NCBI GenBank assembly: GCA_013332095.1
Contig: JABENI010000009.1
Location: forward strand, 62,001-126,000
Reading direction: 5' to 3'
Source: Candidatus Bathyoplasma sp. NZ
GTDB lineage: Bacteria > Bacillota_I > Bacilli_A > MAG-NZ
DNA: 64,000 bases
In this document: one piece after another, positions 1 through 64,000 of the stretch
How the letters are laid out: every line of letters begins with the position of its first letter
How positions within the stretch are numbered: position 1 is the stretch's first letter
Position numbers and translations under genes: made by a program
Notes under the pieces: model-generated
Told to the model about the DNA's origin: nothing
What the model saw: the letters and a program-made list of their open reading frames with translations, nothing else
Databases searched by the model: none

Positions 1-21
1 CACCTTAATTAGATTTTTGTT

Positions 22-43
22 AAAAGGACTTAAAAATCCTTTA
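22..43 (+). terminator. Hairpin after an off-window peptide gene
   Basis: AAAGGA and TCCTTT face each other around CTTAAAAA. The same hairpin in the next period (2198-2216) follows the peptide gene at 2042. By analogy a peptide gene ends just before base 1. Confidence 0.5.
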
Positions 44-69
44 AAAGAAATAGTTATACTGATAATTAG

Positions 70-340
70 TAATTTAAATAAATACTATAATGACTTTCCT
101 GCATTAAAAGATATCAGCGTAAAACATCTGAAAATAAAATAGTAAAAACTATGGGTGAAAATAATACTGGAAAACCTACATTTAAAGTACACATCAAATA
201 CAATTAATGATTTACTATGAAATAAAATTAGAAAATGAATCAAAGTCATATGAATACATTTCAGAAGAAAGAGGAAAGTATATAAATTATTTTTAACTTC
301 TTTATACGTATCTATTGTTACTATCCAAAAATTTAAGATT
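70..340 (+). pseudogene. Relic of an ABC transporter ATP-binding subunit (unit 0)
   Basis: Around 90-120 the reading LNKYYNDFPALKDISV is typical of the start of an ABC ATPase. It is followed by a degenerate Walker A (GENNTGKP) and by a stretch that resembles the Q-loop neighbourhood in better-kept copies. In-frame stops and frame changes break it throughout. The piece ends after about 100 residues, with no signature or Walker B motif. Confidence 0.65.
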
Positions 341-815
341 ATATAATTTGTATGAACAATTAATTGTATATTTTATATTAATTTGGTCGTAATTATTTTA
401 AACAGCAATATATTTTACGAATATGATCCTACTGGATTTTATCATCTTATTTGGTATAGAAAATTTATATGAAATATTGATAGCATCTTTGCTTAATCGT
501 TATAAATTCGAAAAATCAATATTTTATTTAAAATATATGGATTATCATTAGTTATTTTTATAATTATGATTTAGAATTTTATGATATTTTTGATTTATTA
601 TAGTATAAAATCATTTAATGTTTCGCCAAATTATATTTATTTTATAATATCTTTATTTTTCTTTATATTTTTGTTTAATATATTTTATTAATTAGGAATA
701 TTAAGAAAAATAAATATTTAATTCAATTTAGGCTATATCATAAAAAAATTGAGTTTAACTTCATTTGAAATATTTATTTTCCAGATGGAAGTTGTTTTTA
801 ATAAATGCTTTTTTT
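341..815. other. AT-rich relic, no intact gene
   Basis: No open frame of useful length is present. It nearly duplicates 2520-2995 and is more distantly related to 1400-1870. Short runs rich in Phe, Ile and Tyr suggest a decayed membrane-protein gene, possibly the permease partner of the broken ABC ATPase. That last step is inference. Confidence 0.4.
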
Positions 816-816
816 G

Positions 817-955
817 TAACTGCTACATTAAGTTTAAAATTATAGAAAATAAGGTTCTAAAATTGAAAGGTTTTATGATTAATGATGCTGAAAATATTGA
901 TTTACCATATAAGTTTATGCTTTAATAGAGAGAGGCATGGTATTTGTAGCAGTTA
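817..955. promoter_or_regulatory. Conserved element with 11-bp inverted repeat before peptide gene 1
   Basis: TAACTGCTACA (817-827) and its exact reverse complement TGTAGCAGTTA (945-955) bound a 139-base segment. The right arm ends 37 bases before the TTG start at 992. The same arms and the same 37-base distance recur before the other two peptide genes. It may be a promoter-operator region, an RNA leader or a small inserted element. I see no clear -35 box. Confidence 0.6.
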
Positions 956-991
956 TTTTAATATAAAAATTTAGGGTAGAAGGTGCGAAAG

Positions 992-1120
992 TTGAAAAAT
1001 TTTAAATTTCAAGAAATTGAAAGTGTAGAGGTGCCGCTTGTTTGGTGGAAATGGATTATACTTGCTCCAATGGCTTGTTCTATTGTTGCAGGATGCATAA
1101 TAGCAGCAATTATAGTCTGA
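992..1120 (+). CDS. Small hydrophobic peptide, type B copy 1 (RiPP or bacteriocin-like)
   Basis: 42 residues. TTG start, chosen because GAAGGTG lies six bases upstream. The N-terminal part reads MKNFKFQEIESVEVP. It is followed by VWWKW and a hydrophobic Gly/Ala/Ile-rich tail with two Cys (ACSIVAGC) that ends in AAIIV. A polar acidic leader closed by a conserved EVP and followed by a membrane-active core is typical of ribosomally made, exported peptides. From memory the leader most resembles daptide precursors (pattern ELESMEAP), but there is no C-terminal Thr here and no modification gene in the window. Broken ABC-exporter pieces follow. Function is inferred; that the ORF is translated is likely, because paralogues keep its frame. 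Confidence 0.6.
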   Translation: MKNFKFQEIESVEVPLVWWKWIILAPMACSIVAGCIIAAIIV

Positions 1121-1124
1121 TTAA

Positions 1125-1400
1125 TTTAAATAAAACTATAATGATTTACATGTATTAAAAAGTATTAGCATAGAAATACTTGAAAATAAGATAGTAGCAA
1201 TTATGAGTAAAAATGATATTGGAAAACTAAATTAGTAAATTGTGCATTAAATACAATTAACGATTATGCTGGTGAAATAAAATTTGAAAATGAAACAAAA
1301 TGATTTGGGTACATTCAAGAAAAAAGAGGAATGTATTCAAATTGTTTTTAGTTTCTTTATTTGTATCATATTGTTACTATTTAAAAATTTAAGATTATAG
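1125..1400 (+). pseudogene. Relic of an ABC ATP-binding subunit (unit 1)
   Basis: It starts right after peptide gene 1. The region around 1255-1340 still reads LNTINDYAGEIKFENE and, after a stop, FGYIQEKRGMYSN. That is the stretch between Walker A and the Q-loop in NatA-like ABC ATPases (GYxPEERGLY). Stops and frame shifts make it non-functional. It is nearly identical to 3300-3575. Confidence 0.65.
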
Positions 1401-1870
1401 AATCTGTATCTAACAATTAATTATGTATTTTATGTCAATTTGATTGCAATTATTTTTAATTGCAATATATTTTACGAATATGATGCTACTGGATTTTATC
1501 ATCTCATTTAAATGTAGAAAATTTATATAAAAAATGCTATTATCATTGCCTAATAGTTATAAATTTGAAAAATCAACATTTTACTTAAACTATATGGATT
1601 GTCGTTAATTATTTTTAGAATTATATTTTGGAGTTTTATAGTGTATCTGATTTACTACAATATAAAATCATTTAATGTTTTGTCAAATTATATTTATTTT
1701 ATAATATGTTTATGTTTCTTTATATTTTTGTTTAATACGTTTTATTAATTAGAAATATTAAAAAAAATAAATATTTAATTTAATTAAACTATGGCATAAA
1801 AAAATTTGAGTTTAACGTTGTAGGGAATATTTATTTATATGGAAGTTGTTTTTTGATAAACGCTATTTTT
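1401..1870. other. AT-rich relic, no intact gene
   Basis: This is a diverged version of 341-815. No coding frame or RNA gene can be supported. The part up to about 1513 is closely repeated at 3577-3690, where the array breaks off. Confidence 0.4.
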
Positions 1871-1871
1871 G

Positions 1872-2005
1872 TAACTGCTACATTAAGCTTAAAATTATAG
1901 AAAATAAGTTTTTAAAGTTGAAAATTTTACGCTTAATAATGCTGAAAATATTGATTCACGATGTAAGTTGGTGTTTTAATAGAGGCATAGTATTTGTAGC
2001 AGTTA
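1872..2005. promoter_or_regulatory. Conserved element with 11-bp inverted repeat before peptide gene 2
   Basis: The arms TAACTGCTACA (1872-1882) and TGTAGCAGTTA (1995-2005) are identical to those before the other peptide genes. The right arm again ends 37 bases before the start codon. The inner part has diverged more than the arms, which suggests the arms matter or are young. Confidence 0.6.
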
Positions 2006-2041
2006 TTTAAATATAACAATTTTGGGAAGGAGGTGTTGAAG

Positions 2042-2176
2042 TTGAATAATTTTAAATTTCAAAAAATTGAAAGTACAGAGGTACCAACTCCTTGGTGGTC
2101 ATGGCTTATGGCGGCTCTTGCTAGTCCTGCGACAGCGGCCGCAATAGCAATTATAACAGCAACATTAAGGGGGTAA
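2042..2176 (+). CDS. Small hydrophobic peptide, type A (RiPP or bacteriocin-like)
   Basis: 44 residues. TTG start six bases after a strong AAGGAGGTG. The leader MNNFKFQKIESTEVP matches type B closely, then TPWWSW and an Ala/Thr/Ile-rich core ending ITATLRG. The core has no Cys and contains SPATAAA. Types A and B share the leader but differ in the core, which is what a two-peptide bacteriocin or a multi-precursor RiPP set would look like. A hairpin terminator follows at 2198. No maturation enzyme is visible, so it may depend on genes left of the window or be an orphan. Confidence 0.6.
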   Translation: MNNFKFQKIESTEVPTPWWSWLMAALASPATAAAIAIITATLRG

Positions 2177-2197
2177 CATAATTAGATTTTTGTTAAT

Positions 2198-2216
2198 AGG
2201 GCTTAAAAACCCTTTT
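2198..2216 (+). terminator. Rho-independent terminator after peptide gene A
   Basis: AGGG and CCCT face each other around CTTAAAAA, followed by TTTT. It lies 22 bases after the stop codon and implies a monocistronic peptide transcript. Confidence 0.55.
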
Positions 2217-2239
2217 GACTTTGTTGTATTCAAATTAAG

Positions 2240-2519
2240 GAATAATTTTATATTAATAATTAATAGAATGATTTTCATATATTAAAAGGTATCAGCATAG
2301 GAATACCTGGAAATAAGATAGTAGGAATTATAGGGAAAAAATGGTGCTGAGAAAACACACTAATAAAATGCATTTTAACAGAATTAATGATTAAACTGGT
2401 TGATTAAATTTGAAAATGAATCAAAGTCAGATGGGGATATTCAAGAAGAAAGTGGAATGTATTCAAATTGTTTTTAGCTTCTTTATTTGTACCATATTGT
2501 TGTTATTTAAAGATTTAGA
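2240..2519 (+). pseudogene. Relic of an ABC ATP-binding subunit (unit 2), best preserved
   Basis: Near 2265-2390 the reading is NDFHILKGISIGIPGNKIVG followed by IIGK. After one frame shift it continues NGAEKTLIKCILTE, a recognisable Walker A region. The region near 2410-2475 gives IKFENESKSDGDIQEESGMY, matching the Q-loop neighbourhood. Stops interrupt it, and nothing after the first ~100 residues of an ATPase remains. Confidence 0.7.
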
Positions 2520-2995
2520 TTATATATTATGTATGAAACAATTAATTATATATTTTATATTCATTTGATCGCAATTATTTTTATTAGCAATATATTTTTC
2601 GAATATGCTACTGGATTTTATCATCTTATTTGGTATAGAAAATTTATATGAAATATTGATAGCATCTTTGCTCAATAGTTATAAATTCGAAAAATCAATA
2701 TTTTATTTAAAATATATGGATTACCATTAGTTATTTTTATAATTATGATTTAGAATTTTATGATATTTCTGATTTATTATAGTATAAAATCATTTAATGT
2801 TTCGTCCAATTATATTTATTTTATAATATCTTTATTTTTCTTTATATTTTTGTTTAATATATTTTATTAATTAGGAATATTAAGAAAAATAAATATTTAA
2901 TTCAATTTAGGCTATATCATAAAAAAAATTGAATTTAACGTCATTTGAAATATTTATTTTCCAGATGGAAGTTGTTTTTAATAAATGCTCTTTTT
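2520..2995. other. AT-rich relic, near duplicate of 341-815
   Basis: Long stretches are the same as 341-815 with scattered substitutions, which marks a recent duplication. There is no intact ORF. It ends in the element that precedes peptide gene 3. Confidence 0.5.
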
Positions 2996-2996
2996 G

Positions 2997-3131
2997 TAAC
3001 TGCTACATTAAGTTTAAAATTATAGAAAATAAGGTTCTAAAATTGAAAGGTTTTATGATTAATGATGCGAAAATATTGATTCACCAGTATAAGTTGATGC
3101 TTTAATAGAAGCATGGTATTTGTAGCAGTTA
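2997..3131. promoter_or_regulatory. Conserved element with 11-bp inverted repeat before peptide gene 3
   Basis: TAACTGCTACA (2997-3007) pairs with TGTAGCAGTTA (3121-3131). Just inside the right arm, ATGCTT-TAATAG-AAGCAT forms a second perfect hairpin (about 3097-3114). The distance from the right arm to the TTG start is 37 bases, as in the other copies. Confidence 0.6.
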
Positions 3132-3167
3132 TTTTAATATAAAAATTTAGGGTAGGAGGTGCGAAAG

Positions 3168-3296
3168 TTGAAAAATTTTAAATTTCAAGAAATTGAAAGT
3201 GTAGAGGTGCCACTTGTTTGGTGGAAATGGATTATACTTGTTCCAATGGCTTGTTCTATTGTTGCAGGATGCATAATAGCAGCAATTATAGTCTGA
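3168..3296 (+). CDS. Small hydrophobic peptide, type B copy 2 (RiPP or bacteriocin-like)
   Basis: 42 residues. It differs from the peptide at 992 at one position only (residue 25, Ala to Val). TTG start six bases after GTAGGAGGTG. It keeps the FKFQEIESVEVP leader, the VWWKW motif and the two-Cys hydrophobic tail. The almost unchanged frame, beside heavily broken ABC pieces, suggests either recent duplication or selection on the peptide alone. Confidence 0.6.
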   Translation: MKNFKFQEIESVEVPLVWWKWIILVPMACSIVAGCIIAAIIV

Positions 3297-3299
3297 TTA

Positions 3300-3575
3300 A
3301 TTTAAATAAAACTATAATGATTTACATGTATTAAAAAGTATCAGCATAGAAATACTTGAAAATAAGATAGTAGCAATTATGAGTAAAAATGATATTGGAA
3401 AACTAAATTAGTAAATTGTGCATTAAATACAATTAACGATTATGCTGGTGAAATAAAATTTGAAAATGAAACAAAATGATTTGGGTACATTCAAGAAAAA
3501 AGAGGAATGTATTCAAATTGTTTTTAGTTTCTTTATTTGTATCATATTGTTACTATTTAAAAATTTAAGATTATA
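3300..3575 (+). pseudogene. Relic of an ABC ATP-binding subunit (unit 3)
   Basis: This nearly exact copy of 1125-1400 carries the same stops, so the ATPase was already broken before the 2.18-kb duplication. It retains the NTINDYAGEIKFENE stretch and the degraded GYIQEKRGMY region. Confidence 0.65.
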
Positions 3576-3807
3576 GAATCTGTAGCTAACAATTAATTAT
3601 GTATTTTATGTCAATTTGATTGCAATTATTTTTATTAGCAATATATTTTTCGAATATGATGCTACTGGATTTTATCATTTCATTTGAGATGTTTTTAATT
3701 TATAGCAATAATACGAAAAAATATTTTGCAAATTAATCGATATTTATAACTTAGATCAGTTATCTGATTGCTCTTTAAAATTTGTATTTAAGTTGAATTA
3801 ATAACAA

Positions 3808-3827
3808 AATAATATTATAATATTATT
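3808..3827. promoter_or_regulatory. Perfect 20-bp palindrome upstream of the MFS gene
   Basis: AATAATATTATAATATTATT equals its own reverse complement. It lies 21 bases before the MFS start codon and contains a TATAAT word, so it may overlap the -10 box. In sequence this AT-rich such a dyad can arise by chance. No regulator gene is adjacent. Confidence 0.35.
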
Positions 3828-3848
3828 GTAAATTAGAGGAGGAATCAT

Positions 3849-5078
3849 ATGTTCAAACAATATAAAAGTTTATCAAGAGAAGTATACATTATCTGTTTAA
3901 GTAGATTTATAGTAACTTTAGGGGCATTTATCGGACCTCTATTTATTATAATTTTAAAGTCGAAACTAAATTTTAACAATACGCAAGTAACAATTTTTAT
4001 TGTAGTCGCAACGATTCTAGGGATTATTGCTAAATTAGCCGGAGGAATTGTATCAGATAAGTTTGGCAATAAGCGGACAATAGTAATATTTCAATCATTA
4101 GCAATCTTAACTTACATCTTAACTATTTTTATACCGTTTGGGATAACAACTGCCTATATCTTAGTTTTAGGAATGATTTTTTTTGGAATTTCCCATCCTG
4201 CAGGTGGGGCATTGTTAGCCAAAATTGCTAAAACAGAAGAAAGAGAATCGGCCTATAGTTTAAATTACTTAGCCCTTAATTTAGGAGTAATTATCGGTCC
4301 AGCAGTCGGAGGTTTTCTAATTAGAGACCATTTTAAGCTTTTTATTACTATTGATGTAATAACAACACTAGCTGGACTAATCTTATTGATTATTTTGGTA
4401 AAAGAACCAAAGGATGATTTGCCAAAAGAGAATAAATTTGAAGAAAGAAAAGAAGGATCATTTTTTCAAATTTTTAAAGAGAGACCAATTATTTTTTACT
4501 TTACTCTACTGTTGATTTTCAATTCAATGGTCTATTCGCAATTTGAGTATACGCTGCCGTTATATCTCGAACAGACAGTCGAAAATTATGAACAGTTTTT
4601 TGGAATTGTCTACAGTTTAAACGGATTAGTTGTGGTTTTGTTTACCGCAGTTGTAACTGCTGCATTTTCTAAAAAAACATCAATGCAAAAAACTAAAATT
4701 GGTTTAGTTTTATATAGTATAGCTATTTTTGGATACGCTATAATCGTAAGTAAAATGGGAATATTAACGTTAGTGTTTATTTTCACAATAGGTGAAATTG
4801 TTTTAACGATAGGTATTGCACCGATAATGTCTAAAATAGTACCCTCTAATATGATGTCTAGAGCTTCAGGACTAGTTTCAGTGTGTTTTACATTAGGACG
4901 GCTGTTCACCACCATTATTACCGGAGCACTATTAGCAATTGGCTTGGAATTTAAATATATTTGGCTGATTTTTGGTATCTTTTCAGCCTTGTGCTACTTA
5001 TATTGCTATATATTTAGTCTTAAGTTTAAAAATAATTTAAGTTATATCGACCAACTTGATAACAATAGAACGATATAA
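3849..5078 (+). CDS. Major facilitator superfamily transporter
   Basis: 409 residues, the usual length for a 12-helix drug or metabolite transporter. Hydrophobic helices run from residue 13 to near residue 392. The MFS motif A is clear between helices 2 and 3: GGIVSDKFGNKR, about residues 65-76. A second cluster, GVIIGPAVGGFLI in helix 5, resembles motif C of drug:H+ antiporters, so an efflux role is plausible but the substrate is unknown. The start follows a good AGAGGAGG. The gene stands alone between the peptide array and a terminator. Confidence 0.85.
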   Translation: MFKQYKSLSREVYIICLSRFIVTLGAFIGPLFIIILKSKLNFNNTQVTIFIVVATILGIIAKLAGGIVSDKFGNKRTIVIFQSLAILTYILTIFIPFGITTAYILVLGMIFFGISHPAGGALLAKIAKTEERESAYSLNYLALNLGVIIGPAVGGFLIRDHFKLFITIDVITTLAGLILLIILVKEPKDDLPKENKFEERKEGSFFQIFKERPIIFYFTLLLIFNSMVYSQFEYTLPLYLEQTVENYEQFFGIVYSLNGLVVVLFTAVVTAAFSKKTSMQKTKIGLVLYSIAIFGYAIIVSKMGILTLVFIFTIGEIVLTIGIAPIMSKIVPSNMMSRASGLVSVCFTLGRLFTTIITGALLAIGLEFKYIWLIFGIFSALCYLYCYIFSLKFKNNLSYIDQLDNNRTI

Positions 5079-5084
5079 AAATAA

Positions 5085-5112
5085 AAAAACTATTTTGTAG
5101 TTTTTTTTTTAT
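5085..5112 (+). terminator. Terminator after the MFS gene
   Basis: AAAAACTA and TAGTTTTT pair around TTTTG, followed by a long T run. The rest of 5113-5382 holds no gene. It must contain the promoter of the ABC operon; a TAAAAT word near 5331 is a candidate -10. Confidence 0.75.
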
Positions 5113-5382
5113 TGCCTATAAAAGTTAAAACTAACAGCTGGATTTCCATGCCCTATCAACATCAAAATAATCGATAAATATTACTGTCATTTGCTTAAGT
5201 AAGATAATTTTTTTTGATATTCAGAGGCAAAAGAAATGATGTTAATGATATAATTTTATCAACCATTTATTTTTTTTAAAATTTTAAAATAATTTTATAA
5301 CAAATTGATTATTAAATAGTTTTTTTATGGTAAAATCATAGACGGACAAATAATATTTTTAAAGAAAGAGGCGATTATCGAG

Positions 5383-6261
5383 ATGAATATAATTGAAATT
5401 AATAATTTTACTAAATACTACGGTAAATTTTTGGCAATAGATGATCTTTCATTGACCGTAAAAGAAGGAGAAATTTTTGGATTTATCGGTCCAAATGGAG
5501 CAGGTAAGTCGACAACAATTAGAGCAATGATGTCTTTAATTCACGCAACCAGTGGAACTATCTCAATTTTTGGTAAAGATGTGGGTCAATTTGGGGTGGA
5601 AATTAGACAACAAGTTGGATATTTACCTAGTGAAGTTTTTTACTATGAAGGAATGAAAGCAATTGATTTATTAAAATATTCAGCTAGTTTTTATCCGGAC
5701 TATCAATTTTCTAGAATTTTGGAATTAGCAGAAACTTTAGAATTAGATCTAAATCGAAAAATAGCGGACTTGTCTTACGGAAATAGAAAAAAAGTAGGAA
5801 TTATTCAAACATTATTGCATCAACCGAAATTAATTATTTTAGATGAGCCAACAAGTGGATTAGACCCCTTGATACAACAAAAATTTTTGGATTTAATAAA
5901 AGAAGCAAACAAAAATGGCGCAACAGTAATATTTTCTTCCCATATTTTATCAGAAGTACAGAAGATATGTGATCGAGTAGCGATAATTAAAAACGGTAAA
6001 ATTATTAAAATAGATAAAGTAGATAATTTGAAAAAAACTAATCATAAAAAAATAAAAGTTGTAGTTGAAAATAATGAATTAAAAGAAGATTTACTTAACG
6101 TCGAGGGTATAAGTAAATTGGTAAAAAAAACAAATTATGTAGAATTTATTTATAGCGGAGATATCAATAAAATAGTGGATATTATTCAGAAAATGAAAAT
6201 CAGCGATTTGTTAATTGAAGAGCCGACATTAGAAGAAGTATTTTTTCACTATTATGAATAG
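5383..6261 (+). CDS. ABC transporter ATP-binding protein (ABC-2 exporter type)
   Basis: 292 residues. Walker A GPNGAGKST at about 36-44, signature in the variant form LSYGN at about 130-134, Walker B LIILDEP near 150 and an H-loop in SSHILSEV. The C-terminal ~80 residues end in EEPTLEEVFFHYYE, a tail common in NatA/CcmA-like exporters. It drives export with the two permeases that follow at 8- and 9-base gaps. Such operons move drugs, antimicrobial peptides or lipids; the cargo here cannot be read. It is a complete relative of the broken ATPases in 1-3690, but whether it replaced them is unknown. Confidence 0.9.
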   Translation: MNIIEINNFTKYYGKFLAIDDLSLTVKEGEIFGFIGPNGAGKSTTIRAMMSLIHATSGTISIFGKDVGQFGVEIRQQVGYLPSEVFYYEGMKAIDLLKYSASFYPDYQFSRILELAETLELDLNRKIADLSYGNRKKVGIIQTLLHQPKLIILDEPTSGLDPLIQQKFLDLIKEANKNGATVIFSSHILSEVQKICDRVAIIKNGKIIKIDKVDNLKKTNHKKIKVVVENNELKEDLLNVEGISKLVKKTNYVEFIYSGDINKIVDIIQKMKISDLLIEEPTLEEVFFHYYE

Positions 6262-6269
6262 GTCTAAAG

Positions 6270-7070
6270 ATGAATATATTTAAGTTCGAGCTTTCAAGAA
6301 AGAAAGCCTCCGTTTTAATCTGGTCAGTCGGTATAATTATATTAATTTTTATTAGTATCGCGCCTTATAGTTCGTTTGCTGCTGATGTCGAAGCTTTAGA
6401 AGAAATTTTTCGATCATACCCTCCAGAACTTTTGAGTGCCTTTGGCATGAATGATATTGATTTAAGCTCAATTGTTGGTTATTTAGCATTAATGTATCCT
6501 TTTATTCAGTTTTTTTTAGCTGTTCAAGCAGCTAATTATGGTTTTGCTTTACTTTCAATTGAAGAAAGAGAAAAAGTTGCTGATTTTTTATTAGTTAAAC
6601 CGGTCTCAAGAACAAAGATTTTAGTCAGTAAAATCTTCGCTGGACTTTTAGCCTTAACTGCTAGTATCTTAATTATCTCCTGTGCTCAGTATGTAATCCT
6701 CCTTTTATTAAATGGAGATGAGCCACTTGACAGCGAGGTACTGCTGAAATTATCAGTAGGATATTGGTTGTTTTCTTTAACTTTTTACTTTCTCAGTATC
6801 GCGATTTCTGTTTTAATTAAAAAGATTAAATCGGTCCTACCATTTTCGATGGGGTTAGTAACAATAACGTATTTCATTGGGGTTTTAGCAGATATTACTA
6901 ATAGTAATATTTATAATTATCTGACACCTTTTAAATGTTTTTCACCGACAACTATTATTGAAAATAGAGGGTTTTTATTAGAAAATATCCTAATAAGTGC
7001 AGTTTTAATTTTAGGATCTATTGTTTTAGCCGTTATCGTTTATAATAAAAAAGATATTCAGGGAGTGTAG
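6270..7070 (+). CDS. ABC-2 type transporter permease 1
   Basis: 266 residues with about six membrane helices. It begins with a short cytoplasmic MNIFKFELSRKKASVLIW and a first helix, then an extracytoplasmic stretch of about 60 residues before the next helix. A cytoplasmic coupling segment, EEREKVADFLLVKPVSR, follows helix 2 and is typical of ABC-2 permeases. It probably pairs with the permease encoded downstream as a heterodimer. The gene starts eight bases after the ATPase stop, in the same operon. Confidence 0.8.
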   Translation: MNIFKFELSRKKASVLIWSVGIIILIFISIAPYSSFAADVEALEEIFRSYPPELLSAFGMNDIDLSSIVGYLALMYPFIQFFLAVQAANYGFALLSIEEREKVADFLLVKPVSRTKILVSKIFAGLLALTASILIISCAQYVILLLLNGDEPLDSEVLLKLSVGYWLFSLTFYFLSIAISVLIKKIKSVLPFSMGLVTITYFIGVLADITNSNIYNYLTPFKCFSPTTIIENRGFLLENILISAVLILGSIVLAVIVYNKKDIQGV

Positions 7071-7079
7071 GAGGAAAAG

Positions 7080-7874
7080 ATGAATCAAATTTGGATGGAA
7101 ATTAAATTATTACGCAAATCATTATTGTTTTGGACAATCGGAATTGGTCTAGTAATGCTCATCGCTTTTTCAGAATTTAGCGTTTATCAAAACAATCCTA
7201 GCAACGCTGAGATCATCGAACTTTTACCTAAAAGTATGATAAAGATGTTTAAAATAAATGAATATGATATGACTACATTTAGTGGGTTTTTAGGAATGCT
7301 TTCTACTAATATTATTTTATTTTTAACGATTCACGCTACGATGATTGGAAGTGGAGTAATAGCAAAAGAGGGATTTAACAAAACAGCTGAATTTACTTAT
7401 TCACTGCCAGTTAAACGAGAAACAGTGATAACTAAAAAAGTTTTAGTGGCTTTATTTAACTGTCTAGTCTTGTTGTTAGTAGTCGTTAGTATTATCGTAT
7501 ATGAATCGATAGTTTACCAGGTAAATAGTAGTTTTTACAAACCACTGTTTTTATTAACAATTTCTATATTTTGTATTCAAACTTTGTGTGTAACTACCGG
7601 TGTACTAGTTGCTACTGCTTTAAAACGTCATAAATTTTCTAATATTTTGGCTCTAATAATAACTATTTCACTTTATTTTTTAACGATTATAAGTAGTGCA
7701 ACAGTTATTTTTAGTTTCTTTAGCAAAATATCACCTTACGGATACTTCGATATTCCTAAAATTATAAATAATTCAGAAATTAGTTATTTTTATGTAATAA
7801 TAAGTCTACTACTCAGCGTGCTAATGTATATCGTGGCATGTAGAATTTACAAAAAAAGAGATATTTCTATCTAA
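7080..7874 (+). CDS. ABC-2 type transporter permease 2
   Basis: 264 residues, with the same plan as permease 1: a charged N-terminus, one helix, an external loop and a coupling segment (EGFNKTAEFTYSLPVKRE), then four more helices and a KKRD tail. The shared plan points to an old duplication and a two-permease exporter. TAGGAGGAAAAG gives a strong ribosome site. It is the last gene of the operon; no clear terminator hairpin is visible before the aldolase gene. Confidence 0.8.
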   Translation: MNQIWMEIKLLRKSLLFWTIGIGLVMLIAFSEFSVYQNNPSNAEIIELLPKSMIKMFKINEYDMTTFSGFLGMLSTNIILFLTIHATMIGSGVIAKEGFNKTAEFTYSLPVKRETVITKKVLVALFNCLVLLLVVVSIIVYESIVYQVNSSFYKPLFLLTISIFCIQTLCVTTGVLVATALKRHKFSNILALIITISLYFLTIISSATVIFSFFSKISPYGYFDIPKIINNSEISYFYVIISLLLSVLMYIVACRIYKKRDISI

Positions 7875-7977
7875 AATGAGTTAAAATAGTATCCATTTTT
7901 CAATTAATATTATATAATAAATTGAATATTGAACAATTAAAATTAATTGTTTAAAAAAAATGAGAGCAGGTATAAAA

Positions 7978-8985
7978 ATGATTGATTTTAGAAGTGATAC
8001 GGTAACTCAACAAACAGAGCAGATGAGACAGGCGATGTTAACGGCAAAAGTAGGGGATGATGTTTACTTAGGTGACCCAACTGTAGTTGAATTAGAAGAG
8101 TTAATAGCGGAGATATTAAATAAAGAAGCAGCGTTATTTGTTCCTAGTGGAACGTTTTCCAATCAATTAGCAATTATGACTCATACGAATAGAGGAGAAG
8201 AAATAATTGTTGAAGCAGGTGCTCATATTAAAAAGTATGAAGTAGGAGCAACAGCCGCTTTGTCAGGTGTCAACTTACATACAATTAAAGGGACTAACGG
8301 TAAAATGGCCCTAGATGAATTAGAACAGGGTATTAGAGCTGATGACATTCACTATCCTAAAACATCTTTAATCTGTTTAGAAAATGCATTTTCCGGAAGA
8401 GCATTAGATACGGAATATATGAAAGATGTTTACAAAATAGCTAAAAAACACGATTTAAATCTTCACCTAGATGGTGCTAGACTATTTAATGCTTGTGTGG
8501 CACTGAAAATAGATCCTCAAGAAATGAGTAAATATGCAGATACTATTAGTATTTGTTTATCAAAAGGATTGTGTTCCCCAGTAGGCTCGTTGTTAGTAGG
8601 ACCGAGTGAGTTTATTAAAAAGGCTAGGAAATACCGTAAAATGTTAGGTGGCGGAATGAGACAAGTTGGTTTTTTAGCTGCAGCAGGGATTATTTCTTTG
8701 AAAGAAATGCGCTTTAGATTAGAAGAAGATCATCGCAATGCTAAATATTTAGCTGAACAGTTAAACAAAATTGCCTCTATTGAAGTCGATTTCTCTAGAT
8801 TAGACATCAGTATGGTGTTTATTAAAATAACTCATCCTAAAACTAAAGAATTAGCAACTCTTTTAAAAGAAAAGGATATTTTAATCGGTGGGTACGCTGA
8901 TGAGTTAAGAATTACTTGTCACAATGATATTAGTAGAGAAAATATCAATTATTTGATTAGTTGTTTAAAAGAAATTTTAGTTTAG
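7978..8985 (+). CDS. Low-specificity L-threonine aldolase (PLP enzyme)
   Basis: 335 residues. It cleaves threonine or allo-threonine to glycine and acetaldehyde, using PLP in the cytosol. The family start MIDFRSDTVT fixes the ATG at 7978; an upstream in-frame ATG at 7960 lacks a ribosome site. SICLSKGLCSPVGS supplies the PLP lysine (about residue 196), HLDGARLF the Asp that pairs with the pyridine nitrogen, and H83 is the likely ring-stacking residue. Length is normal for the family. It seems to be transcribed alone, ending at a hairpin near 9057. Confidence 0.88.
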   Translation: MIDFRSDTVTQQTEQMRQAMLTAKVGDDVYLGDPTVVELEELIAEILNKEAALFVPSGTFSNQLAIMTHTNRGEEIIVEAGAHIKKYEVGATAALSGVNLHTIKGTNGKMALDELEQGIRADDIHYPKTSLICLENAFSGRALDTEYMKDVYKIAKKHDLNLHLDGARLFNACVALKIDPQEMSKYADTISICLSKGLCSPVGSLLVGPSEFIKKARKYRKMLGGGMRQVGFLAAAGIISLKEMRFRLEEDHRNAKYLAEQLNKIASIEVDFSRLDISMVFIKITHPKTKELATLLKEKDILIGGYADELRITCHNDISRENINYLISCLKEILV

Positions 8986-9055
8986 AAAACAAACTTTTAA
9001 TTAAATATAAACAAGTTTGCTCTATAATTTGGATAAATTTAAATAAAAGTAAATT

Positions 9056-9087
9056 AGCCATTTAGATAACTAGGTGGTTTTTTTATT
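9056..9087 (+). terminator. Terminator with wobble pairs after threonine aldolase
   Basis: GCCATTTAG and CTAGGTGGT pair with three G-T wobbles around ATAA, followed by seven T. The rest of 9088-9612 has no ORF. It holds a TATAAT at about 9394 that may start the gshF transcript and a perfect GCTGTT/AACAGC hairpin near 9460-9477 of unknown role. Confidence 0.6.
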
Positions 9088-9612
9088 TACGGTCAGAAGT
9101 AAAGAAAATCAGCAAAAATCAAAGATAAAAAAACAAACTTAAATATTCTCGAAAAAAATAGGCTAAGAAGTTAGTGAAGTAATAATTTTGGCTAAAAATA
9201 ACAATAATAATGAAAAGTAGCTGGACTTTCTGATATTAGTTTAGTATTTCCTAGTTTTTTAGTGAATCAAGAGATAGCATTGTTCTAATAAAAACAGAAA
9301 TTATAAAAAAAGATAGTAGCAATTAAACAATCCTTTTTTGTTCGTTAAAAGGGTAAGTCAAGTGTTATTGTTCGCTAGGATTAACTAATATGTTATAATG
9401 AAAATATAAAAGCAGTTACCGAAATAACTGTTTTGTAACTGTCGTTTTAAAGAAATATGCTGTTGTTCTGAACAGCAAAAAATAAAAATTATCAAACTAA
9501 TGGATAGGAAACAACTTTTAAAGAAAAGGCAAGATTAATTATTATCTTATTTTCAAAATTTAAAGTTATAATTAAATTAATAAAAAGTTATTTGTCTCCT
9601 AGGAGGAAAAAG

Positions 9613-11883
9613 ATGAACTTTGCTAAAAGTATAAAACAAAACAAATTACAAAATAAAATATTTACAGAATTAAAATTTGGCTTAGAAAAAGAATGCATTA
9701 GAGTTTTTAATGATGGAAAAATGGCAACGACTGAGCACCCACCTGTTTTTGGTTCGAAAATAGAAAATAAATATTTTAAAACTGACTTTGCCGAATGTCA
9801 AATTGAACTAGTTACTCCTGTTTATAATTCGATTAAAGAATGTGCAAGATTTTTGTGCTTATTGCATAAAATATTAATGGAAGAGTTAGAAGATGAAATG
9901 GCTTGGCCACATAGTATGCCACCGATTTTACCTGCTAGCGATGAGATAAAAATATCCAATTATGATAGTTCTGAACTAGGAAGAGAAGCTAACGAATATC
10001 GAGAGTATTTAGTGAAAAAATATCCCAAAAAACTGCAGTTATTATCGGGAATTCATTTTAATTTTTCCTTTGATAACGAACTTATTGGACTACTGCATAA
10101 AGATTTGAATTCAACTGAAGATTATGTCAAGTTTAGTAAAGAATTATACTTGAAAATAATTAGAAACTTTAATAAATTTTCTTGGCTAATTATTTATTTT
10201 TTCGGTGCTACTCCAACTGGTCATGAAAGTTTTTTTAACGAAAAAATAAAACATGTTACTAGGGAAATTGATTTTTCCCAAACAATCTCTTTAAGAAACA
10301 GTATTTACGGTTATAAAAATTTAAAAAAATTTACCTTTGATTACACAGATACCGATAAATTTCAAAAAAGTATTTTAAAATATGTTAAGGCAAAAGAACT
10401 GTATTTTGAAGGAGAAAATTACAGTTCAATTAGATTAAAAAAAGGAGATAGTACTTATCTAGAAGTTAGAAATTTAGATTTAACCCCTTCTAGTACTTGC
10501 GGAATTAATTTTACCTGTTTAGAATTTGTTAAATTGTTGTTAATTTATTCATTAGTTACAGTCGATTATGAACTTACTTCTGAACTGCAAATAAACTATT
10601 TAGAAAATAGCGAAAAAGTTTCTATGTACGGTAAAAACACTAATATTTCATTAGTTAAAAATGAATTTGAAGAAAGCAGTTTAAAAGATTGGGGATTAGA
10701 AATTATTGATGATATGACTGAATTATTGTCGACTTTTGATATTCCTAAAAACGATTTAAACAACTTGAGGGAAAGAAGAGACGATTTACAAGATGTCAAT
10801 CGAATTGTGGCTAATAAAATTAATTGTAACGTTGAACAATTTATCAGTGCAAATTTGAGTAATGCGAAAAAATTTTGCCAAAGCAGAAATGACTTTAGTT
10901 TATTTGGTTATGAAGATTTAGAACTATCAACCCAAATTTTACTAAAAGAAGCGATTAAAAGAGGATTGAAGTTTGAAATACTGGATCGTAAAGAAAACTT
11001 TATCAAAATTTCTAACAATAAAAAAGTAGAATATATTAAACAGGCGACTAAAACATCGTTAGACTCATACATCAGTTATTTGATTATGGAAAATAAACAG
11101 GTGACAAAAGAAGTTTTAAAATTTGCTGATATTAATGTACCTAAAGGAAAGAAGTATTTATCGATTGAAGGTGGTTTAAAGGATTTTGAGATATACAAAA
11201 ACGAAAAAATTGTTGTTAAGCCAAAATCGACTAATTTTGGTATCGGAATATCAATTTTAGATAGTAGTCACAACTATCTAAACTACCGAACAGCACTAGA
11301 ATTAGCATTTTCAAAAGATGTAGAAATTTTAATCGAAAAGTTTATCGAAGGGCAAGAATATCGTTTTTTTGTGATTGGAGACAAAACAGAAGCGATTTTA
11401 AACCGCGTGCCGGCTAATGTTTTAGGTGATGGTATTCACGATATTGAACAGTTGGTAGAAATTAAAAATGATAGTATTTTAAGAGGTGAAAATTATCAAA
11501 AACCGTTACAAAAAATCAAACTAGATGATATTACTGAGCAATTTTTAAAAAAACAAAATAAAGATAAACAGAATGTACCTAAAATAGCTGAAGTTGTTTA
11601 TTTGCGCGAAAATTCAAATATTAGTACTGGTGGCGACAGTATTGATTATACCGACTTAATCAGCGAAGATTATAAAAATATTGCTGTAAAGGCAACACAA
11701 GCGGCTAAGGCAACAATATCGGGTGTTGATATGATTATTAAAGACATAACCAAGCCAGCTACAAGAGAAAATTATAGTATTATTGAAATTAACTTTAATC
11801 CGGCCATTCATATCCATTGTTTTCCTTACCGAGGGAAAAATAGACAATTAGCAAAAAAAATACTGGATAAACTAGGATTTTAA
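9613..11883 (+). CDS. gshF: Bifunctional glutamate-cysteine ligase / glutathione synthetase GshF
   Basis: 756 residues, the normal length of GshF. It makes glutathione from Glu, Cys and Gly in one protein. The N-terminal ~500 residues are a gamma-glutamylcysteine ligase (opening FGLEKECIRVF; SGIHFNFSF in the active-site region). The C-terminal ~250 residues are an ATP-grasp domain (FGIGISIL, EKFIEGQEYRFFVIG, and the metal-binding IIEINFNPAIHIH). The ATG at 9613 is preferred because AGGAGG ends six bases before it; an in-frame TTG at 9592 lacks such a site. About 600 bases of untranslated sequence precede it. It is the only thiol-synthesis gene in the window. Confidence 0.92.
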   Translation: MNFAKSIKQNKLQNKIFTELKFGLEKECIRVFNDGKMATTEHPPVFGSKIENKYFKTDFAECQIELVTPVYNSIKECARFLCLLHKILMEELEDEMAWPHSMPPILPASDEIKISNYDSSELGREANEYREYLVKKYPKKLQLLSGIHFNFSFDNELIGLLHKDLNSTEDYVKFSKELYLKIIRNFNKFSWLIIYFFGATPTGHESFFNEKIKHVTREIDFSQTISLRNSIYGYKNLKKFTFDYTDTDKFQKSILKYVKAKELYFEGENYSSIRLKKGDSTYLEVRNLDLTPSSTCGINFTCLEFVKLLLIYSLVTVDYELTSELQINYLENSEKVSMYGKNTNISLVKNEFEESSLKDWGLEIIDDMTELLSTFDIPKNDLNNLRERRDDLQDVNRIVANKINCNVEQFISANLSNAKKFCQSRNDFSLFGYEDLELSTQILLKEAIKRGLKFEILDRKENFIKISNNKKVEYIKQATKTSLDSYISYLIMENKQVTKEVLKFADINVPKGKKYLSIEGGLKDFEIYKNEKIVVKPKSTNFGIGISILDSSHNYLNYRTALELAFSKDVEILIEKFIEGQEYRFFVIGDKTEAILNRVPANVLGDGIHDIEQLVEIKNDSILRGENYQKPLQKIKLDDITEQFLKKQNKDKQNVPKIAEVVYLRENSNISTGGDSIDYTDLISEDYKNIAVKATQAAKATISGVDMIIKDITKPATRENYSIIEINFNPAIHIHCFPYRGKNRQLAKKILDKLGF

Positions 11884-12059
11884 TAAAATAGATATTTTAA
11901 ATAATAGCATCAACTTTTTCCTTGTTTATTAAAATAATATAGCAATTATTTAAAAAAGTCGGCTAAAGTTTTATTGGATTTAAGAGCAAAAAATTATCTG
12001 TTTTAAGATTAATTTGTTTTTTTTATTGTCCGTTTATAAAGGGAAAAAAATAACTAATA

Positions 12060-12535
12060 TAGAGCTTAATAGTAATTTAAATATTACCGCTCAATTTGAA
12101 CTGAAGTTTAAGTGAAGAAGAGTTAGAAATTCAGATTTATCCAGTTGTGATACTCTAAAACATTTTCGTTGAAGCAATTTAGTTTTTTAGGATTAAGCGA
12201 ATGATATTAACTCACATTATTCAAATAGGAGATAGATAATTCTCGATGACAATTTAGAAAAAGATGGATAAAATACAACTAAGCAAAAGCAAGATTTTTA
12301 AAACTACTAAAATTGCTAGATAAAAATTATCACCAGTTAGTCGCCAAAACAGTTGTTGGCCAAGTTATTAAATCGAGAAAATTTAGATTTTTATAATAGA
12401 ACTAAAAAGTTTTATCAATTAGCAAAGAGGAATTATTAGATATATTTTTAGAGAAATATTGGAAAATAATAACAGTGTTAGAAGATTTGAGACGCCCTCA
12501 AAAAATTGACATTGACAATAATTTATTAAGATAGG
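12060..12535 (+). pseudogene. Decayed protein-coding gene, family not recognised
   Basis: Short open stretches continue one another across stops and frame shifts: SEEELEIQIYPVV (about 12113-12151), LDKNYHQLVAKTVVGQVI (about 12314-12370) and KEELLDIFLEKYWKII (about 12426-12475), which ends RRPQKIDIDNNLLR before a stop at about 12535. Codon choice is like that of neighbours. A protein of about 150 residues is suggested. I do not recognise it. The rest of 11884-12060 shows nothing I can support. Confidence 0.45.
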
Positions 12536-12543
12536 AAAAAAAA

Positions 12544-13311
12544 ATGAAAAAATTAATTATTTTAATGGCAGTATTAATGATAGTATTGTCAGGATGTTCT
12601 GCTGATAGCATAATAAAAAAAATTGAAGAAGCAAATTCAACGATTGTTGATTATCAGATGGAGATGGAACTAAGTATGAAAATAAATGTTGGTCTGAATA
12701 ATGCGGGTGAAAATATTAGTCATACCATTTTTTTAAATTATACAACAACTGTTGAAGAAAAAACTGCATATACTATTAAAACTACTTCTCCATTAAATGA
12801 AATTTATTTAATCCAAAAAGCGAATAAACTTATACAGTATTCCAAGGAATCAGGGCAATGGGTAAAAGAAACAAAAACTCTTCGAACTATTGATGAACAT
12901 TTTTCAGCCGACGTTATAAAAGGAATAGTAGAAAATCCAAAAACACAAGTTGAAAAATTAAATAATGAAAAAACTACTGGATTTATCAAATTAAACTTAA
13001 GTGCTTCAGAATTGTTAACTTTACTAGGCGCAAACACCCTAACGACTATCCCTCATAGTGAATTTTTTGATTTAGAAGAACTTGAGGATATTAATACTTC
13101 GGTAATTATCGGCTACGATAAAGAAACTTATAAAATAAAATTTTTAGATTATCAGATGACAGAAATATTTAAATATTTGAAGAGCGCTGATAAAATAACT
13201 GACGATGTAGCGGATTCTACTCTTAAATTAACGTTTTCTAACTACAACGATACTGAAAAAATTGTGATACCACAACTAGTCTTAGATGCTCCTGAATTAG
13301 AAGAAGAATAA
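12544..13311 (+). CDS. Lipoprotein, DUF6612-like
   Basis: 255 residues. A lipoprotein signal peptide is clear: MKK, a hydrophobic stretch and the lipobox LSGC with the lipidated Cys at 18. The mature part begins with ADSIIKKIEEANSTIVDYQMEMELSMKI and then alternates as beta strands, like LolA/DUF6612-type outer-surface lipoproteins. It should be anchored on the outer face of the membrane. The function is unknown. The ribosome site is weak (TAGGAAAA). It ends before the hairpin shared with ispG. Confidence 0.7.
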   Translation: MKKLIILMAVLMIVLSGCSADSIIKKIEEANSTIVDYQMEMELSMKINVGLNNAGENISHTIFLNYTTTVEEKTAYTIKTTSPLNEIYLIQKANKLIQYSKESGQWVKETKTLRTIDEHFSADVIKGIVENPKTQVEKLNNEKTTGFIKLNLSASELLTLLGANTLTTIPHSEFFDLEELEDINTSVIIGYDKETYKIKFLDYQMTEIFKYLKSADKITDDVADSTLKLTFSNYNDTEKIVIPQLVLDAPELEEE

Positions 13312-13348
13312 AAGGATAATTTTAAAACTTTCTTGGCATCTTGAAAAT

Positions 13349-13380
13349 AAAAAAGTGATAAAATATATCACTTTTTATTT
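13349..13380. terminator. Bidirectional terminator between lipoprotein gene and ispG
   Basis: AAAAGTGATA and TATCACTTTT pair around AAATA, with a T run on the plus strand and an A run on the other side. The genes converge here, so one hairpin can serve both. It overlaps the last codons of ispG. Confidence 0.75.
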
Positions 13381-14418
13381 TGAGTTTATTCGCATTTTTT
13401 CAATTTCGTCAATAATTGCTGGAACTGCTTCACTAGTTTTTAGTGTTTTTACGACAACTCCTTTTTTGAAAAGAATGACGGAATCTTTTCCCCCTGCGAT
13501 ACCAATATCTGCTTGTTTAGCTTCACCGGGACCGTTGACGACACAACCCATGATTGCTACTTTAATATTTAAGTCGATAGTATTTAAATATTTTTCGATT
13601 TTCTCGACGACAGTAAACATATCGTACTCTAACCTTCCGCAAGTAGGACAACTGATAAGTGTTGGTTTTTGATATAGACCAAAAACATGTAAAATTTCTT
13701 TAGCAACGGGGATTTCTTCCACGGGGTCACTAGTTAAAGAAACCCTAATAGTGCTTCCGATACCTTGATTTAGTAAAATACCTATGCCGATTGAATTTTT
13801 AATCGAGCCACTAAAATAACTACCGGCTTCAGTCATTCCTAAATGGAGTGGATAATTCCACAATTTATCGGCTATTTGATTAACCTTGATCGTTGTTTCT
13901 AAATTGCTAGACTTAAAGGATAATACAATATCATAAAACTGTTCGTTTTCTAATAATTCAATATTTTTTTTAGCATAATCAATCATCATTTCTTCAACGT
14001 TATCATGTGTTTTAAAAGAACCAGAATTAATTCCAATTCTAATCGGAATATTTTTTTCTTTTGCCCTTTTAGCAATTTCTTTAACTTTCTCCGTATCTTT
14101 AATATTAGCCGGGTTTAACCTTAATTTATCGATACCTTGGTCGATAACTGCTAAGGCTAATTTGTAATCAAAATGAATATCAGCAACTAAAGGAATATCG
14201 GTCTTTTCTTTAATTTCTCTAATACTAAGGGCATCCTCAATGTTTAAAATAGCTAAGCGAACTATTTGAGCACCGCTATCTTTAAGGGCATTTATCTGCT
14301 TGACAGTCGCTTCAATATCTTTAGTTTTAGTATTAGTCATACTTTGGATAATGATGTTATTGTTTCCACCGATAACTAAATTACCTACTTTAATTTCTTT
14401 TTTTAAATTGTTAATCAT
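13375..14418 (-). CDS. ispG: 4-hydroxy-3-methylbut-2-en-1-yl diphosphate synthase IspG
   Basis: 347 residues. It performs the penultimate step of the MEP isoprenoid pathway: reduction of MEcPP to HMBPP with a 4Fe-4S cluster. The TIM-barrel half opens with IQSMTNTKTKD and holds ADIHFDYKLAL. The cluster Cys are in SCPTCGR and MGCVVNGPGE near the C-terminus. Length matches short bacterial IspG. The start follows AGGTGAG. ispH, the next enzyme, is 48 kb away in this window, and the ferredoxin at 32645 could be the electron donor (inference). Confidence 0.93.
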   Translation of the reverse strand: MINNLKKEIKVGNLVIGGNNNIIIQSMTNTKTKDIEATVKQINALKDSGAQIVRLAILNIEDALSIREIKEKTDIPLVADIHFDYKLALAVIDQGIDKLRLNPANIKDTEKVKEIAKRAKEKNIPIRIGINSGSFKTHDNVEEMMIDYAKKNIELLENEQFYDIVLSFKSSNLETTIKVNQIADKLWNYPLHLGMTEAGSYFSGSIKNSIGIGILLNQGIGSTIRVSLTSDPVEEIPVAKEILHVFGLYQKPTLISCPTCGRLEYDMFTVVEKIEKYLNTIDLNIKVAIMGCVVNGPGEAKQADIGIAGGKDSVILFKKGVVVKTLKTSEAVPAIIDEIEKMRINSK

Positions 14419-14479
14419 AATCTCACCTCATATAATTATAACAAAATATTAGAAAAATATGTTAAATAAAATAATATTC

Positions 14480-14509
14480 TTGCATTTACCCCCTAAGTTA
14501 TAGTATAAT
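14480..14509 (+). promoter_or_regulatory. SigA promoter of rpmG
   Basis: TTGCAT (14480-14485), an 18-base spacer and TATAAT (14504-14509) lie 41 bases before the rpmG start. The region between ispG and rpmG is divergent, and this promoter faces right. Confidence 0.7.
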
Positions 14510-14550
14510 GTTACGAATAAGATAAGATAAATTTAGGAGGTTTGTAAAAT

Positions 14551-14700
14551 ATGCGAGCTAATATTGTGATGCAGTGTACTGAATGCAAAGAATGGAATTA
14601 TTTAACTAAAAAAAATAAAAAAACCAATCCAGAACGTATTGAACTTAAAAAATATTGTTCTAAATGTCGAGCTACGACTTTACATAAAGAGAAAAAATAG
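14551..14700 (+). CDS. rpmG: Ribosomal protein L33
   Basis: 49 residues. Small large-subunit protein near the E site. Two zinc-binding pairs are present: CTEC (9-12) and CSKC (36-39), so this is the zinc-containing C+ form. [16 protein letters not shown] is the canonical start. TTAGGAGG provides a strong ribosome site. The usual secE-nusG neighbours are absent, so it is not in its common cluster. Confidence 0.93.
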
Positions 14701-14737
14701 TTATTAATATAACTAATTTTTTTATATAGGGGAAAAA

Positions 14738-15343
14738 ATGAAAATAAAATTATTTAGACAGAGAATTTCACCAGAGTTTTATGAAAATTGTTACTTACTA
14801 ATTGATCGAGAAGATTGTGTATTAGTCGACCCTGGCGGAGTTAATGATAAATTAAAAGAAGAGTTAAAAAAATATAATTTAAAATATATTTTGATAACTC
14901 ATGCTCACTACGATCATTTAGGTGGAGTTAATCAATTTTCTGTACCGGTGTATATATCAAAGTTAGAAAAAGAGTTGTTAGAAAACGATGAGTACAACTA
15001 CGCTAACCATTTTGAGCAAAAAAGTTATTTTGCTAAAGTGGATTTTAAGTTTTTTGAAGAAAAGTTCATCGCTTTTAATAACTATAAAATTGAAATTATA
15101 AATACGCCAGGACACACTAAAGGTGGCGTTTGCTTTTTAGTAGATAATAAATTGTTGAGTGGCGATACTATCTTCTCTGACAGTGTAGGAAGAACTGACT
15201 TATACAGTGGAAGTGCCAAACAATTACAACAATCCATTAAATTACTGAAAACTACTATCAGCAACAATGTCAAGGTCTATCCTGGACATGGTTATATTAG
15301 CGATATGAAAGAAATTAAAAGAGTGAATAGTTTCTTTAAATAA
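14738..15343 (+). CDS. Metallo-beta-lactamase-fold hydrolase (glyoxalase II-like)
   Basis: 201 residues, the short YcbL/GloB-like class. THAHYDHLGG gives the HxHxDH metal motif (near residue 55), followed by a His in NTPGHTKGG, an Asp in LSGDTIF and a last His in YPGHG, so all metal ligands are present. It probably hydrolyses a thioester such as S-lactoylglutathione, which would fit with GshF in the same genome, but the substrate is inferred. It lies 37 bases after rpmG. Confidence 0.85.
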   Translation: MKIKLFRQRISPEFYENCYLLIDREDCVLVDPGGVNDKLKEELKKYNLKYILITHAHYDHLGGVNQFSVPVYISKLEKELLENDEYNYANHFEQKSYFAKVDFKFFEEKFIAFNNYKIEIINTPGHTKGGVCFLVDNKLLSGDTIFSDSVGRTDLYSGSAKQLQQSIKLLKTTISNNVKVYPGHGYISDMKEIKRVNSFFK

Positions 15344-15429
15344 AAAAAATCAGAAAATTGGAGAAGAAATTCTCTTTTTTATGTATAAAATTAACTTTCA
15401 AACGCTATAATAGTAGTAAAATAAAAAAA

Positions 15430-15456
15430 ATAGCACTCTAGGGTTGACATTGCTAA
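15430..15456. promoter_or_regulatory. CIRCE operator 1 (HrcA site), overlapping the -35 box
   Basis: The left arm TAGCACTC, a 9-base spacer and the right arm CATTGCTAA match the CIRCE plan TTAGCACTC-N9-GAGTGCTAA with mismatches in the right arm. The -35 hexamer TTGACA (15444-15449) lies inside it, so bound HrcA would block RNA polymerase. Confidence 0.75.
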
Positions 15457-15472
15457 CGAACTTTGCTATGCT
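15444..15472 (+). promoter_or_regulatory. Heat-shock operon promoter
   Basis: TTGACA (15444-15449), a 17-base spacer and TATGCT (15467-15472). The start of transcription would fall just before or within the second CIRCE copy. Confidence 0.75.
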
Positions 15473-15476
15473 ACTG

Positions 15477-15503
15477 TTAGCAGTCATAAGTTATGAGTGT
15501 TAA
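15477..15503. promoter_or_regulatory. CIRCE operator 2 (HrcA site), downstream of the -10 box
   Basis: TTAGCAGTC, nine bases and GAGTGTTAA differ from the CIRCE consensus by one base in each arm. It lies at the start of the hrcA leader. Together with operator 1 it brackets the promoter. Confidence 0.88.
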
Positions 15504-15517
15504 AGAGGTGATATTGA

Positions 15518-16528
15518 ATGTTAAATGAACGTAAATCGATAATTTTAAAATTAATTATAGAAGAATTTATCGATTCAGTTGAGCCAGTTGGCTCGAAGTT
15601 TTTAACAAGTTTACCGGAATTTAATTGTTCAAGTGCGACAATCAGAAATGAAATGGCGGCACTTGAAGAGATGGGGTATTTAGAAAAAACTCACACCTCA
15701 AGCGGCCGAATACCTTCGGAAAAAGGGTATCGCTACTACGTTGATTCAATTTTAAAAATTAATCAAGAAACAGAAAAAAAATATTTGCGAGTAAAAGAAA
15801 TGAAACACGATTATTTATTAGGAAATGATGAAATTATTAATCAAGCGATTAAATACATCACTGAACTGACAAATTATACGGCGTTAGTCATGGGTCCAAG
15901 TAGTAATCGTAGTTTAGTCAAGAAAATTGAATTGATAAAAATTGCGCCTAATGAGGCAGTAATTATAATTGTTACCGATTCAGGAAACGTTCAAAAGAAA
16001 AAGTTATTTTTAAACGGCATGAACATCAAGGATATGCAAGTAGTAATCAATATATTGAACGAGATGTTAATCAACGTCCCAATCAACAGTATATCGGAAA
16101 AATTATCCAATGAATTAGCAAAGAAAGACTTAAAAGAATATTTAAAGTATCACCGAACTCTTTTAGAAGCGTTTATAAAAACTTTTGAAAAATTCACTGA
16201 AGAAAAGTACTTTATGAGTGGAGCTTACAAATTGTTGTATGAGCCTGAATTTAATGACATCAATAAGATTAGAGATTTTATGGAAGCGTTAGATAGTAAA
16301 AAAATATTCGATCTAATAGATAGAAATTCCGAAGGAGTCACCGTAAAAATAGGGAAAGAAAATCAAATGAACTTTATGGAAAATTATGCAGTAATTAGCA
16401 TTCCTTACCAAATTCCTACGGGAGAAGTAGGAACGATCGCTGTTTTAGGACCGAAAAGGATGAATTACCGTAAGGTTATTCCATTACTAGAGTATATTGC
16501 CAATAAAATGAGCGAATTTGATGAATAG
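15518..16528 (+). CDS. hrcA: Heat-inducible transcription repressor HrcA
   Basis: 336 residues. It represses its own operon by binding the CIRCE operators; GroEL normally helps it fold. The N-terminal winged helix contains SSATIRNEMAALEEMGYLEK and the wing SGRIPSEKGYRYYVD. A GAF-like and dimerisation part follows and ends with the conserved ISIPYQIPTGEVGTIAVLGP. Length is normal. First gene of the hrcA-grpE-dnaK-dnaJ operon, 12 bases before grpE. Confidence 0.95.
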   Translation: MLNERKSIILKLIIEEFIDSVEPVGSKFLTSLPEFNCSSATIRNEMAALEEMGYLEKTHTSSGRIPSEKGYRYYVDSILKINQETEKKYLRVKEMKHDYLLGNDEIINQAIKYITELTNYTALVMGPSSNRSLVKKIELIKIAPNEAVIIIVTDSGNVQKKKLFLNGMNIKDMQVVINILNEMLINVPINSISEKLSNELAKKDLKEYLKYHRTLLEAFIKTFEKFTEEKYFMSGAYKLLYEPEFNDINKIRDFMEALDSKKIFDLIDRNSEGVTVKIGKENQMNFMENYAVISIPYQIPTGEVGTIAVLGPKRMNYRKVIPLLEYIANKMSEFDE

Positions 16529-16540
16529 AGGGAAAAAGAG

Positions 16541-18930
<2,390 letters not shown>

Positions 18931-18970
18931 AGATAAACTAAAATATGAAGTTTACTACTTGAGGTGAAAA

Positions 18971-20071
18971 ATGAGTAAAAAAGATTATTATGATGTACTA
19001 GGAATTAATAAATCAGCAGAAGATGGAGAAATTAAAAAAGCTTTTAGAAATTTAGCAAAAAAATACCATCCAGACGTTTCAACTGAGCAAAATGCTGAAA
19101 GTAAGTTCAAAGAAATTCAGGAAGCTTATGCAGTGTTGAGCGATGGAGAAAAAAGAGCACAGTACGACCAGTTCGGTCACGCTGGAATGAACTTTGGCGG
19201 TGGCCAAGGTGCCGGTGGGTTTGATGGATTCGGTGGTTTTGAAGATATTTTTTCATCTTTCTTCGGTGGCGGTAATAGAAGAGATCCTAACGCACCTACA
19301 AAAGGTAGTGATTTATCCAAAAGAATAACGATAACTTTTGAAGAAGCTATATTTGGGATAAAAAAACAAATAGTAATGAGCATGTATGAAGAGTGTTCTA
19401 AGTGTGGTGGTAGCGGAGCGTACAGTAAAAAGGATGTAACTACTTGTAATCACTGTAACGGTAAAGGAAAAATTTACAAGAACCAACAAACTTTATTTGG
19501 TGTTACTAGAGTACAAATAAATTGTCCCTATTGTAACGGAACAGGTAAAAAAATCACTAAAAAATGTAGTACTTGTTACGGAGAAGGTCAAGTTAAAACA
19601 ACAAAAACAATCAACTTTGATATTCCAGCTGGTATTGATGAGGGTCAACAAATGCGTTTAACTGGCAAAGGTGAAATGGGAACAAACGGTGGACCTAACG
19701 GAGATTTATACATTATTATCAGTGTCAAAGCACACGGTGTTTTTGAAAGGTACAACAGTGACATTATTTTAGAACTACCTATTTCCTTTTCGCAAGCAGC
19801 TTTAGGAGCAGAGATTCAAGTTCCTACTGTCTACGGTGATGTGATGTTAAAAGTTCCTTCAGGAACGCAGACCGAGACTAAATTTAGATTGCGAGGAAAA
19901 GGAGTACCAGAACTAAGCGGAAGACGTGTCGGAGATCAACACGTTATAGTTAAATTAATTACTCCAGAGTGTTTAGATAATGCGCAAAAAAAACTGTTTA
20001 AAAGTCTATCAGAAACTGATGAAATGACTTCAAAAGTTTGGAGTAAATTTAAAAATATGTTTAAAAAATAA
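18971..20071 (+). CDS. dnaJ: Chaperone DnaJ (Hsp40)
   Basis: 366 residues. J domain (1-70) with the HPD motif in KKYHPDVS. A Gly/Phe-rich region rich in GGG and GF follows (about 76-105). Four zinc-finger repeats are present: CSKCGGSG, CNHCNGKG, CPYCNGTG and CSTCYGEG. A C-terminal substrate-binding part follows. It is therefore a full type I DnaJ. Last gene of the heat-shock operon; a terminator follows at once. Confidence 0.96.
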   Translation: MSKKDYYDVLGINKSAEDGEIKKAFRNLAKKYHPDVSTEQNAESKFKEIQEAYAVLSDGEKRAQYDQFGHAGMNFGGGQGAGGFDGFGGFEDIFSSFFGGGNRRDPNAPTKGSDLSKRITITFEEAIFGIKKQIVMSMYEECSKCGGSGAYSKKDVTTCNHCNGKGKIYKNQQTLFGVTRVQINCPYCNGTGKKITKKCSTCYGEGQVKTTKTINFDIPAGIDEGQQMRLTGKGEMGTNGGPNGDLYIIISVKAHGVFERYNSDIILELPISFSQAALGAEIQVPTVYGDVMLKVPSGTQTETKFRLRGKGVPELSGRRVGDQHVIVKLITPECLDNAQKKLFKSLSETDEMTSKVWSKFKNMFKK

Positions 20072-20099
20072 AAGATGTTGCCTAAGCAGCATTTTTTTA
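20072..20099 (+). terminator. Terminator of the heat-shock operon
   Basis: ATGTTGC and GCAGCAT pair around CTAA, followed by seven T. Confidence 0.8.
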
Positions 20100-20199
20100 T
20101 TTCGATAATCTGATTTTTTTATTGGATATTTACAAGTAATTTTTTAAAAATATGATAGAATAGTAACAATAATATATTTTTTAAAATTAGGTGATAATA

Positions 20200-21471
20200 A
20201 TGAAGATAGCATTTTATACTTTAGGCTGTAAAGTAAATATTTATGATACTGAAAGTGTTTCAGAACTATTTTTAAACAATGGTTTTGCAAGAGTTGAATT
20301 TGCAGAAAAGGCTGATGTCTATATAATTAATACTTGCACTGTAACGAATAACAGCGACTCTAAAAGCAGAAAAATAATCAGACAAGCAATCAGAAACAAT
20401 CCAAATGCTTGTATCGTTGTGATGGGATGTTACGCTCAAGTATCAAGCGAAGAATTAGCGGAAATAGCTGGTGTCGACATTATCGTTGGTACTAAAAACA
20501 GAAGTAGTATTTTAACTTTGGTAAAAGAGGTAATGAAAGACCGAAAACAAATTAATGCTGTGACCAAATTAACAGACAAATTTGATGATTTGACAGTTAA
20601 AAAATTTAAAAATAATACCAGAGCATTTTTGAAAATACAAGATGGATGTAATAATTTTTGCAGTTACTGCATCATTCCTTACGCTAGAGGAAGAATTGTA
20701 AGTAAACCATTTTTAAATGTAATAGATGAAGCTAAACAACTAGTAAACAACGGCTTTAAAGAAATAATATTATCAGGTATTCACACTGGTAAATATGGAG
20801 TAGACATCAATAGTAACTTAACTAAATTGATAACTGAATTAGTAAAAATACCTGATCTAGTTAGACTTAGAATATCCTCAATTGAAATAAATGAGTTGAC
20901 TGATGAGTTAATAAATTTAGTGAAAACTAACAAAAAAATAGCAAATCATTTGCATATTCCGCTTCAAAGTGGGTCGAATCAGGTATTAAAAGATATGAAC
21001 CGTAAATATACTAGAGATATGTTCATCAGTACCGTTAATAAAATTAGAAGTCAGTGTAAAGACATTTCACTCACTGCTGATGTTATTGTGGGATATCCGA
21101 CCGAAACAGAAGAATTATTTTTAGAAACGTACGAAACAATCGAAAAAATTGGCTTTAGTGAGTTGCATATTTTTCCATTTTCGAAAAGAAACGGAACTCC
21201 GGCAGCAAAATTAAAAGATTTAGATAATCAGATTAAAAAAGCCCGTCTTAATAAATTGATGGACTTGAACGAAAAGTTAGCTTTAAGTTATGTAAATAAA
21301 TTTTTAAATAAAGAAGTTGATTTATTAGTTGAAACAAATAGTGATGGTTCAGTTGGTCATACTAGTAATTATTTAAAAGTTCGAATACCGGAAAAAGTTT
21401 CGAAAAATAGTTATTTAACTGTTAAAATAGTGGAAGCTGGCTATCCAAAATCAAAGGCTGTAATCAGATGA
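20200..21471 (+). CDS. mtaB: tRNA t6A37 methylthiotransferase MtaB
   Basis: 423 residues. It converts t6A37 to ms2t6A in tRNAs that read ANN codons, using two 4Fe-4S clusters and SAM. The N-terminal domain has Cys in TLGCKVN, NTCTVTN and MGCYAQ. The radical-SAM motif is CNNFCSYC. A short C-terminal TRAM domain follows. The ATG at 20200 is preferred over an in-frame GTG at 20191, because that GTG belongs to the Shine-Dalgarno (TTAGGTGA). It often follows dnaJ in Bacillota. Confidence 0.93.
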   Translation: MKIAFYTLGCKVNIYDTESVSELFLNNGFARVEFAEKADVYIINTCTVTNNSDSKSRKIIRQAIRNNPNACIVVMGCYAQVSSEELAEIAGVDIIVGTKNRSSILTLVKEVMKDRKQINAVTKLTDKFDDLTVKKFKNNTRAFLKIQDGCNNFCSYCIIPYARGRIVSKPFLNVIDEAKQLVNNGFKEIILSGIHTGKYGVDINSNLTKLITELVKIPDLVRLRISSIEINELTDELINLVKTNKKIANHLHIPLQSGSNQVLKDMNRKYTRDMFISTVNKIRSQCKDISLTADVIVGYPTETEELFLETYETIEKIGFSELHIFPFSKRNGTPAAKLKDLDNQIKKARLNKLMDLNEKLALSYVNKFLNKEVDLLVETNSDGSVGHTSNYLKVRIPEKVSKNSYLTVKIVEAGYPKSKAVIR

Positions 21472-21544
21472 CAGAAAAAAAGTTGAGATAATTGTCTGTT
21501 TTTAGGCGAAATAGTAGAATTTTTAATACTTTTTAATTTTTTAC

Positions 21545-21573
21545 TTTACTATAAAGAATAGTTAATGTATAAT
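21545..21573 (+). promoter_or_regulatory. SigA promoter of rpsU
   Basis: TTTACT (21545-21550), a 17-base spacer and TATAAT (21568-21573), 35 bases before the rpsU start. Confidence 0.7.
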
Positions 21574-21608
21574 AATTCTAGATGCTTATTTGAAGGGAGG
21601 GACACATA

Positions 21609-21788
21609 TTGCCAAAAACACAAATTCGTGAGAATGAATCAATAGATGATGCAATCAAAAGATTCAAAAGAGATCTAATCAAATCCGGAACTTTAAGCGA
21701 AATAAAAAAACGCCGATTTGGATATGTTAAACCTAGTGTTTCTCGCAGAGAAAAATTGAAAGAAAATGCAAGAAAGAAAAAATTTTAA
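21609..21788 (+). CDS. rpsU: Ribosomal protein S21
   Basis: 59 residues. Small-subunit protein near the mRNA exit channel, involved in initiation. Canonical features: [19 protein letters not shown] and the basic tail [14 protein letters not shown]. It starts with TTG, eight bases after a strong GGGAGG; no ATG is available. It has its own promoter and a terminator, so it can be expressed apart from yqfC. Confidence 0.95.
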
Positions 21789-21814
21789 AAAGAGTAATAC
21801 TCTTTTTTTTTTTT
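21786..21814 (+). terminator. Terminator after rpsU
   Basis: AAAGAGT and ACTCTTT pair around AAT, followed by a long T run. The T run ends only 17 bases before the yqfC start. Confidence 0.85.
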
Positions 21815-21830
21815 GCATATTATGTTATAC

Positions 21831-22073
21831 ATGAAGACAAAAAATGAGGTCATACCGACTGAATATTTAAATGGACTAAAAGTTATTTTTTATAAAAGTG
21901 AGGCAAATATTTTAAATTATGGTCAACTATTAAATATTGAAGATGAAATTATCGAAACGACCAATGTAAAGATTATCGGCGATAATTTAAAAATAAAAAA
22001 ATTGACAAAATTTGAAATTAAACTAATAGGTAATATAAAAAGGGTAGAAAGGGTTATCGATGAAACTAATTAA
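21831..22073 (+). CDS. yqfC: YqfC/YabP-like sporulation-associated protein
   Basis: About 80 residues. The pattern LKVIFYKSEANILNYGQLLN then KIIGDNLKIKKLTKFEIKLIGNIKRVE matches YqfC, a small beta-rich protein of the YabP family that is made under SigE in Bacillus sporulation. The start is uncertain: ATG at 21831 gives the best family length, while ATG 21822 and TTG 21813 are in frame. None has a Shine-Dalgarno, because the rpsU terminator sits directly upstream. Its end overlaps yqfD by 14 bases, so the two are coupled. Confidence 0.75.
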   Translation: MKTKNEVIPTEYLNGLKVIFYKSEANILNYGQLLNIEDEIIETTNVKIIGDNLKIKKLTKFEIKLIGNIKRVERVIDETN

Positions 22074-23118
22074 AATCAAAATAAACCTTTCTACTTTTAT
22101 AAAAAATAGCCGATTTATTGAATGTGAAAATATCGTTACTGGCAATGATTATGTAATCATTAATGTAAGTAAAAATGAGATTGACAAATTGCAGAGTTTA
22201 AATATTAATTTTCAATACATAGACAACTTTTCAATAAAGCAAAAACTAATAGTAAATGCGGGGTTTATTATTGGAATTATTTTATTTTTTGCTATCAACA
22301 TGGCGAATATCTACAGTATAGAAGAGATTGTATATAAGTCTGAAATAAATAAAAAAGAGATCTCGACTTTTTTAAAAGAGTATCAAATTTCTTTTTTAGG
22401 TAAAAACTATTTAAACGAATCTGTTATAAAAATTAATCAAGATTTGAGAAGTGAATTTAGTGAGTACGAATGGATTAACATTGTTAAAGAAGGCCGAAAA
22501 ATAGTTGTTGGAGTAAATAATAATCTCTTTAAAAACAAAGAAGAAACCACTAAATTAGGCGATTTAATCGCAACTAAAAGTGGAATAATTAAAATAATAG
22601 ATATCGAAAAAGGACTGCCACTAATAACATATAATCAGTACGTTTTAGCCGGAGAAAAGTTAGTAAGTGGAAATTTATACGATAAAAATTTTGTCAGTTC
22701 AAAAGGTTATGTAATAGCAGAAACATTAGAAAAGGAAAAATATATTTTAGAAAAAATAACTCAAAAAACTGAATTGACCGGTGAAGTTGAAATCAAAAAA
22801 GTAATATCATTTTTTGGGAAAAGCAAAACATACGAAAATTGTTCAGTTGTAGAAAAAAATATATTATCTTTGGGATTTGTGGCGTTTAAAGAGTTACAAA
22901 TTTATCAAAAAGATGTTATAATTAATCAGTATGATGAAAAAACTGCGAAACAATTTATAAAAAGTAAAATCGAACAACAGTTTTTTGCAAAAAAAAGTAA
23001 TGATTATGAAAAAATTATCAACATTCTCTTCTTGAATATTGAAGAGACCGAAGACTCTTTTATAATTCATACATTAACCAAAAAGTTTGAAAATATAGCT
23101 ATTTTTAAGGAGAGTTAA
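22060..23118 (+). CDS. yqfD: Sporulation protein YqfD
   Basis: 352 residues. A soluble N-terminal part of about 60 residues is followed by one membrane helix (about 66-87, LIVNAGFIIGIILFFAINM) and a large domain that in the family lies outside the cytoplasm. The VYKSEINKKEISTFLKEYQI region resembles a POTRA-like fold (inference). It is required for efficient sporulation in Bacillus; its biochemical role is unknown. It directly abuts phoH, as in Bacillus. Confidence 0.82.
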   Translation: MKLIKIKINLSTFIKNSRFIECENIVTGNDYVIINVSKNEIDKLQSLNINFQYIDNFSIKQKLIVNAGFIIGIILFFAINMANIYSIEEIVYKSEINKKEISTFLKEYQISFLGKNYLNESVIKINQDLRSEFSEYEWINIVKEGRKIVVGVNNNLFKNKEETTKLGDLIATKSGIIKIIDIEKGLPLITYNQYVLAGEKLVSGNLYDKNFVSSKGYVIAETLEKEKYILEKITQKTELTGEVEIKKVISFFGKSKTYENCSVVEKNILSLGFVAFKELQIYQKDVIINQYDEKTAKQFIKSKIEQQFFAKKSNDYEKIINILFLNIEETEDSFIIHTLTKKFENIAIFKES

Positions 23119-24090
23119 ATGATAAATAAATTAAATACAAAGTTTGCAAATTATAACGAAGCCCAAATTATCATTGGAAATAATGACGGCAACTTAAAAT
23201 TGCTTGAGTATTTGTTTGATGTAGAATTATCAACAAGAGGTGAAGAAATTTTAGTAAAGACTGAGGATAAACAAGTTGTCGCTAAAATTGAAGAATTATT
23301 TAAAGTTTTAAAATCTTTAGTCAGGCAAGGGGTAAAAATAACCGATAGAGATATTATTTATTTATCCAACATGTCGAAAGAAAACCAATTAGAAAAAGCA
23401 GTTGATTTGTACACCAAAAGAAGAAAAATTGTAACGACCAATAAGGGAGAGACAATTTATTCTAAATCAATTAAACAAACAGAATATTTAAACGCAATTA
23501 ATAAAAATGATTTAGTCTTCGGTGTTGGACCAGCTGGTACCGGAAAAACTTTTATTACTGTAATTGATGCAATTGCTAAATTGAAATCAGGTGACATAAA
23601 AAAAATCATTTTAACTAGACCAGCAGTAGAAGCAGGTGAAAGTTTAGGGTTTTTACCAGGTGATTTAAAAGAAAAAATAGATCCATATTTGCAGCCCTTG
23701 TACGATGCCTTAAACATTTGTTTAAGTGTTAAAGGTGTTGAAGAATCAATCGAAAAAGGAATAATAGAAATTGCCCCATTAGCATATATGCGTGGTAGAA
23801 CACTCGACAATGCTTATATTATTTTAGATGAGGCTCAAAACACTACAGAAAAACAAATGAAAATGTTTTTAACTAGATTAGGAACAAATTCAAAGATGGT
23901 AGTTACTGGTGATGTTTCCCAAATTGATTTGCCTAAAAAAGAGCGCTCAGGATTAAAATTAGCTATAAATTTATTGCATGATGTAAGAGGAATAAAAGTT
24001 GTTGAATTTTCAAGAGTTGATGTTGTTAGACATCCTCTGGTACAAGAAATCTTAAGAAAATACGAGAAATATGAAAATGTTAGAAATTAA
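23119..24090 (+). CDS. phoH: PhoH-like ATPase
   Basis: 323 residues. Cytosolic P-loop ATPase of the PhoH family, often linked with YbeY in RNA metabolism. An N-terminal KH-like part (about 1-110) precedes the ATPase domain. Walker A is GPAGTGKTF, Walker B IILDEAQNT, and the family motif LTRPAVEAGESLGFLPGD is intact. It starts immediately after the yqfD stop and overlaps ybeY by 20 bases. Confidence 0.93.
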   Translation: MINKLNTKFANYNEAQIIIGNNDGNLKLLEYLFDVELSTRGEEILVKTEDKQVVAKIEELFKVLKSLVRQGVKITDRDIIYLSNMSKENQLEKAVDLYTKRRKIVTTNKGETIYSKSIKQTEYLNAINKNDLVFGVGPAGTGKTFITVIDAIAKLKSGDIKKIILTRPAVEAGESLGFLPGDLKEKIDPYLQPLYDALNICLSVKGVEESIEKGIIEIAPLAYMRGRTLDNAYIILDEAQNTTEKQMKMFLTRLGTNSKMVVTGDVSQIDLPKKERSGLKLAINLLHDVRGIKVVEFSRVDVVRHPLVQEILRKYEKYENVRN

Positions 24091-24886
24091 ATATGTAAAT
24101 AAGACCAAACATAATATTGATAGATATAAAATAATAGGTGCCCAAAGTTTAAACCGAGCATTTTATTATATGCAATTATACGGTAACTTTAAAATAAGCA
24201 TTATTTTTGTTACTGATGAAGAAATTAAAGAATTAAATAAAGATTATCGAGATATTGATAGTGTAACTGATGTTCTAACTTTTAACGATGAAGATGAATA
24301 TTTAGGAGATGTTTTTATTGCTTTAGATCGCGTGAAAGAGCAGAGTGTTGAGATGAACCATACTTTCAAAGAAGAACTTTCATTTATTTATGTGCATGCA
24401 TTTTTACACGCTTTAGATTATGAACACGAGACAGATGAAGATTTAATAGAAATGTTAGCATTACAAAAAGATATTTTAACTTACGAAGCAGAATATTTAA
24501 CTGAAAAAGCTGAAATTGCTAGTAAAAACAGTTTCATTTTAGGACTACCAATGAGAGCTGGAGCAGCAGTAATGTTAAAAAATGGACTGATATTTACGGG
24601 AACTAAAATTGACATTCAGGAAAAAAAAATATATGCAGGTGCTGCCGAAAATGCAATTTTTAATGCGATTTCATACGGTTGTAAAAGAAATGATATTATC
24701 GAATTGGCTGTGATTACCACACATGTCGATGCTAAAGTTATTACTAGCGATTCTTTAAAAATACTGCAAGAGTTTTTAGGCGATGATATACCTGTGACGA
24801 TAAGTGATTTTACTGGTCAATGTATGAAACTTAAATTTAAACAGTTAGTCAGGTTGCATTCAGAAATTGGTGATAGAAATGTTTAA
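24071..24886 (+). CDS. ybeY: YbeY endoribonuclease fused to an inactive cytidine deaminase domain
   Basis: 271 residues. Residues 1-about 145 are YbeY, the metal-dependent RNase for 16S 3'-end maturation and ribosome quality control; the zinc motif HAFLHALDYEH is intact. Residues about 150-271 align without gaps to cytidine deaminase (Cdd), which lies near this place in Bacillus as a separate gene. In the deaminase part the catalytic CAE motif reads GAA, and the PCGAC motif reads ITSDS. All three zinc Cys and the catalytic Glu are therefore gone, while the hydrophobic framework is kept. One reading frame covers both halves. The start lies inside phoH and the end overlaps era. Confidence 0.85.
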   Translation: MKMLEIKYVNKTKHNIDRYKIIGAQSLNRAFYYMQLYGNFKISIIFVTDEEIKELNKDYRDIDSVTDVLTFNDEDEYLGDVFIALDRVKEQSVEMNHTFKEELSFIYVHAFLHALDYEHETDEDLIEMLALQKDILTYEAEYLTEKAEIASKNSFILGLPMRAGAAVMLKNGLIFTGTKIDIQEKKIYAGAAENAIFNAISYGCKRNDIIELAVITTHVDAKVITSDSLKILQEFLGDDIPVTISDFTGQCMKLKFKQLVRLHSEIGDRNV

Positions 24887-25769
24887 GTCAGGGTTCGTAA
24901 CAATTGTCGGAAGACCGAATGTCGGGAAAAGTACCTTTGTCAATGCCGTTTTAAAAGAAAAAATTGCGATAATGAGTGATAAAGTACAGACGACTCGTAA
25001 TAATATCCAAGGTATTTACACTGATCAAGAAGCCCAAATTGTCTTTATTGATACACCTGGTATTCATAAACCAAAACATCAATTAGGCAGTGTAATTAAT
25101 AGTATGGCAACGAGTACGATTGACGATGTTGACATAGTGTTATTTATGGTACCGTTTAATGAAAAAATCGGTGATGGAGATAGATTTATCTTAAATAGAT
25201 TTTCTGAGGAAACTAAAGTCTTTTTATTGATAAATAAAATTGATCTAGCAGTTAAGAAAAATTTGATTTTAGAAAAAATTGCTGAAGTTAGTAAAGTTTA
25301 TAATTTTGCGGAAATAATTCCAATTAGTGCAATGAAGTTAGAAAACATCGATTACTTAATTGAAATTATTAAAACGCACCTCGATGAAGGTGTAATGTAC
25401 TATCCGGCTGAATATAAAACTAATCATTCAGAGGAATTTTTGATACGAGAGATTATAAGAGAAAAAGTTTTACATTTAACGAAAGAAGAAGTCCCTCATT
25501 CTGTTGCTGTTGTTCTAGACCAATATGAGTGTGCAGAAGATGGAATTATTGAGATTAGAGCTTCAATCATTGTTGAGAGAAAGTCCCAAAAAGGGATAAT
25601 TATTGGAAATCAAGGTTCGATGATAAAAACAATAGGTTCCAGAGCAAGAAAAGAAATAAAGAAAAAACTAAAAAATCCAGTTTATTTGGAGTTGTGGGTA
25701 AAAGTAGAGAACGACTGGCGCAACAACAATCGAAATTTAGATGAATTCGGCTATAAAATAGACTATTAA
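24879..25769 (+). CDS. era: GTPase Era
   Basis: 296 residues. Essential GTPase that binds the 3' end of 16S rRNA during 30S assembly. G1 is GRPNVGKST, G3 DTPG, G4 NKID, and the KH domain holds GIIIGNQGSMIKTIGSRAR. The ATG at 24879 follows GGTGA and overlaps the previous gene by eight bases; an in-frame TTG at 24867 is less likely. Its partner YbeY lies directly upstream, in agreement with their shared role. Confidence 0.96.
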   Translation: MFKSGFVTIVGRPNVGKSTFVNAVLKEKIAIMSDKVQTTRNNIQGIYTDQEAQIVFIDTPGIHKPKHQLGSVINSMATSTIDDVDIVLFMVPFNEKIGDGDRFILNRFSEETKVFLLINKIDLAVKKNLILEKIAEVSKVYNFAEIIPISAMKLENIDYLIEIIKTHLDEGVMYYPAEYKTNHSEEFLIREIIREKVLHLTKEEVPHSVAVVLDQYECAEDGIIEIRASIIVERKSQKGIIIGNQGSMIKTIGSRARKEIKKKLKNPVYLELWVKVENDWRNNNRNLDEFGYKIDY

Positions 25770-25826
25770 TAATGTATAAAATGTTTTATTTCGGTCAAAC
25801 CTAATATTAAATTAGGAGATGGTAAT

Positions 25827-25955
25827 ATGAGTAAATATTGGAAAAAATTTATGGAAACAGGAAGCATTAAAGATTACATGAAGTATAAGTCGGCTAAAAA
25901 TAGCGGAGGAGTTAATGAAAAACGCGAAGGAAGCTATAGTATTAAAAAGCATTAA
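25827..25955 (+). CDS. yqzL: YqzL-like small protein
   Basis: 42 residues. The pattern YWKKFMETGSIKDYMKYK matches YqzL (W..F..TG....Y...K), a tiny protein found between era and recO in Bacillus. Function unknown. A strong TTAGGAGAT lies seven bases upstream. The last 41 bases overlap the start of recO in another frame, so the tail KREGSYSIKKH is read from the same DNA as the RecO N-terminus. Confidence 0.75.
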   Translation: MSKYWKKFMETGSIKDYMKYKSAKNSGGVNEKREGSYSIKKH

Positions 25956-26604
25956 TTTTAAAGAAAGTAGTAAAATTGTTTATCTTTTAACTGCTGAAGG
26001 ATTAAAAAGTGTATTGGTGAGAGGTGCTAAAAAAGTAAAAAGTAAAACGAGAACTTTAGCCCAATCGATATCTTTGATAAAGTATGAAGCCTCAAATAGA
26101 AAACTTCCTACTTTAATTGATGGAGAGTTATTAAACGGTTATTTTAAAATAAAAAGCGACTTTGAAAAAAGCGCTTTTGTTTATAATATTTTGGAAATTG
26201 TCTATAAACTGAATAGCGAAAGTGAGGATTTGTACCGATATCTTAAAACAATTTTGGACTCGATAGAAAATGGTGGCAACCCAAAATTAATTACTTTAAT
26301 CTTTCAAATGAAATATCTGTACTTATTAGGAATTAATCCAGAATTGAAAAAATGTGTTGAATGCGGTGAGCCGTTAGTCGGATTCGACATTGCTAAAGGT
26401 GGAGTAGTTTGTAAAAAACACTCAACGGCAAAGACAATTTATGATTTGGAAATTGTCCGAGGGCTAGCGGAACTATATTACAAAAATGATTTTTCTATTG
26501 AAGTGAAAAATTTAGACCAACTAAGCGAGATAGTTAATGATTATTATTTATTTCATTTAGATTTTAAAGTTAAAAAATTGAAGTTGTTAAATTACTTTAA
26601 TTAA
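25915..26604 (+). CDS. recO: DNA repair protein RecO
   Basis: 229 residues. It helps RecR load RecA at single-stranded gaps. An N-terminal OB fold contains AIVLKSINFKESSKIVYLLT and ARGAKK-type basic residues (VRGAKKVKSKTR). The helical part has a zinc motif: KKCVECGEP, then VVCKKH. Its start lies inside yqzL and has its own GGAGGAG. A terminator follows. Confidence 0.9.
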   Translation: MKNAKEAIVLKSINFKESSKIVYLLTAEGLKSVLVRGAKKVKSKTRTLAQSISLIKYEASNRKLPTLIDGELLNGYFKIKSDFEKSAFVYNILEIVYKLNSESEDLYRYLKTILDSIENGGNPKLITLIFQMKYLYLLGINPELKKCVECGEPLVGFDIAKGGVVCKKHSTAKTIYDLEIVRGLAELYYKNDFSIEVKNLDQLSEIVNDYYLFHLDFKVKKLKLLNYFN

Positions 26605-26630
26605 AAGTTGGAATTTTTCCAACTTTTTTT
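26603..26630 (+). terminator. Terminator after recO
   Basis: AAAGTTGGAA and TTCCAACTTT pair around TTT, followed by T residues. It ends the yqfC-to-recO run. Confidence 0.88.
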
Positions 26631-26667
26631 ATGTCAAATAAAAATAAACTATCCAGCACTGCTGATA

Positions 26668-26696
26668 TTGACAAATAGTATTAAAAATTGTATCAT
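26668..26696 (+). promoter_or_regulatory. SigA promoter of glyQS-dnaG-rpoD operon
   Basis: TTGACA (26668-26673), a 17-base spacer and TATCAT (26691-26696), 37 bases before the glyQS start. The leader is too short for a T-box. Confidence 0.8.
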
Positions 26697-26733
26697 AAAA
26701 GTTGTTATGATAAATATAAGCGTGGAGGAAAAA

Positions 26734-28104
26734 ATGAATAAGTTAAAGATGGACAAACTTGTAATATTTTGCAAAACATACGGATATATTTTTCAAGGAA
26801 GCGAAATATATGGTGGACTTGCTAACACTTGGGATTACGGTCCACTAGGAATAGAATTAAAAAATAATATAAAAAAAATATGGTGGAAAACTTTTATTCA
26901 AGAATTGCCAAATAGTTACGGAATTGATTGCTCAATTTTAATGAATCCAGATGTTTGGGTAGCCTCCGGTCATGTTGATGAATTTAATGATTTAATGATC
27001 GACTGTAAAAGTTGTAAAGCTAGATATCGTGCTGATAACTTAATTGAAAACTTTAGTAAAGAAGATATTGAGGTCGATGGCTTAACCAAAGAAGAGATGT
27101 CCAAATACATTATCGATAATAAAGTCTCCTGTCCAAAATGTGGGGAAAGTGATTTTACCGATATCCGAGAATTTAACTTGATGTTTGAAACTAAACGTGG
27201 TGTGACCGGTGATAAAAATGAAATTTATTTACGACCGGAAACTGCTCAAGGACAGTTCGTTAACTTTTCCAACGTTCAGCGCTCTTTAAGGGCAAAAATA
27301 CCGTTTGGAATAGGTCAGATTGGCAAGGCGTTTAGAAATGAAATTACCCCAGGTAACTTTATTTTTAGAACGATAGAATTTGAACAGATGGAATATCAAT
27401 ATTTCTGTAAACCAGGAACGGACCAGGAACACTATCGGTTTTTTAAAAAGAAAGCATTAGATTTTTTCAAAAATATCGGTATTAAAGAGGTAAATTTAAA
27501 ATATAAAGATCATCAAAAACTAGCTCATTACGCCAAAGAAGCCACAGACCTAGAGTATTTATTTCCAAGCGGTTGGGGAGAAGTAAACGGGACTCATAGT
27601 AGAACCGATTTCGATTTAAAAAAACATCAAGAACATTCGAAAAAAAGTATGGAGTATTTAGATCCGGTTACCAATGAAAAATATCTTCCTTACATAATTG
27701 AATCAACAGTAGGTGTTGATCGAGCAATTTTAGTTGCTCTATGCGATGCCTACGATGTAGAACAGTTAGAAAATGATGAAACTCGTGAAGTTTTAAGATT
27801 AAAACCAAACATCGCCCCTTATAAAGTGGCAGTTTTACCACTTATAAAAAAAATTCATAAAGAAAAGGCGTTAGAAATATACGGAAAATTAAGTAAACAC
27901 TTTATGATTAGTTATGATGAAACAGGTAAAATCGGTAAAAGATACCGCCGACAAGATGTTATCGGAACACCGTACGCAGTAACGATAGATGACAATACTT
28001 TAACTGCTGATACAGTGACAGTTAGAAACAGGGATACGATGAAACAAGTTGTCTTAAAAATAGAAGATTTGGTAACTTTTATTACCGACAAAATAAATGA
28101 ATAA
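26734..28104 (+). CDS. glyQS: Glycyl-tRNA synthetase, single-chain alpha2 type
   Basis: 456 residues. Class II synthetase that charges tRNA-Gly in the cytosol. The ATG at 26734 follows GTGGAGG; earlier in-frame codons have no site. Motif 1 region YGPLGIELKNN, motif 2 FRNEITPGNFIFRTIEFEQMEYQ, and motif 3 ESTVGVDRAILVAL are clear. A zinc-type insert (DCKSCKARYRAD, then CPKCGESDF) is kept. Bacillus subtilis has the unrelated two-subunit enzyme; Staphylococcus and Mollicutes have this type. Its stop overlaps dnaG by eight bases. Confidence 0.95.
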   Translation: MNKLKMDKLVIFCKTYGYIFQGSEIYGGLANTWDYGPLGIELKNNIKKIWWKTFIQELPNSYGIDCSILMNPDVWVASGHVDEFNDLMIDCKSCKARYRADNLIENFSKEDIEVDGLTKEEMSKYIIDNKVSCPKCGESDFTDIREFNLMFETKRGVTGDKNEIYLRPETAQGQFVNFSNVQRSLRAKIPFGIGQIGKAFRNEITPGNFIFRTIEFEQMEYQYFCKPGTDQEHYRFFKKKALDFFKNIGIKEVNLKYKDHQKLAHYAKEATDLEYLFPSGWGEVNGTHSRTDFDLKKHQEHSKKSMEYLDPVTNEKYLPYIIESTVGVDRAILVALCDAYDVEQLENDETREVLRLKPNIAPYKVAVLPLIKKIHKEKALEIYGKLSKHFMISYDETGKIGKRYRRQDVIGTPYAVTIDDNTLTADTVTVRNRDTMKQVVLKIEDLVTFITDKINE

Positions 28105-29836
28105 CAAGCGAATTTCAACTGAAGTAATCGAAGATGTTTTAAGAAAAGTAAACATCGTTGATGTCGTTTCTAATTATATTGAATTAATAAAAAAAGGAAA
28201 TAGTTATAAAGGATTGTGTCCGTTTCACGCTGACAGTAATCCTTCACTATCTGTTTCTGAAGATAAACAAATATTTAAATGCTTTTCTTGTCAAGCGAGT
28301 GGGAATGCCATTAAATTCGTCCAAGATTATGAAAAAATTTCTTTTTTAGAGGCAGTTAAAAATTTAGCTGACTACGCAAATATAAAAATTGATGCTAGTT
28401 TTATCAACAGCAAAAACAATTTTACTGATTTTTATGAAATAACTAAAATGACCAGAGATTATTACAAATTTTATTTAACTGGCACAGTCGATGGAAAAAA
28501 TGCTTTAAATTACTTGCATGAGAGAGGAATAACGATTGCTACTATCAATAAGTTTGGTATTGGTTTATCGCCTAATAAATACAATCATTTATTCAAAACA
28601 CTTACGAGTAAAGGAATTGATGAATTAAAAATCGAAAAATTGGGTTTGGTTACTAAAAAAGATAAGTATTTTGATTTTTTTAGAAATCGAATAATTTTTC
28701 CGATAAACGACCATTTAAACAACGTCGTAGGTTTCAGTGGAAGAATACTAGAAAATGATAGTAATTCACCAAAATATGTGAATTCTGCCGAGAGCATTAT
28801 TTTCAAAAAATCAAATATTTTGTATAATTTAAATAATGCAGTCAATGAAATTAAAAAAAATGATAGAATTATTATTATGGAAGGTTTCTCAGATGTTATT
28901 GCTGCTGATAATGCTGGGTTAAAAGAAGTTGTAGCGACGATGGGAACGGCTTTAACTAAAAATCATTTATCGCTGATCAAGAAATATACCGATAATATTT
29001 TAATTTGTTTCGATGGTGATGATGCCGGATTGGCAGCGAGTTATAATAGTTTAGATACGGTTAAACAATTTAACGTATCAATAGTAGTAATTCCGGAAAG
29101 TTTAGACCCTGATGAATACATAAAAAAATATTCAAAAGAAAATTTCATCGAGTTGGTAAACAATAAAAATGTTTCAATTTTAGACTTTATGTATTACTAT
29201 AAATTAAAAGATGTTGATCCTAGAAAAATAAACGAAGCCGAAAATTTTAAAAGAACTATTTTTAAGATGTTAAAAGGATTACCAAATACTGTCAAAGAGA
29301 TTTATTTAAAAAAACTAAGTAAAACTTTAAATGTTGAATATACTAATTTAATAGAAGATTTCAATTTTAAAGTTCCTAGTAGAATAGTAACGAAATCTAA
29401 AAACAGTAACCGCTATATTAAAGCAGAATGCGCTTTGTTGTACCAGATGAGCAAGTCAAAAGAACAATTTTTAAAAACAGCGAATTTCTTCGAAAGTAAA
29501 TTAAATAAAATAGAACACGATAATATTTATCGAGTGTTTATTAAATATTATGAGGAAACCAACTGTTTTAATCGCGAAAATTTTTTAAATTTATTGGGAA
29601 ATGTCTTGAGTGATTACTACCTTAAATATTGTTTAAAGCAAGTCGATTACCAAAATTCTGATTATATAGAAGATTGTAAGAAGATTTTAAGAAAACAAAA
29701 TCCAATAGAAAAAAGAAGATTTTTAGTTAGTAAAGTGGAAAAGTTAGATAAAAATAATGCAGATAATAAATTTGAAAAAAGGGAATTAACAATGGAAATT
29801 GAAAAATTAGATAAAATTATACACGATATAAAATAA
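28097..29836 (+). CDS. dnaG: DNA primase DnaG
   Basis: 579 residues. Makes RNA primers for replication. The N-terminal zinc-binding domain has CPFHADSNPSLSVS and FKCFSCQASGNAI (CHC2 type). The RNA-polymerase domain contains FRNRIIFPIND and VGFSGRIL, and the TOPRIM core has IIMEGFSDVIA and ICFDGDDAG. The C-terminal helicase-binding part is poorly conserved, as usual. It starts inside the glyQS stop region and precedes rpoD in the classic macromolecular synthesis order. Confidence 0.95.
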   Translation: MNNKRISTEVIEDVLRKVNIVDVVSNYIELIKKGNSYKGLCPFHADSNPSLSVSEDKQIFKCFSCQASGNAIKFVQDYEKISFLEAVKNLADYANIKIDASFINSKNNFTDFYEITKMTRDYYKFYLTGTVDGKNALNYLHERGITIATINKFGIGLSPNKYNHLFKTLTSKGIDELKIEKLGLVTKKDKYFDFFRNRIIFPINDHLNNVVGFSGRILENDSNSPKYVNSAESIIFKKSNILYNLNNAVNEIKKNDRIIIMEGFSDVIAADNAGLKEVVATMGTALTKNHLSLIKKYTDNILICFDGDDAGLAASYNSLDTVKQFNVSIVVIPESLDPDEYIKKYSKENFIELVNNKNVSILDFMYYYKLKDVDPRKINEAENFKRTIFKMLKGLPNTVKEIYLKKLSKTLNVEYTNLIEDFNFKVPSRIVTKSKNSNRYIKAECALLYQMSKSKEQFLKTANFFESKLNKIEHDNIYRVFIKYYEETNCFNRENFLNLLGNVLSDYYLKYCLKQVDYQNSDYIEDCKKILRKQNPIEKRRFLVSKVEKLDKNNADNKFEKRELTMEIEKLDKIIHDIK

Positions 29837-29854
29837 TAAGAAAAGGGTGATTTA

Positions 29855-31084
29855 ATGAGTGGGAAAAAGAAGGTAGAAACTGCAGCTGAAAAATTACTTA
29901 ATAAGGGGATTACCGAAGGATTTGTATTGATTTCTGATATTGAAAAATTATTTCCAAAAGAATCATTAGAATTGGAACTATTTATTAAACAGATCAAAGG
30001 TAAAAGTATTGATGTCGTGCGAGAAGAAGATCTAGTTGAATTTGATGCATCAACTTTAGATGAAGAAAATAATGATATTTCAGCTGAAGAGTTGCAAGCA
30101 GATGAAATCATTAAGGAATTAGAGTTAGAGTACTTAAAATCTAGACAAGAGAATATTGTTGATTTTGTTAAAACTGATGATCCGGTTAGAATGTATTTAA
30201 AAGAAATAGGACAAGTAAATTTACTATCGAGTAAAGGTGAAGTCGAATTAGCTAAAAAAGTTTGTGCAGGAGTGGCAGCTGAGGAAGAATTAGAAAGAAC
30301 AAAAGATACTTGCTCAAAAAAGCGGTTCAGTAGTTTAAAAGTTACGATTAGAGAGGGAGAGATATCTAAAAACCACTTAGTTGAGGCAAATTTACGTCTA
30401 GTAGTTTCCATTGCTAAAAAACATGTCGGAAAAGGTCTACAATTTTTAGATTTGATTCAAGAAGGAAATATCGGCTTAATTAGAGCAGTTTATAAATACG
30501 ATCACACGAAAGGATTTAAATTTTCTACCTATGCTACTTGGTGGATTAGACAAGCAATCACTAGAGCAATTGCTGACCAAGCCAGAATCATCCGTATTCC
30601 TGTGCATATGGTAGAACAAATCAATAAATTAGTTAGAGCACAAAGAAGGTTAACCCAAGAATTAAAGTGCGAACCTACTTTACTTGAGTTAAGTATAGAT
30701 TTAGAAATTTCCATAGATAAAATAAAAATGATTAAAAAAATATCGCAAGATCCCGTGTCGTTAGAAGCACCTGTAGGTGAAGAAGAAGATTCAACTTTAG
30801 GAGATTTTATTCCCGACCATGAAGCACTTGATCCGATTGAATACACCAGTAAAGAAATGCTTAAAGATGAAGTTGAAAAAGTTTTAGAAACTTTAACAGA
30901 CCGTGAAGCGTCGGTGTTGAAGTTAAGGTACGGTATTCCTGATGGAAAACCTCAAACACTAGAGGAAGTAGGAAAAAAATTTGGTGTTACTCGTGAAAGA
31001 ATTCGCCAAATCGAAGCGAAAGCATTAAGAAAATTACGTCATCCATCAAAAAGTAAACGTCTGATGGATTATATAAAAAATTGA
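29855..31084 (+). CDS. rpoD: Primary sigma factor SigA/RpoD
   Basis: 409 residues. Directs RNA polymerase to housekeeping promoters. Region 1.1 and an acidic linker occupy 1-105. [17 protein letters not shown] is region 1.2. Regions 2.1-2.4 are highly conserved ([47 protein letters not shown]), and region 4 has [20 protein letters not shown]. Between 1.2 and 2.1 there are about 28 more residues than in Bacillus SigA, including two Cys ([15 protein letters not shown]). Start after GGGTGA. The stop TGA overlaps the ATG of trmK. Confidence 0.96.
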
Positions 31085-31746
31085 TGGAAATTTCCAAAAG
31101 ATTAAAAGAATGTGCACGGTTAGTTCCACTTCAAGCAGTAGTTGCTGATATTGGGACAGATCATGCACTTCTTCCTATTTATCTAGTAAAAAATAACTTG
31201 GCTACCAAAGTAATAGCTTCTGATGTTCGAAAAGGACCGATTGAACAGGCAAAAAAAAATGTTTTACTGTATCGATTAAACGATTCGATAGAAATTATTT
31301 TAAGCGATGGGATTGAAGATATTACCGATCAAGTAGACACCGTAATAATAAGTGGGATGGGTGGGAAATTAATCAGCGATATTTTAAAAGCAAATAAATT
31401 AAAAAATGTGCAAACTTTAATTCTGCAATCAAATGTTGCGAGCGATATTTTAAGAAAACATTTAGAAACAATTAATTATAAAATAGTCGATGAACTGATT
31501 TTTGTAGAAAACAGTAAAACGTATGAAATAATTAAAGCTGTAAAAGGAAACGATAAATTAACTTATAAAGAAATCAAATTTGGTCCTTTTTTACTAAAAG
31601 ATAAAAATGCTGATTTTATCAACAAATGGACTATTGAGGTAAATAAACTGGCTAAAATATTAAAGAAAGTGCCCATTGAGCACGTTAATTATCAAAAAAT
31701 AATTGCAGAAATCAAACTGATTGAGGAGATTCTAAATGAAAGTTAA
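31084..31746 (+). CDS. trmK: tRNA (adenine22-N1)-methyltransferase TrmK
   Basis: 220 residues. SAM-dependent methyltransferase for m1A22 of tRNA. The N-terminal Rossmann-like fold has the SAM loop VADIGTDHALLPIYLV and the motif TVIISGMGGKLI; the C-terminal part is a coiled coil. It starts with the ATG of the TGATG overlap with rpoD. No separate ribosome site is seen, so translation is probably coupled. The order rpoD-trmK-nif3 is that of Bacillus. Confidence 0.9.
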   Translation: MEISKRLKECARLVPLQAVVADIGTDHALLPIYLVKNNLATKVIASDVRKGPIEQAKKNVLLYRLNDSIEIILSDGIEDITDQVDTVIISGMGGKLISDILKANKLKNVQTLILQSNVASDILRKHLETINYKIVDELIFVENSKTYEIIKAVKGNDKLTYKEIKFGPFLLKDKNADFINKWTIEVNKLAKILKKVPIEHVNYQKIIAEIKLIEEILNES

Positions 31747-32491
31747 AAAAATATATCAATTTCTAAACGATAAATATCCTTTTTATGAACAAGAAGTTTG
31801 GGATAATAGCGGTCTTAATCTAGGTTCTTTTAAAAAAGAAGTTAAAGCAGTGCTGTTGACTTTAGATATAACTTTAAAGGTTATTGCTGAAGCGATAGAA
31901 AAAAACTGCGACTTAATAATTTCCCATCATCCTTTACTAATCAGCGAAATTAAAGAAGTTAATTTAGATAAACTAATTGGTAAAAAACTCGAATTATTAA
32001 TTAAAAATGATATAAGTGTTTTGAGTTTACACACTAATTATGATCTTTCAAGCGAAGGAATGAATTATCAGTTGGCTAAAAAGATGAAATTGGATAAAAT
32101 AGAAGTTGCTAAAAGCAATCCACTTATGTATAAAGGCTATTTTAAGGGTGATTTAGACACTTTTATCGCTAAGATAAAGGATACGTTCAAATTGGACTTT
32201 GTTCGTTACACAGGAGAAGATTTAGCCGATTTCAAAGTAGGGGTAATCGGTGGCAGTGGTGCCAGCGAAAAAATTTTAAACGATTATAAAAAAGAAAAAT
32301 TAGATTTATTCATTACTGGTGATATTAAAAGTCACTTTGCTAAAGATGCAACAGAATTAAACTTTAACATTTTAGATGTTTCGCATAACATTGAAAATAT
32401 TTTTACCGAAATGATTGAAAATGATTTTTTAAAGTTAGAATTAAAAGTAATTAAATCTAGGATAAATACCGAACCGTTTAAATTAAAATAA
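31736..32491 (+). CDS. yqfO: Nif3-like dinuclear metal-centre protein (YqfO family)
   Basis: 251 residues, about 120 shorter than Bacillus YqfO because the PII-like middle insert is absent. Metal ligands are visible: the His pair in ISHHPLL, LSLHTNYD near residue 100, ITGDIKSHFAKDA, and NILDVSHNIENIF near the end. It is usually annotated as a GTP cyclohydrolase 1 type 2 homologue, but its real substrate is unsettled. It overlaps trmK by 11 bases and ends the operon. Confidence 0.88.
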   Translation: MKVKKIYQFLNDKYPFYEQEVWDNSGLNLGSFKKEVKAVLLTLDITLKVIAEAIEKNCDLIISHHPLLISEIKEVNLDKLIGKKLELLIKNDISVLSLHTNYDLSSEGMNYQLAKKMKLDKIEVAKSNPLMYKGYFKGDLDTFIAKIKDTFKLDFVRYTGEDLADFKVGVIGGSGASEKILNDYKKEKLDLFITGDIKSHFAKDATELNFNILDVSHNIENIFTEMIENDFLKLELKVIKSRINTEPFKLK

Positions 32492-32524
32492 AAATTGTAG
32501 CGAGATGCAATTTTTATTTTTTTT
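32489..32524 (+). terminator. Terminator of the glyQS-nif3 operon
   Basis: AAAATTG and CAATTTT pair around a 10-base loop region, followed by a T-rich run. Confidence 0.7.
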
Positions 32525-32578
32525 AATGATAGTAATAAAATCTTAGTTAACTCATAAAATTTTAAGAGAATTGAAAAC

Positions 32579-32606
32579 AAAAAAGTGAGATAGAATATCC
32601 CACTTA
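32579..32606 (-). terminator. Terminator after the ferredoxin gene (minus strand)
   Basis: On the plus strand AAGTGAGATA and TATCCCACTT pair around GAA. On the minus strand the hairpin is followed by six T. It faces the terminator of the convergent operon. Confidence 0.75.
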
Positions 32607-32644
32607 AAATATATTTATACTAATAAAGTATAAAAAGTCTGTAA

Positions 32645-32812
32645 TTATCTTTCAAAAATTGCGTTTGAAGGACATACTGCTTCGCAAGCGCCACAATCGA
32701 TACAAGTTTCTTCATCAATTACATAAATACCGCCTTCAGAGATACAATCTACTGGACATTCTGCAGCACATGCACCACATGCAATACATTCATCATTAAT
32801 AAATCTTGGCAT
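32645..32812 (-). CDS. 2[4Fe-4S] ferredoxin
   Basis: 55 residues. Two complete cluster motifs: CIACGACAAECP and CIDCGACEAVCP, in the clostridial-type order with an internal repeat. Electron carrier in the cytosol. AGGAGAG upstream is a good ribosome site. Plausible clients in this window are IspG and IspH, and the dehydratase activase at 42789 needs a low-potential donor; all three links are inference. Confidence 0.95.
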   Translation of the reverse strand: MPRFINDECIACGACAAECPVDCISEGGIYVIDEETCIDCGACEAVCPSNAIFER

Positions 32813-33025
32813 AATAAATCTCTCCTCTCAATAAGTTATTTTATTCTATCACAAAAAAAAGAAATGTAAAAGTTTTTTACTTTATTAATTGTAATCTAGC
32901 AAAAATTATTTATAATTCAAATGAACTACCTAATTTATTGTTTATTTTACTGATTAATTTTTATACTGTCTTGATATTTTATAATTTTTGCGTTAAAATG
33001 TGAAAGTAATAGAGGAGGGGTAACA

Positions 33026-33253
33026 ATGCAAATGCAAATATGGTTATTAATTATCGTAATAGTATCAGCAGTAGTGGCAGGATTAATTATTGGTTTTTTT
33101 GTTTCGCAAAAATATACCAAAAAATATTTAAGTGAAAATCCACCGATAAATGAAGATATGATCAGAATGATGTATTCACAAATGGGAAGAAAACCATCTG
33201 AAAAGCAAGTTAGACAAATTATGGCGAGTATGAACATAGGTACTAAGAAATAA
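33026..33253 (+). CDS. yneF: YneF/UPF0154 small membrane protein
   Basis: 75 residues. One N-terminal membrane helix (about 5-26) is followed by the family signature FVSQKYTKKYLSENPPINED and MIRMMYSQMGRKPSEKQV. Function unknown; conserved in Bacilli and Mollicutes. GAGGAGGGG seven bases upstream sets the start at the first Met. A terminator separates it from plsY, which converges on it. Confidence 0.9.
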   Translation: MQMQIWLLIIVIVSAVVAGLIIGFFVSQKYTKKYLSENPPINEDMIRMMYSQMGRKPSEKQVRQIMASMNIGTKK

Positions 33254-33270
33254 TAATAAATATTAAAAAA

Positions 33271-33303
33271 AAACTCTAGATTATAAAAAAAATCTAGGGT
33301 TTT
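33271..33303. terminator. Terminator between yneF and plsY
   Basis: ACTCTAGATT and AATCTAGGGT pair (with wobbles) around an A-rich loop. A runs on the left and T on the right allow use from both sides. Confidence 0.7.
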
Positions 33304-33323
33304 AATGAAAATTAACAACAATT

Positions 33324-33905
33324 TTATTTTATTTTCTTTTCCACACCTTTAAAAATTCTTTGATAGTTTGGAATATGACGGTAAAGAATAAGTAAGGTCA
33401 ATATTAAGATATAGAAAATATCAGTAATTTCAGCTTGATAAAAAATCATTCCTAGAAATATACTGATTGCAAATACGGTAGAACCGAGAGAGACATATTT
33501 AGTAATTTTGATCGTTATTACTGTTAAAACAAACGATATTAAAGCGATTACAAAGTTAAAACCAAATATTGTACCAAGAGTAGGTGTAACGGCTTTACCA
33601 CCTTTAAATTTAGCGAATAGCGGATAACAATGACCGAGTGTTACAAAAATTCCCAGTAAAATTGGTGAGTAAGATATGTTTATTACTTGAATTTGTGCTA
33701 AGAATACTATTATAAAAGCTTTAAATGCATCAAGTATACCTGCGGGTAATCCGAATTTTAGACCTAAAACTCTAATGGCATTAGTGGCACCTAGATTTCC
33801 ACTACCATGCTCTCGTATATCAATATTTTTAAAAATTTTTCCAATTACCAAAGTAAAGGGAATAGATCCAATTAGATAAGCTATTAATAACCAAATGTTC
33901 TCCAT
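33324..33905 (-). CDS. plsY: Acyl phosphate:glycerol-3-phosphate acyltransferase PlsY
   Basis: 193 residues, multi-pass membrane enzyme. It transfers an acyl group from acyl phosphate to glycerol-3-phosphate, the first step of phospholipid synthesis. Signatures: AYLIGSIPF, REHGSGNLGATNAIRVLG and GHCYPLFAKFKGGKAV. GGAGGT upstream marks the start. It is divergent from parE, the same arrangement as in Bacillus. Confidence 0.93.
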   Translation of the reverse strand: MENIWLLIAYLIGSIPFTLVIGKIFKNIDIREHGSGNLGATNAIRVLGLKFGLPAGILDAFKAFIIVFLAQIQVINISYSPILLGIFVTLGHCYPLFAKFKGGKAVTPTLGTIFGFNFVIALISFVLTVITIKITKYVSLGSTVFAISIFLGMIFYQAEITDIFYILILTLLILYRHIPNYQRIFKGVEKKIK

Positions 33906-33969
33906 GTAAAACCTCCGATAGTTTTATTCTATCATAAATTAAAATAATGTAAATAAAGGCTGTGTTAAA

Positions 33970-35883
33970 ATGACTAAATATAATCAAGATAGTATTCAAA
34001 TTTTAGAAGGCTTAGAAGCTGTAAGAAAAAGACCAGGGATGTACATTGGATCAACAGATGAGCGTGGACTTCACCATCTGATTTGGGAGATTGTAGACAA
34101 TAGCATCGATGAAGTTTTAATGAATGAAGCTGATGAGATTAGAGTAATCATCCATAAAGATAATTCAATCGAAATTAGTGATAACGGTCGAGGTATTCCT
34201 ACAGGAATGCACAAAACAGGAGTTCCAACAACAGAAGTAATTTTTACTGTTTTACATGCAGGAGGTAAATTTGATGACTCTGGTTATAAATTTAGTGGTG
34301 GACTTCACGGTGTAGGGGCTAGCGTGGTAAATGCTCTCAGTGAATGGTTAGAAGTTACAATTTATCAAAAGAAAAAAATTTATCGACAAACTTTCACTGA
34401 TGGTGGAAAAAATATTAGTAAATTAAAAGTGATCGGTAGTACAGATGAAACAGGAACAACTGTTAGGTTTAAACCGGATAAAAAACATTTTTTAACTACA
34501 GTATTTAATTATCAAAAAATTAAAGAGCGATTGAGACAATCAGCCTTTTTAGTAAATAATTTAAAAATATCAGTTATAGATGAAAAAACAGAAGCTACTG
34601 AAGAATTTGAATACGAAAATGGAATTATCGCTTTTTTAGATTATTTAAATGGCAACAGAACAGCACTTAACGAAGCTGTTTCTTTCAAAGGGGAATACAA
34701 TGGCATCGAGGTTGATTTAGGATTACAGTTTAACGATGGTTATTCGGAAAAAATAGAATCGTTTGTGAATAATGTAAACACTAAAGATGGTGGAACACAT
34801 GAAACAGGATTTAAAATAGGACTGACAAAAGTATTTAACGAGCACGCTAAAAAAATCGGTTTGATTAAAGGTAACGAGAAGTTAGAAGGGGTCGATATCC
34901 GTGAAGGAATGAATGCGATTATAAGTATTAAAATTCCTGAAAAATTTTTGCAATTTGAAGGTCAAACTAAATCAAAATTAGGAACTTCAGAAGCTAGAAG
35001 TGCGGTTGAAAGTGTCATTTTTGAAAAAATTAAATACTATTTAGAAGAAAACGCCGAATTAGCAAATAATTTAATAAATAAATCAGTTCAAGCGAAAAAA
35101 GTTCGAGATGCTTCTAGAAAAGCCAAAGAAGAAGCGCGAAATAAAAAGAAAAAAAGTAAAAAAGATGTTATTTTAAGTGGCAAACTTTCACCAGCACAAT
35201 TTAAAGATCCTAAACTAAAAGAACTGTTTTTAGTCGAGGGAGATTCAGCAGGAGGAAGTGCAAAACAAGGTAGAGATAGAAGATTTCAAGCAATTTTACC
35301 GCTTCGTGGTAAAGTGATAAATACCGAAAGAGCGAATACCACTGATGTTCTTAAAAATGAAGAAATTAGTACGATTATCAATACAATCGGTGCAGGACTA
35401 GGAGAAAACTTTAGTTTGGCTGATGTTGGCTATAATAAAATAATTATTATGACCGATGCTGACACGGATGGTGCACATATCCAAGTGCTCTTATTGACAT
35501 TTTTCTTTAGATATATGCCCGAACTGTTTGATAACGGAAAAATATACATCGCTAGCCCACCGCTTTTTAAAATTACTTTTTCTAGGAAGAAAAAAAATCC
35601 AGTTGATTATGCCTGGAGTGAAAAGGAATTAGCTAAAAAAACTAAAGGTAAAGAGTTTAATATTCAAAGATTTAAAGGGTTGGGAGAAATGAATGCCGAC
35701 CAACTTTGGGATACAACGATGAATCCTGAAACAAGAACATTAATTAAGGTAGAAATTGATGATTTATTAGAAGCAGAAAAGAATATTAGTACTTTAATGG
35801 GAGATAATCCCGAACAACGTCGTGAATGGATAGAAAATAATATTTCATTTGTGGCAAATGATGATTTTATTATTGAAGATTAG
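33970..35883 (+). CDS. parE: DNA topoisomerase IV subunit B (ParE)
   Basis: 637 residues. ATPase subunit that decatenates chromosomes with ParC. GHKL ATPase motifs: [17 protein letters not shown], and [13 protein letters not shown]. The TOPRIM part has [20 protein letters not shown] and the metal DTDGAHI. Its pairing with plsY and parC supports ParE rather than GyrB. The end is the conserved RREWIENNI. It precedes parC by eight bases. Confidence 0.93.
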
Positions 35884-35891
35884 GTGGAATA

Positions 35892-38435
35892 ATGGCTAAA
35901 AAAATAAAAGAAAAATTAGATATCCTATTTAAAGAAGAGATAATTTGTTCAAACTTAGAAAAAGTTGTATCTGAAAGATTTGGTGCTTATTCTAAGTACA
36001 TCATTCAAGATAGAGCTTTACCTAATGTTAAAGATGGTTTAAAGCCAGTCCAAAGAAGAATTCTTTATGGAATGTACAAAATGGGGATGTTTTCTAATAA
36101 ACCGTACAAAAAATCTGCCAGAATTGTCGGAGAAGTAATGGGGAAATATCACCCACACGGTGATTCATCTATTTACGAAGCAATGGTTAGAATGAGCCAA
36201 GACTTTAAAACAAATATGCTATTAGTCGATATCCACGGTAACAACGGTTCAATCGATGGAGATTCAGCAGCAGCGATGCGTTATACTGAAGCCCGTTTAA
36301 CTAAAGCGTCGGAAGAACTACTGAGAGATATCGGTAAAAATACTGTTGACTACATTCCAAACTTTGATGATGAAGAGTACGAACCGGTAGTTTTACCTAG
36401 TAAAATTCCTAATATTTTAGTAAATGGCTCTACCGGTATTTCCAGTGGATATGCTACTAATATTCCACCGCATAACCCTCTTGAGATTATCAACGCGGTA
36501 ATTAAAAGAATTAAAAAACCTAGTAGTAGTTTATCAGAAATAATGGAATATGTGAGAGGTCCGGACTTTCCTACAGGCGGAATCGTTGAAGGAAAAAAAG
36601 GAATTACCGATGCTTTTGAAACGGGGAGCGGTAAAATTGTTATTAAAGCAAAAGTTGCAATTGAAAATAATGCAATTATTGTTACTGAGTTACCGTACGA
36701 GGTAAATAAAGCAAATTTAGTTAGAAAAATAGATGAAATTAGAATCCAAAAAAAGGTTCCAGGAATTAGTGAAGTAAGAGATGAATCAGATAGAGATGGT
36801 CTGAGAATCGCAATTGATTTGAAAGATGATTGTGACAGCAATGTAGTCTTGAGTTATCTGTACAAATTTACTGAATTAAAGAGGAATTATTCCTACAATA
36901 TGACCGCGATTAATAATCGTTGCCCAAAGCAAATGGGATTGATAGAAATATTAGATGCTTATATTGGTCATCAAAAAGAAATTATGACTCGACGCTGTGA
37001 ATTTGACTTAGAAAAAGCTGCTAAAAGACTTCATATAGTCGACGGTCTTAAAAAGATGGTTAGTATTTTAGATGAAGTAATTAAAGCGATTAGAGAGAGT
37101 CATAATAAAGCAGAATCTAAAGAAAACATTAAAAATAAATTTAACTTTTCACTTGAACAAGCGGAAGCAATTGTGACTTTACAGTTATACCGTTTATCAA
37201 ATACTGATATTGTTGAACTAGAAGAAGAGTTTTATGGTTTATTAAAAGAAATTGATAGTTTAAGTGAAATTTTAAATGATACAAAAATTCTTAACAACAT
37301 TATTGTGAAAGAGTTAAATGATATTAAGAAAAACTTTAAAGATATTAGAAAAACTAAAATTGAAGATGAAATAAAAGAAATTAAAATTAATCAAGAAGAT
37401 CTAATTATAAAAGAAGAGTGTTTGATTACCTTTACTAAAGATAACTATATCAAAAGAACTAAATACTCTAAACAAAGTAATTATTTAAAAGAAAATTATG
37501 GAATAAAAGAAAATGATTTAATCACTCATAATTTTCACAGTAATACCTTGAATAAAGTGATTGCTTTTACTAGCAAAGGAAATTATTTATTTATTCCTAT
37601 TCATACTTTAGTCGATAGTAAATGGAAAAATATCGGTACTCATATCAGTAATATTGTAACTATTGATACTGATGAAAAAATAGTAAATTTATTCGTAATC
37701 GAAAACTTTAAAAATGAATTATATTTCTTAATTACGACTAGAGAAGGATTAGTTAAACGTACTAAAATAAATGAATTTGAAGTTGTTCGTTATTCGAAAA
37801 AAATAAAAGCAACGAAAATTAAAAATACAGATTCAGTAGTTAGTGTAGACATTGGAAACGATACTGAAAATATTTTAGTAGTATCAACACTAGGAAAAGC
37901 AATGATTTATCCAGTAAGCGAAATAAATGAATTTGGGACAAATGCTTCAGGAGTAATCTGTGCTCGGATAACAGCAAAAAATAAAGAACATGAAAATATT
38001 TTAGGTTGTAAATATTTAAAAAAGACTAGCGATGCTTTAATTTTAACAACTAGTGGAAACATCATTAGAATTAATAGCGATTATATTGAACATTCTAAAA
38101 GGACAAGAACTTTGAATTCAATTATTAACAAATCAAAATCAGAATCCAAGTTTTTTGTAGACTTTATCGTTGTCGACAAAGCAGATTTAAAAAATAATGC
38201 TGAAATTATGATAATCAGCGATGAAGATAAAGTTAGTATTGAAGGAGCAAGCATTAAATATACTAAATCGAAAAATGGAAATAAGTTAGTGAATTTAAAG
38301 GGTCTTAAAAAACTTTTCAAAATTCAAACAAATTTAGACTTTGGAAATACTAAGAAAACGAAACAGTATAAAGATAATCAAGCACCTAAAATAGATTTGT
38401 TTGATGATGAAGAACAGATAAAATTTGACATATAA
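35892..38435 (+). CDS. parC: DNA topoisomerase IV subunit A (ParC)
   Basis: 847 residues. DNA breakage-rejoining subunit. The winged-helix part has [20 protein letters not shown], and the catalytic Tyr lies in [11 protein letters not shown] (near residue 130). The quinolone-pocket segment is [14 protein letters not shown], with the usual Ser and Glu. Beyond residue about 490 a diverged beta-propeller domain continues to an acidic tail. AGGTGG precedes the start. A strong terminator follows. Confidence 0.93.
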
Positions 38436-38440
38436 ACAAA

Positions 38441-38470
38441 AAAAAGTATTGAAACACAATACTTTTTTTA
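38441..38470 (+). terminator. Terminator of parE-parC
   Basis: AAAGTATTG and CAATACTTT pair around AAACA, followed by a T run. Confidence 0.88.
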
Positions 38471-38517
38471 ATATTTGTTATATAATTAAAAATAATGATT
38501 AAAAAAGGAGAAAATTT

Positions 38518-39285
38518 ATGAATTACAAATTAGCTAGAATTATGGCTTTTATCGTGCATAATGGATATACGATAACTGACCCTTTAAGATTATTTGATTC
38601 ACTTATGAAAAATGAAAAAGAAACTTACACCTTAGAATATGTAGCAGTTGAAAAAAATACAGTCTTTTTTGAATTGAATGGAATATTCGGATTTATTTCA
38701 TTTGTAGGTGCACCATATCCATTTACACAGTTAGATGGAACGTTAAAGTATGCCTGGCATTGGCCAAAGGTAGATGAAATTATTAGAAATCATGAACAAC
38801 AAGTACTTATTAATTTAATGACCGACCTAGGAGGACATACACAGTTAGAAAAAAGTATTCTTTTATCAAAACTTGTAGCGTCAGTTCTTAAAGAAATCGA
38901 TGGAATGGGAGTAATTTGGGCAAGTAGTAAAGCGATGAATTCGAAACAAAGTTTTATTGACCAAGTTGAAGATATTGAAGAAATATTACCGATAAATTTG
39001 TGGGTTGCTTTTAAGTTTGATAAAATTTCAGATGAAGAGTCGAAGATAGTATCAAAAGGAATGGAACTTTTTGATTTAATGGAAATTGAAATGGTAGAAA
39101 ATAATGAAAATTTAATGAAAACATTTGAGTTTGTTTACAGTCTTGCTGACTATTTAATAAGAAGAGGTAACATTATTAAAGATGGCGATATAATTGATGA
39201 ATTGTACGGTAAAAAAGTAGTTGCAGAGTACATTGATTCTACAGAAAACAAAGATTGTAAAGTTTTGAAAATTAAATACCTTTAA
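38518..39285 (+). CDS. DUF4261-like cytosolic protein
   Basis: 255 residues, no signal or membrane helix. The pattern resembles DUF4261: a central YAWHWPKVDEIIRNHEQQVLINLM, a middle GMGVIWASSKAMNSKQSF and a later LPINLWVAFKF. Members of that family occur in many bacteria without an established role. AAAGGAG supports the start. It is separated from neighbours by its own upstream region. Confidence 0.65.
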   Translation: MNYKLARIMAFIVHNGYTITDPLRLFDSLMKNEKETYTLEYVAVEKNTVFFELNGIFGFISFVGAPYPFTQLDGTLKYAWHWPKVDEIIRNHEQQVLINLMTDLGGHTQLEKSILLSKLVASVLKEIDGMGVIWASSKAMNSKQSFIDQVEDIEEILPINLWVAFKFDKISDEESKIVSKGMELFDLMEIEMVENNENLMKTFEFVYSLADYLIRRGNIIKDGDIIDELYGKKVVAEYIDSTENKDCKVLKIKYL

Positions 39286-39370
39286 ATTGCAAGTTCGGAC
39301 AAATATTTTGATAAAAATAAGTTAAAACATATTATATACTAAAAAAAGTTATTTACATTGGAGGATAAAG

Positions 39371-40402
39371 ATGAGTTTTATTAAAAGTTTAGATAAATTA
39401 ATACTTCCGAATGATATTATTATAAATTTGTCTAAGATATACTTTAGTAAAGGTCGACAAAACTATCACGAAAGTATAATCAAAAGTGATATCAATGTAA
39501 TAATCAATCAGACTATTGAAAAAGATATATTTTATTTTACCAAAATAATAGGTTTTAAAATATCTGAAAACAGACTAAAAATATTATCAAATAAAAATAT
39601 TATTCCTAAAAATAAACAAGAAAAAACAGTTTTAAATCTAAAAAAAACGTTTAAAAATATTTTTATGAATTATAAATCTTTTGAGTTCACGACCAATGAG
39701 TATCAATCAATTCATAAAGTTGTGTTTCATGATTTAGGTAAAGTTGGCTTTAAAAAAAGCATTAACGGTCGAAGTAAACGGTTAATTTTAGATGAAACGT
39801 TTGAACAAGTATCCAGGTTGTATGAAAATGATAAATATGAGAAACTACTGTTAAGTATTTTAACTTTTATCGATGTATACAACATAAAAGCATTTAGTGA
39901 GTACAACGAATTTAGTAGTTTACTGTTACTTCAATTGTTTTTGATGAAACTAGGCTTTAAAAACTTTCATTATACAAGCATATTTGAGTATATTTATTTC
40001 AATATAAACGATTATCGAATAGCTATTGCTGCTTCAACATTTAATTATGAAGAAGGCATTAGTCAACCGCTGTATATAATACGTTTTTTCTTAAAAGCAC
40101 TGACAAAAACATCTTTAGAAATGGAACAAATCGTTAGAAATCACGATTTTGATAAAGGTTTAAACAAATCTTATAGTATTGAAAATACTATTTACAAATT
40201 ATCGCAAGTCTTCACTAAAGAAGATATTAGAAAAAAACATCCATACGTATCAGATTCCACGATAAATAGGACATTAAATAGATTAAAAGATAAAAAGATT
40301 ATTAGACCACTTGGAAAAGGTAGAAGTGCACGTTGGATTAAAATTAAATCACCTGAGAAGTTCCAAATCAATGAACAACTAACTCTTGAGGATTTATTTT
40401 AA
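39371..40402 (+). CDS. Fic-fold protein with lost catalytic motif and winged-helix tail
   Basis: 343 residues. The middle (about 160-270) follows the Fic layout: a helix, the motif loop, then LLLLQLFLMKLGFKNF and FNINDYRIAIAASTF. At the place of HPFxxGNGR the sequence reads KAFSEYNEF, so the catalytic His, both loop Gly and the Arg are absent. Residues about 270-335 form a winged helix (EDIRKKHPYVSDSTINRTLNRLKDKKIIRPLG), as in many Fic proteins. AMPylation is therefore unlikely; a DNA-binding or structural role is possible. Its stop overlaps the next start by one base. Confidence 0.6.
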   Translation: MSFIKSLDKLILPNDIIINLSKIYFSKGRQNYHESIIKSDINVIINQTIEKDIFYFTKIIGFKISENRLKILSNKNIIPKNKQEKTVLNLKKTFKNIFMNYKSFEFTTNEYQSIHKVVFHDLGKVGFKKSINGRSKRLILDETFEQVSRLYENDKYEKLLLSILTFIDVYNIKAFSEYNEFSSLLLLQLFLMKLGFKNFHYTSIFEYIYFNINDYRIAIAASTFNYEEGISQPLYIIRFFLKALTKTSLEMEQIVRNHDFDKGLNKSYSIENTIYKLSQVFTKEDIRKKHPYVSDSTINRTLNRLKDKKIIRPLGKGRSARWIKIKSPEKFQINEQLTLEDLF

Positions 40403-41193
40403 TGATTAAAGTAAACTATCACACCCATGTGAAAAGATGTAAACACGCTAGAGGTAATGTCGAAGAACATGTAAAAACAAGTATTGAGAATGGATTTCAA
40501 ACTATCGGAATTAGCGATCATATGCCAGCACCAATTATTGAGGGATTCCCTGAAAAATTCGTTTTAAAGCACCGAATGAATATCAATGAATTAGAGGACT
40601 ATTTAGCAGAAATAGAAGCAGCAAAGCAAAAATACGGTCATTTAATCAATATTTACGGTGGCTTTGAGTGTGAATATTGGGAAACACATTTAAAATACTT
40701 AAAAATGTTAAAAGAAAAAAGCGATTATTTAGTATTTGGCAACCACCGGATTAAACAGGATGGTAAAGTAGTTTCCGCTTTTTCTATCAATACAGCAGAA
40801 GAGGCATTAATCTATGCAAATAACGCTAAAAAAGGTTTAGAATCAGGGCTGTTTAACTGTATGGTTCATCCAGATTTATATTTATCAAAATATCAATGGA
40901 ACAAAACCAGTTTAGAAGTAGCCAAAATAATATGTAAAGCAGCTAAAGATAATGATATTCCATTAGAGATTAATGCAAAAGGAATCAGTTTAGGTAAAAG
41001 AATAATCGATAACCAAAGTAAATATTTATATCCTAGAGAGGAATTTTGGGAAGTAGCTAAACAATTTGATTGTAAAATCATTGTTGGTTTAGATGCACAT
41101 AGTTTAAATATATACGATTCACCGTTATTAGAGGAAGTAATGCAGTTTGTAGATAAGATGGATATAAAACTAGTAGATAAGTTATCGTTTTAA
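40402..41193 (+). CDS. PHP-domain phosphoesterase, histidinol-phosphatase-like
   Basis: 263 residues. Metal ligands of the PHP fold are clear: NYHTHVKRCKHARG at the start, ISDHMPAP, FECEYW, FGNHRI, CMVHPDL and GLDAHSLN near the end. This is the HisK/HisJ branch, which dephosphorylates histidinol phosphate, but no other his gene is in the window, so another small phosphate ester is equally possible. It is translated with the Fic-like gene (TAATG overlap). The 3' end is repeated downstream. Confidence 0.82.
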   Translation: MIKVNYHTHVKRCKHARGNVEEHVKTSIENGFQTIGISDHMPAPIIEGFPEKFVLKHRMNINELEDYLAEIEAAKQKYGHLINIYGGFECEYWETHLKYLKMLKEKSDYLVFGNHRIKQDGKVVSAFSINTAEEALIYANNAKKGLESGLFNCMVHPDLYLSKYQWNKTSLEVAKIICKAAKDNDIPLEINAKGISLGKRIIDNQSKYLYPREEFWEVAKQFDCKIIVGLDAHSLNIYDSPLLEEVMQFVDKMDIKLVDKLSF

Positions 41194-41652
41194 TAAAAAT
41201 TGTAATATTTAAAAAATAGCAAATATACTAAGAGGGAAAATGATAAAAACTCCCTTTTTTTAAATTTACCAGAAAGTACTTTACTGTAGAACAGTGTAGG
41301 TTTTTGAATTTCGATTGACCTCACAGCATAAAAAAAATCACTCTAAACTTAATTTAATTTGTAAGATCATTGTTGATTCAGAGGCATATGGTTTAATTCA
41401 CGGTATTAGAAGAAGTAATGCAGTTTGTAAATAAGATGGATATAAAACTAATAGATAAGTTATCGTTTTAATATAAATTGTAATATTCAAAAAATAGAAA
41501 ATACAATAAAGAGGGAAAATGATAAAAACTCTCTTTTTTTAAAAATCACCAGAAATTGCCTTTATTGATACTAATCTATGATTTTGAATTTCGATTGCTC
41601 TCACAGCATAAAAAAAAAATTACTCTAAAATTAATTTAATTTGCAAAATCAT
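41063..41652. repeat. Tandem repeat of the 3' end of the PHP gene, about 2.06 copies
   Basis: Unit 1 (41063-41350) is the last 131 coding bases of the PHP gene plus its terminator and downstream spacer. Unit 2 (41351-41632) copies it with substitutions, including the coding end VMQFVNKMDIKLIDKLSF-stop. A third copy begins at 41633 and stops after about 20 bases. The offset is about 280-289 bases. The copied coding tails have no start codon, so they are relics of a local duplication. Confidence 0.85.
41229..41262 (+). terminator. Weak terminator after the PHP gene
   Basis: AAGAGGGA and TCCCTTTT flank a 13-base loop and lead into a T run. The duplicated hairpin near 41508-41540 is less perfect. 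Confidence 0.55.
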
Positions 41653-42410
41653 AACTACTGCTGTATTTTTAGATAAAAACGTGTATATTAAAAAAGAAAT
41701 CTATGTCAAAAGTAACATTTTGAGTGCAATTAATATAAAAGAAGACATTAAAATTCAATAGTAATTACCTCTAATTAATATTAAACAGTAATTTTCGACA
41801 CAGTTATCAATATGTTATTTATTGCAATGTTTGTTCCTATAATATATATTATGTTAACCAATAAAAAAGATTTTAAATAAGAGGTATACGATAACTAATG
41901 TGGTTAAGTTGATAACTTTATTTAATCAATAGATTGCCTATTTTTATCAGTTAAAAAATAGTCTGTAAATCCACTAACGAACTAAATTTCGCTTTCTTTC
42001 ACAGCAACTTATTTTTCAACTTGTTTTTTATAATGTTTAAAAACAAGAAAATTATCTAAAGCAATTTAAAAATGCTGTCGCTTTTTATAAATTTATAAAA
42101 AATCTAATATTAGGATCAAATATATTCGTTTTAAGACAACTTGTTTACTTTTTACTAAGTGTTTACTGTATTTATTGGTAAAACGGTTAAAAACAACTAA
42201 AATTAACCTCTAAAAATCAATCACCTTCACTAAATAATTTAAGAAAATACTTCTTCTACAATTTTATTTTTATTTTTTTTATATTGATGATAAATAGCAG
42301 TTCAAATATTCGTTTTAAGAATACTATTTTATTTTTTAGCAATCTTTTTTACTGCAATCCACCTAAGTTGTTAAAAAATACTATTATTAGTCTTAAAAAA
42401 TGAATTGCAG
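41653..42410. other. Gene-free AT-rich region
   Basis: I see no open frame with a ribosome site and no RNA gene. Short runs (for example around 41700-41760) look like heavily decayed coding sequence but cannot be assigned. Confidence 0.4.
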
Positions 42411-42414
42411 CACA

Positions 42415-42455
42415 ATAAAAAAAGTTATTCCTTATTTGGAATAACTTTATTAAAA
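42415..42455 (-). terminator. Strong hairpin, terminator of the minus-strand peptide transcript
   Basis: AAAGTTATTCC and GGAATAACTTT are perfect arms around TTATTT. On the minus strand they are followed by seven T. It would end a transcript carrying the 36-residue peptide with about 160 bases of 3' leader. Confidence 0.75.
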
Positions 42456-42612
42456 TTACTAGTTACTTACTAGTTTTTTTGATATTTGTAGTATTGTAAT
42501 GCTCTTTTCTTAAAACCAATGGGAACTTTATGGCCATCAATTATTATTATCTTATTGCTGTTGTTATTAATTTTAGAACGATTTTTACAACTGGATGTCA
42601 ATCATCGTTTTT

Positions 42613-42723
42613 TTATTTGCGAGTGCGCAAATATTTTATAAATAATATTAATAGTGAACCAATTACCCACAATATCAGGAATAGCCCCAAGAACTCATCA
42701 ATAAATGATATAAAATCTCCCAA
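42613..42723 (-). CDS. Small single-helix membrane peptide, type I toxin-like
   Basis: 36 residues. TTG start five bases after AGGAGGGA on the minus strand. The sequence has an acidic start (MGDFISFIDEF), one hydrophobic helix (about 11-29, with LFLILWVIGSLLILF) and a basic end KYLRTRK. This plan (short, one helix, Lys/Arg tail, strong ribosome site, long untranslated 3' part, strong terminator) is typical of TxpA/BsrG/Fst-like type I toxins. An antisense RNA would be expected over 42460-42610; I cannot place its promoter. It could also be a small membrane regulator. Confidence 0.5.
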   Translation of the reverse strand: MGDFISFIDEFLGLFLILWVIGSLLILFIKYLRTRK

Positions 42724-42788
42724 ATGTTTCCCTCCTAAACTATCTCAATTAGTTCGAATAATGAATAATATGAATCTGTTTTGTAGAG

Positions 42789-45700
42789 TTAATTTTTATT
42801 TCGTGACGAAACATTTTCTTTTTCTTTTTTGGCAATTTCAACAACCATTTTGATTTTGTTTTTTCTACTTGTATTATTTAATTTAAAATCATAATTTAAA
42901 TAATGTAGATTGATATTAGGATAATCTTTTTTAAATTTGTTTTCAATTCCGATATTAGGGTTTAAATTTGGTAGACAAGTTAATTTATCTACGTAGATAA
43001 TATTGTTTATTCCGGTTTCTAAACAATTAACTATATCACTAGTTATTCCCCATTCGTTGTTGTAATGACCTGTAGAGGAAATATACTTTTTGTTGTTAGT
43101 GATTAACTGCTCTATTTCTAAAATATTCTTAAAATTTTCTGATTTATTTAACCTTTCAGACACGACAGTTAAATATTTGTTGATGTAGTTAAAAACTAAT
43201 TTAAATGAAAATTTATCAATATTCTTTTCTGAAATATGTTCATTTTGAAGATTTTGAGTATTATTAATGGCGATTAATAGATAGTTTATCAAGTGTGAAG
43301 GTACTACTTCTGCTCCTTCATTTTCCAATAAATTAACTAAATTATTGTTTGCGATGGGGTGATGCTGCAATATTAAATCACCTGTTAAACCGATTTTAGG
43401 TTTATTTTTGTTGTTAACCGGTAAACTCTCAAAATCATCAACTAACTTATCAACTAGTTTTTTGTAATTGATAAGATCAAAATTTTCTAACATATCTTTA
43501 ATTTTCATTACGTACTTATCGTAAAGTTGATTAGTTGAGCCCTCATTGACTTCATATGGTCTTGTACGGTACAGAACATTTGTTAAAAGATCACCTAAAA
43601 TAATTGATGCTAATAAATTTCTGATTGCTATGTCAGATAATTTGAAATTACTTTGATTGTCTAAATTTAAAAAATTTAACCTTAATAACGGGATATTAAA
43701 ACCGTTATTTTTAAGTGCATTTTCTAATAAATCAATATCTTGATTAGTTAGACATTCGTTGCTTATTTCCGGTATTACTATTACCGTTTTCTCTAAATAA
43801 AATCTTTTTGATTTCAATGCTTCAATTATTTGACCAACTATTATAACTGTCGAAATACTTGCATTTTTAGGTACGTTTTCCATTCCAGTTTCAATAGTTT
43901 TTTTGTCAATGTGAGTCAATGTAGTTAAATTGTAACCAGCATTTTTGCAGGCAGTGTGAAAAAATTGAAAGTGTGTCGGAGAAATCAAAGGCGTTAAAAT
44001 TGTATGTGTTTTTTTGTTAAACTTTTGGTATTTTGTTACTTCTTTTTCTTTAGTAAATGGTCTGTTTTTTGATTCTGCTAAATAATGTAATTTATCTTTA
44101 ATTATTTCTAAATCAGTAATTTCGTTTAATTCTATTTGAGTATATGTTTTATTGTTTTTTGCTAAAATGGTTTTCGCTCTTTCAGTAAACTGTTGATCTA
44201 ATCCACATTTAAACGATGTTATCTGAACAAAATCAAGTGATTTACTTTTACTAACGTATTCAGCTGCTTTTTCCAAATTGGTTAAATAACTCCACTGGTT
44301 TTTATTACTAACTAATTTACGTGATTGGTTTAAATTACCGACAGAGTCTGCAGTTAAAAGCGCATATCCATAATCGGTTATTAAACAGTCGATTTTGTGA
44401 TTTAAGTTGGGATCTAAATAATAAGGTTTAGCAGCAAGGACAATTCCCTTTAGATCGTTTTCTTCTAAGTAAGCAACTGTTTCTTTTCCCTTGTTTTCAA
44501 TATCTTTTTTAAAGGCTGCTAATTTTTTGATTCCAGCTTGAAAAGCTACTTTGATTTCTTGTTTATCAATTTTTAATCCTAATTTTTCAAACTCTTTATG
44601 TAAATTTATAATTGCTCCTTTAGAAAATTCTAGATTTAAGGAGGGATTTATCAGTAAAACATCATCTTCAAAATCAAAATTGTTGGTTAACATTTCTAAA
44701 TAAGTAACAATTGCTGGACAATTGTGTTGTTTAACAATTTCATTTGCTTCTTTAGAATTGTACTTTATCGATGGATAAAATATCTTTTTAATACCTTGGT
44801 CTAACAAACTTTTAACGTGTTGATAACTTGTTTTAATAGGTGGACATAAAGATTCAAACTCTTTGTTATTAAAGTCAGAATTGATAGTTTCATTTGATAG
44901 TACTACCGTGAACTTTAACTTGGTTAAAAAAGTATGCCACAAAGGGTAGTGTTCATAGATATTTAAAATTCTTGGAATTCCGATAATACCTCTTTCAGCG
45001 TTTTCTTGCGGTAGCGAATGATAATCAAATATTTTGTTGTATTTATATTCGAATAGATTAGGTAATTTTTCTTTTTCTTCAATTGTTGCGAATAGTGTTA
45101 GACCTTTTTGACAACGGTTGCCTGATATGTAAACATTCCCTGTTGAAAAATCATGCTCAGTAATCAAACAATGATAACTACATTTATCACAGATGTGTTT
45201 TTTTAGTTGATATTCTAAGTTAGCAATATCTTTTAAAATGATTGAACTTCTTTTATTAGTAGCAGTTTCAATAGTTGTTAAGGCTGCTCCGTACGCTCCC
45301 ATGTATTCTGAAATATCAGTTTTTATCACTTGAGCGTCCAAAATACGTTCGATTTCTTTTAAAAAAATTAAATTATTGAATACGCCGCCAGCAACGACAA
45401 TTTTTTTATTGGAATTTTTAATACATTCAGAGTCGATCAAGTCTAAGAGAATATTTTTAGCAAGAGCGATGCTTGTGCCAGCTAAAATATCTGCTTTCGC
45501 TATTTTTTCAGTTTGATAGCTCTTTAATTTTGTGTCCAGATGAACTGGACAACTGTTACCAAGTTGAAGTGGGTTTCTAGTTCCTTCAATCATTAACTTA
45601 GATACTTCATTAGGATCAACGTTTAATTTTTGATATAATTCTTCTAAAAATACTCCACCGTAAGATGAACAAGTATCATTAGTTTTTACTGAAAAGACTC

Positions 45701-46994
45701 TGTTGTCTGTTATTTTAATAACTTTGGCGGTTTTGCCACCAACATTTAATATATAATCAATGTCACCAGAAAATCCATCAGTCGATTTTAACAATGCTTC
45801 TTCTTCAAACATTACTTCATCAATATCTAAAGCATTTTTAATCAACTGTGCTTCTTTACCAATAACAACGCTGTTTACAATATTTATTCTCGGTGTTATT
45901 TCACTATTTAGTTTTTTTAAACCTGCTATTACAGTATCTAGCGAAAAATCGCCAATTTTAGTATAGTTTTGGAATATTATTTCGCCATTTTGGTTAATTA
46001 AAACTATTTTTACTGTCGTATTTCCAACATCTATTCCCAAATAGGCATCACCACTATAACTTTTAATATCTATTTTTTTAATTTTTAGTTTTTCAACTCT
46101 CGTTAAAAAAGTAGTTACTTCTTTACTAGATTTGAACAAAGGTGCTAAATGTTTGGTTATTTTCTTTTCTAAAAGCTGATAATCTAATAACTTTTTAAAT
46201 AGGGGTTCTCCGTCCATTTCTTTAAATTTTCTAGCATGTAAGGCAGCACCTATTGCTGAATAATACTCTGTATCCGGTGGCGAAATAACTTCATCTGGAG
46301 AAATATTTAAACTGTCTATAAACCTTTTTTTAAGTTCTGAAAGGCGAATAAAAGTTATACCTAAAAAGACAACGTTTTTATTTACTCTTTTTACGTCAAT
46401 TAATTTTGAGATAGTTAAATCGACTACTGCTTGTAAAATTGAAGCAGCAATATCTTCTTTTTCAATACCTTGATTCAACAATATTTTAATGTCATTTTTG
46501 GCAAACGAACTACACCTAGCAGTAATTGGATAAACTTCTTTTGCTCTTTGGGCTAACTCATTCAAACCTTTACTGTCTGTATTTAAAAATGCAGCCATTT
46601 TGTCAATAAATATTGCCGTTTCACTACTAAAAATAGTTGTTATTTTAGATTCTAAATTATCAAAATAAGTTATTTTTGCAGTTTCTCCTCCAAGTTCTAT
46701 CGCTATTTCAGTTTGGGGAATTAAAGATCTAACTGCCGTATTTGAAGCGATTACTTCTTGGATAAAAGGAAGTTTTAATTTTTTAACTATTTCCGTAGTG
46801 GCTGAACCTGTTAAAGCAATTTTAAATTTTTTATTCAATAAAATATTTTTAGCACCGTAAATTATTTCTTTAAATAAATGAAAAACATTCGAATTTTGTT
46901 CTAAATTTTTCTTGTATATGATTCGATCATTTTCTAAAACAACAATCTTAGTGGAACAAAAACCAATGTCGATTCCTACTAAATATTCTTTCAT
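42789..46994 (-). CDS. 2-hydroxyacyl-CoA dehydratase activator (BadF/HgdC-type), large fused form
   Basis: 1401 residues. Two BadF/BcrA-type ASKHA ATPase modules: the first opens LVGIDIGFCSTKIVV, the second, near residue 320, YLGIDVGNTTVKIVLI. A Cys cluster follows (CDKCSYHC, then GNRCQKG), then a DUF2229-like part (IGIPRILNIYEHYPLWHTFL) and a long C-terminal part like HgdB/HgdA. Such proteins use ATP to push a low-potential electron into a radical dehydratase. No separate dehydratase genes are adjacent. The ATG at 46994 is chosen because AAGGAG lies seven bases upstream; an earlier ATG at 47012 precedes that site. Confidence 0.85.
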   Translation of the reverse strand: MKEYLVGIDIGFCSTKIVVLENDRIIYKKNLEQNSNVFHLFKEIIYGAKNILLNKKFKIALTGSATTEIVKKLKLPFIQEVIASNTAVRSLIPQTEIAIELGGETAKITYFDNLESKITTIFSSETAIFIDKMAAFLNTDSKGLNELAQRAKEVYPITARCSSFAKNDIKILLNQGIEKEDIAASILQAVVDLTISKLIDVKRVNKNVVFLGITFIRLSELKKRFIDSLNISPDEVISPPDTEYYSAIGAALHARKFKEMDGEPLFKKLLDYQLLEKKITKHLAPLFKSSKEVTTFLTRVEKLKIKKIDIKSYSGDAYLGIDVGNTTVKIVLINQNGEIIFQNYTKIGDFSLDTVIAGLKKLNSEITPRINIVNSVVIGKEAQLIKNALDIDEVMFEEEALLKSTDGFSGDIDYILNVGGKTAKVIKITDNRVFSVKTNDTCSSYGGVFLEELYQKLNVDPNEVSKLMIEGTRNPLQLGNSCPVHLDTKLKSYQTEKIAKADILAGTSIALAKNILLDLIDSECIKNSNKKIVVAGGVFNNLIFLKEIERILDAQVIKTDISEYMGAYGAALTTIETATNKRSSIILKDIANLEYQLKKHICDKCSYHCLITEHDFSTGNVYISGNRCQKGLTLFATIEEKEKLPNLFEYKYNKIFDYHSLPQENAERGIIGIPRILNIYEHYPLWHTFLTKLKFTVVLSNETINSDFNNKEFESLCPPIKTSYQHVKSLLDQGIKKIFYPSIKYNSKEANEIVKQHNCPAIVTYLEMLTNNFDFEDDVLLINPSLNLEFSKGAIINLHKEFEKLGLKIDKQEIKVAFQAGIKKLAAFKKDIENKGKETVAYLEENDLKGIVLAAKPYYLDPNLNHKIDCLITDYGYALLTADSVGNLNQSRKLVSNKNQWSYLTNLEKAAEYVSKSKSLDFVQITSFKCGLDQQFTERAKTILAKNNKTYTQIELNEITDLEIIKDKLHYLAESKNRPFTKEKEVTKYQKFNKKTHTILTPLISPTHFQFFHTACKNAGYNLTTLTHIDKKTIETGMENVPKNASISTVIIVGQIIEALKSKRFYLEKTVIVIPEISNECLTNQDIDLLENALKNNGFNIPLLRLNFLNLDNQSNFKLSDIAIRNLLASIILGDLLTNVLYRTRPYEVNEGSTNQLYDKYVMKIKDMLENFDLINYKKLVDKLVDDFESLPVNNKNKPKIGLTGDLILQHHPIANNNLVNLLENEGAEVVPSHLINYLLIAINNTQNLQNEHISEKNIDKFSFKLVFNYINKYLTVVSERLNKSENFKNILEIEQLITNNKKYISSTGHYNNEWGITSDIVNCLETGINNIIYVDKLTCLPNLNPNIGIENKFKKDYPNINLHYLNYDFKLNNTSRKNKIKMVVEIAKKEKENVSSRNKN

Positions 46995-47047
46995 AGTACT
47001 TCTCCTTATCATTAAATGAAATTAAATTGTTAGATAAAAAAATACTT

Positions 47048-47950
47048 TTAATTTTCAGTATTTGTTATTGTATCTAATAACTGATCGTTCATTTTTCCTT
47101 TTTTAATCATTAAAATTTCGTGTTTGTACGGTGGAAACTTCATGTTACCCTCTAAATTTTCAACGTACGGTGTTTCTAAAATCTTAGGAATATTTAAAAA
47201 ATCTTGATGATAAATAATTTTTTTTAAAGCATCAAAACCGATATGTCCTAATCCAATATTTTGATGGCGATCTTTTTTAGCACTTCGGGGATTTTTACTA
47301 TCGTTTATATGGAAGGCCGTTATTTTTTCTTTTCCAACGATTTGATCAAAATCGGCAAACACTTTATCTAAATTATTTAAATCATATCCTGAATCATTGA
47401 CATGGCAAGTATCAAAACAAACTGTAATTCTGTCGCTGTTGACACCTTTTATGATATAAGCGAGTTCGGCAAATGTTTTACCACATTCAGTTCCTTTTCC
47501 AGCCATTGTTTCTAAAGCAATTAATGTTCTAAGATCTTTAGTATTATTTAAAACTTTCTTTAATCCCTCAATTATGTTGTCTAGTCCGACATATAAATCT
47601 TGAGTTAAATGTGATCCTGGATGTAAGACAATTTGTGTAGCACCGAGTTTGTCAGTTCTAATCACTTCATTTGTCAGGAAACTAACGGCATACTCCCGTT
47701 TTTCCGGACTTGGATTTGCTAAGTTCATGATATACGGTGCATGAATTACTATGTTTTCTAACTTTAAATCATTGTCTTTCATAAGTTGGTGGGCTTCTTC
47801 AACTTTTAAAGTTTCAATTGCACTTCTTCTGGTATTTTGCGGTGCTCCTGTGTAAATCATAAAGCAGTTTGCTCCATAACTAAGCGCTTCTTTTACGCTT
47901 CCAAGCATTTTATCTTTTCCACCCATTCCGACATGGCTGCCAATTAACAT
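47048..47950 (-). CDS. nfo: Endonuclease IV (AP endonuclease)
   Basis: 300 residues. Cuts DNA at abasic sites in base-excision repair, with three zinc ions in a TIM barrel. Ligand motifs are intact: LIGSHVGMGGK, VIHAPYIMNLANP, VLHPGSHL, ALETMAGKGTE, FDTCHVNDSGYD, FHINDSKNP, DRHQNIGLGHIG and KILETPY. It lies three bases downstream of the helicase gene on the same strand, so the two form an operon, as in Bacillus (cshB-nfo). Confidence 0.95.
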   Translation of the reverse strand: MLIGSHVGMGGKDKMLGSVKEALSYGANCFMIYTGAPQNTRRSAIETLKVEEAHQLMKDNDLKLENIVIHAPYIMNLANPSPEKREYAVSFLTNEVIRTDKLGATQIVLHPGSHLTQDLYVGLDNIIEGLKKVLNNTKDLRTLIALETMAGKGTECGKTFAELAYIIKGVNSDRITVCFDTCHVNDSGYDLNNLDKVFADFDQIVGKEKITAFHINDSKNPRSAKKDRHQNIGLGHIGFDALKKIIYHQDFLNIPKILETPYVENLEGNMKFPPYKHEILMIKKGKMNDQLLDTITNTEN

Positions 47951-47953
47951 ATT

Positions 47954-49255
47954 TTACCTCTTTCTCCTAGTCTTTGAAGATCTTGATAATTTTTTAGCTA
48001 GTTCTTTTGCTTCTTTTTCACGTTTCTTTTTATAACCAGGTTTTACGTTTTTATTTACTTTTTTCTTTACAAGCAATCTAGCTTTGTCAATATCCTTAGC
48101 TTTAAACTGCTTCTTTTCACGTTGATTTCTAACTTTACTATCAATTAATTCACCGTTTTTGATATCTTTAAAATTAAATTTTATCTTTTTAGAATCTAAT
48201 TTATCTAAATAGTCGTAACTATCAAAATCATAAAAACTGATCGCTATTCCTGATTTACCGATTCGGCCAGTTCTTCCTGTTCTGTGGACATAAAACTCGA
48301 CATCTGTCGGTAGTTCAAAGTTAATAACATGCGAGACATCATCAATATCAATACCTCTTGCTGCGATATCGGTTGCGACAATGTACTGAAACTCTAAATT
48401 TCTAACTCTTCGCATCATCTGTTTACGTACTCGGACTGATAAATCACCGTGAATTTCGGCTATTTTAAAACCGTTATGTTTTAAAAATTCAGCCAGTTCG
48501 ATAACTTTAGTTTTGGTATTAGCAAAAATGATGACTAAAAATGGATTGGTTATTTTTAATAAATCCACTAATAGTTTTTTTTTGCTTTTATATTTTGAGT
48601 TAATTAATATATGCTCGATAGATTCATTGTACATTTGGTTATTTGAAATAAAAATAAATTCAGGATTATTCATATATTTTTTTAAAAATGGTTCTAGTCC
48701 TTTAGGAATTGTTGCGCTGAAAACTAACATTTGTAGTGTTTTCGGCATTTGACTTCCTATTTGGTCTATTTCAACTAAAAACCCTTCTTCTAAAGCCATA
48801 TCAGCTTCGTCAATAACAAAAATTTTAGTTGTATGGATAAAAAGTTTTTTCTCTTTGATTACTAAATCTTGTAACTTTCCTGGTGTTCCAATTACAATTG
48901 TCGGTTGGGAGCGTAAATTTTTAATTTCTTTTGCCCTATCTGTCCCACCGGTATACATCCTAATATCTATTTTTTTTGCAGATTTACTCGCTAACAAATT
49001 AGCTGCGATATAAATTTGTTCTGCTAATTCTCTTGTAGGTGTAGTTATTACTGCTTGAACACCGGCAATGTCTTCTAAGTTCTCAAAAATTGGCAACAAA
49101 AATGAATGTGTTTTACCACTTCCCGTTTTTGAACAACCGACAATACTTTTTCCTGCTAAAGCCTTTGGAATTACTGCTTTTTGGATTTTTGTAAATTCAG
49201 TAAATCCTAATTCTTTTATTACTTCATTTAAATACTCTTTTTTAAATTTCATCAT
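47954..49255 (-). CDS. cshB: DEAD-box RNA helicase CshB
   Basis: 433 residues. Motifs: the Q motif in FTKIQKAVIPKALAG, Walker A as CSKTGSGKTHS, PTRELAEQ, VIDEADMALEEGF, SAT in FSATIPKG, ATDIAARGIDI and HRTGRTGR. The tail from about 370 is very basic and ends RSSKTRRKR, as expected for an RNA-binding extension. CshB acts on structured RNA in ribosome assembly and cold growth. The partner nfo follows. Two Met codons stand at the start; the first is kept. Confidence 0.93.
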   Translation of the reverse strand: MMKFKKEYLNEVIKELGFTEFTKIQKAVIPKALAGKSIVGCSKTGSGKTHSFLLPIFENLEDIAGVQAVITTPTRELAEQIYIAANLLASKSAKKIDIRMYTGGTDRAKEIKNLRSQPTIVIGTPGKLQDLVIKEKKLFIHTTKIFVIDEADMALEEGFLVEIDQIGSQMPKTLQMLVFSATIPKGLEPFLKKYMNNPEFIFISNNQMYNESIEHILINSKYKSKKKLLVDLLKITNPFLVIIFANTKTKVIELAEFLKHNGFKIAEIHGDLSVRVRKQMMRRVRNLEFQYIVATDIAARGIDIDDVSHVINFELPTDVEFYVHRTGRTGRIGKSGIAISFYDFDSYDYLDKLDSKKIKFNFKDIKNGELIDSKVRNQREKKQFKAKDIDKARLLVKKKVNKNVKPGYKKKREKEAKELAKKLSRSSKTRRKR

Positions 49256-49380
49256 TTTACCACTTCCATCTTGTTATTATAACTTATTTTTTGAATAATT
49301 AATACTAGTTAAAGAAATCTAAATAATTTATATTTTTTTTAAAAACAAATTTTTTTTAAAAAAATTAATAAAACAAAAAA

Positions 49381-49654
49381 CTTGATAATTTTTGCTATTT
49401 AATTATGTTGAAATATTTTAGGAGCAATACAAAACATAAGATAGCGGTTATTTAACGCTATTATCAACGCAATATAGGTTGAAATTAATAATAAATAGCG
49501 ATGTTTCAAGACAAATTATATCTAGATTTATTGGTGCTGATTTTTAGAAAAGATTAGAATATTACAGATCAGCAATAAGAAAAAATTCAGTTAAAACTTT
49601 TTTTGGGAAAATAATTTAAATTTAAAAGTAAAGAATAACAAAATTGTTGTACTG
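49381..49654 (+). pseudogene. ispH 5' / small-gene 3' fusion relic, copy 1
   Basis: It keeps the TTTTAGGAG region and a degraded ispH start (TAGCG, then AATAATAAATAGCGATG near 49480-49500). The join AGCAATAAGAAAAAATTCAG and AAAACTTTTTTTGGGAAAA corresponds to the small gene at 63709 onward. The last part of the small gene (IVGLVFAIFAKI) is missing here. The terminator hairpin is weaker than in other copies. It is the leftmost unit, beside cshB. Confidence 0.75.
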
Positions 49655-49655
49655 T

Positions 49656-50426
49656 TTAAATATCAAGTTTTTCAACCGGTTGACTAGTTTTATCCTCTTT
49701 TAGCTGTTGATAAAATACTGCAAAAGCAATTTGATATCTTGCTTGAATATACGCGAATAAAATAGTTGATGTTACAAACATAACCATTAGTATCAACAAC
49801 CCAGGAAGGAAGTTCTCAGATGGAGCGTGTAACCGCATTGTTAATAAAGTAAAAAGCATAATTAATATTACAAAAATTGCAAGAACCCACCCCAGAAAAT
49901 ATCTTAATTGCAAAAGAAATATTTTCATTTTATTATTTTTCATCAATTGATAACTTTTTTTCAAAGTTTCTATGGCGTTAAAAGATTGATAATCATCATC
50001 GATCAAAATATATTTTACGGAAGTGAATGCATAATATAAAATTATTCCTGGAATTATGAATAGGATTAATCCTATCCAAATAATTAAATAACTCAATAAC
50101 AAGGTTCCCACTCTTTTAAATATTTTTGTGTTAGTACAAACTTGAAATGCTATTGATAAATTTTTTCCTTTTTCTCTTACTATGCTGTAACATAAATTAC
50201 TAATCCCAACAGTAACTACAGCATTACTGATTAAACTTATAATTATTTGCGGAAGAATCATAAAACTCATCGCAATCATAAGATTAACATACATAGCATT
50301 AGGAACAAAAAAATTAAAAATTATATATGTTATCAATGCCCACAATATCGTGAAACCGAAAACAGCGCTTTTAGAAAATTCTTTTTCCATTTTTACTAAA
50401 TCTTTAATTTTAATAATTTTAGTCAC
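49656..50426 (-). CDS. DUF975-like membrane protein, paralogue 1
   Basis: 256 residues, about five to six helices. The family pattern is: a charged N-terminus (KDLVKMEKEF), a helix pair, SIVREKGKNLSIAFQVCTN, LILFIIPGIILYYAF, DDDYQSFNAIETLKKS with MKNNKMKIFLLQL, and a C-terminal helix ending YQIAFAVFYQQLKED. The tail TSQPVEKLDI is closest to that of copy 11. DUF975 proteins are integral membrane proteins of unknown function. The only canonical start is a GTG that is part of AGAGGTG; ATT at 50417 sits six bases after that site. Confidence 0.85.
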   Translation of the reverse strand: MTKIIKIKDLVKMEKEFSKSAVFGFTILWALITYIIFNFFVPNAMYVNLMIAMSFMILPQIIISLISNAVVTVGISNLCYSIVREKGKNLSIAFQVCTNTKIFKRVGTLLLSYLIIWIGLILFIIPGIILYYAFTSVKYILIDDDYQSFNAIETLKKSYQLMKNNKMKIFLLQLRYFLGWVLAIFVILIMLFTLLTMRLHAPSENFLPGLLILMVMFVTSTILFAYIQARYQIAFAVFYQQLKEDKTSQPVEKLDI

Positions 50427-50480
50427 CTCTTTATAATTTACTTGATTAATATTTTTTTATTTATAAATTCTTTAAAATTA

Positions 50481-50709
50481 TCAGAAGCAATCTTCAATGA
50501 TTTTTTTGATGTTTTGAATCTCATCTATACAATATGAGATTTAGATAAACATTTTCTAACTTGAACACCTGATTATCTTCTTCTGGTGGCTGATTAATCA
50601 AACACCTAAATAGCAATTAAATTTTGTTTTTAGAGCCTTTAATTAACACTGTTTAGTAATAAATCATCTTTCCCGATTACGGTACTTCATCAATTAATTT
50701 TTCAGTCAT
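50481..50709 (-). pseudogene. Vestigial small ORF upstream of paralogue 1
   Basis: On the minus strand an ATG opens MTEKLIDEVP, then stops. Later open pieces read NQPPEEDNQVFKLENVY and DEIQNIKKIIEDCF before a TGA at 50481. These pieces align with spacers of units 2-5. It suggests a lost protein of about 75-100 residues that was encoded just before the DUF975 gene. I do not recognise it. Confidence 0.5.
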
Positions 50710-50839
50710 TGAATGATGTTGTTAATTTAATAACAAATCATTATAACTTAATTAAAAAATAATTAAAACTAGTTGAAGAAAATTAAATAATTTATATTTT
50801 ATTTTAAAGCAAATTTTTGTTACTAAATATATTAAAATA

Positions 50840-51088
50840 TTTTAGGAGAAATATAATATATAAAGCAAAACGATTATTATAATCCTGTTATAAATATAAT
50901 AAAGATTGTAACCAACGATTGAATATCGATATTGAAAGACCAATTCATGTTAGAGATGATAATATTACAGATTAGTAATAAAAAAAAGCAAATTAAAATT
51001 TTTTTTGGAAAAATAATAGATGATTAATTATTTTGATTGATAGTACTTCTTACTCTTGGATTAGTATTAGCAATATTTGCAAAATGAA
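50840..51088 (+). pseudogene. ispH 5' / small-gene 3' fusion relic, copy 2
   Basis: It runs from TTTTAGGAGAAATA through an ispH-like stretch without the ATG, across the join near AGTAATAAAAAAAA. It then ends with GGATTAGTATTAGCAATATT and TGCAAAATGA, the close of the small gene. The hairpin AAGAACAA/TTGTTCTT follows before the stop of paralogue 2. Confidence 0.8.
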
Positions 51089-51152
51089 TATAAGTTTAAA
51101 AATAAAGAACAACCAAATTGTTGTTCTTTTATTATATTTTGTACTATTTAAA

Positions 51153-51962
51153 TTAAATTCCTTCAATTTGTAGACTAGTTTTATCTTCTAGTAGGTCAGT
51201 TTTTTCTTCTTTTATCTGCTCATAGAATAATGCAAGAGCGATATAATATTTTGAACTAATATAAGCCATTAAAACAGAAAATCCTATTAATACAGGTATT
51301 AGTAGTAATACTAATAACATTAATCCGAATGCATATGATGTTGTTGTATTAACGGTCATAGGATCAACAGCGTATGGAGTACCAACGAATGTCATAGGAA
51401 TATTGACGAAAGTCATTAATGAAAAAATAATGATTAATGAGAAAATAAAAAAACCAACATACCATACTAGGAAATATCTTAAGAACAAAAGAAACATTTT
51501 CATTTTATTTTTTTTCATCAGTTCACAACTTTTTTTCAAAGTTTCAATTACGCTAAGAGATTGATAATTTTCATCAATCAAAATAAATGGTACTAAACCA
51601 AACGCATAAGATAAAATTATCCCTGGAACTATGAAGAGTATTAATCCTATCAAAATAAATAAATAACCTAATAATAAGGTACCCGCTCTTTTGAATATTT
51701 TTGTGTTAGTACAAACTTGAAAGGCTATTGAGAAATCTTGTCCATTTCCCTTTACTATGCTATAAGATAATTGAGCAATTCCAATAGAAATTACAGCACT
51801 AATAAAATATGCAATTATGAAATTGATTAACGGTAAAAACATAACAAAAATTGAAATTACAGATGACATCAATGCCCACAGCATTATAGAGCCGAAAACA
51901 GCTCCTTTAGGAAATTCTTTTTCCTTTTTTACTAAATCTTTTATTATAATAATTTTAATCAC
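51153..51962 (-). CDS. DUF975-like membrane protein, paralogue 2
   Basis: 269 residues. Core motifs as in paralogue 1 (IVKGNGQDFSIAF, LFIVPGIILSYAFGLVPFIL, SVIETLKKSCELMKKNK). Between the last two helices it has an extra loop of about 20 residues (VGTPYAVDPMTVNTTT). The tail contains LLEDKTSLQIEGI, a longer form shared with copy 4. The GTG at 51962 lies inside GAGGTG; ATT at 51953 is at the normal distance from that site. Confidence 0.85.
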   Translation of the reverse strand: MIKIIIIKDLVKKEKEFPKGAVFGSIMLWALMSSVISIFVMFLPLINFIIAYFISAVISIGIAQLSYSIVKGNGQDFSIAFQVCTNTKIFKRAGTLLLGYLFILIGLILFIVPGIILSYAFGLVPFILIDENYQSLSVIETLKKSCELMKKNKMKMFLLFLRYFLVWYVGFFIFSLIIIFSLMTFVNIPMTFVGTPYAVDPMTVNTTTSYAFGLMLLVLLLIPVLIGFSVLMAYISSKYYIALALFYEQIKEEKTDLLEDKTSLQIEGI

Positions 51963-52017
51963 CTCTTTATAATTTACCCAATTAATATTTTTTTATTTAT
52001 AAATTCTTTAAAATTAT

Positions 52018-52275
52018 GGGCACAATGTCCGATAATTTTTTTGATGTTTTGAATGCTATCCAGCTGTCTTGGGGGTTATTAAATATTTTCTAACTTGAAT
52101 AATTCATATCTTTTTCTAGTGGCTGTTTAGAACAAATATCCAAACAACATCTCAAAATTTATCTTTAATTCCCTTAATTAAAGTTATTTTATCAATAAAT
52201 CATCTCTTGAAGAATAATCAACTCTTCTTGTTACATCTTTTCGGTCCTACTTCATTAATTAATTTTTCAGTATTT
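52018..52275 (-). pseudogene. Vestigial small ORF upstream of paralogue 2
   Basis: On the minus strand TEKLINEVVPK and later IQNIKKIIG match the relic before paralogue 1. The ATG has become ATA, and stops and shifts are present. Confidence 0.45.
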
Positions 52276-52339
52276 TTAAACATTAGCATTGTAAACTATC
52301 TTGTTGAAATAATTAAAATTAATTGGAGAAATTTAAATG

Positions 52340-52556
52340 TGTTAAATTTTAGGAAAAATCAAATAAAAAATAAACGTTTATTATAAACGTAATAATGATT
52401 GTAACTAACGATTAAATACCGATGTTTCAAAATAAATTCAGGTTAGGTATATTAATACTACAAAGCAACAATAAGAAAAAATAATAGATTATTAATTATT
52501 TTGATTGATACTACTTCTTACTCGTGGATTGTTGCTAGCAATATTTGCAAAAAGAA
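52340..52556 (+). pseudogene. ispH 5' / small-gene 3' fusion relic, copy 3
   Basis: A degraded ispH start (AGGAAAAATCAAATA...) runs to the join ACAACAATAAGAAAAAA. A short deletion follows, then the small-gene close GTTGCTAGCAATATTTGC. The terminator arms are partly disturbed in this copy. Confidence 0.7.
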
Positions 52557-52618
52557 TATAGTTTATAAATAAAGAGCAACCAAATTGTTCTTCTTATGAT
52601 TTATTTTTACTATTTAAA

Positions 52619-53398
52619 TTAAAATCTTTCAATTGGTAGACTAGTTTTTTCTTCTTTTACCTGCTCATAAAATAAGGCAAGAGCAAGATAATATTTTGAA
52701 CTAATATAAGCCATTAAAATAGAAAATACTATTAGTAGAGGTATTAGTAGTAATGCTGATAATCCTAATGCAAATAATGACGTAAGATTTAAGCCTAGAG
52801 AATCAATGGATGGAGGACCCATGAATATTATCGGAGGACCAGTGAATATTATTATTAAAAGAATATTAACTGATAAGTAAATTGACAAACCACCGTACCA
52901 TATTAGGAAATATCTTAATTGTAAAAGAAACATTTTCATTTTATTATTTTTCATCAATTCCCAACTTTTTTTCAAGGTTTCAATTGCGCTAAGAGATTGA
53001 TAATCTTCATCAATCAACATTAATGGTACTATACCAAGCCCATAAGATAAAATTATCCCGGGAACTACGAACATTATTAATCCTATCCAAACAAATAAAT
53101 AACCTAATAATAATGTACCAACTCTTTTTAATGTTTTTGCGTTAGTCCAAACTTGAAATGCTATTGAGAAATCTTGTCCTTGTCCTTTTACTATGCTATA
53201 AGATAATTGAGCAATTCCAATAGAAATTACAGCACTAATTAAATAGGCAACTAGGAAGTTGATGTACGATAAAAAGGTAAAAAAAATTAAAATTACAAAT
53301 GATAACAATGCCCACAGCATTATAGAGCCGAAAACATCTCCTTTAGGGAATTCTTTTTCTTTTTTTACTAAATTTTTAATTGTAATAATTTTAATCAC
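52619..53398 (-). CDS. DUF975-like membrane protein, paralogue 3
   Basis: 259 residues. It differs from the neighbours in a Gly/Pro-rich loop (GPPIIFMGPPSIDS) before the penultimate helix and in the tail KTSLPIERF. The internal motif SAIETLKKSWELMKNNKMKM is intact. GTG start inside the ribosome site; ATT at 53389 is the better-spaced codon. Confidence 0.85.
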   Translation of the reverse strand: MIKIITIKNLVKKEKEFPKGDVFGSIMLWALLSFVILIFFTFLSYINFLVAYLISAVISIGIAQLSYSIVKGQGQDFSIAFQVWTNAKTLKRVGTLLLGYLFVWIGLIMFVVPGIILSYGLGIVPLMLIDEDYQSLSAIETLKKSWELMKNNKMKMFLLQLRYFLIWYGGLSIYLSVNILLIIIFTGPPIIFMGPPSIDSLGLNLTSLFALGLSALLLIPLLIVFSILMAYISSKYYLALALFYEQVKEEKTSLPIERF

Positions 53399-53454
53399 CT
53401 CTTTATAATTTACCTGATTAATAATTTTTATTTATAAATTCTTTAAAATTATGA

Positions 53455-53710
53455 AATGCAATGTCCGATAATTTTTTTGATGTTTTGAATGCTAATCAGA
53501 CTACTTTGAGTTTGATAAATATTTTTTAACTTGAACAACTCACATCTTCTTCTAGTGGCTGTTTAAAACAAATGCATAAACAACTCAAATTTTATCTTTA
53601 ACTTCCTTAATTAAAGTTATTTTATCAAAAAAATCATCTCTTGAAGAATGCTCAACGCTTCTTGTTACCTTTTTTCGATACCACTTCATCAATTAACTTT
53701 CATTATTTTT
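53455..53710 (-). pseudogene. Vestigial small ORF upstream of paralogue 3
   Basis: Minus-strand pieces LIDEVVSKKGNKKR and AFKTSKKIIGHCIS match the other upstream relics. The first codons are lost. Confidence 0.45.
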
Positions 53711-53819
53711 AAACATTAGCATTGAAAACTATATTGTTGAAGGGTATTGAGAATTTAAAAGCAAATTATTATAACATATTTTTGAAATAATTAAAATTAA
53801 TTGATGAAATTTAAATGTA

Positions 53820-54058
53820 TTAAATTTTAGGAAAAATCAAATATAAAGTAACAATTATTATAATGCTATAAAGATTGTAACTAACGATTAAATACCGATG
53901 TTTCAAAATAAATTTATCTTAGATCCCTTAATGTTACAAAGCAGCAGTAAGAAAAAAGCAGATTAAAACTTTTTTTGGAAAAATAATAAATTATTAGTTA
54001 TTTTTGATTGATACTACTTCTTACCATGGTCTCAGTATTAGCGATATTTGCAAAAGGA
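53820..54058 (+). pseudogene. ispH 5' / small-gene 3' fusion relic, copy 4
   Basis: AGGAAAAATCAAATATAAAG is the ispH start region without ATG. The join is AGCAGTAAGAAAAAAG and the close is GTATTAGCGATATTTGC. A clean AAGAACAA/TTGTTCTT hairpin follows near 54075-54100. Confidence 0.78.
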
Positions 54059-54122
54059 ATATAAGTTTAAAAATAAAGAACAACCAAATTGTTGTTCTTT
54101 TGTTTTATTTTTACTATTTAAA

Positions 54123-54884
54123 TTAAATTTCTTCAATTTGTAGACTATTTTTATCTTCTAGTAAACTAGTTTTTTGTTCTTTTACCTGCTCGTAAAATAA
54201 TGCAAGAGCGATATAATATTTTGAACTAATATAAGATATTAAAATAGAAAATCCTATTAGTAGAGGTATTATAAATAATGATAATAATAATAATTCGAAC
54301 ATTACTGTACTATTAATGCTATCAGCTATAGCTATTACTGAAAAAATAACGATTAATGAGAAAATAGCCAAACCAGCATACCATACTAGGAAATATCTTA
54401 ATTGTAAAAGAAACATTTTCACTTTATTATTTTTCATCAATTCCCAACTTTTTTTCAAAGTTTCAATTACGCTAAGAGATTCATAATCTTCATCAACCAA
54501 CATAAATGGTACTATACCAAGCCCATAAGATAAAATTATCCCGGGAACTATCAATAGTAGGAATCCTATCCAAATAATTAAAATACTTAATGCTGCTATA
54601 CTCACTTTTTTAATTATTTCTTTGTGAGTCAAAATCTCAAATGCTATTGAGAGATCTTCTCCTTTTCCCTTTATTATACTACAAGATAATTGAGCAATCC
54701 CAATAGAAATTATCCCACCAACTAAGAGTGAAACTACTGATGATAGCAATATACCGCCAAACATAAAAACGGATGAAATAACAACTGTTATAAATCCACT
54801 TAAGAATACAATTACGAAAACAGTTAATTTAGGAAATTCTTTTTCCCTTTTTACTAAATCTTTGATTATAATAATTTTAATCAC
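54123..54884 (-). CDS. DUF975-like membrane protein, paralogue 4
   Basis: 253 residues. This is the most diverged copy in its first half: FEILTHKEIIKKVSIAALSI replaces the usual FQVCTNTKIFKR segment, and the first helix is different (TVFVIVFLSGFITVVISSVF). The second half (SVIETLKKSWELMKNNKVKM, YISSKYYIALALFYEQVKE) is standard, which could mean partial exchange between copies. GTG start; ATT at 54875 is at the ideal spacing. Confidence 0.85.
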   Translation of the reverse strand: MIKIIIIKDLVKREKEFPKLTVFVIVFLSGFITVVISSVFMFGGILLSSVVSLLVGGIISIGIAQLSCSIIKGKGEDLSIAFEILTHKEIIKKVSIAALSILIIWIGFLLLIVPGIILSYGLGIVPFMLVDEDYESLSVIETLKKSWELMKNNKVKMFLLQLRYFLVWYAGLAIFSLIVIFSVIAIADSINSTVMFELLLLSLFIIPLLIGFSILISYISSKYYIALALFYEQVKEQKTSLLEDKNSLQIEEI

Positions 54885-54943
54885 CTCTTTATAATTTACT
54901 CAAGTAATATTTTTTTTATTTATAAATCCTTTAAAATTATGAA

Positions 54944-55190
54944 ATACAATATCCGATAATTTTTTTGATGTTTTGATTGCTGTCCATGCAATTTTGAGTT
55001 TTATTAAATATCTTCTAACTTGGAACAACTCATATTTTCTTCTAGTGGTTGTTTAGAACAAATATTTAAACAGTTCAAATTTTGTTTTTAGCTACCATAA
55101 TTAATGTTATTTTATCAATAAATCATCTCTTGAAGAATGATCAATTTTTCTTGTTACATTTTTTTCGATAATACTTCATCAATTAACTAA
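54944..55190 (-). pseudogene. Vestigial small ORF upstream of paralogue 4
   Basis: This minus-strand relic matches the ones at 50481 and 53455, with the start (LIDEVLSKK) and the end (IKTSKKIIG) still recognisable. Several stops are present. Confidence 0.4.
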
Positions 55191-55359
55191 TATAAACTAT
55201 ATTATTGAGTGCTGTTGCTAAATTAACAACAAATTATTATAACATATTTTTGAAATAATTAAAACTGGTTGAAAAAACTTAAATAATTTATATTTTATTT
55301 TAAAGCAATTTTTTAAAAAAATTAACAAAAAAAATCTTGATAATTTTTGCTATTTAAAT

Positions 55360-55620
55360 ATGTTAAAATATTTTAGGAAAAATCAAATATATAAAGCCAA
55401 CCGAGTATTATAATCCTATTATAAATGTAATAAAGATTGTAGCTAACAATTAAAAATAGATGTTTCAAAATCAATTGATGTTAGATACATTAATGTTACA
55501 AAGCAGCAATAAAAAAAAACCAGATTAAACCTTTTTTTAGAAAAATAAAAAATTATTAATTATTTTTGATCGATACTACTTCTTACTCTTAGATTGTTGC
55601 TAGCAATATTTGTAAAAAAA
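55360..55620 (+). pseudogene. ispH 5' / small-gene 3' fusion relic, copy 5
   Basis: The promoter-side TTGATAATTTTTGCTATTTA and TTTTAGGAAAA are kept. The ispH part lacks its ATG, the join is AGCAGCAATAAAAAAAAA, and the close is TTGTTGCTAGCAATATTTG. A clean terminator hairpin follows near 55638. Confidence 0.78.
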
Positions 55621-55682
55621 AAAGTTTAAAAATAAAGAACAACCAAATTGTTGTTCTTTTGTTATATTTTGTAATATTTAAA

Positions 55683-56447
55683 TTAAATTTCTTCAATTTG
55701 TAGACTAGTTTTTTGTTCTTTTACCTGCTCGTAAAATAATGCAAGAGCAATATAATATTTTGAACGAATAAAAGCCATTAAAATAGAAAGTCCTATTAAT
55801 ACAGGTATTAGTGCTAATAATAATAATCCTAATGTGGCCAACGTTGTAGGATCAACGGTCGTAGGGTCGGTGGTTGTCATTGGAGCACCAATGAATGTCT
55901 TTAATGAAAAAATAATGACAAATGATAAAATAAAAAAACCAACCCACCATACTAGGAAATATCTTAAGGACAAAAGAAACATTTTTATTTTATTTTTTTT
56001 CATCAGTTCACAACTTTTTTTCAAAGTTTCAATTGTACTGAGAGATTGATAATCTTCATCAATCAAAATAAATGATACTAAACCAAATGCATAAGATAAA
56101 ATTATCCCTGGAACTATGAATAGTATAAATCCTATAAAAACAAATAAATAACCTAATAATAATGTACCCACTCTTTTAAATATTTTTGTGTTAGTACAAA
56201 CTTGAAATGCTATTGAAAAATCTTGTCCTTTTCCTTTTACTATGCTATAAGATAATTGAGCAAGCCCAATAGAAAGCACAGTACCAATCAAACACGAAGT
56301 TAGGATATTGAAAAACGGTAAAAACACAACAAAAATTGAAATTCCAAATGTTATCAATCTCCACAGCATTATAGAGCCGAAAACAGCTCCTTTAGGAAAT
56401 TCTTTTTCCTTTTTTACTAAATCTTTTATTATAATAATTTTAATCAC
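55683..56447 (-). CDS. DUF975-like membrane protein, paralogue 5
   Basis: 254 residues, close to paralogue 2 in the N-terminal half. It has a Thr-rich loop (TTTDPTTVDPTTLA) at the place where paralogue 2 has its extra loop. The tail KTSLQIEEI lacks the LLEDK insert. GTG start inside AGAGGTG; ATT at 56438 is the alternative. Confidence 0.85.
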   Translation of the reverse strand: MIKIIIIKDLVKKEKEFPKGAVFGSIMLWRLITFGISIFVVFLPFFNILTSCLIGTVLSIGLAQLSYSIVKGKGQDFSIAFQVCTNTKIFKRVGTLLLGYLFVFIGFILFIVPGIILSYAFGLVSFILIDEDYQSLSTIETLKKSCELMKKNKIKMFLLSLRYFLVWWVGFFILSFVIIFSLKTFIGAPMTTTDPTTVDPTTLATLGLLLLALIPVLIGLSILMAFIRSKYYIALALFYEQVKEQKTSLQIEEI

Positions 56448-56499
56448 CTCTTTATAATTTATCCAAATAATATTTTTTATTTATAAATTCTTTAAAATT

Positions 56500-56750
56500 A
56501 TGGACACAATGTCCGATAATTTTTTTGATGTTTTGAATGCTACCCAATTATCTTGGGGTTTAAATATTTTCTAACTTGGACGACTCACATCTTCTTCTAG
56601 CGGCTATTTAGAACAAATATCTAAGCAACAGCAAATTTTGTTTTTAATTCCCTTAATTAAAGTTATTTTACCAACAAATCACCTTTTTAAGAATAATCAA
56701 CTCTTCTTATTAGATCTTTTCGGTACTACTTCATTAATTAATTTTTCAGT
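56500..56750 (-). pseudogene. Vestigial small ORF upstream of paralogue 5
   Basis: Last of the five upstream relics: TEKLINEVV and IQNIKKIIG are still readable on the minus strand. The units to the right lack this part, which explains their shorter spacing. Confidence 0.45.
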
Positions 56751-56839
56751 ATTTTTAAACAATGTAATTAATTATATTGTTGAATACCATTGGCACTTTA
56801 AAAACGATTTATTATAACATATTTTCGAAATAATTAAAA

Positions 56840-57032
56840 ATTATTTTTAAGAAAAATCAAATAAAAGTAAACAATTATTATACTCATCTTATAAACGTAA
56901 TAAAGACTTAACTAATGATTAAATGTCGATGTTTCAAAATAAATTCATATTTAATACATTAATGTTACTTTGTAGCATTAAGAAAAAATTAGATTAAAAC
57001 TTTTTACTGTTAGCAATATTTGCAAAAAGAAT
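56840..57032 (+). pseudogene. ispH 5' / small-gene 3' fusion relic, copy 6
   Basis: Shortened copy: the ispH start region is kept from about AGAAAAATCAAATAAAAG, the join is GTAGCATTAAGAAAAAAT, and part of the small-gene tail is deleted before CTGTTAGCAATATTTGC. The hairpin near 57045-57070 is intact. Confidence 0.72.
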
Positions 57033-57094
57033 ATAAGTTTAAAAATAAAGAACAACCAAATTGTTGTTCTTCTGTGTAATTTTTACTATTTAAA

Positions 57095-57847
57095 TTAAAC
57101 TTCTTCAATCGCTTGAATAGCTTTATCTTCTTTTACCTGCTTATAAAATAAGGCAAGAGCAATATAATATTTTGAACTAATATAAGTAATTAAAAGGGCA
57201 AATACTATTGCTATGGGCATTATTAGTAATAATGATAATCCTAATGCGAATATTGCTGTGATATCCATGCCCCTAGCGCCAAAGGGTGTAATACTAGTGA
57301 ATGTCATTATGAAAAAAATAATGATTAATAAGAAAATAAAACGACCAACATAACATACTAGGAAATATCTTAATTGTAAAAGAAACATTTTCATTTTATT
57401 TTTTTTCATCAATTCGCAACTTTTTTTCAAAGTTTCAATTACGCTAAGAGACTCATAGTCTTCATCAATTAACATAAATGGTACTATACCAAGCCCATAA
57501 GTTAAAATTACCCCTGGAATTATGAAGATTATTAATCCTATAAAAACAAATAAATAACCTAATAATAATGTACCAAGTTCTTTATATCCGCTACTCCAAA
57601 TCTTAAGCGCTATTGAGAAATCTTCTCCTCTTCCCTTTACTATGCTATAAGATAATTGAGCAAGCCCAATAGACATTATAACACTAGTTAAATATGTAAT
57701 TATGAAGTTAACGGGCGCTACAAGCATAAAAAAAAATGAAATAACAATTGTTATAAATGTCCACAACAATATAGAGCCGAAAACAGCACCTTTAGGAAAT
57801 TCTTTTTCTTTTTTTACTAAATTTTTAATTATAATAATTTTAATCAC
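57095..57847 (-). CDS. DUF975-like membrane protein, paralogue 6
   Basis: 250 residues. The middle differs: ALKIWSSGYKELGTLLLGY replaces the FQVCTNTKIFKRVGT segment, with a short deletion. A loop SITPFGARGMDIT precedes the penultimate helix. The tail is KAIQAIEEV, the form seen in copies to its right, so it sits at the border between the two unit types. GTG start; ATT at 57838 is well spaced. Confidence 0.85.
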   Translation of the reverse strand: MIKIIIIKNLVKKEKEFPKGAVFGSILLWTFITIVISFFFMLVAPVNFIITYLTSVIMSIGLAQLSYSIVKGRGEDFSIALKIWSSGYKELGTLLLGYLFVFIGLIIFIIPGVILTYGLGIVPFMLIDEDYESLSVIETLKKSCELMKKNKMKMFLLQLRYFLVCYVGRFIFLLIIIFFIMTFTSITPFGARGMDITAIFALGLSLLLIMPIAIVFALLITYISSKYYIALALFYKQVKEDKAIQAIEEV

Positions 57848-57887
57848 CTCTTCATTGTTTTTTAATTAATTGATACACATTATAACA

Positions 57888-58098
57888 TATTTTAAAAGCC
57901 AAACGATTATTATCATCCTGTTATAAATGTATAAATATTGTAACTAACAATTAAAAATCAATGTTTCAAAATCAATTCATGTTTAGATACGTTAATGCTA
58001 CAAATCAGCGATAAGAAAAAATAACAGATTATTAATTATTTTTGATTGATACTACTTCTTACTCTTGTATTGATACAACAAAATTAGCAAAAGAAATA
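57888..58098 (+). pseudogene. ispH 5' / small-gene 3' fusion relic, copy 7
   Basis: It begins within the ispH start (AAAAGCCAAACGATTATTAT) and lacks the promoter part. It continues GTTTAGATACGTTAATGCTA, crosses the join ATCAGCGATAAGAAAAAA and ends in an altered small-gene tail. The hairpin near 58110-58140 follows. Confidence 0.75.
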
Positions 58099-58159
58099 TA
58101 AGTTTAAAGACAAAGAACAAAGAAATTGTTGTTCTTCTGTTTTGTTTTTACTATTTAAA

Positions 58160-58921
58160 TTAAACTTCTTCAATCGGTTGAACCGTTTTATCTTCTTTTA
58201 TTTGTTTATAGAATATTGCAAGAGCAATACAATATTTTGAGTAATACTGAGATAAAATCATAAAAAGTACTCCCCCCCATGGAACTATTACAGCTCCTGC
58301 TGTTGCGGTTCCCAAACCTATAGAATATATTAAGAATAAAATACCAGCTATAATTGAAATGCCAATTATTAAAAGAATAAATGGTAGAAAATATTTTAAT
58401 TGCAAATGAAACAATTTCATTTTATTATTTTTCATCAATTCCCAACTTTTTTTCAAAGTTTCTGTTATACTGAGTGATTGATAATCTTCATCAATTAAAA
58501 CAAATGGTACTAAAGCAAATGCATAAGATAAAATTATCCCTGGAATTATCAATAGTATTAATCCTATACATACAATTATATAACTTAATATCATTGTAAA
58601 CATTCTTTTAAATATTTTTGTGTTAGTAAAAACTTGAAACGCTATTGAGAATTTTTCTCCTTTTTCCCTTACTATGCTGTATGATAATTGAGAAATTCCA
58701 ATGGAAAATACAGAACTAATTAAGATCACAATTAGTTGGTTTATAATGCCAAACTGTACTATATTATTACTAGGATGGCCATAAGATACATCAGAAAAAT
58801 CAAAACCAATAACTATAATTATGAGCGTTATGACTCCCCATAACTGCATAAATAAATTGCCAGAGTTATTTTTTGGAAGAAATTCTTTTTCCTTTTTTAC
58901 TATATTTTTAATTGTAATCAT
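58160..58921 (-). CDS. DUF975-like membrane protein, paralogue 7 (ATG start)
   Basis: 253 residues. One of two copies with a true ATG, seven bases after AGAGGT (ATTAAAATG). It begins MITIKNIVKKEKEFLPK. The region VIGFDFSDVSYGHPSNN before the second helix is related to paralogues 8 and 9. The C-terminal helix reads YYSKYCIALAIFYKQIKEDK and the tail KTVQPIEEV. Because the ATG aligns with ATT in the other copies, it marks the likely ancestral start. Confidence 0.88.
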   Translation of the reverse strand: MITIKNIVKKEKEFLPKNNSGNLFMQLWGVITLIIIVIGFDFSDVSYGHPSNNIVQFGIINQLIVILISSVFSIGISQLSYSIVREKGEKFSIAFQVFTNTKIFKRMFTMILSYIIVCIGLILLIIPGIILSYAFALVPFVLIDEDYQSLSITETLKKSWELMKNNKMKLFHLQLKYFLPFILLIIGISIIAGILFLIYSIGLGTATAGAVIVPWGGVLFMILSQYYSKYCIALAIFYKQIKEDKTVQPIEEV

Positions 58922-59077
58922 TTTAATTACCTCTTTATAGTTTATCCAATAAATTGATTGGATTTATAAACATTTTTAACTGATACTATTTCAATTAGTA
59001 TAATATTATAACATATTTTAGAGGAATTAATAAAATGTACATACAGGGAAATTTTGCTATTAGAGGATGATAAAACA

Positions 59078-59340
59078 TTTTAGGAGGATAATAATGGAAA
59101 TCAAATATATAAAGCCAAATGGTTATTATAATGCTGTTATAAACATAATAAAGATTGCAACTAACAATTAAAAATCGATGTTTCAAAATCAATTCATGTT
59201 TAGATACGTTAATGCTACAAATCAGCAATAAAAAAACAGATTAAAATTTTTTTTGGAAAAATAACAGATTATTAATTATTTTTGATTGGCACTACTTCTT
59301 ACTCTTGCATTGATACAACCAAATTAGCAAAAGAAATATA
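59078..59340 (+). pseudogene. ispH 5' / small-gene 3' fusion relic, copy 8 (best preserved)
   Basis: The ribosome site TAGGAGG and the ATG (59094) are intact, and 25 codons remain open: MEIKYIKPNGYYNAVINIIK and then IATNN-stop. In ispH the same stretch is MEIKYINPNGYCSGVVKAVR; the cluster Cys is now Tyr. After the stop, similarity continues to the join (AGCAATAAAAAAACAG) and into the small-gene tail. Confidence 0.85.
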
Positions 59341-59399
59341 AGTTTAAAAATAAAGAACAACCAAATTGTTGTTCTTCTGTGTTATTTTTATTATTTAAA

Positions 59400-60200
59400 T
59401 TAAACTTCTTCAATCGGTTGAATAGTTTTATCTTCTTTTATTTGCTTATAGAATATGGCAAGAGCAATATAATATTTTGAGTAAATATAGAATGAATAAA
59501 CAAAAGCTCCTATTATCAATGGTGTTAATAATAATAATATTATTATTAAAGATACGGAGATTCCCATAACAATTAATATTACTAATAAAATACTAAATAC
59601 AATTGAAAAGACAAGCGTAAAAATAAAAAATGGTAGAAAATATTTTAATTGCAAAAGAAACAAGTTCATTTTATTATTTTTCATCAATTCCCAACTTTTT
59701 TTCAAAGTTTCTATTACACTAAGAGAATGATAATCTTCATCAATCAAAATAAATGATAGCACACCAAACACATAAGTTAAAAAAATACCTGGTACTATCA
59801 ATAGTTTTAATCCTATCCGTATAGATATAATACTTAAAATCGCTATCAACGTTCTTTTAAATATTTTTGTGTCAGTCCAAACTTGAAAAGCTATCGATAA
59901 TTCTTTTCCTTTTCCCCTTACTATGCTGTATGATAATTGAGCAACTCCAATCGCAAATACAGAACCAATTAAGGTCACAATTAGTTGATTTATAATGCCA
60001 AATTTTACTATATTATAATAAGTAGGATCAGAAGATATATCAGAAAAATCAAAACTAGAAACAAAACCAGAAAAATCAAAACCTATAAACATAATTATGG
60101 TCACTATCACTGTCCATAAGAACACAAAGGCGAAGATAGTTCCTTTAGGAAATTCTTTTTCCTTTTTTACTATATCTTTAATTGTAATAATTTTAATCAC
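59400..60200 (-). CDS. DUF975-like membrane protein, paralogue 8
   Basis: 266 residues from GTG at 60200; an in-frame TTG at 60218 would add six. A partly repeated element is visible near the N-terminus (FDFSGFVSS, then FDFSDISSDP), shared only with paralogue 9. The motif SVIETLKKSWELMKNNKMNL is intact. ATT at 60191 is six bases after GAGGTG and matches the ATG of copy 7. Confidence 0.84.
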   Translation of the reverse strand: MIKIITIKDIVKKEKEFPKGTIFAFVFLWTVIVTIIMFIGFDFSGFVSSFDFSDISSDPTYYNIVKFGIINQLIVTLIGSVFAIGVAQLSYSIVRGKGKELSIAFQVWTDTKIFKRTLIAILSIISIRIGLKLLIVPGIFLTYVFGVLSFILIDEDYHSLSVIETLKKSWELMKNNKMNLFLLQLKYFLPFFIFTLVFSIVFSILLVILIVMGISVSLIIILLLLTPLIIGAFVYSFYIYSKYYIALAIFYKQIKEDKTIQPIEEV

Positions 60201-60240
60201 CTCTTCATTGTTTTTCAATTAAATGATATTACATTATAAC

Positions 60241-60478
60241 ATATTTTAAAAGCCAAACGATTATTATAATCCTGCTATAAACATAATAAAGATTGCAACT
60301 AACAATTAAAAATCAATGGTTTAAAATCAATTCAGGTTTAGATACGTTAATGCTACAAATCAACGGTAAGAAAAAATAAGATTAAAATTTTTTTTGGAAA
60401 AATATAGACTATTAATTATTTTTGATCGCCAGTACTTCTTACTCTCGGATTGTTGTTGCAATATTGGCAAAAAAATAT
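60241..60478 (+). pseudogene. ispH 5' / small-gene 3' fusion relic, copy 9
   Basis: Like copy 7 it starts inside ispH (TTTTAAAAGCCAAACG). The join is ATCAACGGTAAGAAAAAA, and the tail TTGTTGTTGCAATATTGGC is close to the small-gene end. The hairpin near 60495-60520 is perfect. Confidence 0.75.
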
Positions 60479-60538
60479 AAGTTTAAAAATAAAGAACAAC
60501 AAAATTGTTGTTCTTCTGCGTTGTTTTTACTATTTAAA

Positions 60539-61342
60539 TTAAACTTCTTCAATCGGTTGAATAGTGTTATCTTCTTTTATTTGCTTATAGAATATGGCAA
60601 GAGCAATATAATATTTTGAGTAAATATAAAATGAATAAACATAAGCTCCTATAATAAATGGTATTAATAGTAATAATATTAATGGTATTAATGATATGGA
60701 GATTTCCATAATAATTAATATTACTAACAAAATAGTAAATATAATTGAAGCAACAAATGTAAAAATAATAAACGGTAGAAAATATTTTAATTGTAAAAGA
60801 AACAATTTCATTTTATTATTTTTCATCAATTCCCAACTTTTTTTCAAAGTTTCTATTACACTAAGAGATTGATAATCTTCATCAATCAAAATATATCTTA
60901 CGGAAATAAACGCATAATATAAAATTATCCCTGGTACTATCAATAATATTAATCCTATCCACATAATCACATAACTTAAGATTACTGCTAACATTCTTTT
61001 AAATATTTTTTTGTTAGTCCAAACTTGAAAAGCTATTGATAAATCTTTTCCTTTTCCTCTTACTATGCTGTACGATAACTGAGCAATTCCAACCAAAAAT
61101 ACAGAACCAATTAAGAACCCAATTAGTTGGTTTATAAAGCCCAATTTTACTACATTATAATAAGCAGGGTCAGAAGATATATCAGAAAAGTCAAAACTAA
61201 AAACAAAACTAGAAAAATCAAAACCAATAAACAGAATTATGGCCACTAACACTGTCCATAAGAACATAAAGGCGAAGATAGTTCCATTAGGAAATTCTTT
61301 TTCCTTTTTTACTACATCTTTAATTGTAATAATTTGAATCAC
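60539..61342 (-). CDS. DUF975-like membrane protein, paralogue 9
   Basis: 267 residues and the nearest relative of paralogue 8, sharing the FDFSSFVFS/FDFSDISSDP element. One segment (LYYAFISVRYILIDEDYQSL) is instead like paralogue 1. The tail is NTIQPIEEV. GTG start at 61342 inside the ribosome site; ATT at 61333 is the well-spaced codon (here after ATTCAA). Confidence 0.84.
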   Translation of the reverse strand: MIQIITIKDVVKKEKEFPNGTIFAFMFLWTVLVAIILFIGFDFSSFVFSFDFSDISSDPAYYNVVKLGFINQLIGFLIGSVFLVGIAQLSYSIVRGKGKDLSIAFQVWTNKKIFKRMLAVILSYVIMWIGLILLIVPGIILYYAFISVRYILIDEDYQSLSVIETLKKSWELMKNNKMKLFLLQLKYFLPFIIFTFVASIIFTILLVILIIMEISISLIPLILLLLIPFIIGAYVYSFYIYSKYYIALAIFYKQIKEDNTIQPIEEV

Positions 61343-61424
61343 CTCTTCATATTTTTCAATTAATTGCTATTGTTGCACAAATAATCTATTATTACTATAA
61401 CATATTTTAAAATAATTGGAAAAA

Positions 61425-61674
61425 ATCGGAGAAATAAAATATATAAAGCCAAATGAGCATTATAATCCAATTATAAATGTAATAAAGATTGTAACTAACA
61501 ATTAAATGCCGATGTTTCAAAATCAATTCCTGTTAGATGCATTAATGCTACAAATCAGCGATAAGAAAAAATCAGATTAAACCTTTTTTGGAAAAATAAT
61601 AGATTATTAATTATTTTTGATTGTACTACTTCTCACCTGGGGATTAGTGTTAGCAATATTGGCAAAAAAATATA
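61425..61674 (+). pseudogene. ispH 5' / small-gene 3' fusion relic, copy 10
   Basis: GGAGAAATAAAATATATAAA aligns with the ispH start (ATG lost). The join is ATCAGCGATAAGAAAAAA and the small-gene close GGATTAGTGTTAGCAATATT is well preserved. A perfect hairpin follows near 61685-61715. Confidence 0.8.
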
Positions 61675-61733
61675 AGTTTAAAAATAAAGAACAACAAAAT
61701 TGTTGTTCTTCTGCGTTGTTTTTACTATTTAAA

Positions 61734-62459
61734 TTAAACTGCTTCAATCGATTGAATAGTTTTATCTTCTTTTATTTGCTTATAGAATATTGCAAGAGCA
61801 ATATAATATTTTGAACTAATATAAATTAAGAAAATAATAAATGCTAGGTACGTAATCACTGCTAGGACGATTGCTAATAATATTCCTAAATAGCCTATCA
61901 TATCATCAAGGCCTAAAATAATAAATACTTCTAAAAAGGTAAAAAAAACAACAATAACTAAATATCTTAATTGCAAAAGGAATAATTTTATTTTATTTTC
62001 CTTCATCAATTCATAACTTTTTTTCAATGTTTCAATTGCACTAAGAGATTGATAATCTTCATCAATCAAAATAAATGGTAGCACACCAAACGCATAAATT
62101 AAAATTATCCCTGGAACTATGAATAATATTAATCCTATCCCAATAATTAAATAACTTAACAACAATATACCCACTTTTTTAAATGTTTTTGGGTTAGTCA
62201 AAAACTGAAATGCTATTGAGAAACCTTGTCCTTTTCCCTTTACTATGCTATAAGCTAATTGAGTAATTCCAATACTAATCACAACACCACTTAACATTAA
62301 AACTATTTGTGATAGAATATTAAATGGTATTGCTCTTCCAAAAATCATAAAAAAAAATGGAATTACAAATAATATCAGTTCCCACAATATTATAGAGCCG
62401 AAGACAGTTCTTTTTGGAAATTCTTTTTCCTTTTTTACTAAATTTTTAATTATAATCAT
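61734..62459 (-). CDS. DUF975-like membrane protein, paralogue 10 (ATG start)
   Basis: 241 residues. ATG at 62459, six bases after AGAGGTG (ATTACAATG). It begins MIIIKNLVKKEKEFPKR. The last third is shorter and more diverged (LVIVVFFTFLEVFIILGLDD) and lacks the extra loops. The tail is KTIQSIEAV. Divergent from the intact ispH, with 221 bases between the two starts. Confidence 0.87.
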   Translation of the reverse strand: MIIIKNLVKKEKEFPKRTVFGSIILWELILFVIPFFFMIFGRAIPFNILSQIVLMLSGVVISIGITQLAYSIVKGKGQGFSIAFQFLTNPKTFKKVGILLLSYLIIGIGLILFIVPGIILIYAFGVLPFILIDEDYQSLSAIETLKKSYELMKENKIKLFLLQLRYLVIVVFFTFLEVFIILGLDDMIGYLGILLAIVLAVITYLAFIIFLIYISSKYYIALAIFYKQIKEDKTIQSIEAV

Positions 62460-62619
62460 TGTAATCACCTCTATATAGTTTATCCACCTAATCGATTGCA
62501 ATTTATAAACATTTTAATTGATGCTGTTTATCAATTAACCTGAGACTACCATAGCATATTTCAAAAAAATTAAGAAAAAGTAGATTTTATTTTTTTAAAA
62601 AAATCAAATTAATAAAAAA

Positions 62620-62633
62620 CAGTATGTATACTG
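62620..62633. promoter_or_regulatory. Palindrome CAGTAT-GT-ATACTG upstream of ispH
   Basis: A perfect 14-base dyad 48 bases before the ispH ATG. It lies at or just before a weak promoter (CTGATA, 16 bases, TATGAT at 62653-62658). It is absent from the ispH relics. It may be an operator in the divergent region, or chance. Confidence 0.35.
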
Positions 62634-62680
62634 ATAAATTTTACGTTTAAAGTATGATAAAATATTTTAGGAGGAATAAA

Positions 62681-63571
62681 ATGGAAATCAAATATATAAA
62701 CCCAAATGGTTACTGTAGCGGTGTTGTAAAGGCAGTAAGGATTGTAGTTAATGCAATAAATAGCGATGCGCCAAAACCAATTCATGTTTACGGAATGTTA
62801 ATTCACAATAAAATGTTAATAGGTGCTTTAACTGAATTAGGGGTAAATACAATTGTTAATCCTAAATTGTCTGATTTAGATAATTTAACTGGTACTGTTA
62901 TTTTCACTGCACATGGTGTTTTGGATACTGTTAAACAGTATGCTATTGATAAAAATCTACATGTGATTGATTCTTCATGTAAAGATGTTGTAAAAATACA
63001 TAATATTATTAAAAAAAAATTAACTCAAGGTTTTGAAATAATTTTCGTAGGTAAAAAAAATCATCCTGAGGCCAATGCTGTTTTATTCGATAAAAAAATT
63101 CATTTAGTTGAAACCATTGATGATTTAGAGAGATTAAAGAAAAAACCTAAATATTTTGTAACTAATCAAACTACTTTAAACATTGAAGAGTTAAAAAATA
63201 TCTTTGATTACATAACAAATAATTTCAATTCTGAAATAAACGAGGAAATCTGCAGTGCTACTAGACTTAGACAGTTAGCTTTAAAAAATGCTGAGCTTTT
63301 TGATCTAGTATACATAGTTGGCGATCAACTTAGCAACAATGCAAATAGTTTAACTAAAATGCACAAAAAAGCAATTTTAATTGAATCTGTCGCTGATATT
63401 GATGAAAAAGACTTATCGGTAAAGAAGATTGGTATTGCTGCAAGTGCAAGTACTCCCAAAAAAATTACTGAAGAAGTGTATAATTTTTTACTAGAATACA
63501 AAAATAATAACGAGATAGATGTGCCTAAAAAATCTAATTTAACAAAAAAAGAAATATTATCGTTAAAATAG
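62681..63571 (+). CDS. ispH: 4-hydroxy-3-methylbut-2-enyl diphosphate reductase IspH
   Basis: 296 residues. Last step of the MEP pathway: HMBPP to IPP and DMAPP, with a 4Fe-4S cluster. The three cluster Cys are in NPNGYCSGV (Cys12), DSSCKDV and EEICSATRLRQ. Substrate-binding parts VYGMLIHNK and FTAHGV are present, and ASASTPKKI near the end is typical. The ATG follows TTTTAGGAGGAATAAA. It is the only intact copy beside ten relics of its first ~130 bases, as expected for an essential gene. Confidence 0.95.
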   Translation: MEIKYINPNGYCSGVVKAVRIVVNAINSDAPKPIHVYGMLIHNKMLIGALTELGVNTIVNPKLSDLDNLTGTVIFTAHGVLDTVKQYAIDKNLHVIDSSCKDVVKIHNIIKKKLTQGFEIIFVGKKNHPEANAVLFDKKIHLVETIDDLERLKKKPKYFVTNQTTLNIEELKNIFDYITNNFNSEINEEICSATRLRQLALKNAELFDLVYIVGDQLSNNANSLTKMHKKAILIESVADIDEKDLSVKKIGIAASASTPKKITEEVYNFLLEYKNNNEIDVPKKSNLTKKEILSLK

Positions 63572-63572
63572 T

Positions 63573-63601
63573 TTGCAAAAATAGTAAAAAAAATATATAA
63601 T
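63573..63601 (+). promoter_or_regulatory. Promoter of the 65-residue membrane-protein gene
   Basis: TTGCAA (63573-63578), a 17-base spacer and TATAAT (63596-63601), 29 bases before the start codon. Confidence 0.65.
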
Positions 63602-63630
63602 TGAATAGTTATATTTAGTAGAGGTGACTA

Positions 63631-63828
63631 ATGGATAAAAAGAAAGAAAAGAAAGACAGAAAAAAAAGTTTTCACTTTGTTAGAAGACATGATAATACTG
63701 TCGATGTAGCAATAAGAAAAAATCCGGCCAAAACTCTTTTTGGCAAAATAGTAGGAATATTAATTATTATTGGATTTGTAGTCCTTCCTATTGTGGGATT
63801 AGTGTTTGCAATATTTGCAAAAATTTAA
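63631..63828 (+). CDS. Small basic membrane protein
   Basis: 65 residues. A very basic N-terminus (MDKKKEKKDRKKSFHFVRRH), a middle VDVAIRKNPAKTLFGK and one helix (about 43-63, IVGILIIIGFVVLPIVGLVF). I do not recognise the family. AGAGGTGA six bases upstream sets the start. Its last ~110 bases occur as relics in every spacer of the DUF975 array, so it was part of the amplified unit. Confidence 0.75.
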   Translation: MDKKKEKKDRKKSFHFVRRHDNTVDVAIRKNPAKTLFGKIVGILIIIGFVVLPIVGLVFAIFAKI

Positions 63829-63832
63829 TTTT

Positions 63833-63871
63833 AGAAAAAAAGAACAACTAAATGGAGTTCTTTTTTTTAAT
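63833..63871. terminator. Convergent terminator between small gene and paralogue 11
   Basis: AAAGAAC and GTTCTTT pair around an 11-base loop and are followed by T. The array spacers carry a tighter version of this hairpin (arms AAGAACAA/TTGTTCTT). Confidence 0.75.
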
Positions 63872-63878
63872 TGTTTAA

Positions 63879-64000
63879 TTAAACTTCTTCAATCGGTTGA
63901 CTGGTTCTATCTTCTTTTATCTGTTTATAAAATATTGCAAAAGCAATTTGATATTTTGAGGCAATATAAACCATTAAAATAACAAATGGAATTGTTAATT
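63879..64000 (-). CDS. DUF975-like membrane protein, paralogue 11 (3' end only)
   Basis: Only the last 39 codons and stop are in the window. They read through YIASKYQIAFAIFYKQIKED to the tail RTSQPIEEV. The YQIAFA and SQP residues match paralogue 1 best. The rest of the gene, its start codon and any further units lie beyond base 64000. Confidence 0.85.
   Translation of the reverse strand, partial: LTIPFVILMVYIASKYQIAFAIFYKQIKEDRTSQPIEEV

Follow-up and report, generated by a model that had tools for sequence, protein, structure and literature searches.

The ribosome-maturation RNase YbeY of Candidatus Bathyoplasma sp. NZ carries, in one polypeptide, a C-terminal half that on alignment is a descendant of a cytidine deaminase (Cdd) and by no functional criterion a cytidine deaminase itself. 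The YbeY active site is intact, the deaminase site is dead, and yet the dead half keeps the coding signature of a gene in a genome that has lost the salvage genes its ancestor served; the fusion itself recurs elsewhere. We consider it somewhat probable that the Cdd half has been retained as a non-catalytic module of YbeY after the loss of salvage.

Results

A single open reading frame joins YbeY to a Cdd fold

The window, which is the whole 64,000-nucleotide stretch of DNA that was analyzed, contains at 24071-24886 on the plus strand one 271-codon ORF that encodes YbeY residues 1 to 137 and a T-type Cdd fold from about residue 142 to 271, joined without a linker. An earlier note, made from the sequence alone, had described this ORF as such a fusion with an open frame; both halves are indeed matched by family profiles, and the ORF is uninterrupted. 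It lies in the order phoH, ybeY-cdd fusion, era, recO, with the following features:

23119-24090, plus strand: phoH (ybeZ), directly upstream and overlapping the start of the fusion (PF02562, E 2.7e-91)
24071-24481, plus strand: YbeY domain, residues 1-137, with HAFLHALDYEH (H109/H113/H119) and R60 intact
24434-24523, plus strand: junction, residues 122-151, predicted to be a single continuous helix (AlphaFold2 model)
24494-24883, plus strand: Cdd-fold domain, residues 142-271 (TIGR01354 E 4.5e-5, alignments and structure model)
24638-24646, plus strand: residues 190-192, GAA where intact Cdds have the CAE motif (alignment)
24740-24754, plus strand: residues 224-228, ITSDS in place of the PCGAC motif (alignment)
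24879-25769, plus strand: era, probably starting with the ATG at 24879, within the last 8 bases of the fusion ORF
25915-26604, plus strand: putative recO, named from synteny and sequence reading

The start codons nearest to the beginning of the Cdd domain are codons 128 and 161. As none lies near the junction, an internal start that yields a separate Cdd domain was ruled out, and the domain can be produced only as part of YbeY. An Rfam search of the window gave no match.

The N-terminal half belongs, by profile and alignment, to the YbeY family. It matched PF02130 over residues 24-137 (E 1.6e-32; 112.5 bits against a cut-off of 25) and TIGR00043 (E 5e-31; 107.3 bits against 45), as well as the Staphylococcus aureus YbeY structure 7y7o. 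RNase activity of YbeY needs the Hx3Hx5H zinc triad and R59 in Escherichia coli numbering (PMC5101352), and all columns invariant among relatives are kept in the fusion, including the zinc histidines H109, H113, and H119 and R60, indicating an intact active site. The position of E. coli K61 is occupied by Ile, which is also the majority residue among the aligned relatives.

The deaminase half has lost its active site

The Cdd half was recognized by TIGR01354 over residues 145-260 with E 4.5e-5, although its 23.7 bits are far under the curated cut-off of 113.65, and Cdd chains in the PDB match it by sequence (7zob, E 2.2e-5). Alignment with the intact Cdds of relatives showed that 13 of the 14 active-site columns are changed. 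The positions of the zinc cysteines are now G190, T225, and S228, and that of the catalytic glutamate is A192, so the reading of CAE as GAA and of PCGAC as ITSDS, with all three zinc ligands and the catalytic residue replaced, was correct. Also replaced are N42 (K), E44 (D), A46 (Q), Y48 (K), R56 (E), the arginine in PCxxCRQ, and the C-terminal F (S); of these, N42 and E44 (of the NxEN motif), A46, Y48, and the C-terminal F have roles in ribose binding or subunit sharing in T-type cytidine deaminases (T-CDAs) (PMC9897663).

Two further details of the earlier description did not hold. The alignment to Bacillus Cdd is not free of gaps, as query residues 160-260 pair with 23-121, a net difference of two residues, and the statement that the remainder of the domain is conserved goes too far, given the losses at N42, E44, A46, Y48, R56, and the C-terminal F and an identity to the Cdd consensus of 27%, where functional Cdds average 61% with a minimum of 39%. 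Only 1 of 14 active-site columns is kept against 10 of 25 other conserved columns, a difference that is suggestive only (Fisher p 0.06). The proposal of a dead deaminase domain on an RNA-processing enzyme stands, but not that of a nucleoside-binding domain: since the substrate-binding residues are lost as well, the Cdd half is unlikely to bind a nucleoside, judging from these replacements. The RNA-binding role that had been put forward for it was not supported either, as the domain is not basic (pI 7.9, net charge +1), and its charge does not favor RNA binding.

Structure prediction of the fusion, one of the checks proposed at the outset, modeled the Cdd fold confidently. The AlphaFold2 model of the Cdd half reached a pLDDT of 92.6, although living Cdds made up the alignment behind it, so that it does not prove folding independently, and it superimposed on the best Cdd crystal structures with target-normalized TM-scores of 0.79-0.88 and an rmsd of 1.3-1.8. 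In the model, a helix spanning residues 122-151 merges the last helix of YbeY with the first of Cdd. From this prediction we infer that the Cdd half probably folds as modeled.

The dead half keeps a gene-like coding signature

GC content by codon position in the Cdd half is 0.43/0.34/0.21, as in real genes, and its coding score of 0.261, next to 0.248 for the YbeY half, ranks in the 81st percentile among 93 gene windows. When neutral drift was simulated from four intact cdd genes, scores fell to about 0.05-0.11 at comparable divergence with several stops; no run reached the observed coding score, and the probability of finding no stop was at most 0.01 at 30-40% residual identity. Drift in which stops were avoided, a model of a frame that has to stay open for era, reached the observed coding score in 0 of 2,700 runs. 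Retention of the hydrophobic pattern (75% in the Cdd half against 74-76% in stop-avoiding drift at equal identity) was dropped as a proof of folding, as this drift gives the same result.

The branch leading to the Cdd half is saturated, at 10 changes per site where the median is 0.35, or about 28 times the median, while that of the YbeY half is about twice the median length. Such extreme change without a stop, together with gene-like codons, suggests that constraint has changed in kind and not disappeared. The codon statistics are an argument for continuing constraint on the Cdd half, one that is drawn from a single genome and accompanied by a hydrophobic pattern no better than in drift.

Pyrimidine nucleoside salvage is dismantled

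No other Cdd was found in the genome, which settles the suggested check for a separate active cdd: the three PF00383 matches read as TadA-, dCMP-deaminase-, and guanine-deaminase-like proteins. Uridine kinase (Udk) or any PRK-domain kinase, and a catalytic pyrimidine-nucleoside phosphorylase (PyNP), were likewise absent from the genome; a PRK-domain kinase is present in all three family relatives, and a complete PyNP in zrk6. The joint absence of another Cdd, uridine kinase, and catalytic PyNP from this 97% complete draft indicates that cytidine and uridine salvage has been dismantled.

A remnant of PyNP was observed about 41 kb upstream of the window (G000:C22:20932-21201; locus L130, about 1489-1830). 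Only the C-terminal domain, the last quarter of the enzyme, is present; it is encoded upstream of a dacF-like gene by a free-standing ORF of about 113 codons, with a strong ribosome-binding site of its own and a gene-like coding score of 0.234. PyNP is thus another salvage enzyme of which only a non-catalytic part is left. Elsewhere, the guanine-deaminase-like gene (G000:C26:50119-50418, L003) adjoins ABC permeases that read as nucleoside-type, and purine nucleoside uptake thus seems to have been kept while pyrimidine nucleoside salvage was lost.

The fusion recurs, whereas the dead deaminase is seen once

In relatives, ybeY and an active-site-complete cdd are adjacent separate genes in the order phoH-ybeY-cdd-era. 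In 17 loci that we read, the two genes share a reading frame and are separated by a single stop codon, so that loss of this stop alone would fuse them. Within the same family, ybeY and cdd of zrk6 (CP074575.1, "Mycoplasmatota bacterium") are in different frames, with an overlap of 8 bases, two genomes (G001 and G002) encode complete Cdds separate from ybeY, and another (G003) has a Cdd fragment with the zinc site kept. The junction is readable in two same-family genomes, both with separate active genes.

Relatives that share the fusion but keep the zinc ligands had been named beforehand as a sign of local sequence error or decay. Fusions with an intact deaminase do occur, in G321 (L048) and G364 (L060), which belong together to another family of the class, and in the Clostridiales MAG RUG11012 (L090 6001-6741). 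These lineages are unrelated and their fusions independent of the dead one, showing that the fusion has arisen repeatedly and is not in itself enough to inactivate the deaminase. The intact fusions are predicted to be bifunctional and are apparently undescribed; in the open-licence papers, we found none that describes a YbeY-Cdd fusion.

A second dead fusion was not found in 60 relatives, 395 genomes of the class, or a phylum draw of 392, and scans of genome contigs revealed none in a sister genome. Death of the deaminase after fusion is seen only in Candidatus Bathyoplasma sp. NZ, and thus in one draft genome of 44 contigs that is 97% complete. A plasmid collection contained YbeY matches, among them one pair of separate ybeY and cdd genes that barely reached 80%, and no YbeY-Cdd fusion was seen there.

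Discussion

The locus has the order and neighbors of the phoH-ybeY-[dgkA]-cdd-era-recO cluster of Bacilli, and both halves of the fusion align to the YbeY and Cdd of that cluster. The Bacilli cluster has two genes and an active-site-complete Cdd, whereas here there is one polypeptide with a dead deaminase. The intact fusions of G321, G364, and RUG11012 share the domain order and the near-linkerless join, but they have the zinc ligands and catalytic glutamate that the dead fusion lacks. YbeY-Era fusions are known in Clostridia and Selenomonadales (PMC10582724) and similarly join YbeY at its C terminus to the product of an era-cluster neighbor, although that partner is a functional ribosome-assembly GTPase and not a dead metabolic enzyme. 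Plastid YbeY likewise bears an extra C-terminal domain of enzyme ancestry, in that case a HAD-like domain not reported as degenerate (PMC9181182), instead of a dead Cdd fold.

Dead deaminase domains are familiar from the C-terminal half of E. coli-type dimeric CDA, from ADAT3, and from the N-terminal domain of APOBEC3G, where a fold that no longer catalyzes still serves in structure, partner binding, or RNA binding. Each of those domains has an active deaminase as its fusion or pairing partner, while the partner here is an RNase and no active Cdd is left in the genome.

We propose that the lineage lost cytidine and uridine salvage, so that cytidine deaminase activity would no longer have been needed, and that cdd joined ybeY through loss of the intervening stop, although the fusion may have come first. 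The deaminase half would then have lost zinc, catalysis, and nucleoside binding while remaining a translated, gene-like domain, with the fold staying as a rigidly attached docking or oligomerization surface of YbeY. YbeY works alongside Era and uS11 in maturation of the 30S subunit (PMC10582724, PMC5101352), and because of this role such a surface is the simplest use of an inert fold; the module could act during 30S maturation beside Era, PhoH, and uS11. The Cdd half would then be held by selection on the protein, and its role would be structural, in ribosome assembly. Counting against a module are the lack of interaction between Era and Cdd in S. aureus (PMC6738653), a surface that is not basic, and the hydrophobic retention, which is no better than in stop-avoiding drift.

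A particular form of this explanation, which we regard as fairly unlikely, is that the dead domain still tetramerizes and makes YbeY multimeric. T-CDAs are homotetramers whose active sites are shared between subunits (PMC9897663), and the natural fusions of YbeY to an intact Cdd show that the fused arrangement is tolerated. However, the residues that reach into neighboring subunits (A46, Y48, and the C-terminal F) are gone, as is the NxEN motif, a proposed support of the tetramer (PMC9897663). It is doubtful that the Cdd of the era cluster always had a second, non-catalytic job in 30S maturation and that only this job was kept here, through fusion to YbeY; if true, it would explain the long-puzzling conserved neighborhood of cdd with ybeY and era.

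The main rival to a retained module, and one with an appreciable if smaller chance of being right, is that the Cdd half is useless ballast kept by its position: ribosomes must traverse it to reach the start of era, so stops are disfavored while the amino acids drift. The overlap of the era ATG at 24879 with the last codons of the fusion fits this reading, and so do the saturated branch, the lone PyNP C-terminal domain as another salvage remnant in the same genome, and a retention of conserved columns and hydrophobic pattern that matches drift at equal identity. However, stop-avoiding drift never met the observed coding score, GC by codon position is that of real genes, and coupling to era would be cheaper to restore by deletion than by 130 drifting codons. 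The very fast change concentrated in the Cdd half with its coding signature kept, along with charged or polar residues that have newly appeared in the old pocket (N42K, R56E, A46Q, and Y48K), could also point to an old active site rebuilt for another ligand or catalysis, such as one that senses a nucleotide or small molecule and thereby regulates YbeY. We consider this improbable, as one sequence defines no conserved new motif and no relative in the 395 class genomes or the phylum draw of 392 shares the dead fusion. Contamination or an error of assembly or sequencing might be suspected in a 44-contig draft and is extremely improbable here: the flanking phoH and era are correct, and 13 of the 14 active-site columns are changed in an ORF that is still open and gene-like, a pattern that sequencing error does not explain.

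Both the chemistry of the deaminase and its pathway are gone, yet a deaminase-derived domain persists inside YbeY. Should selection be what holds the domain, the chemistry of Cdd and its neighborhood are separated here, and a structural role can be put directly to the test; should the domain be a relic, it illustrates the extent of drift that is possible in a fused domain whose frame stays open.

Other features of the window

Directly upstream of phoH, at 21813-23118, are YabP/YqfC-like and YqfD genes, which are sporulation-associated, in this relative of the wall-less Mycoplasmatota. At 9592-11883, a glutamate-cysteine ligase is joined to an ATP-grasp domain in a GshAB-like protein, an arrangement that suggests bifunctional glutathione synthesis. 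On the minus strand at 49656-62501, between a DEAD-box helicase and LytB/IspH, lies a regularly spaced tandem array of ten paralogous proteins of about 250-272 amino acids, 45-55% identical to the first, of which the three members tested match DUF975.
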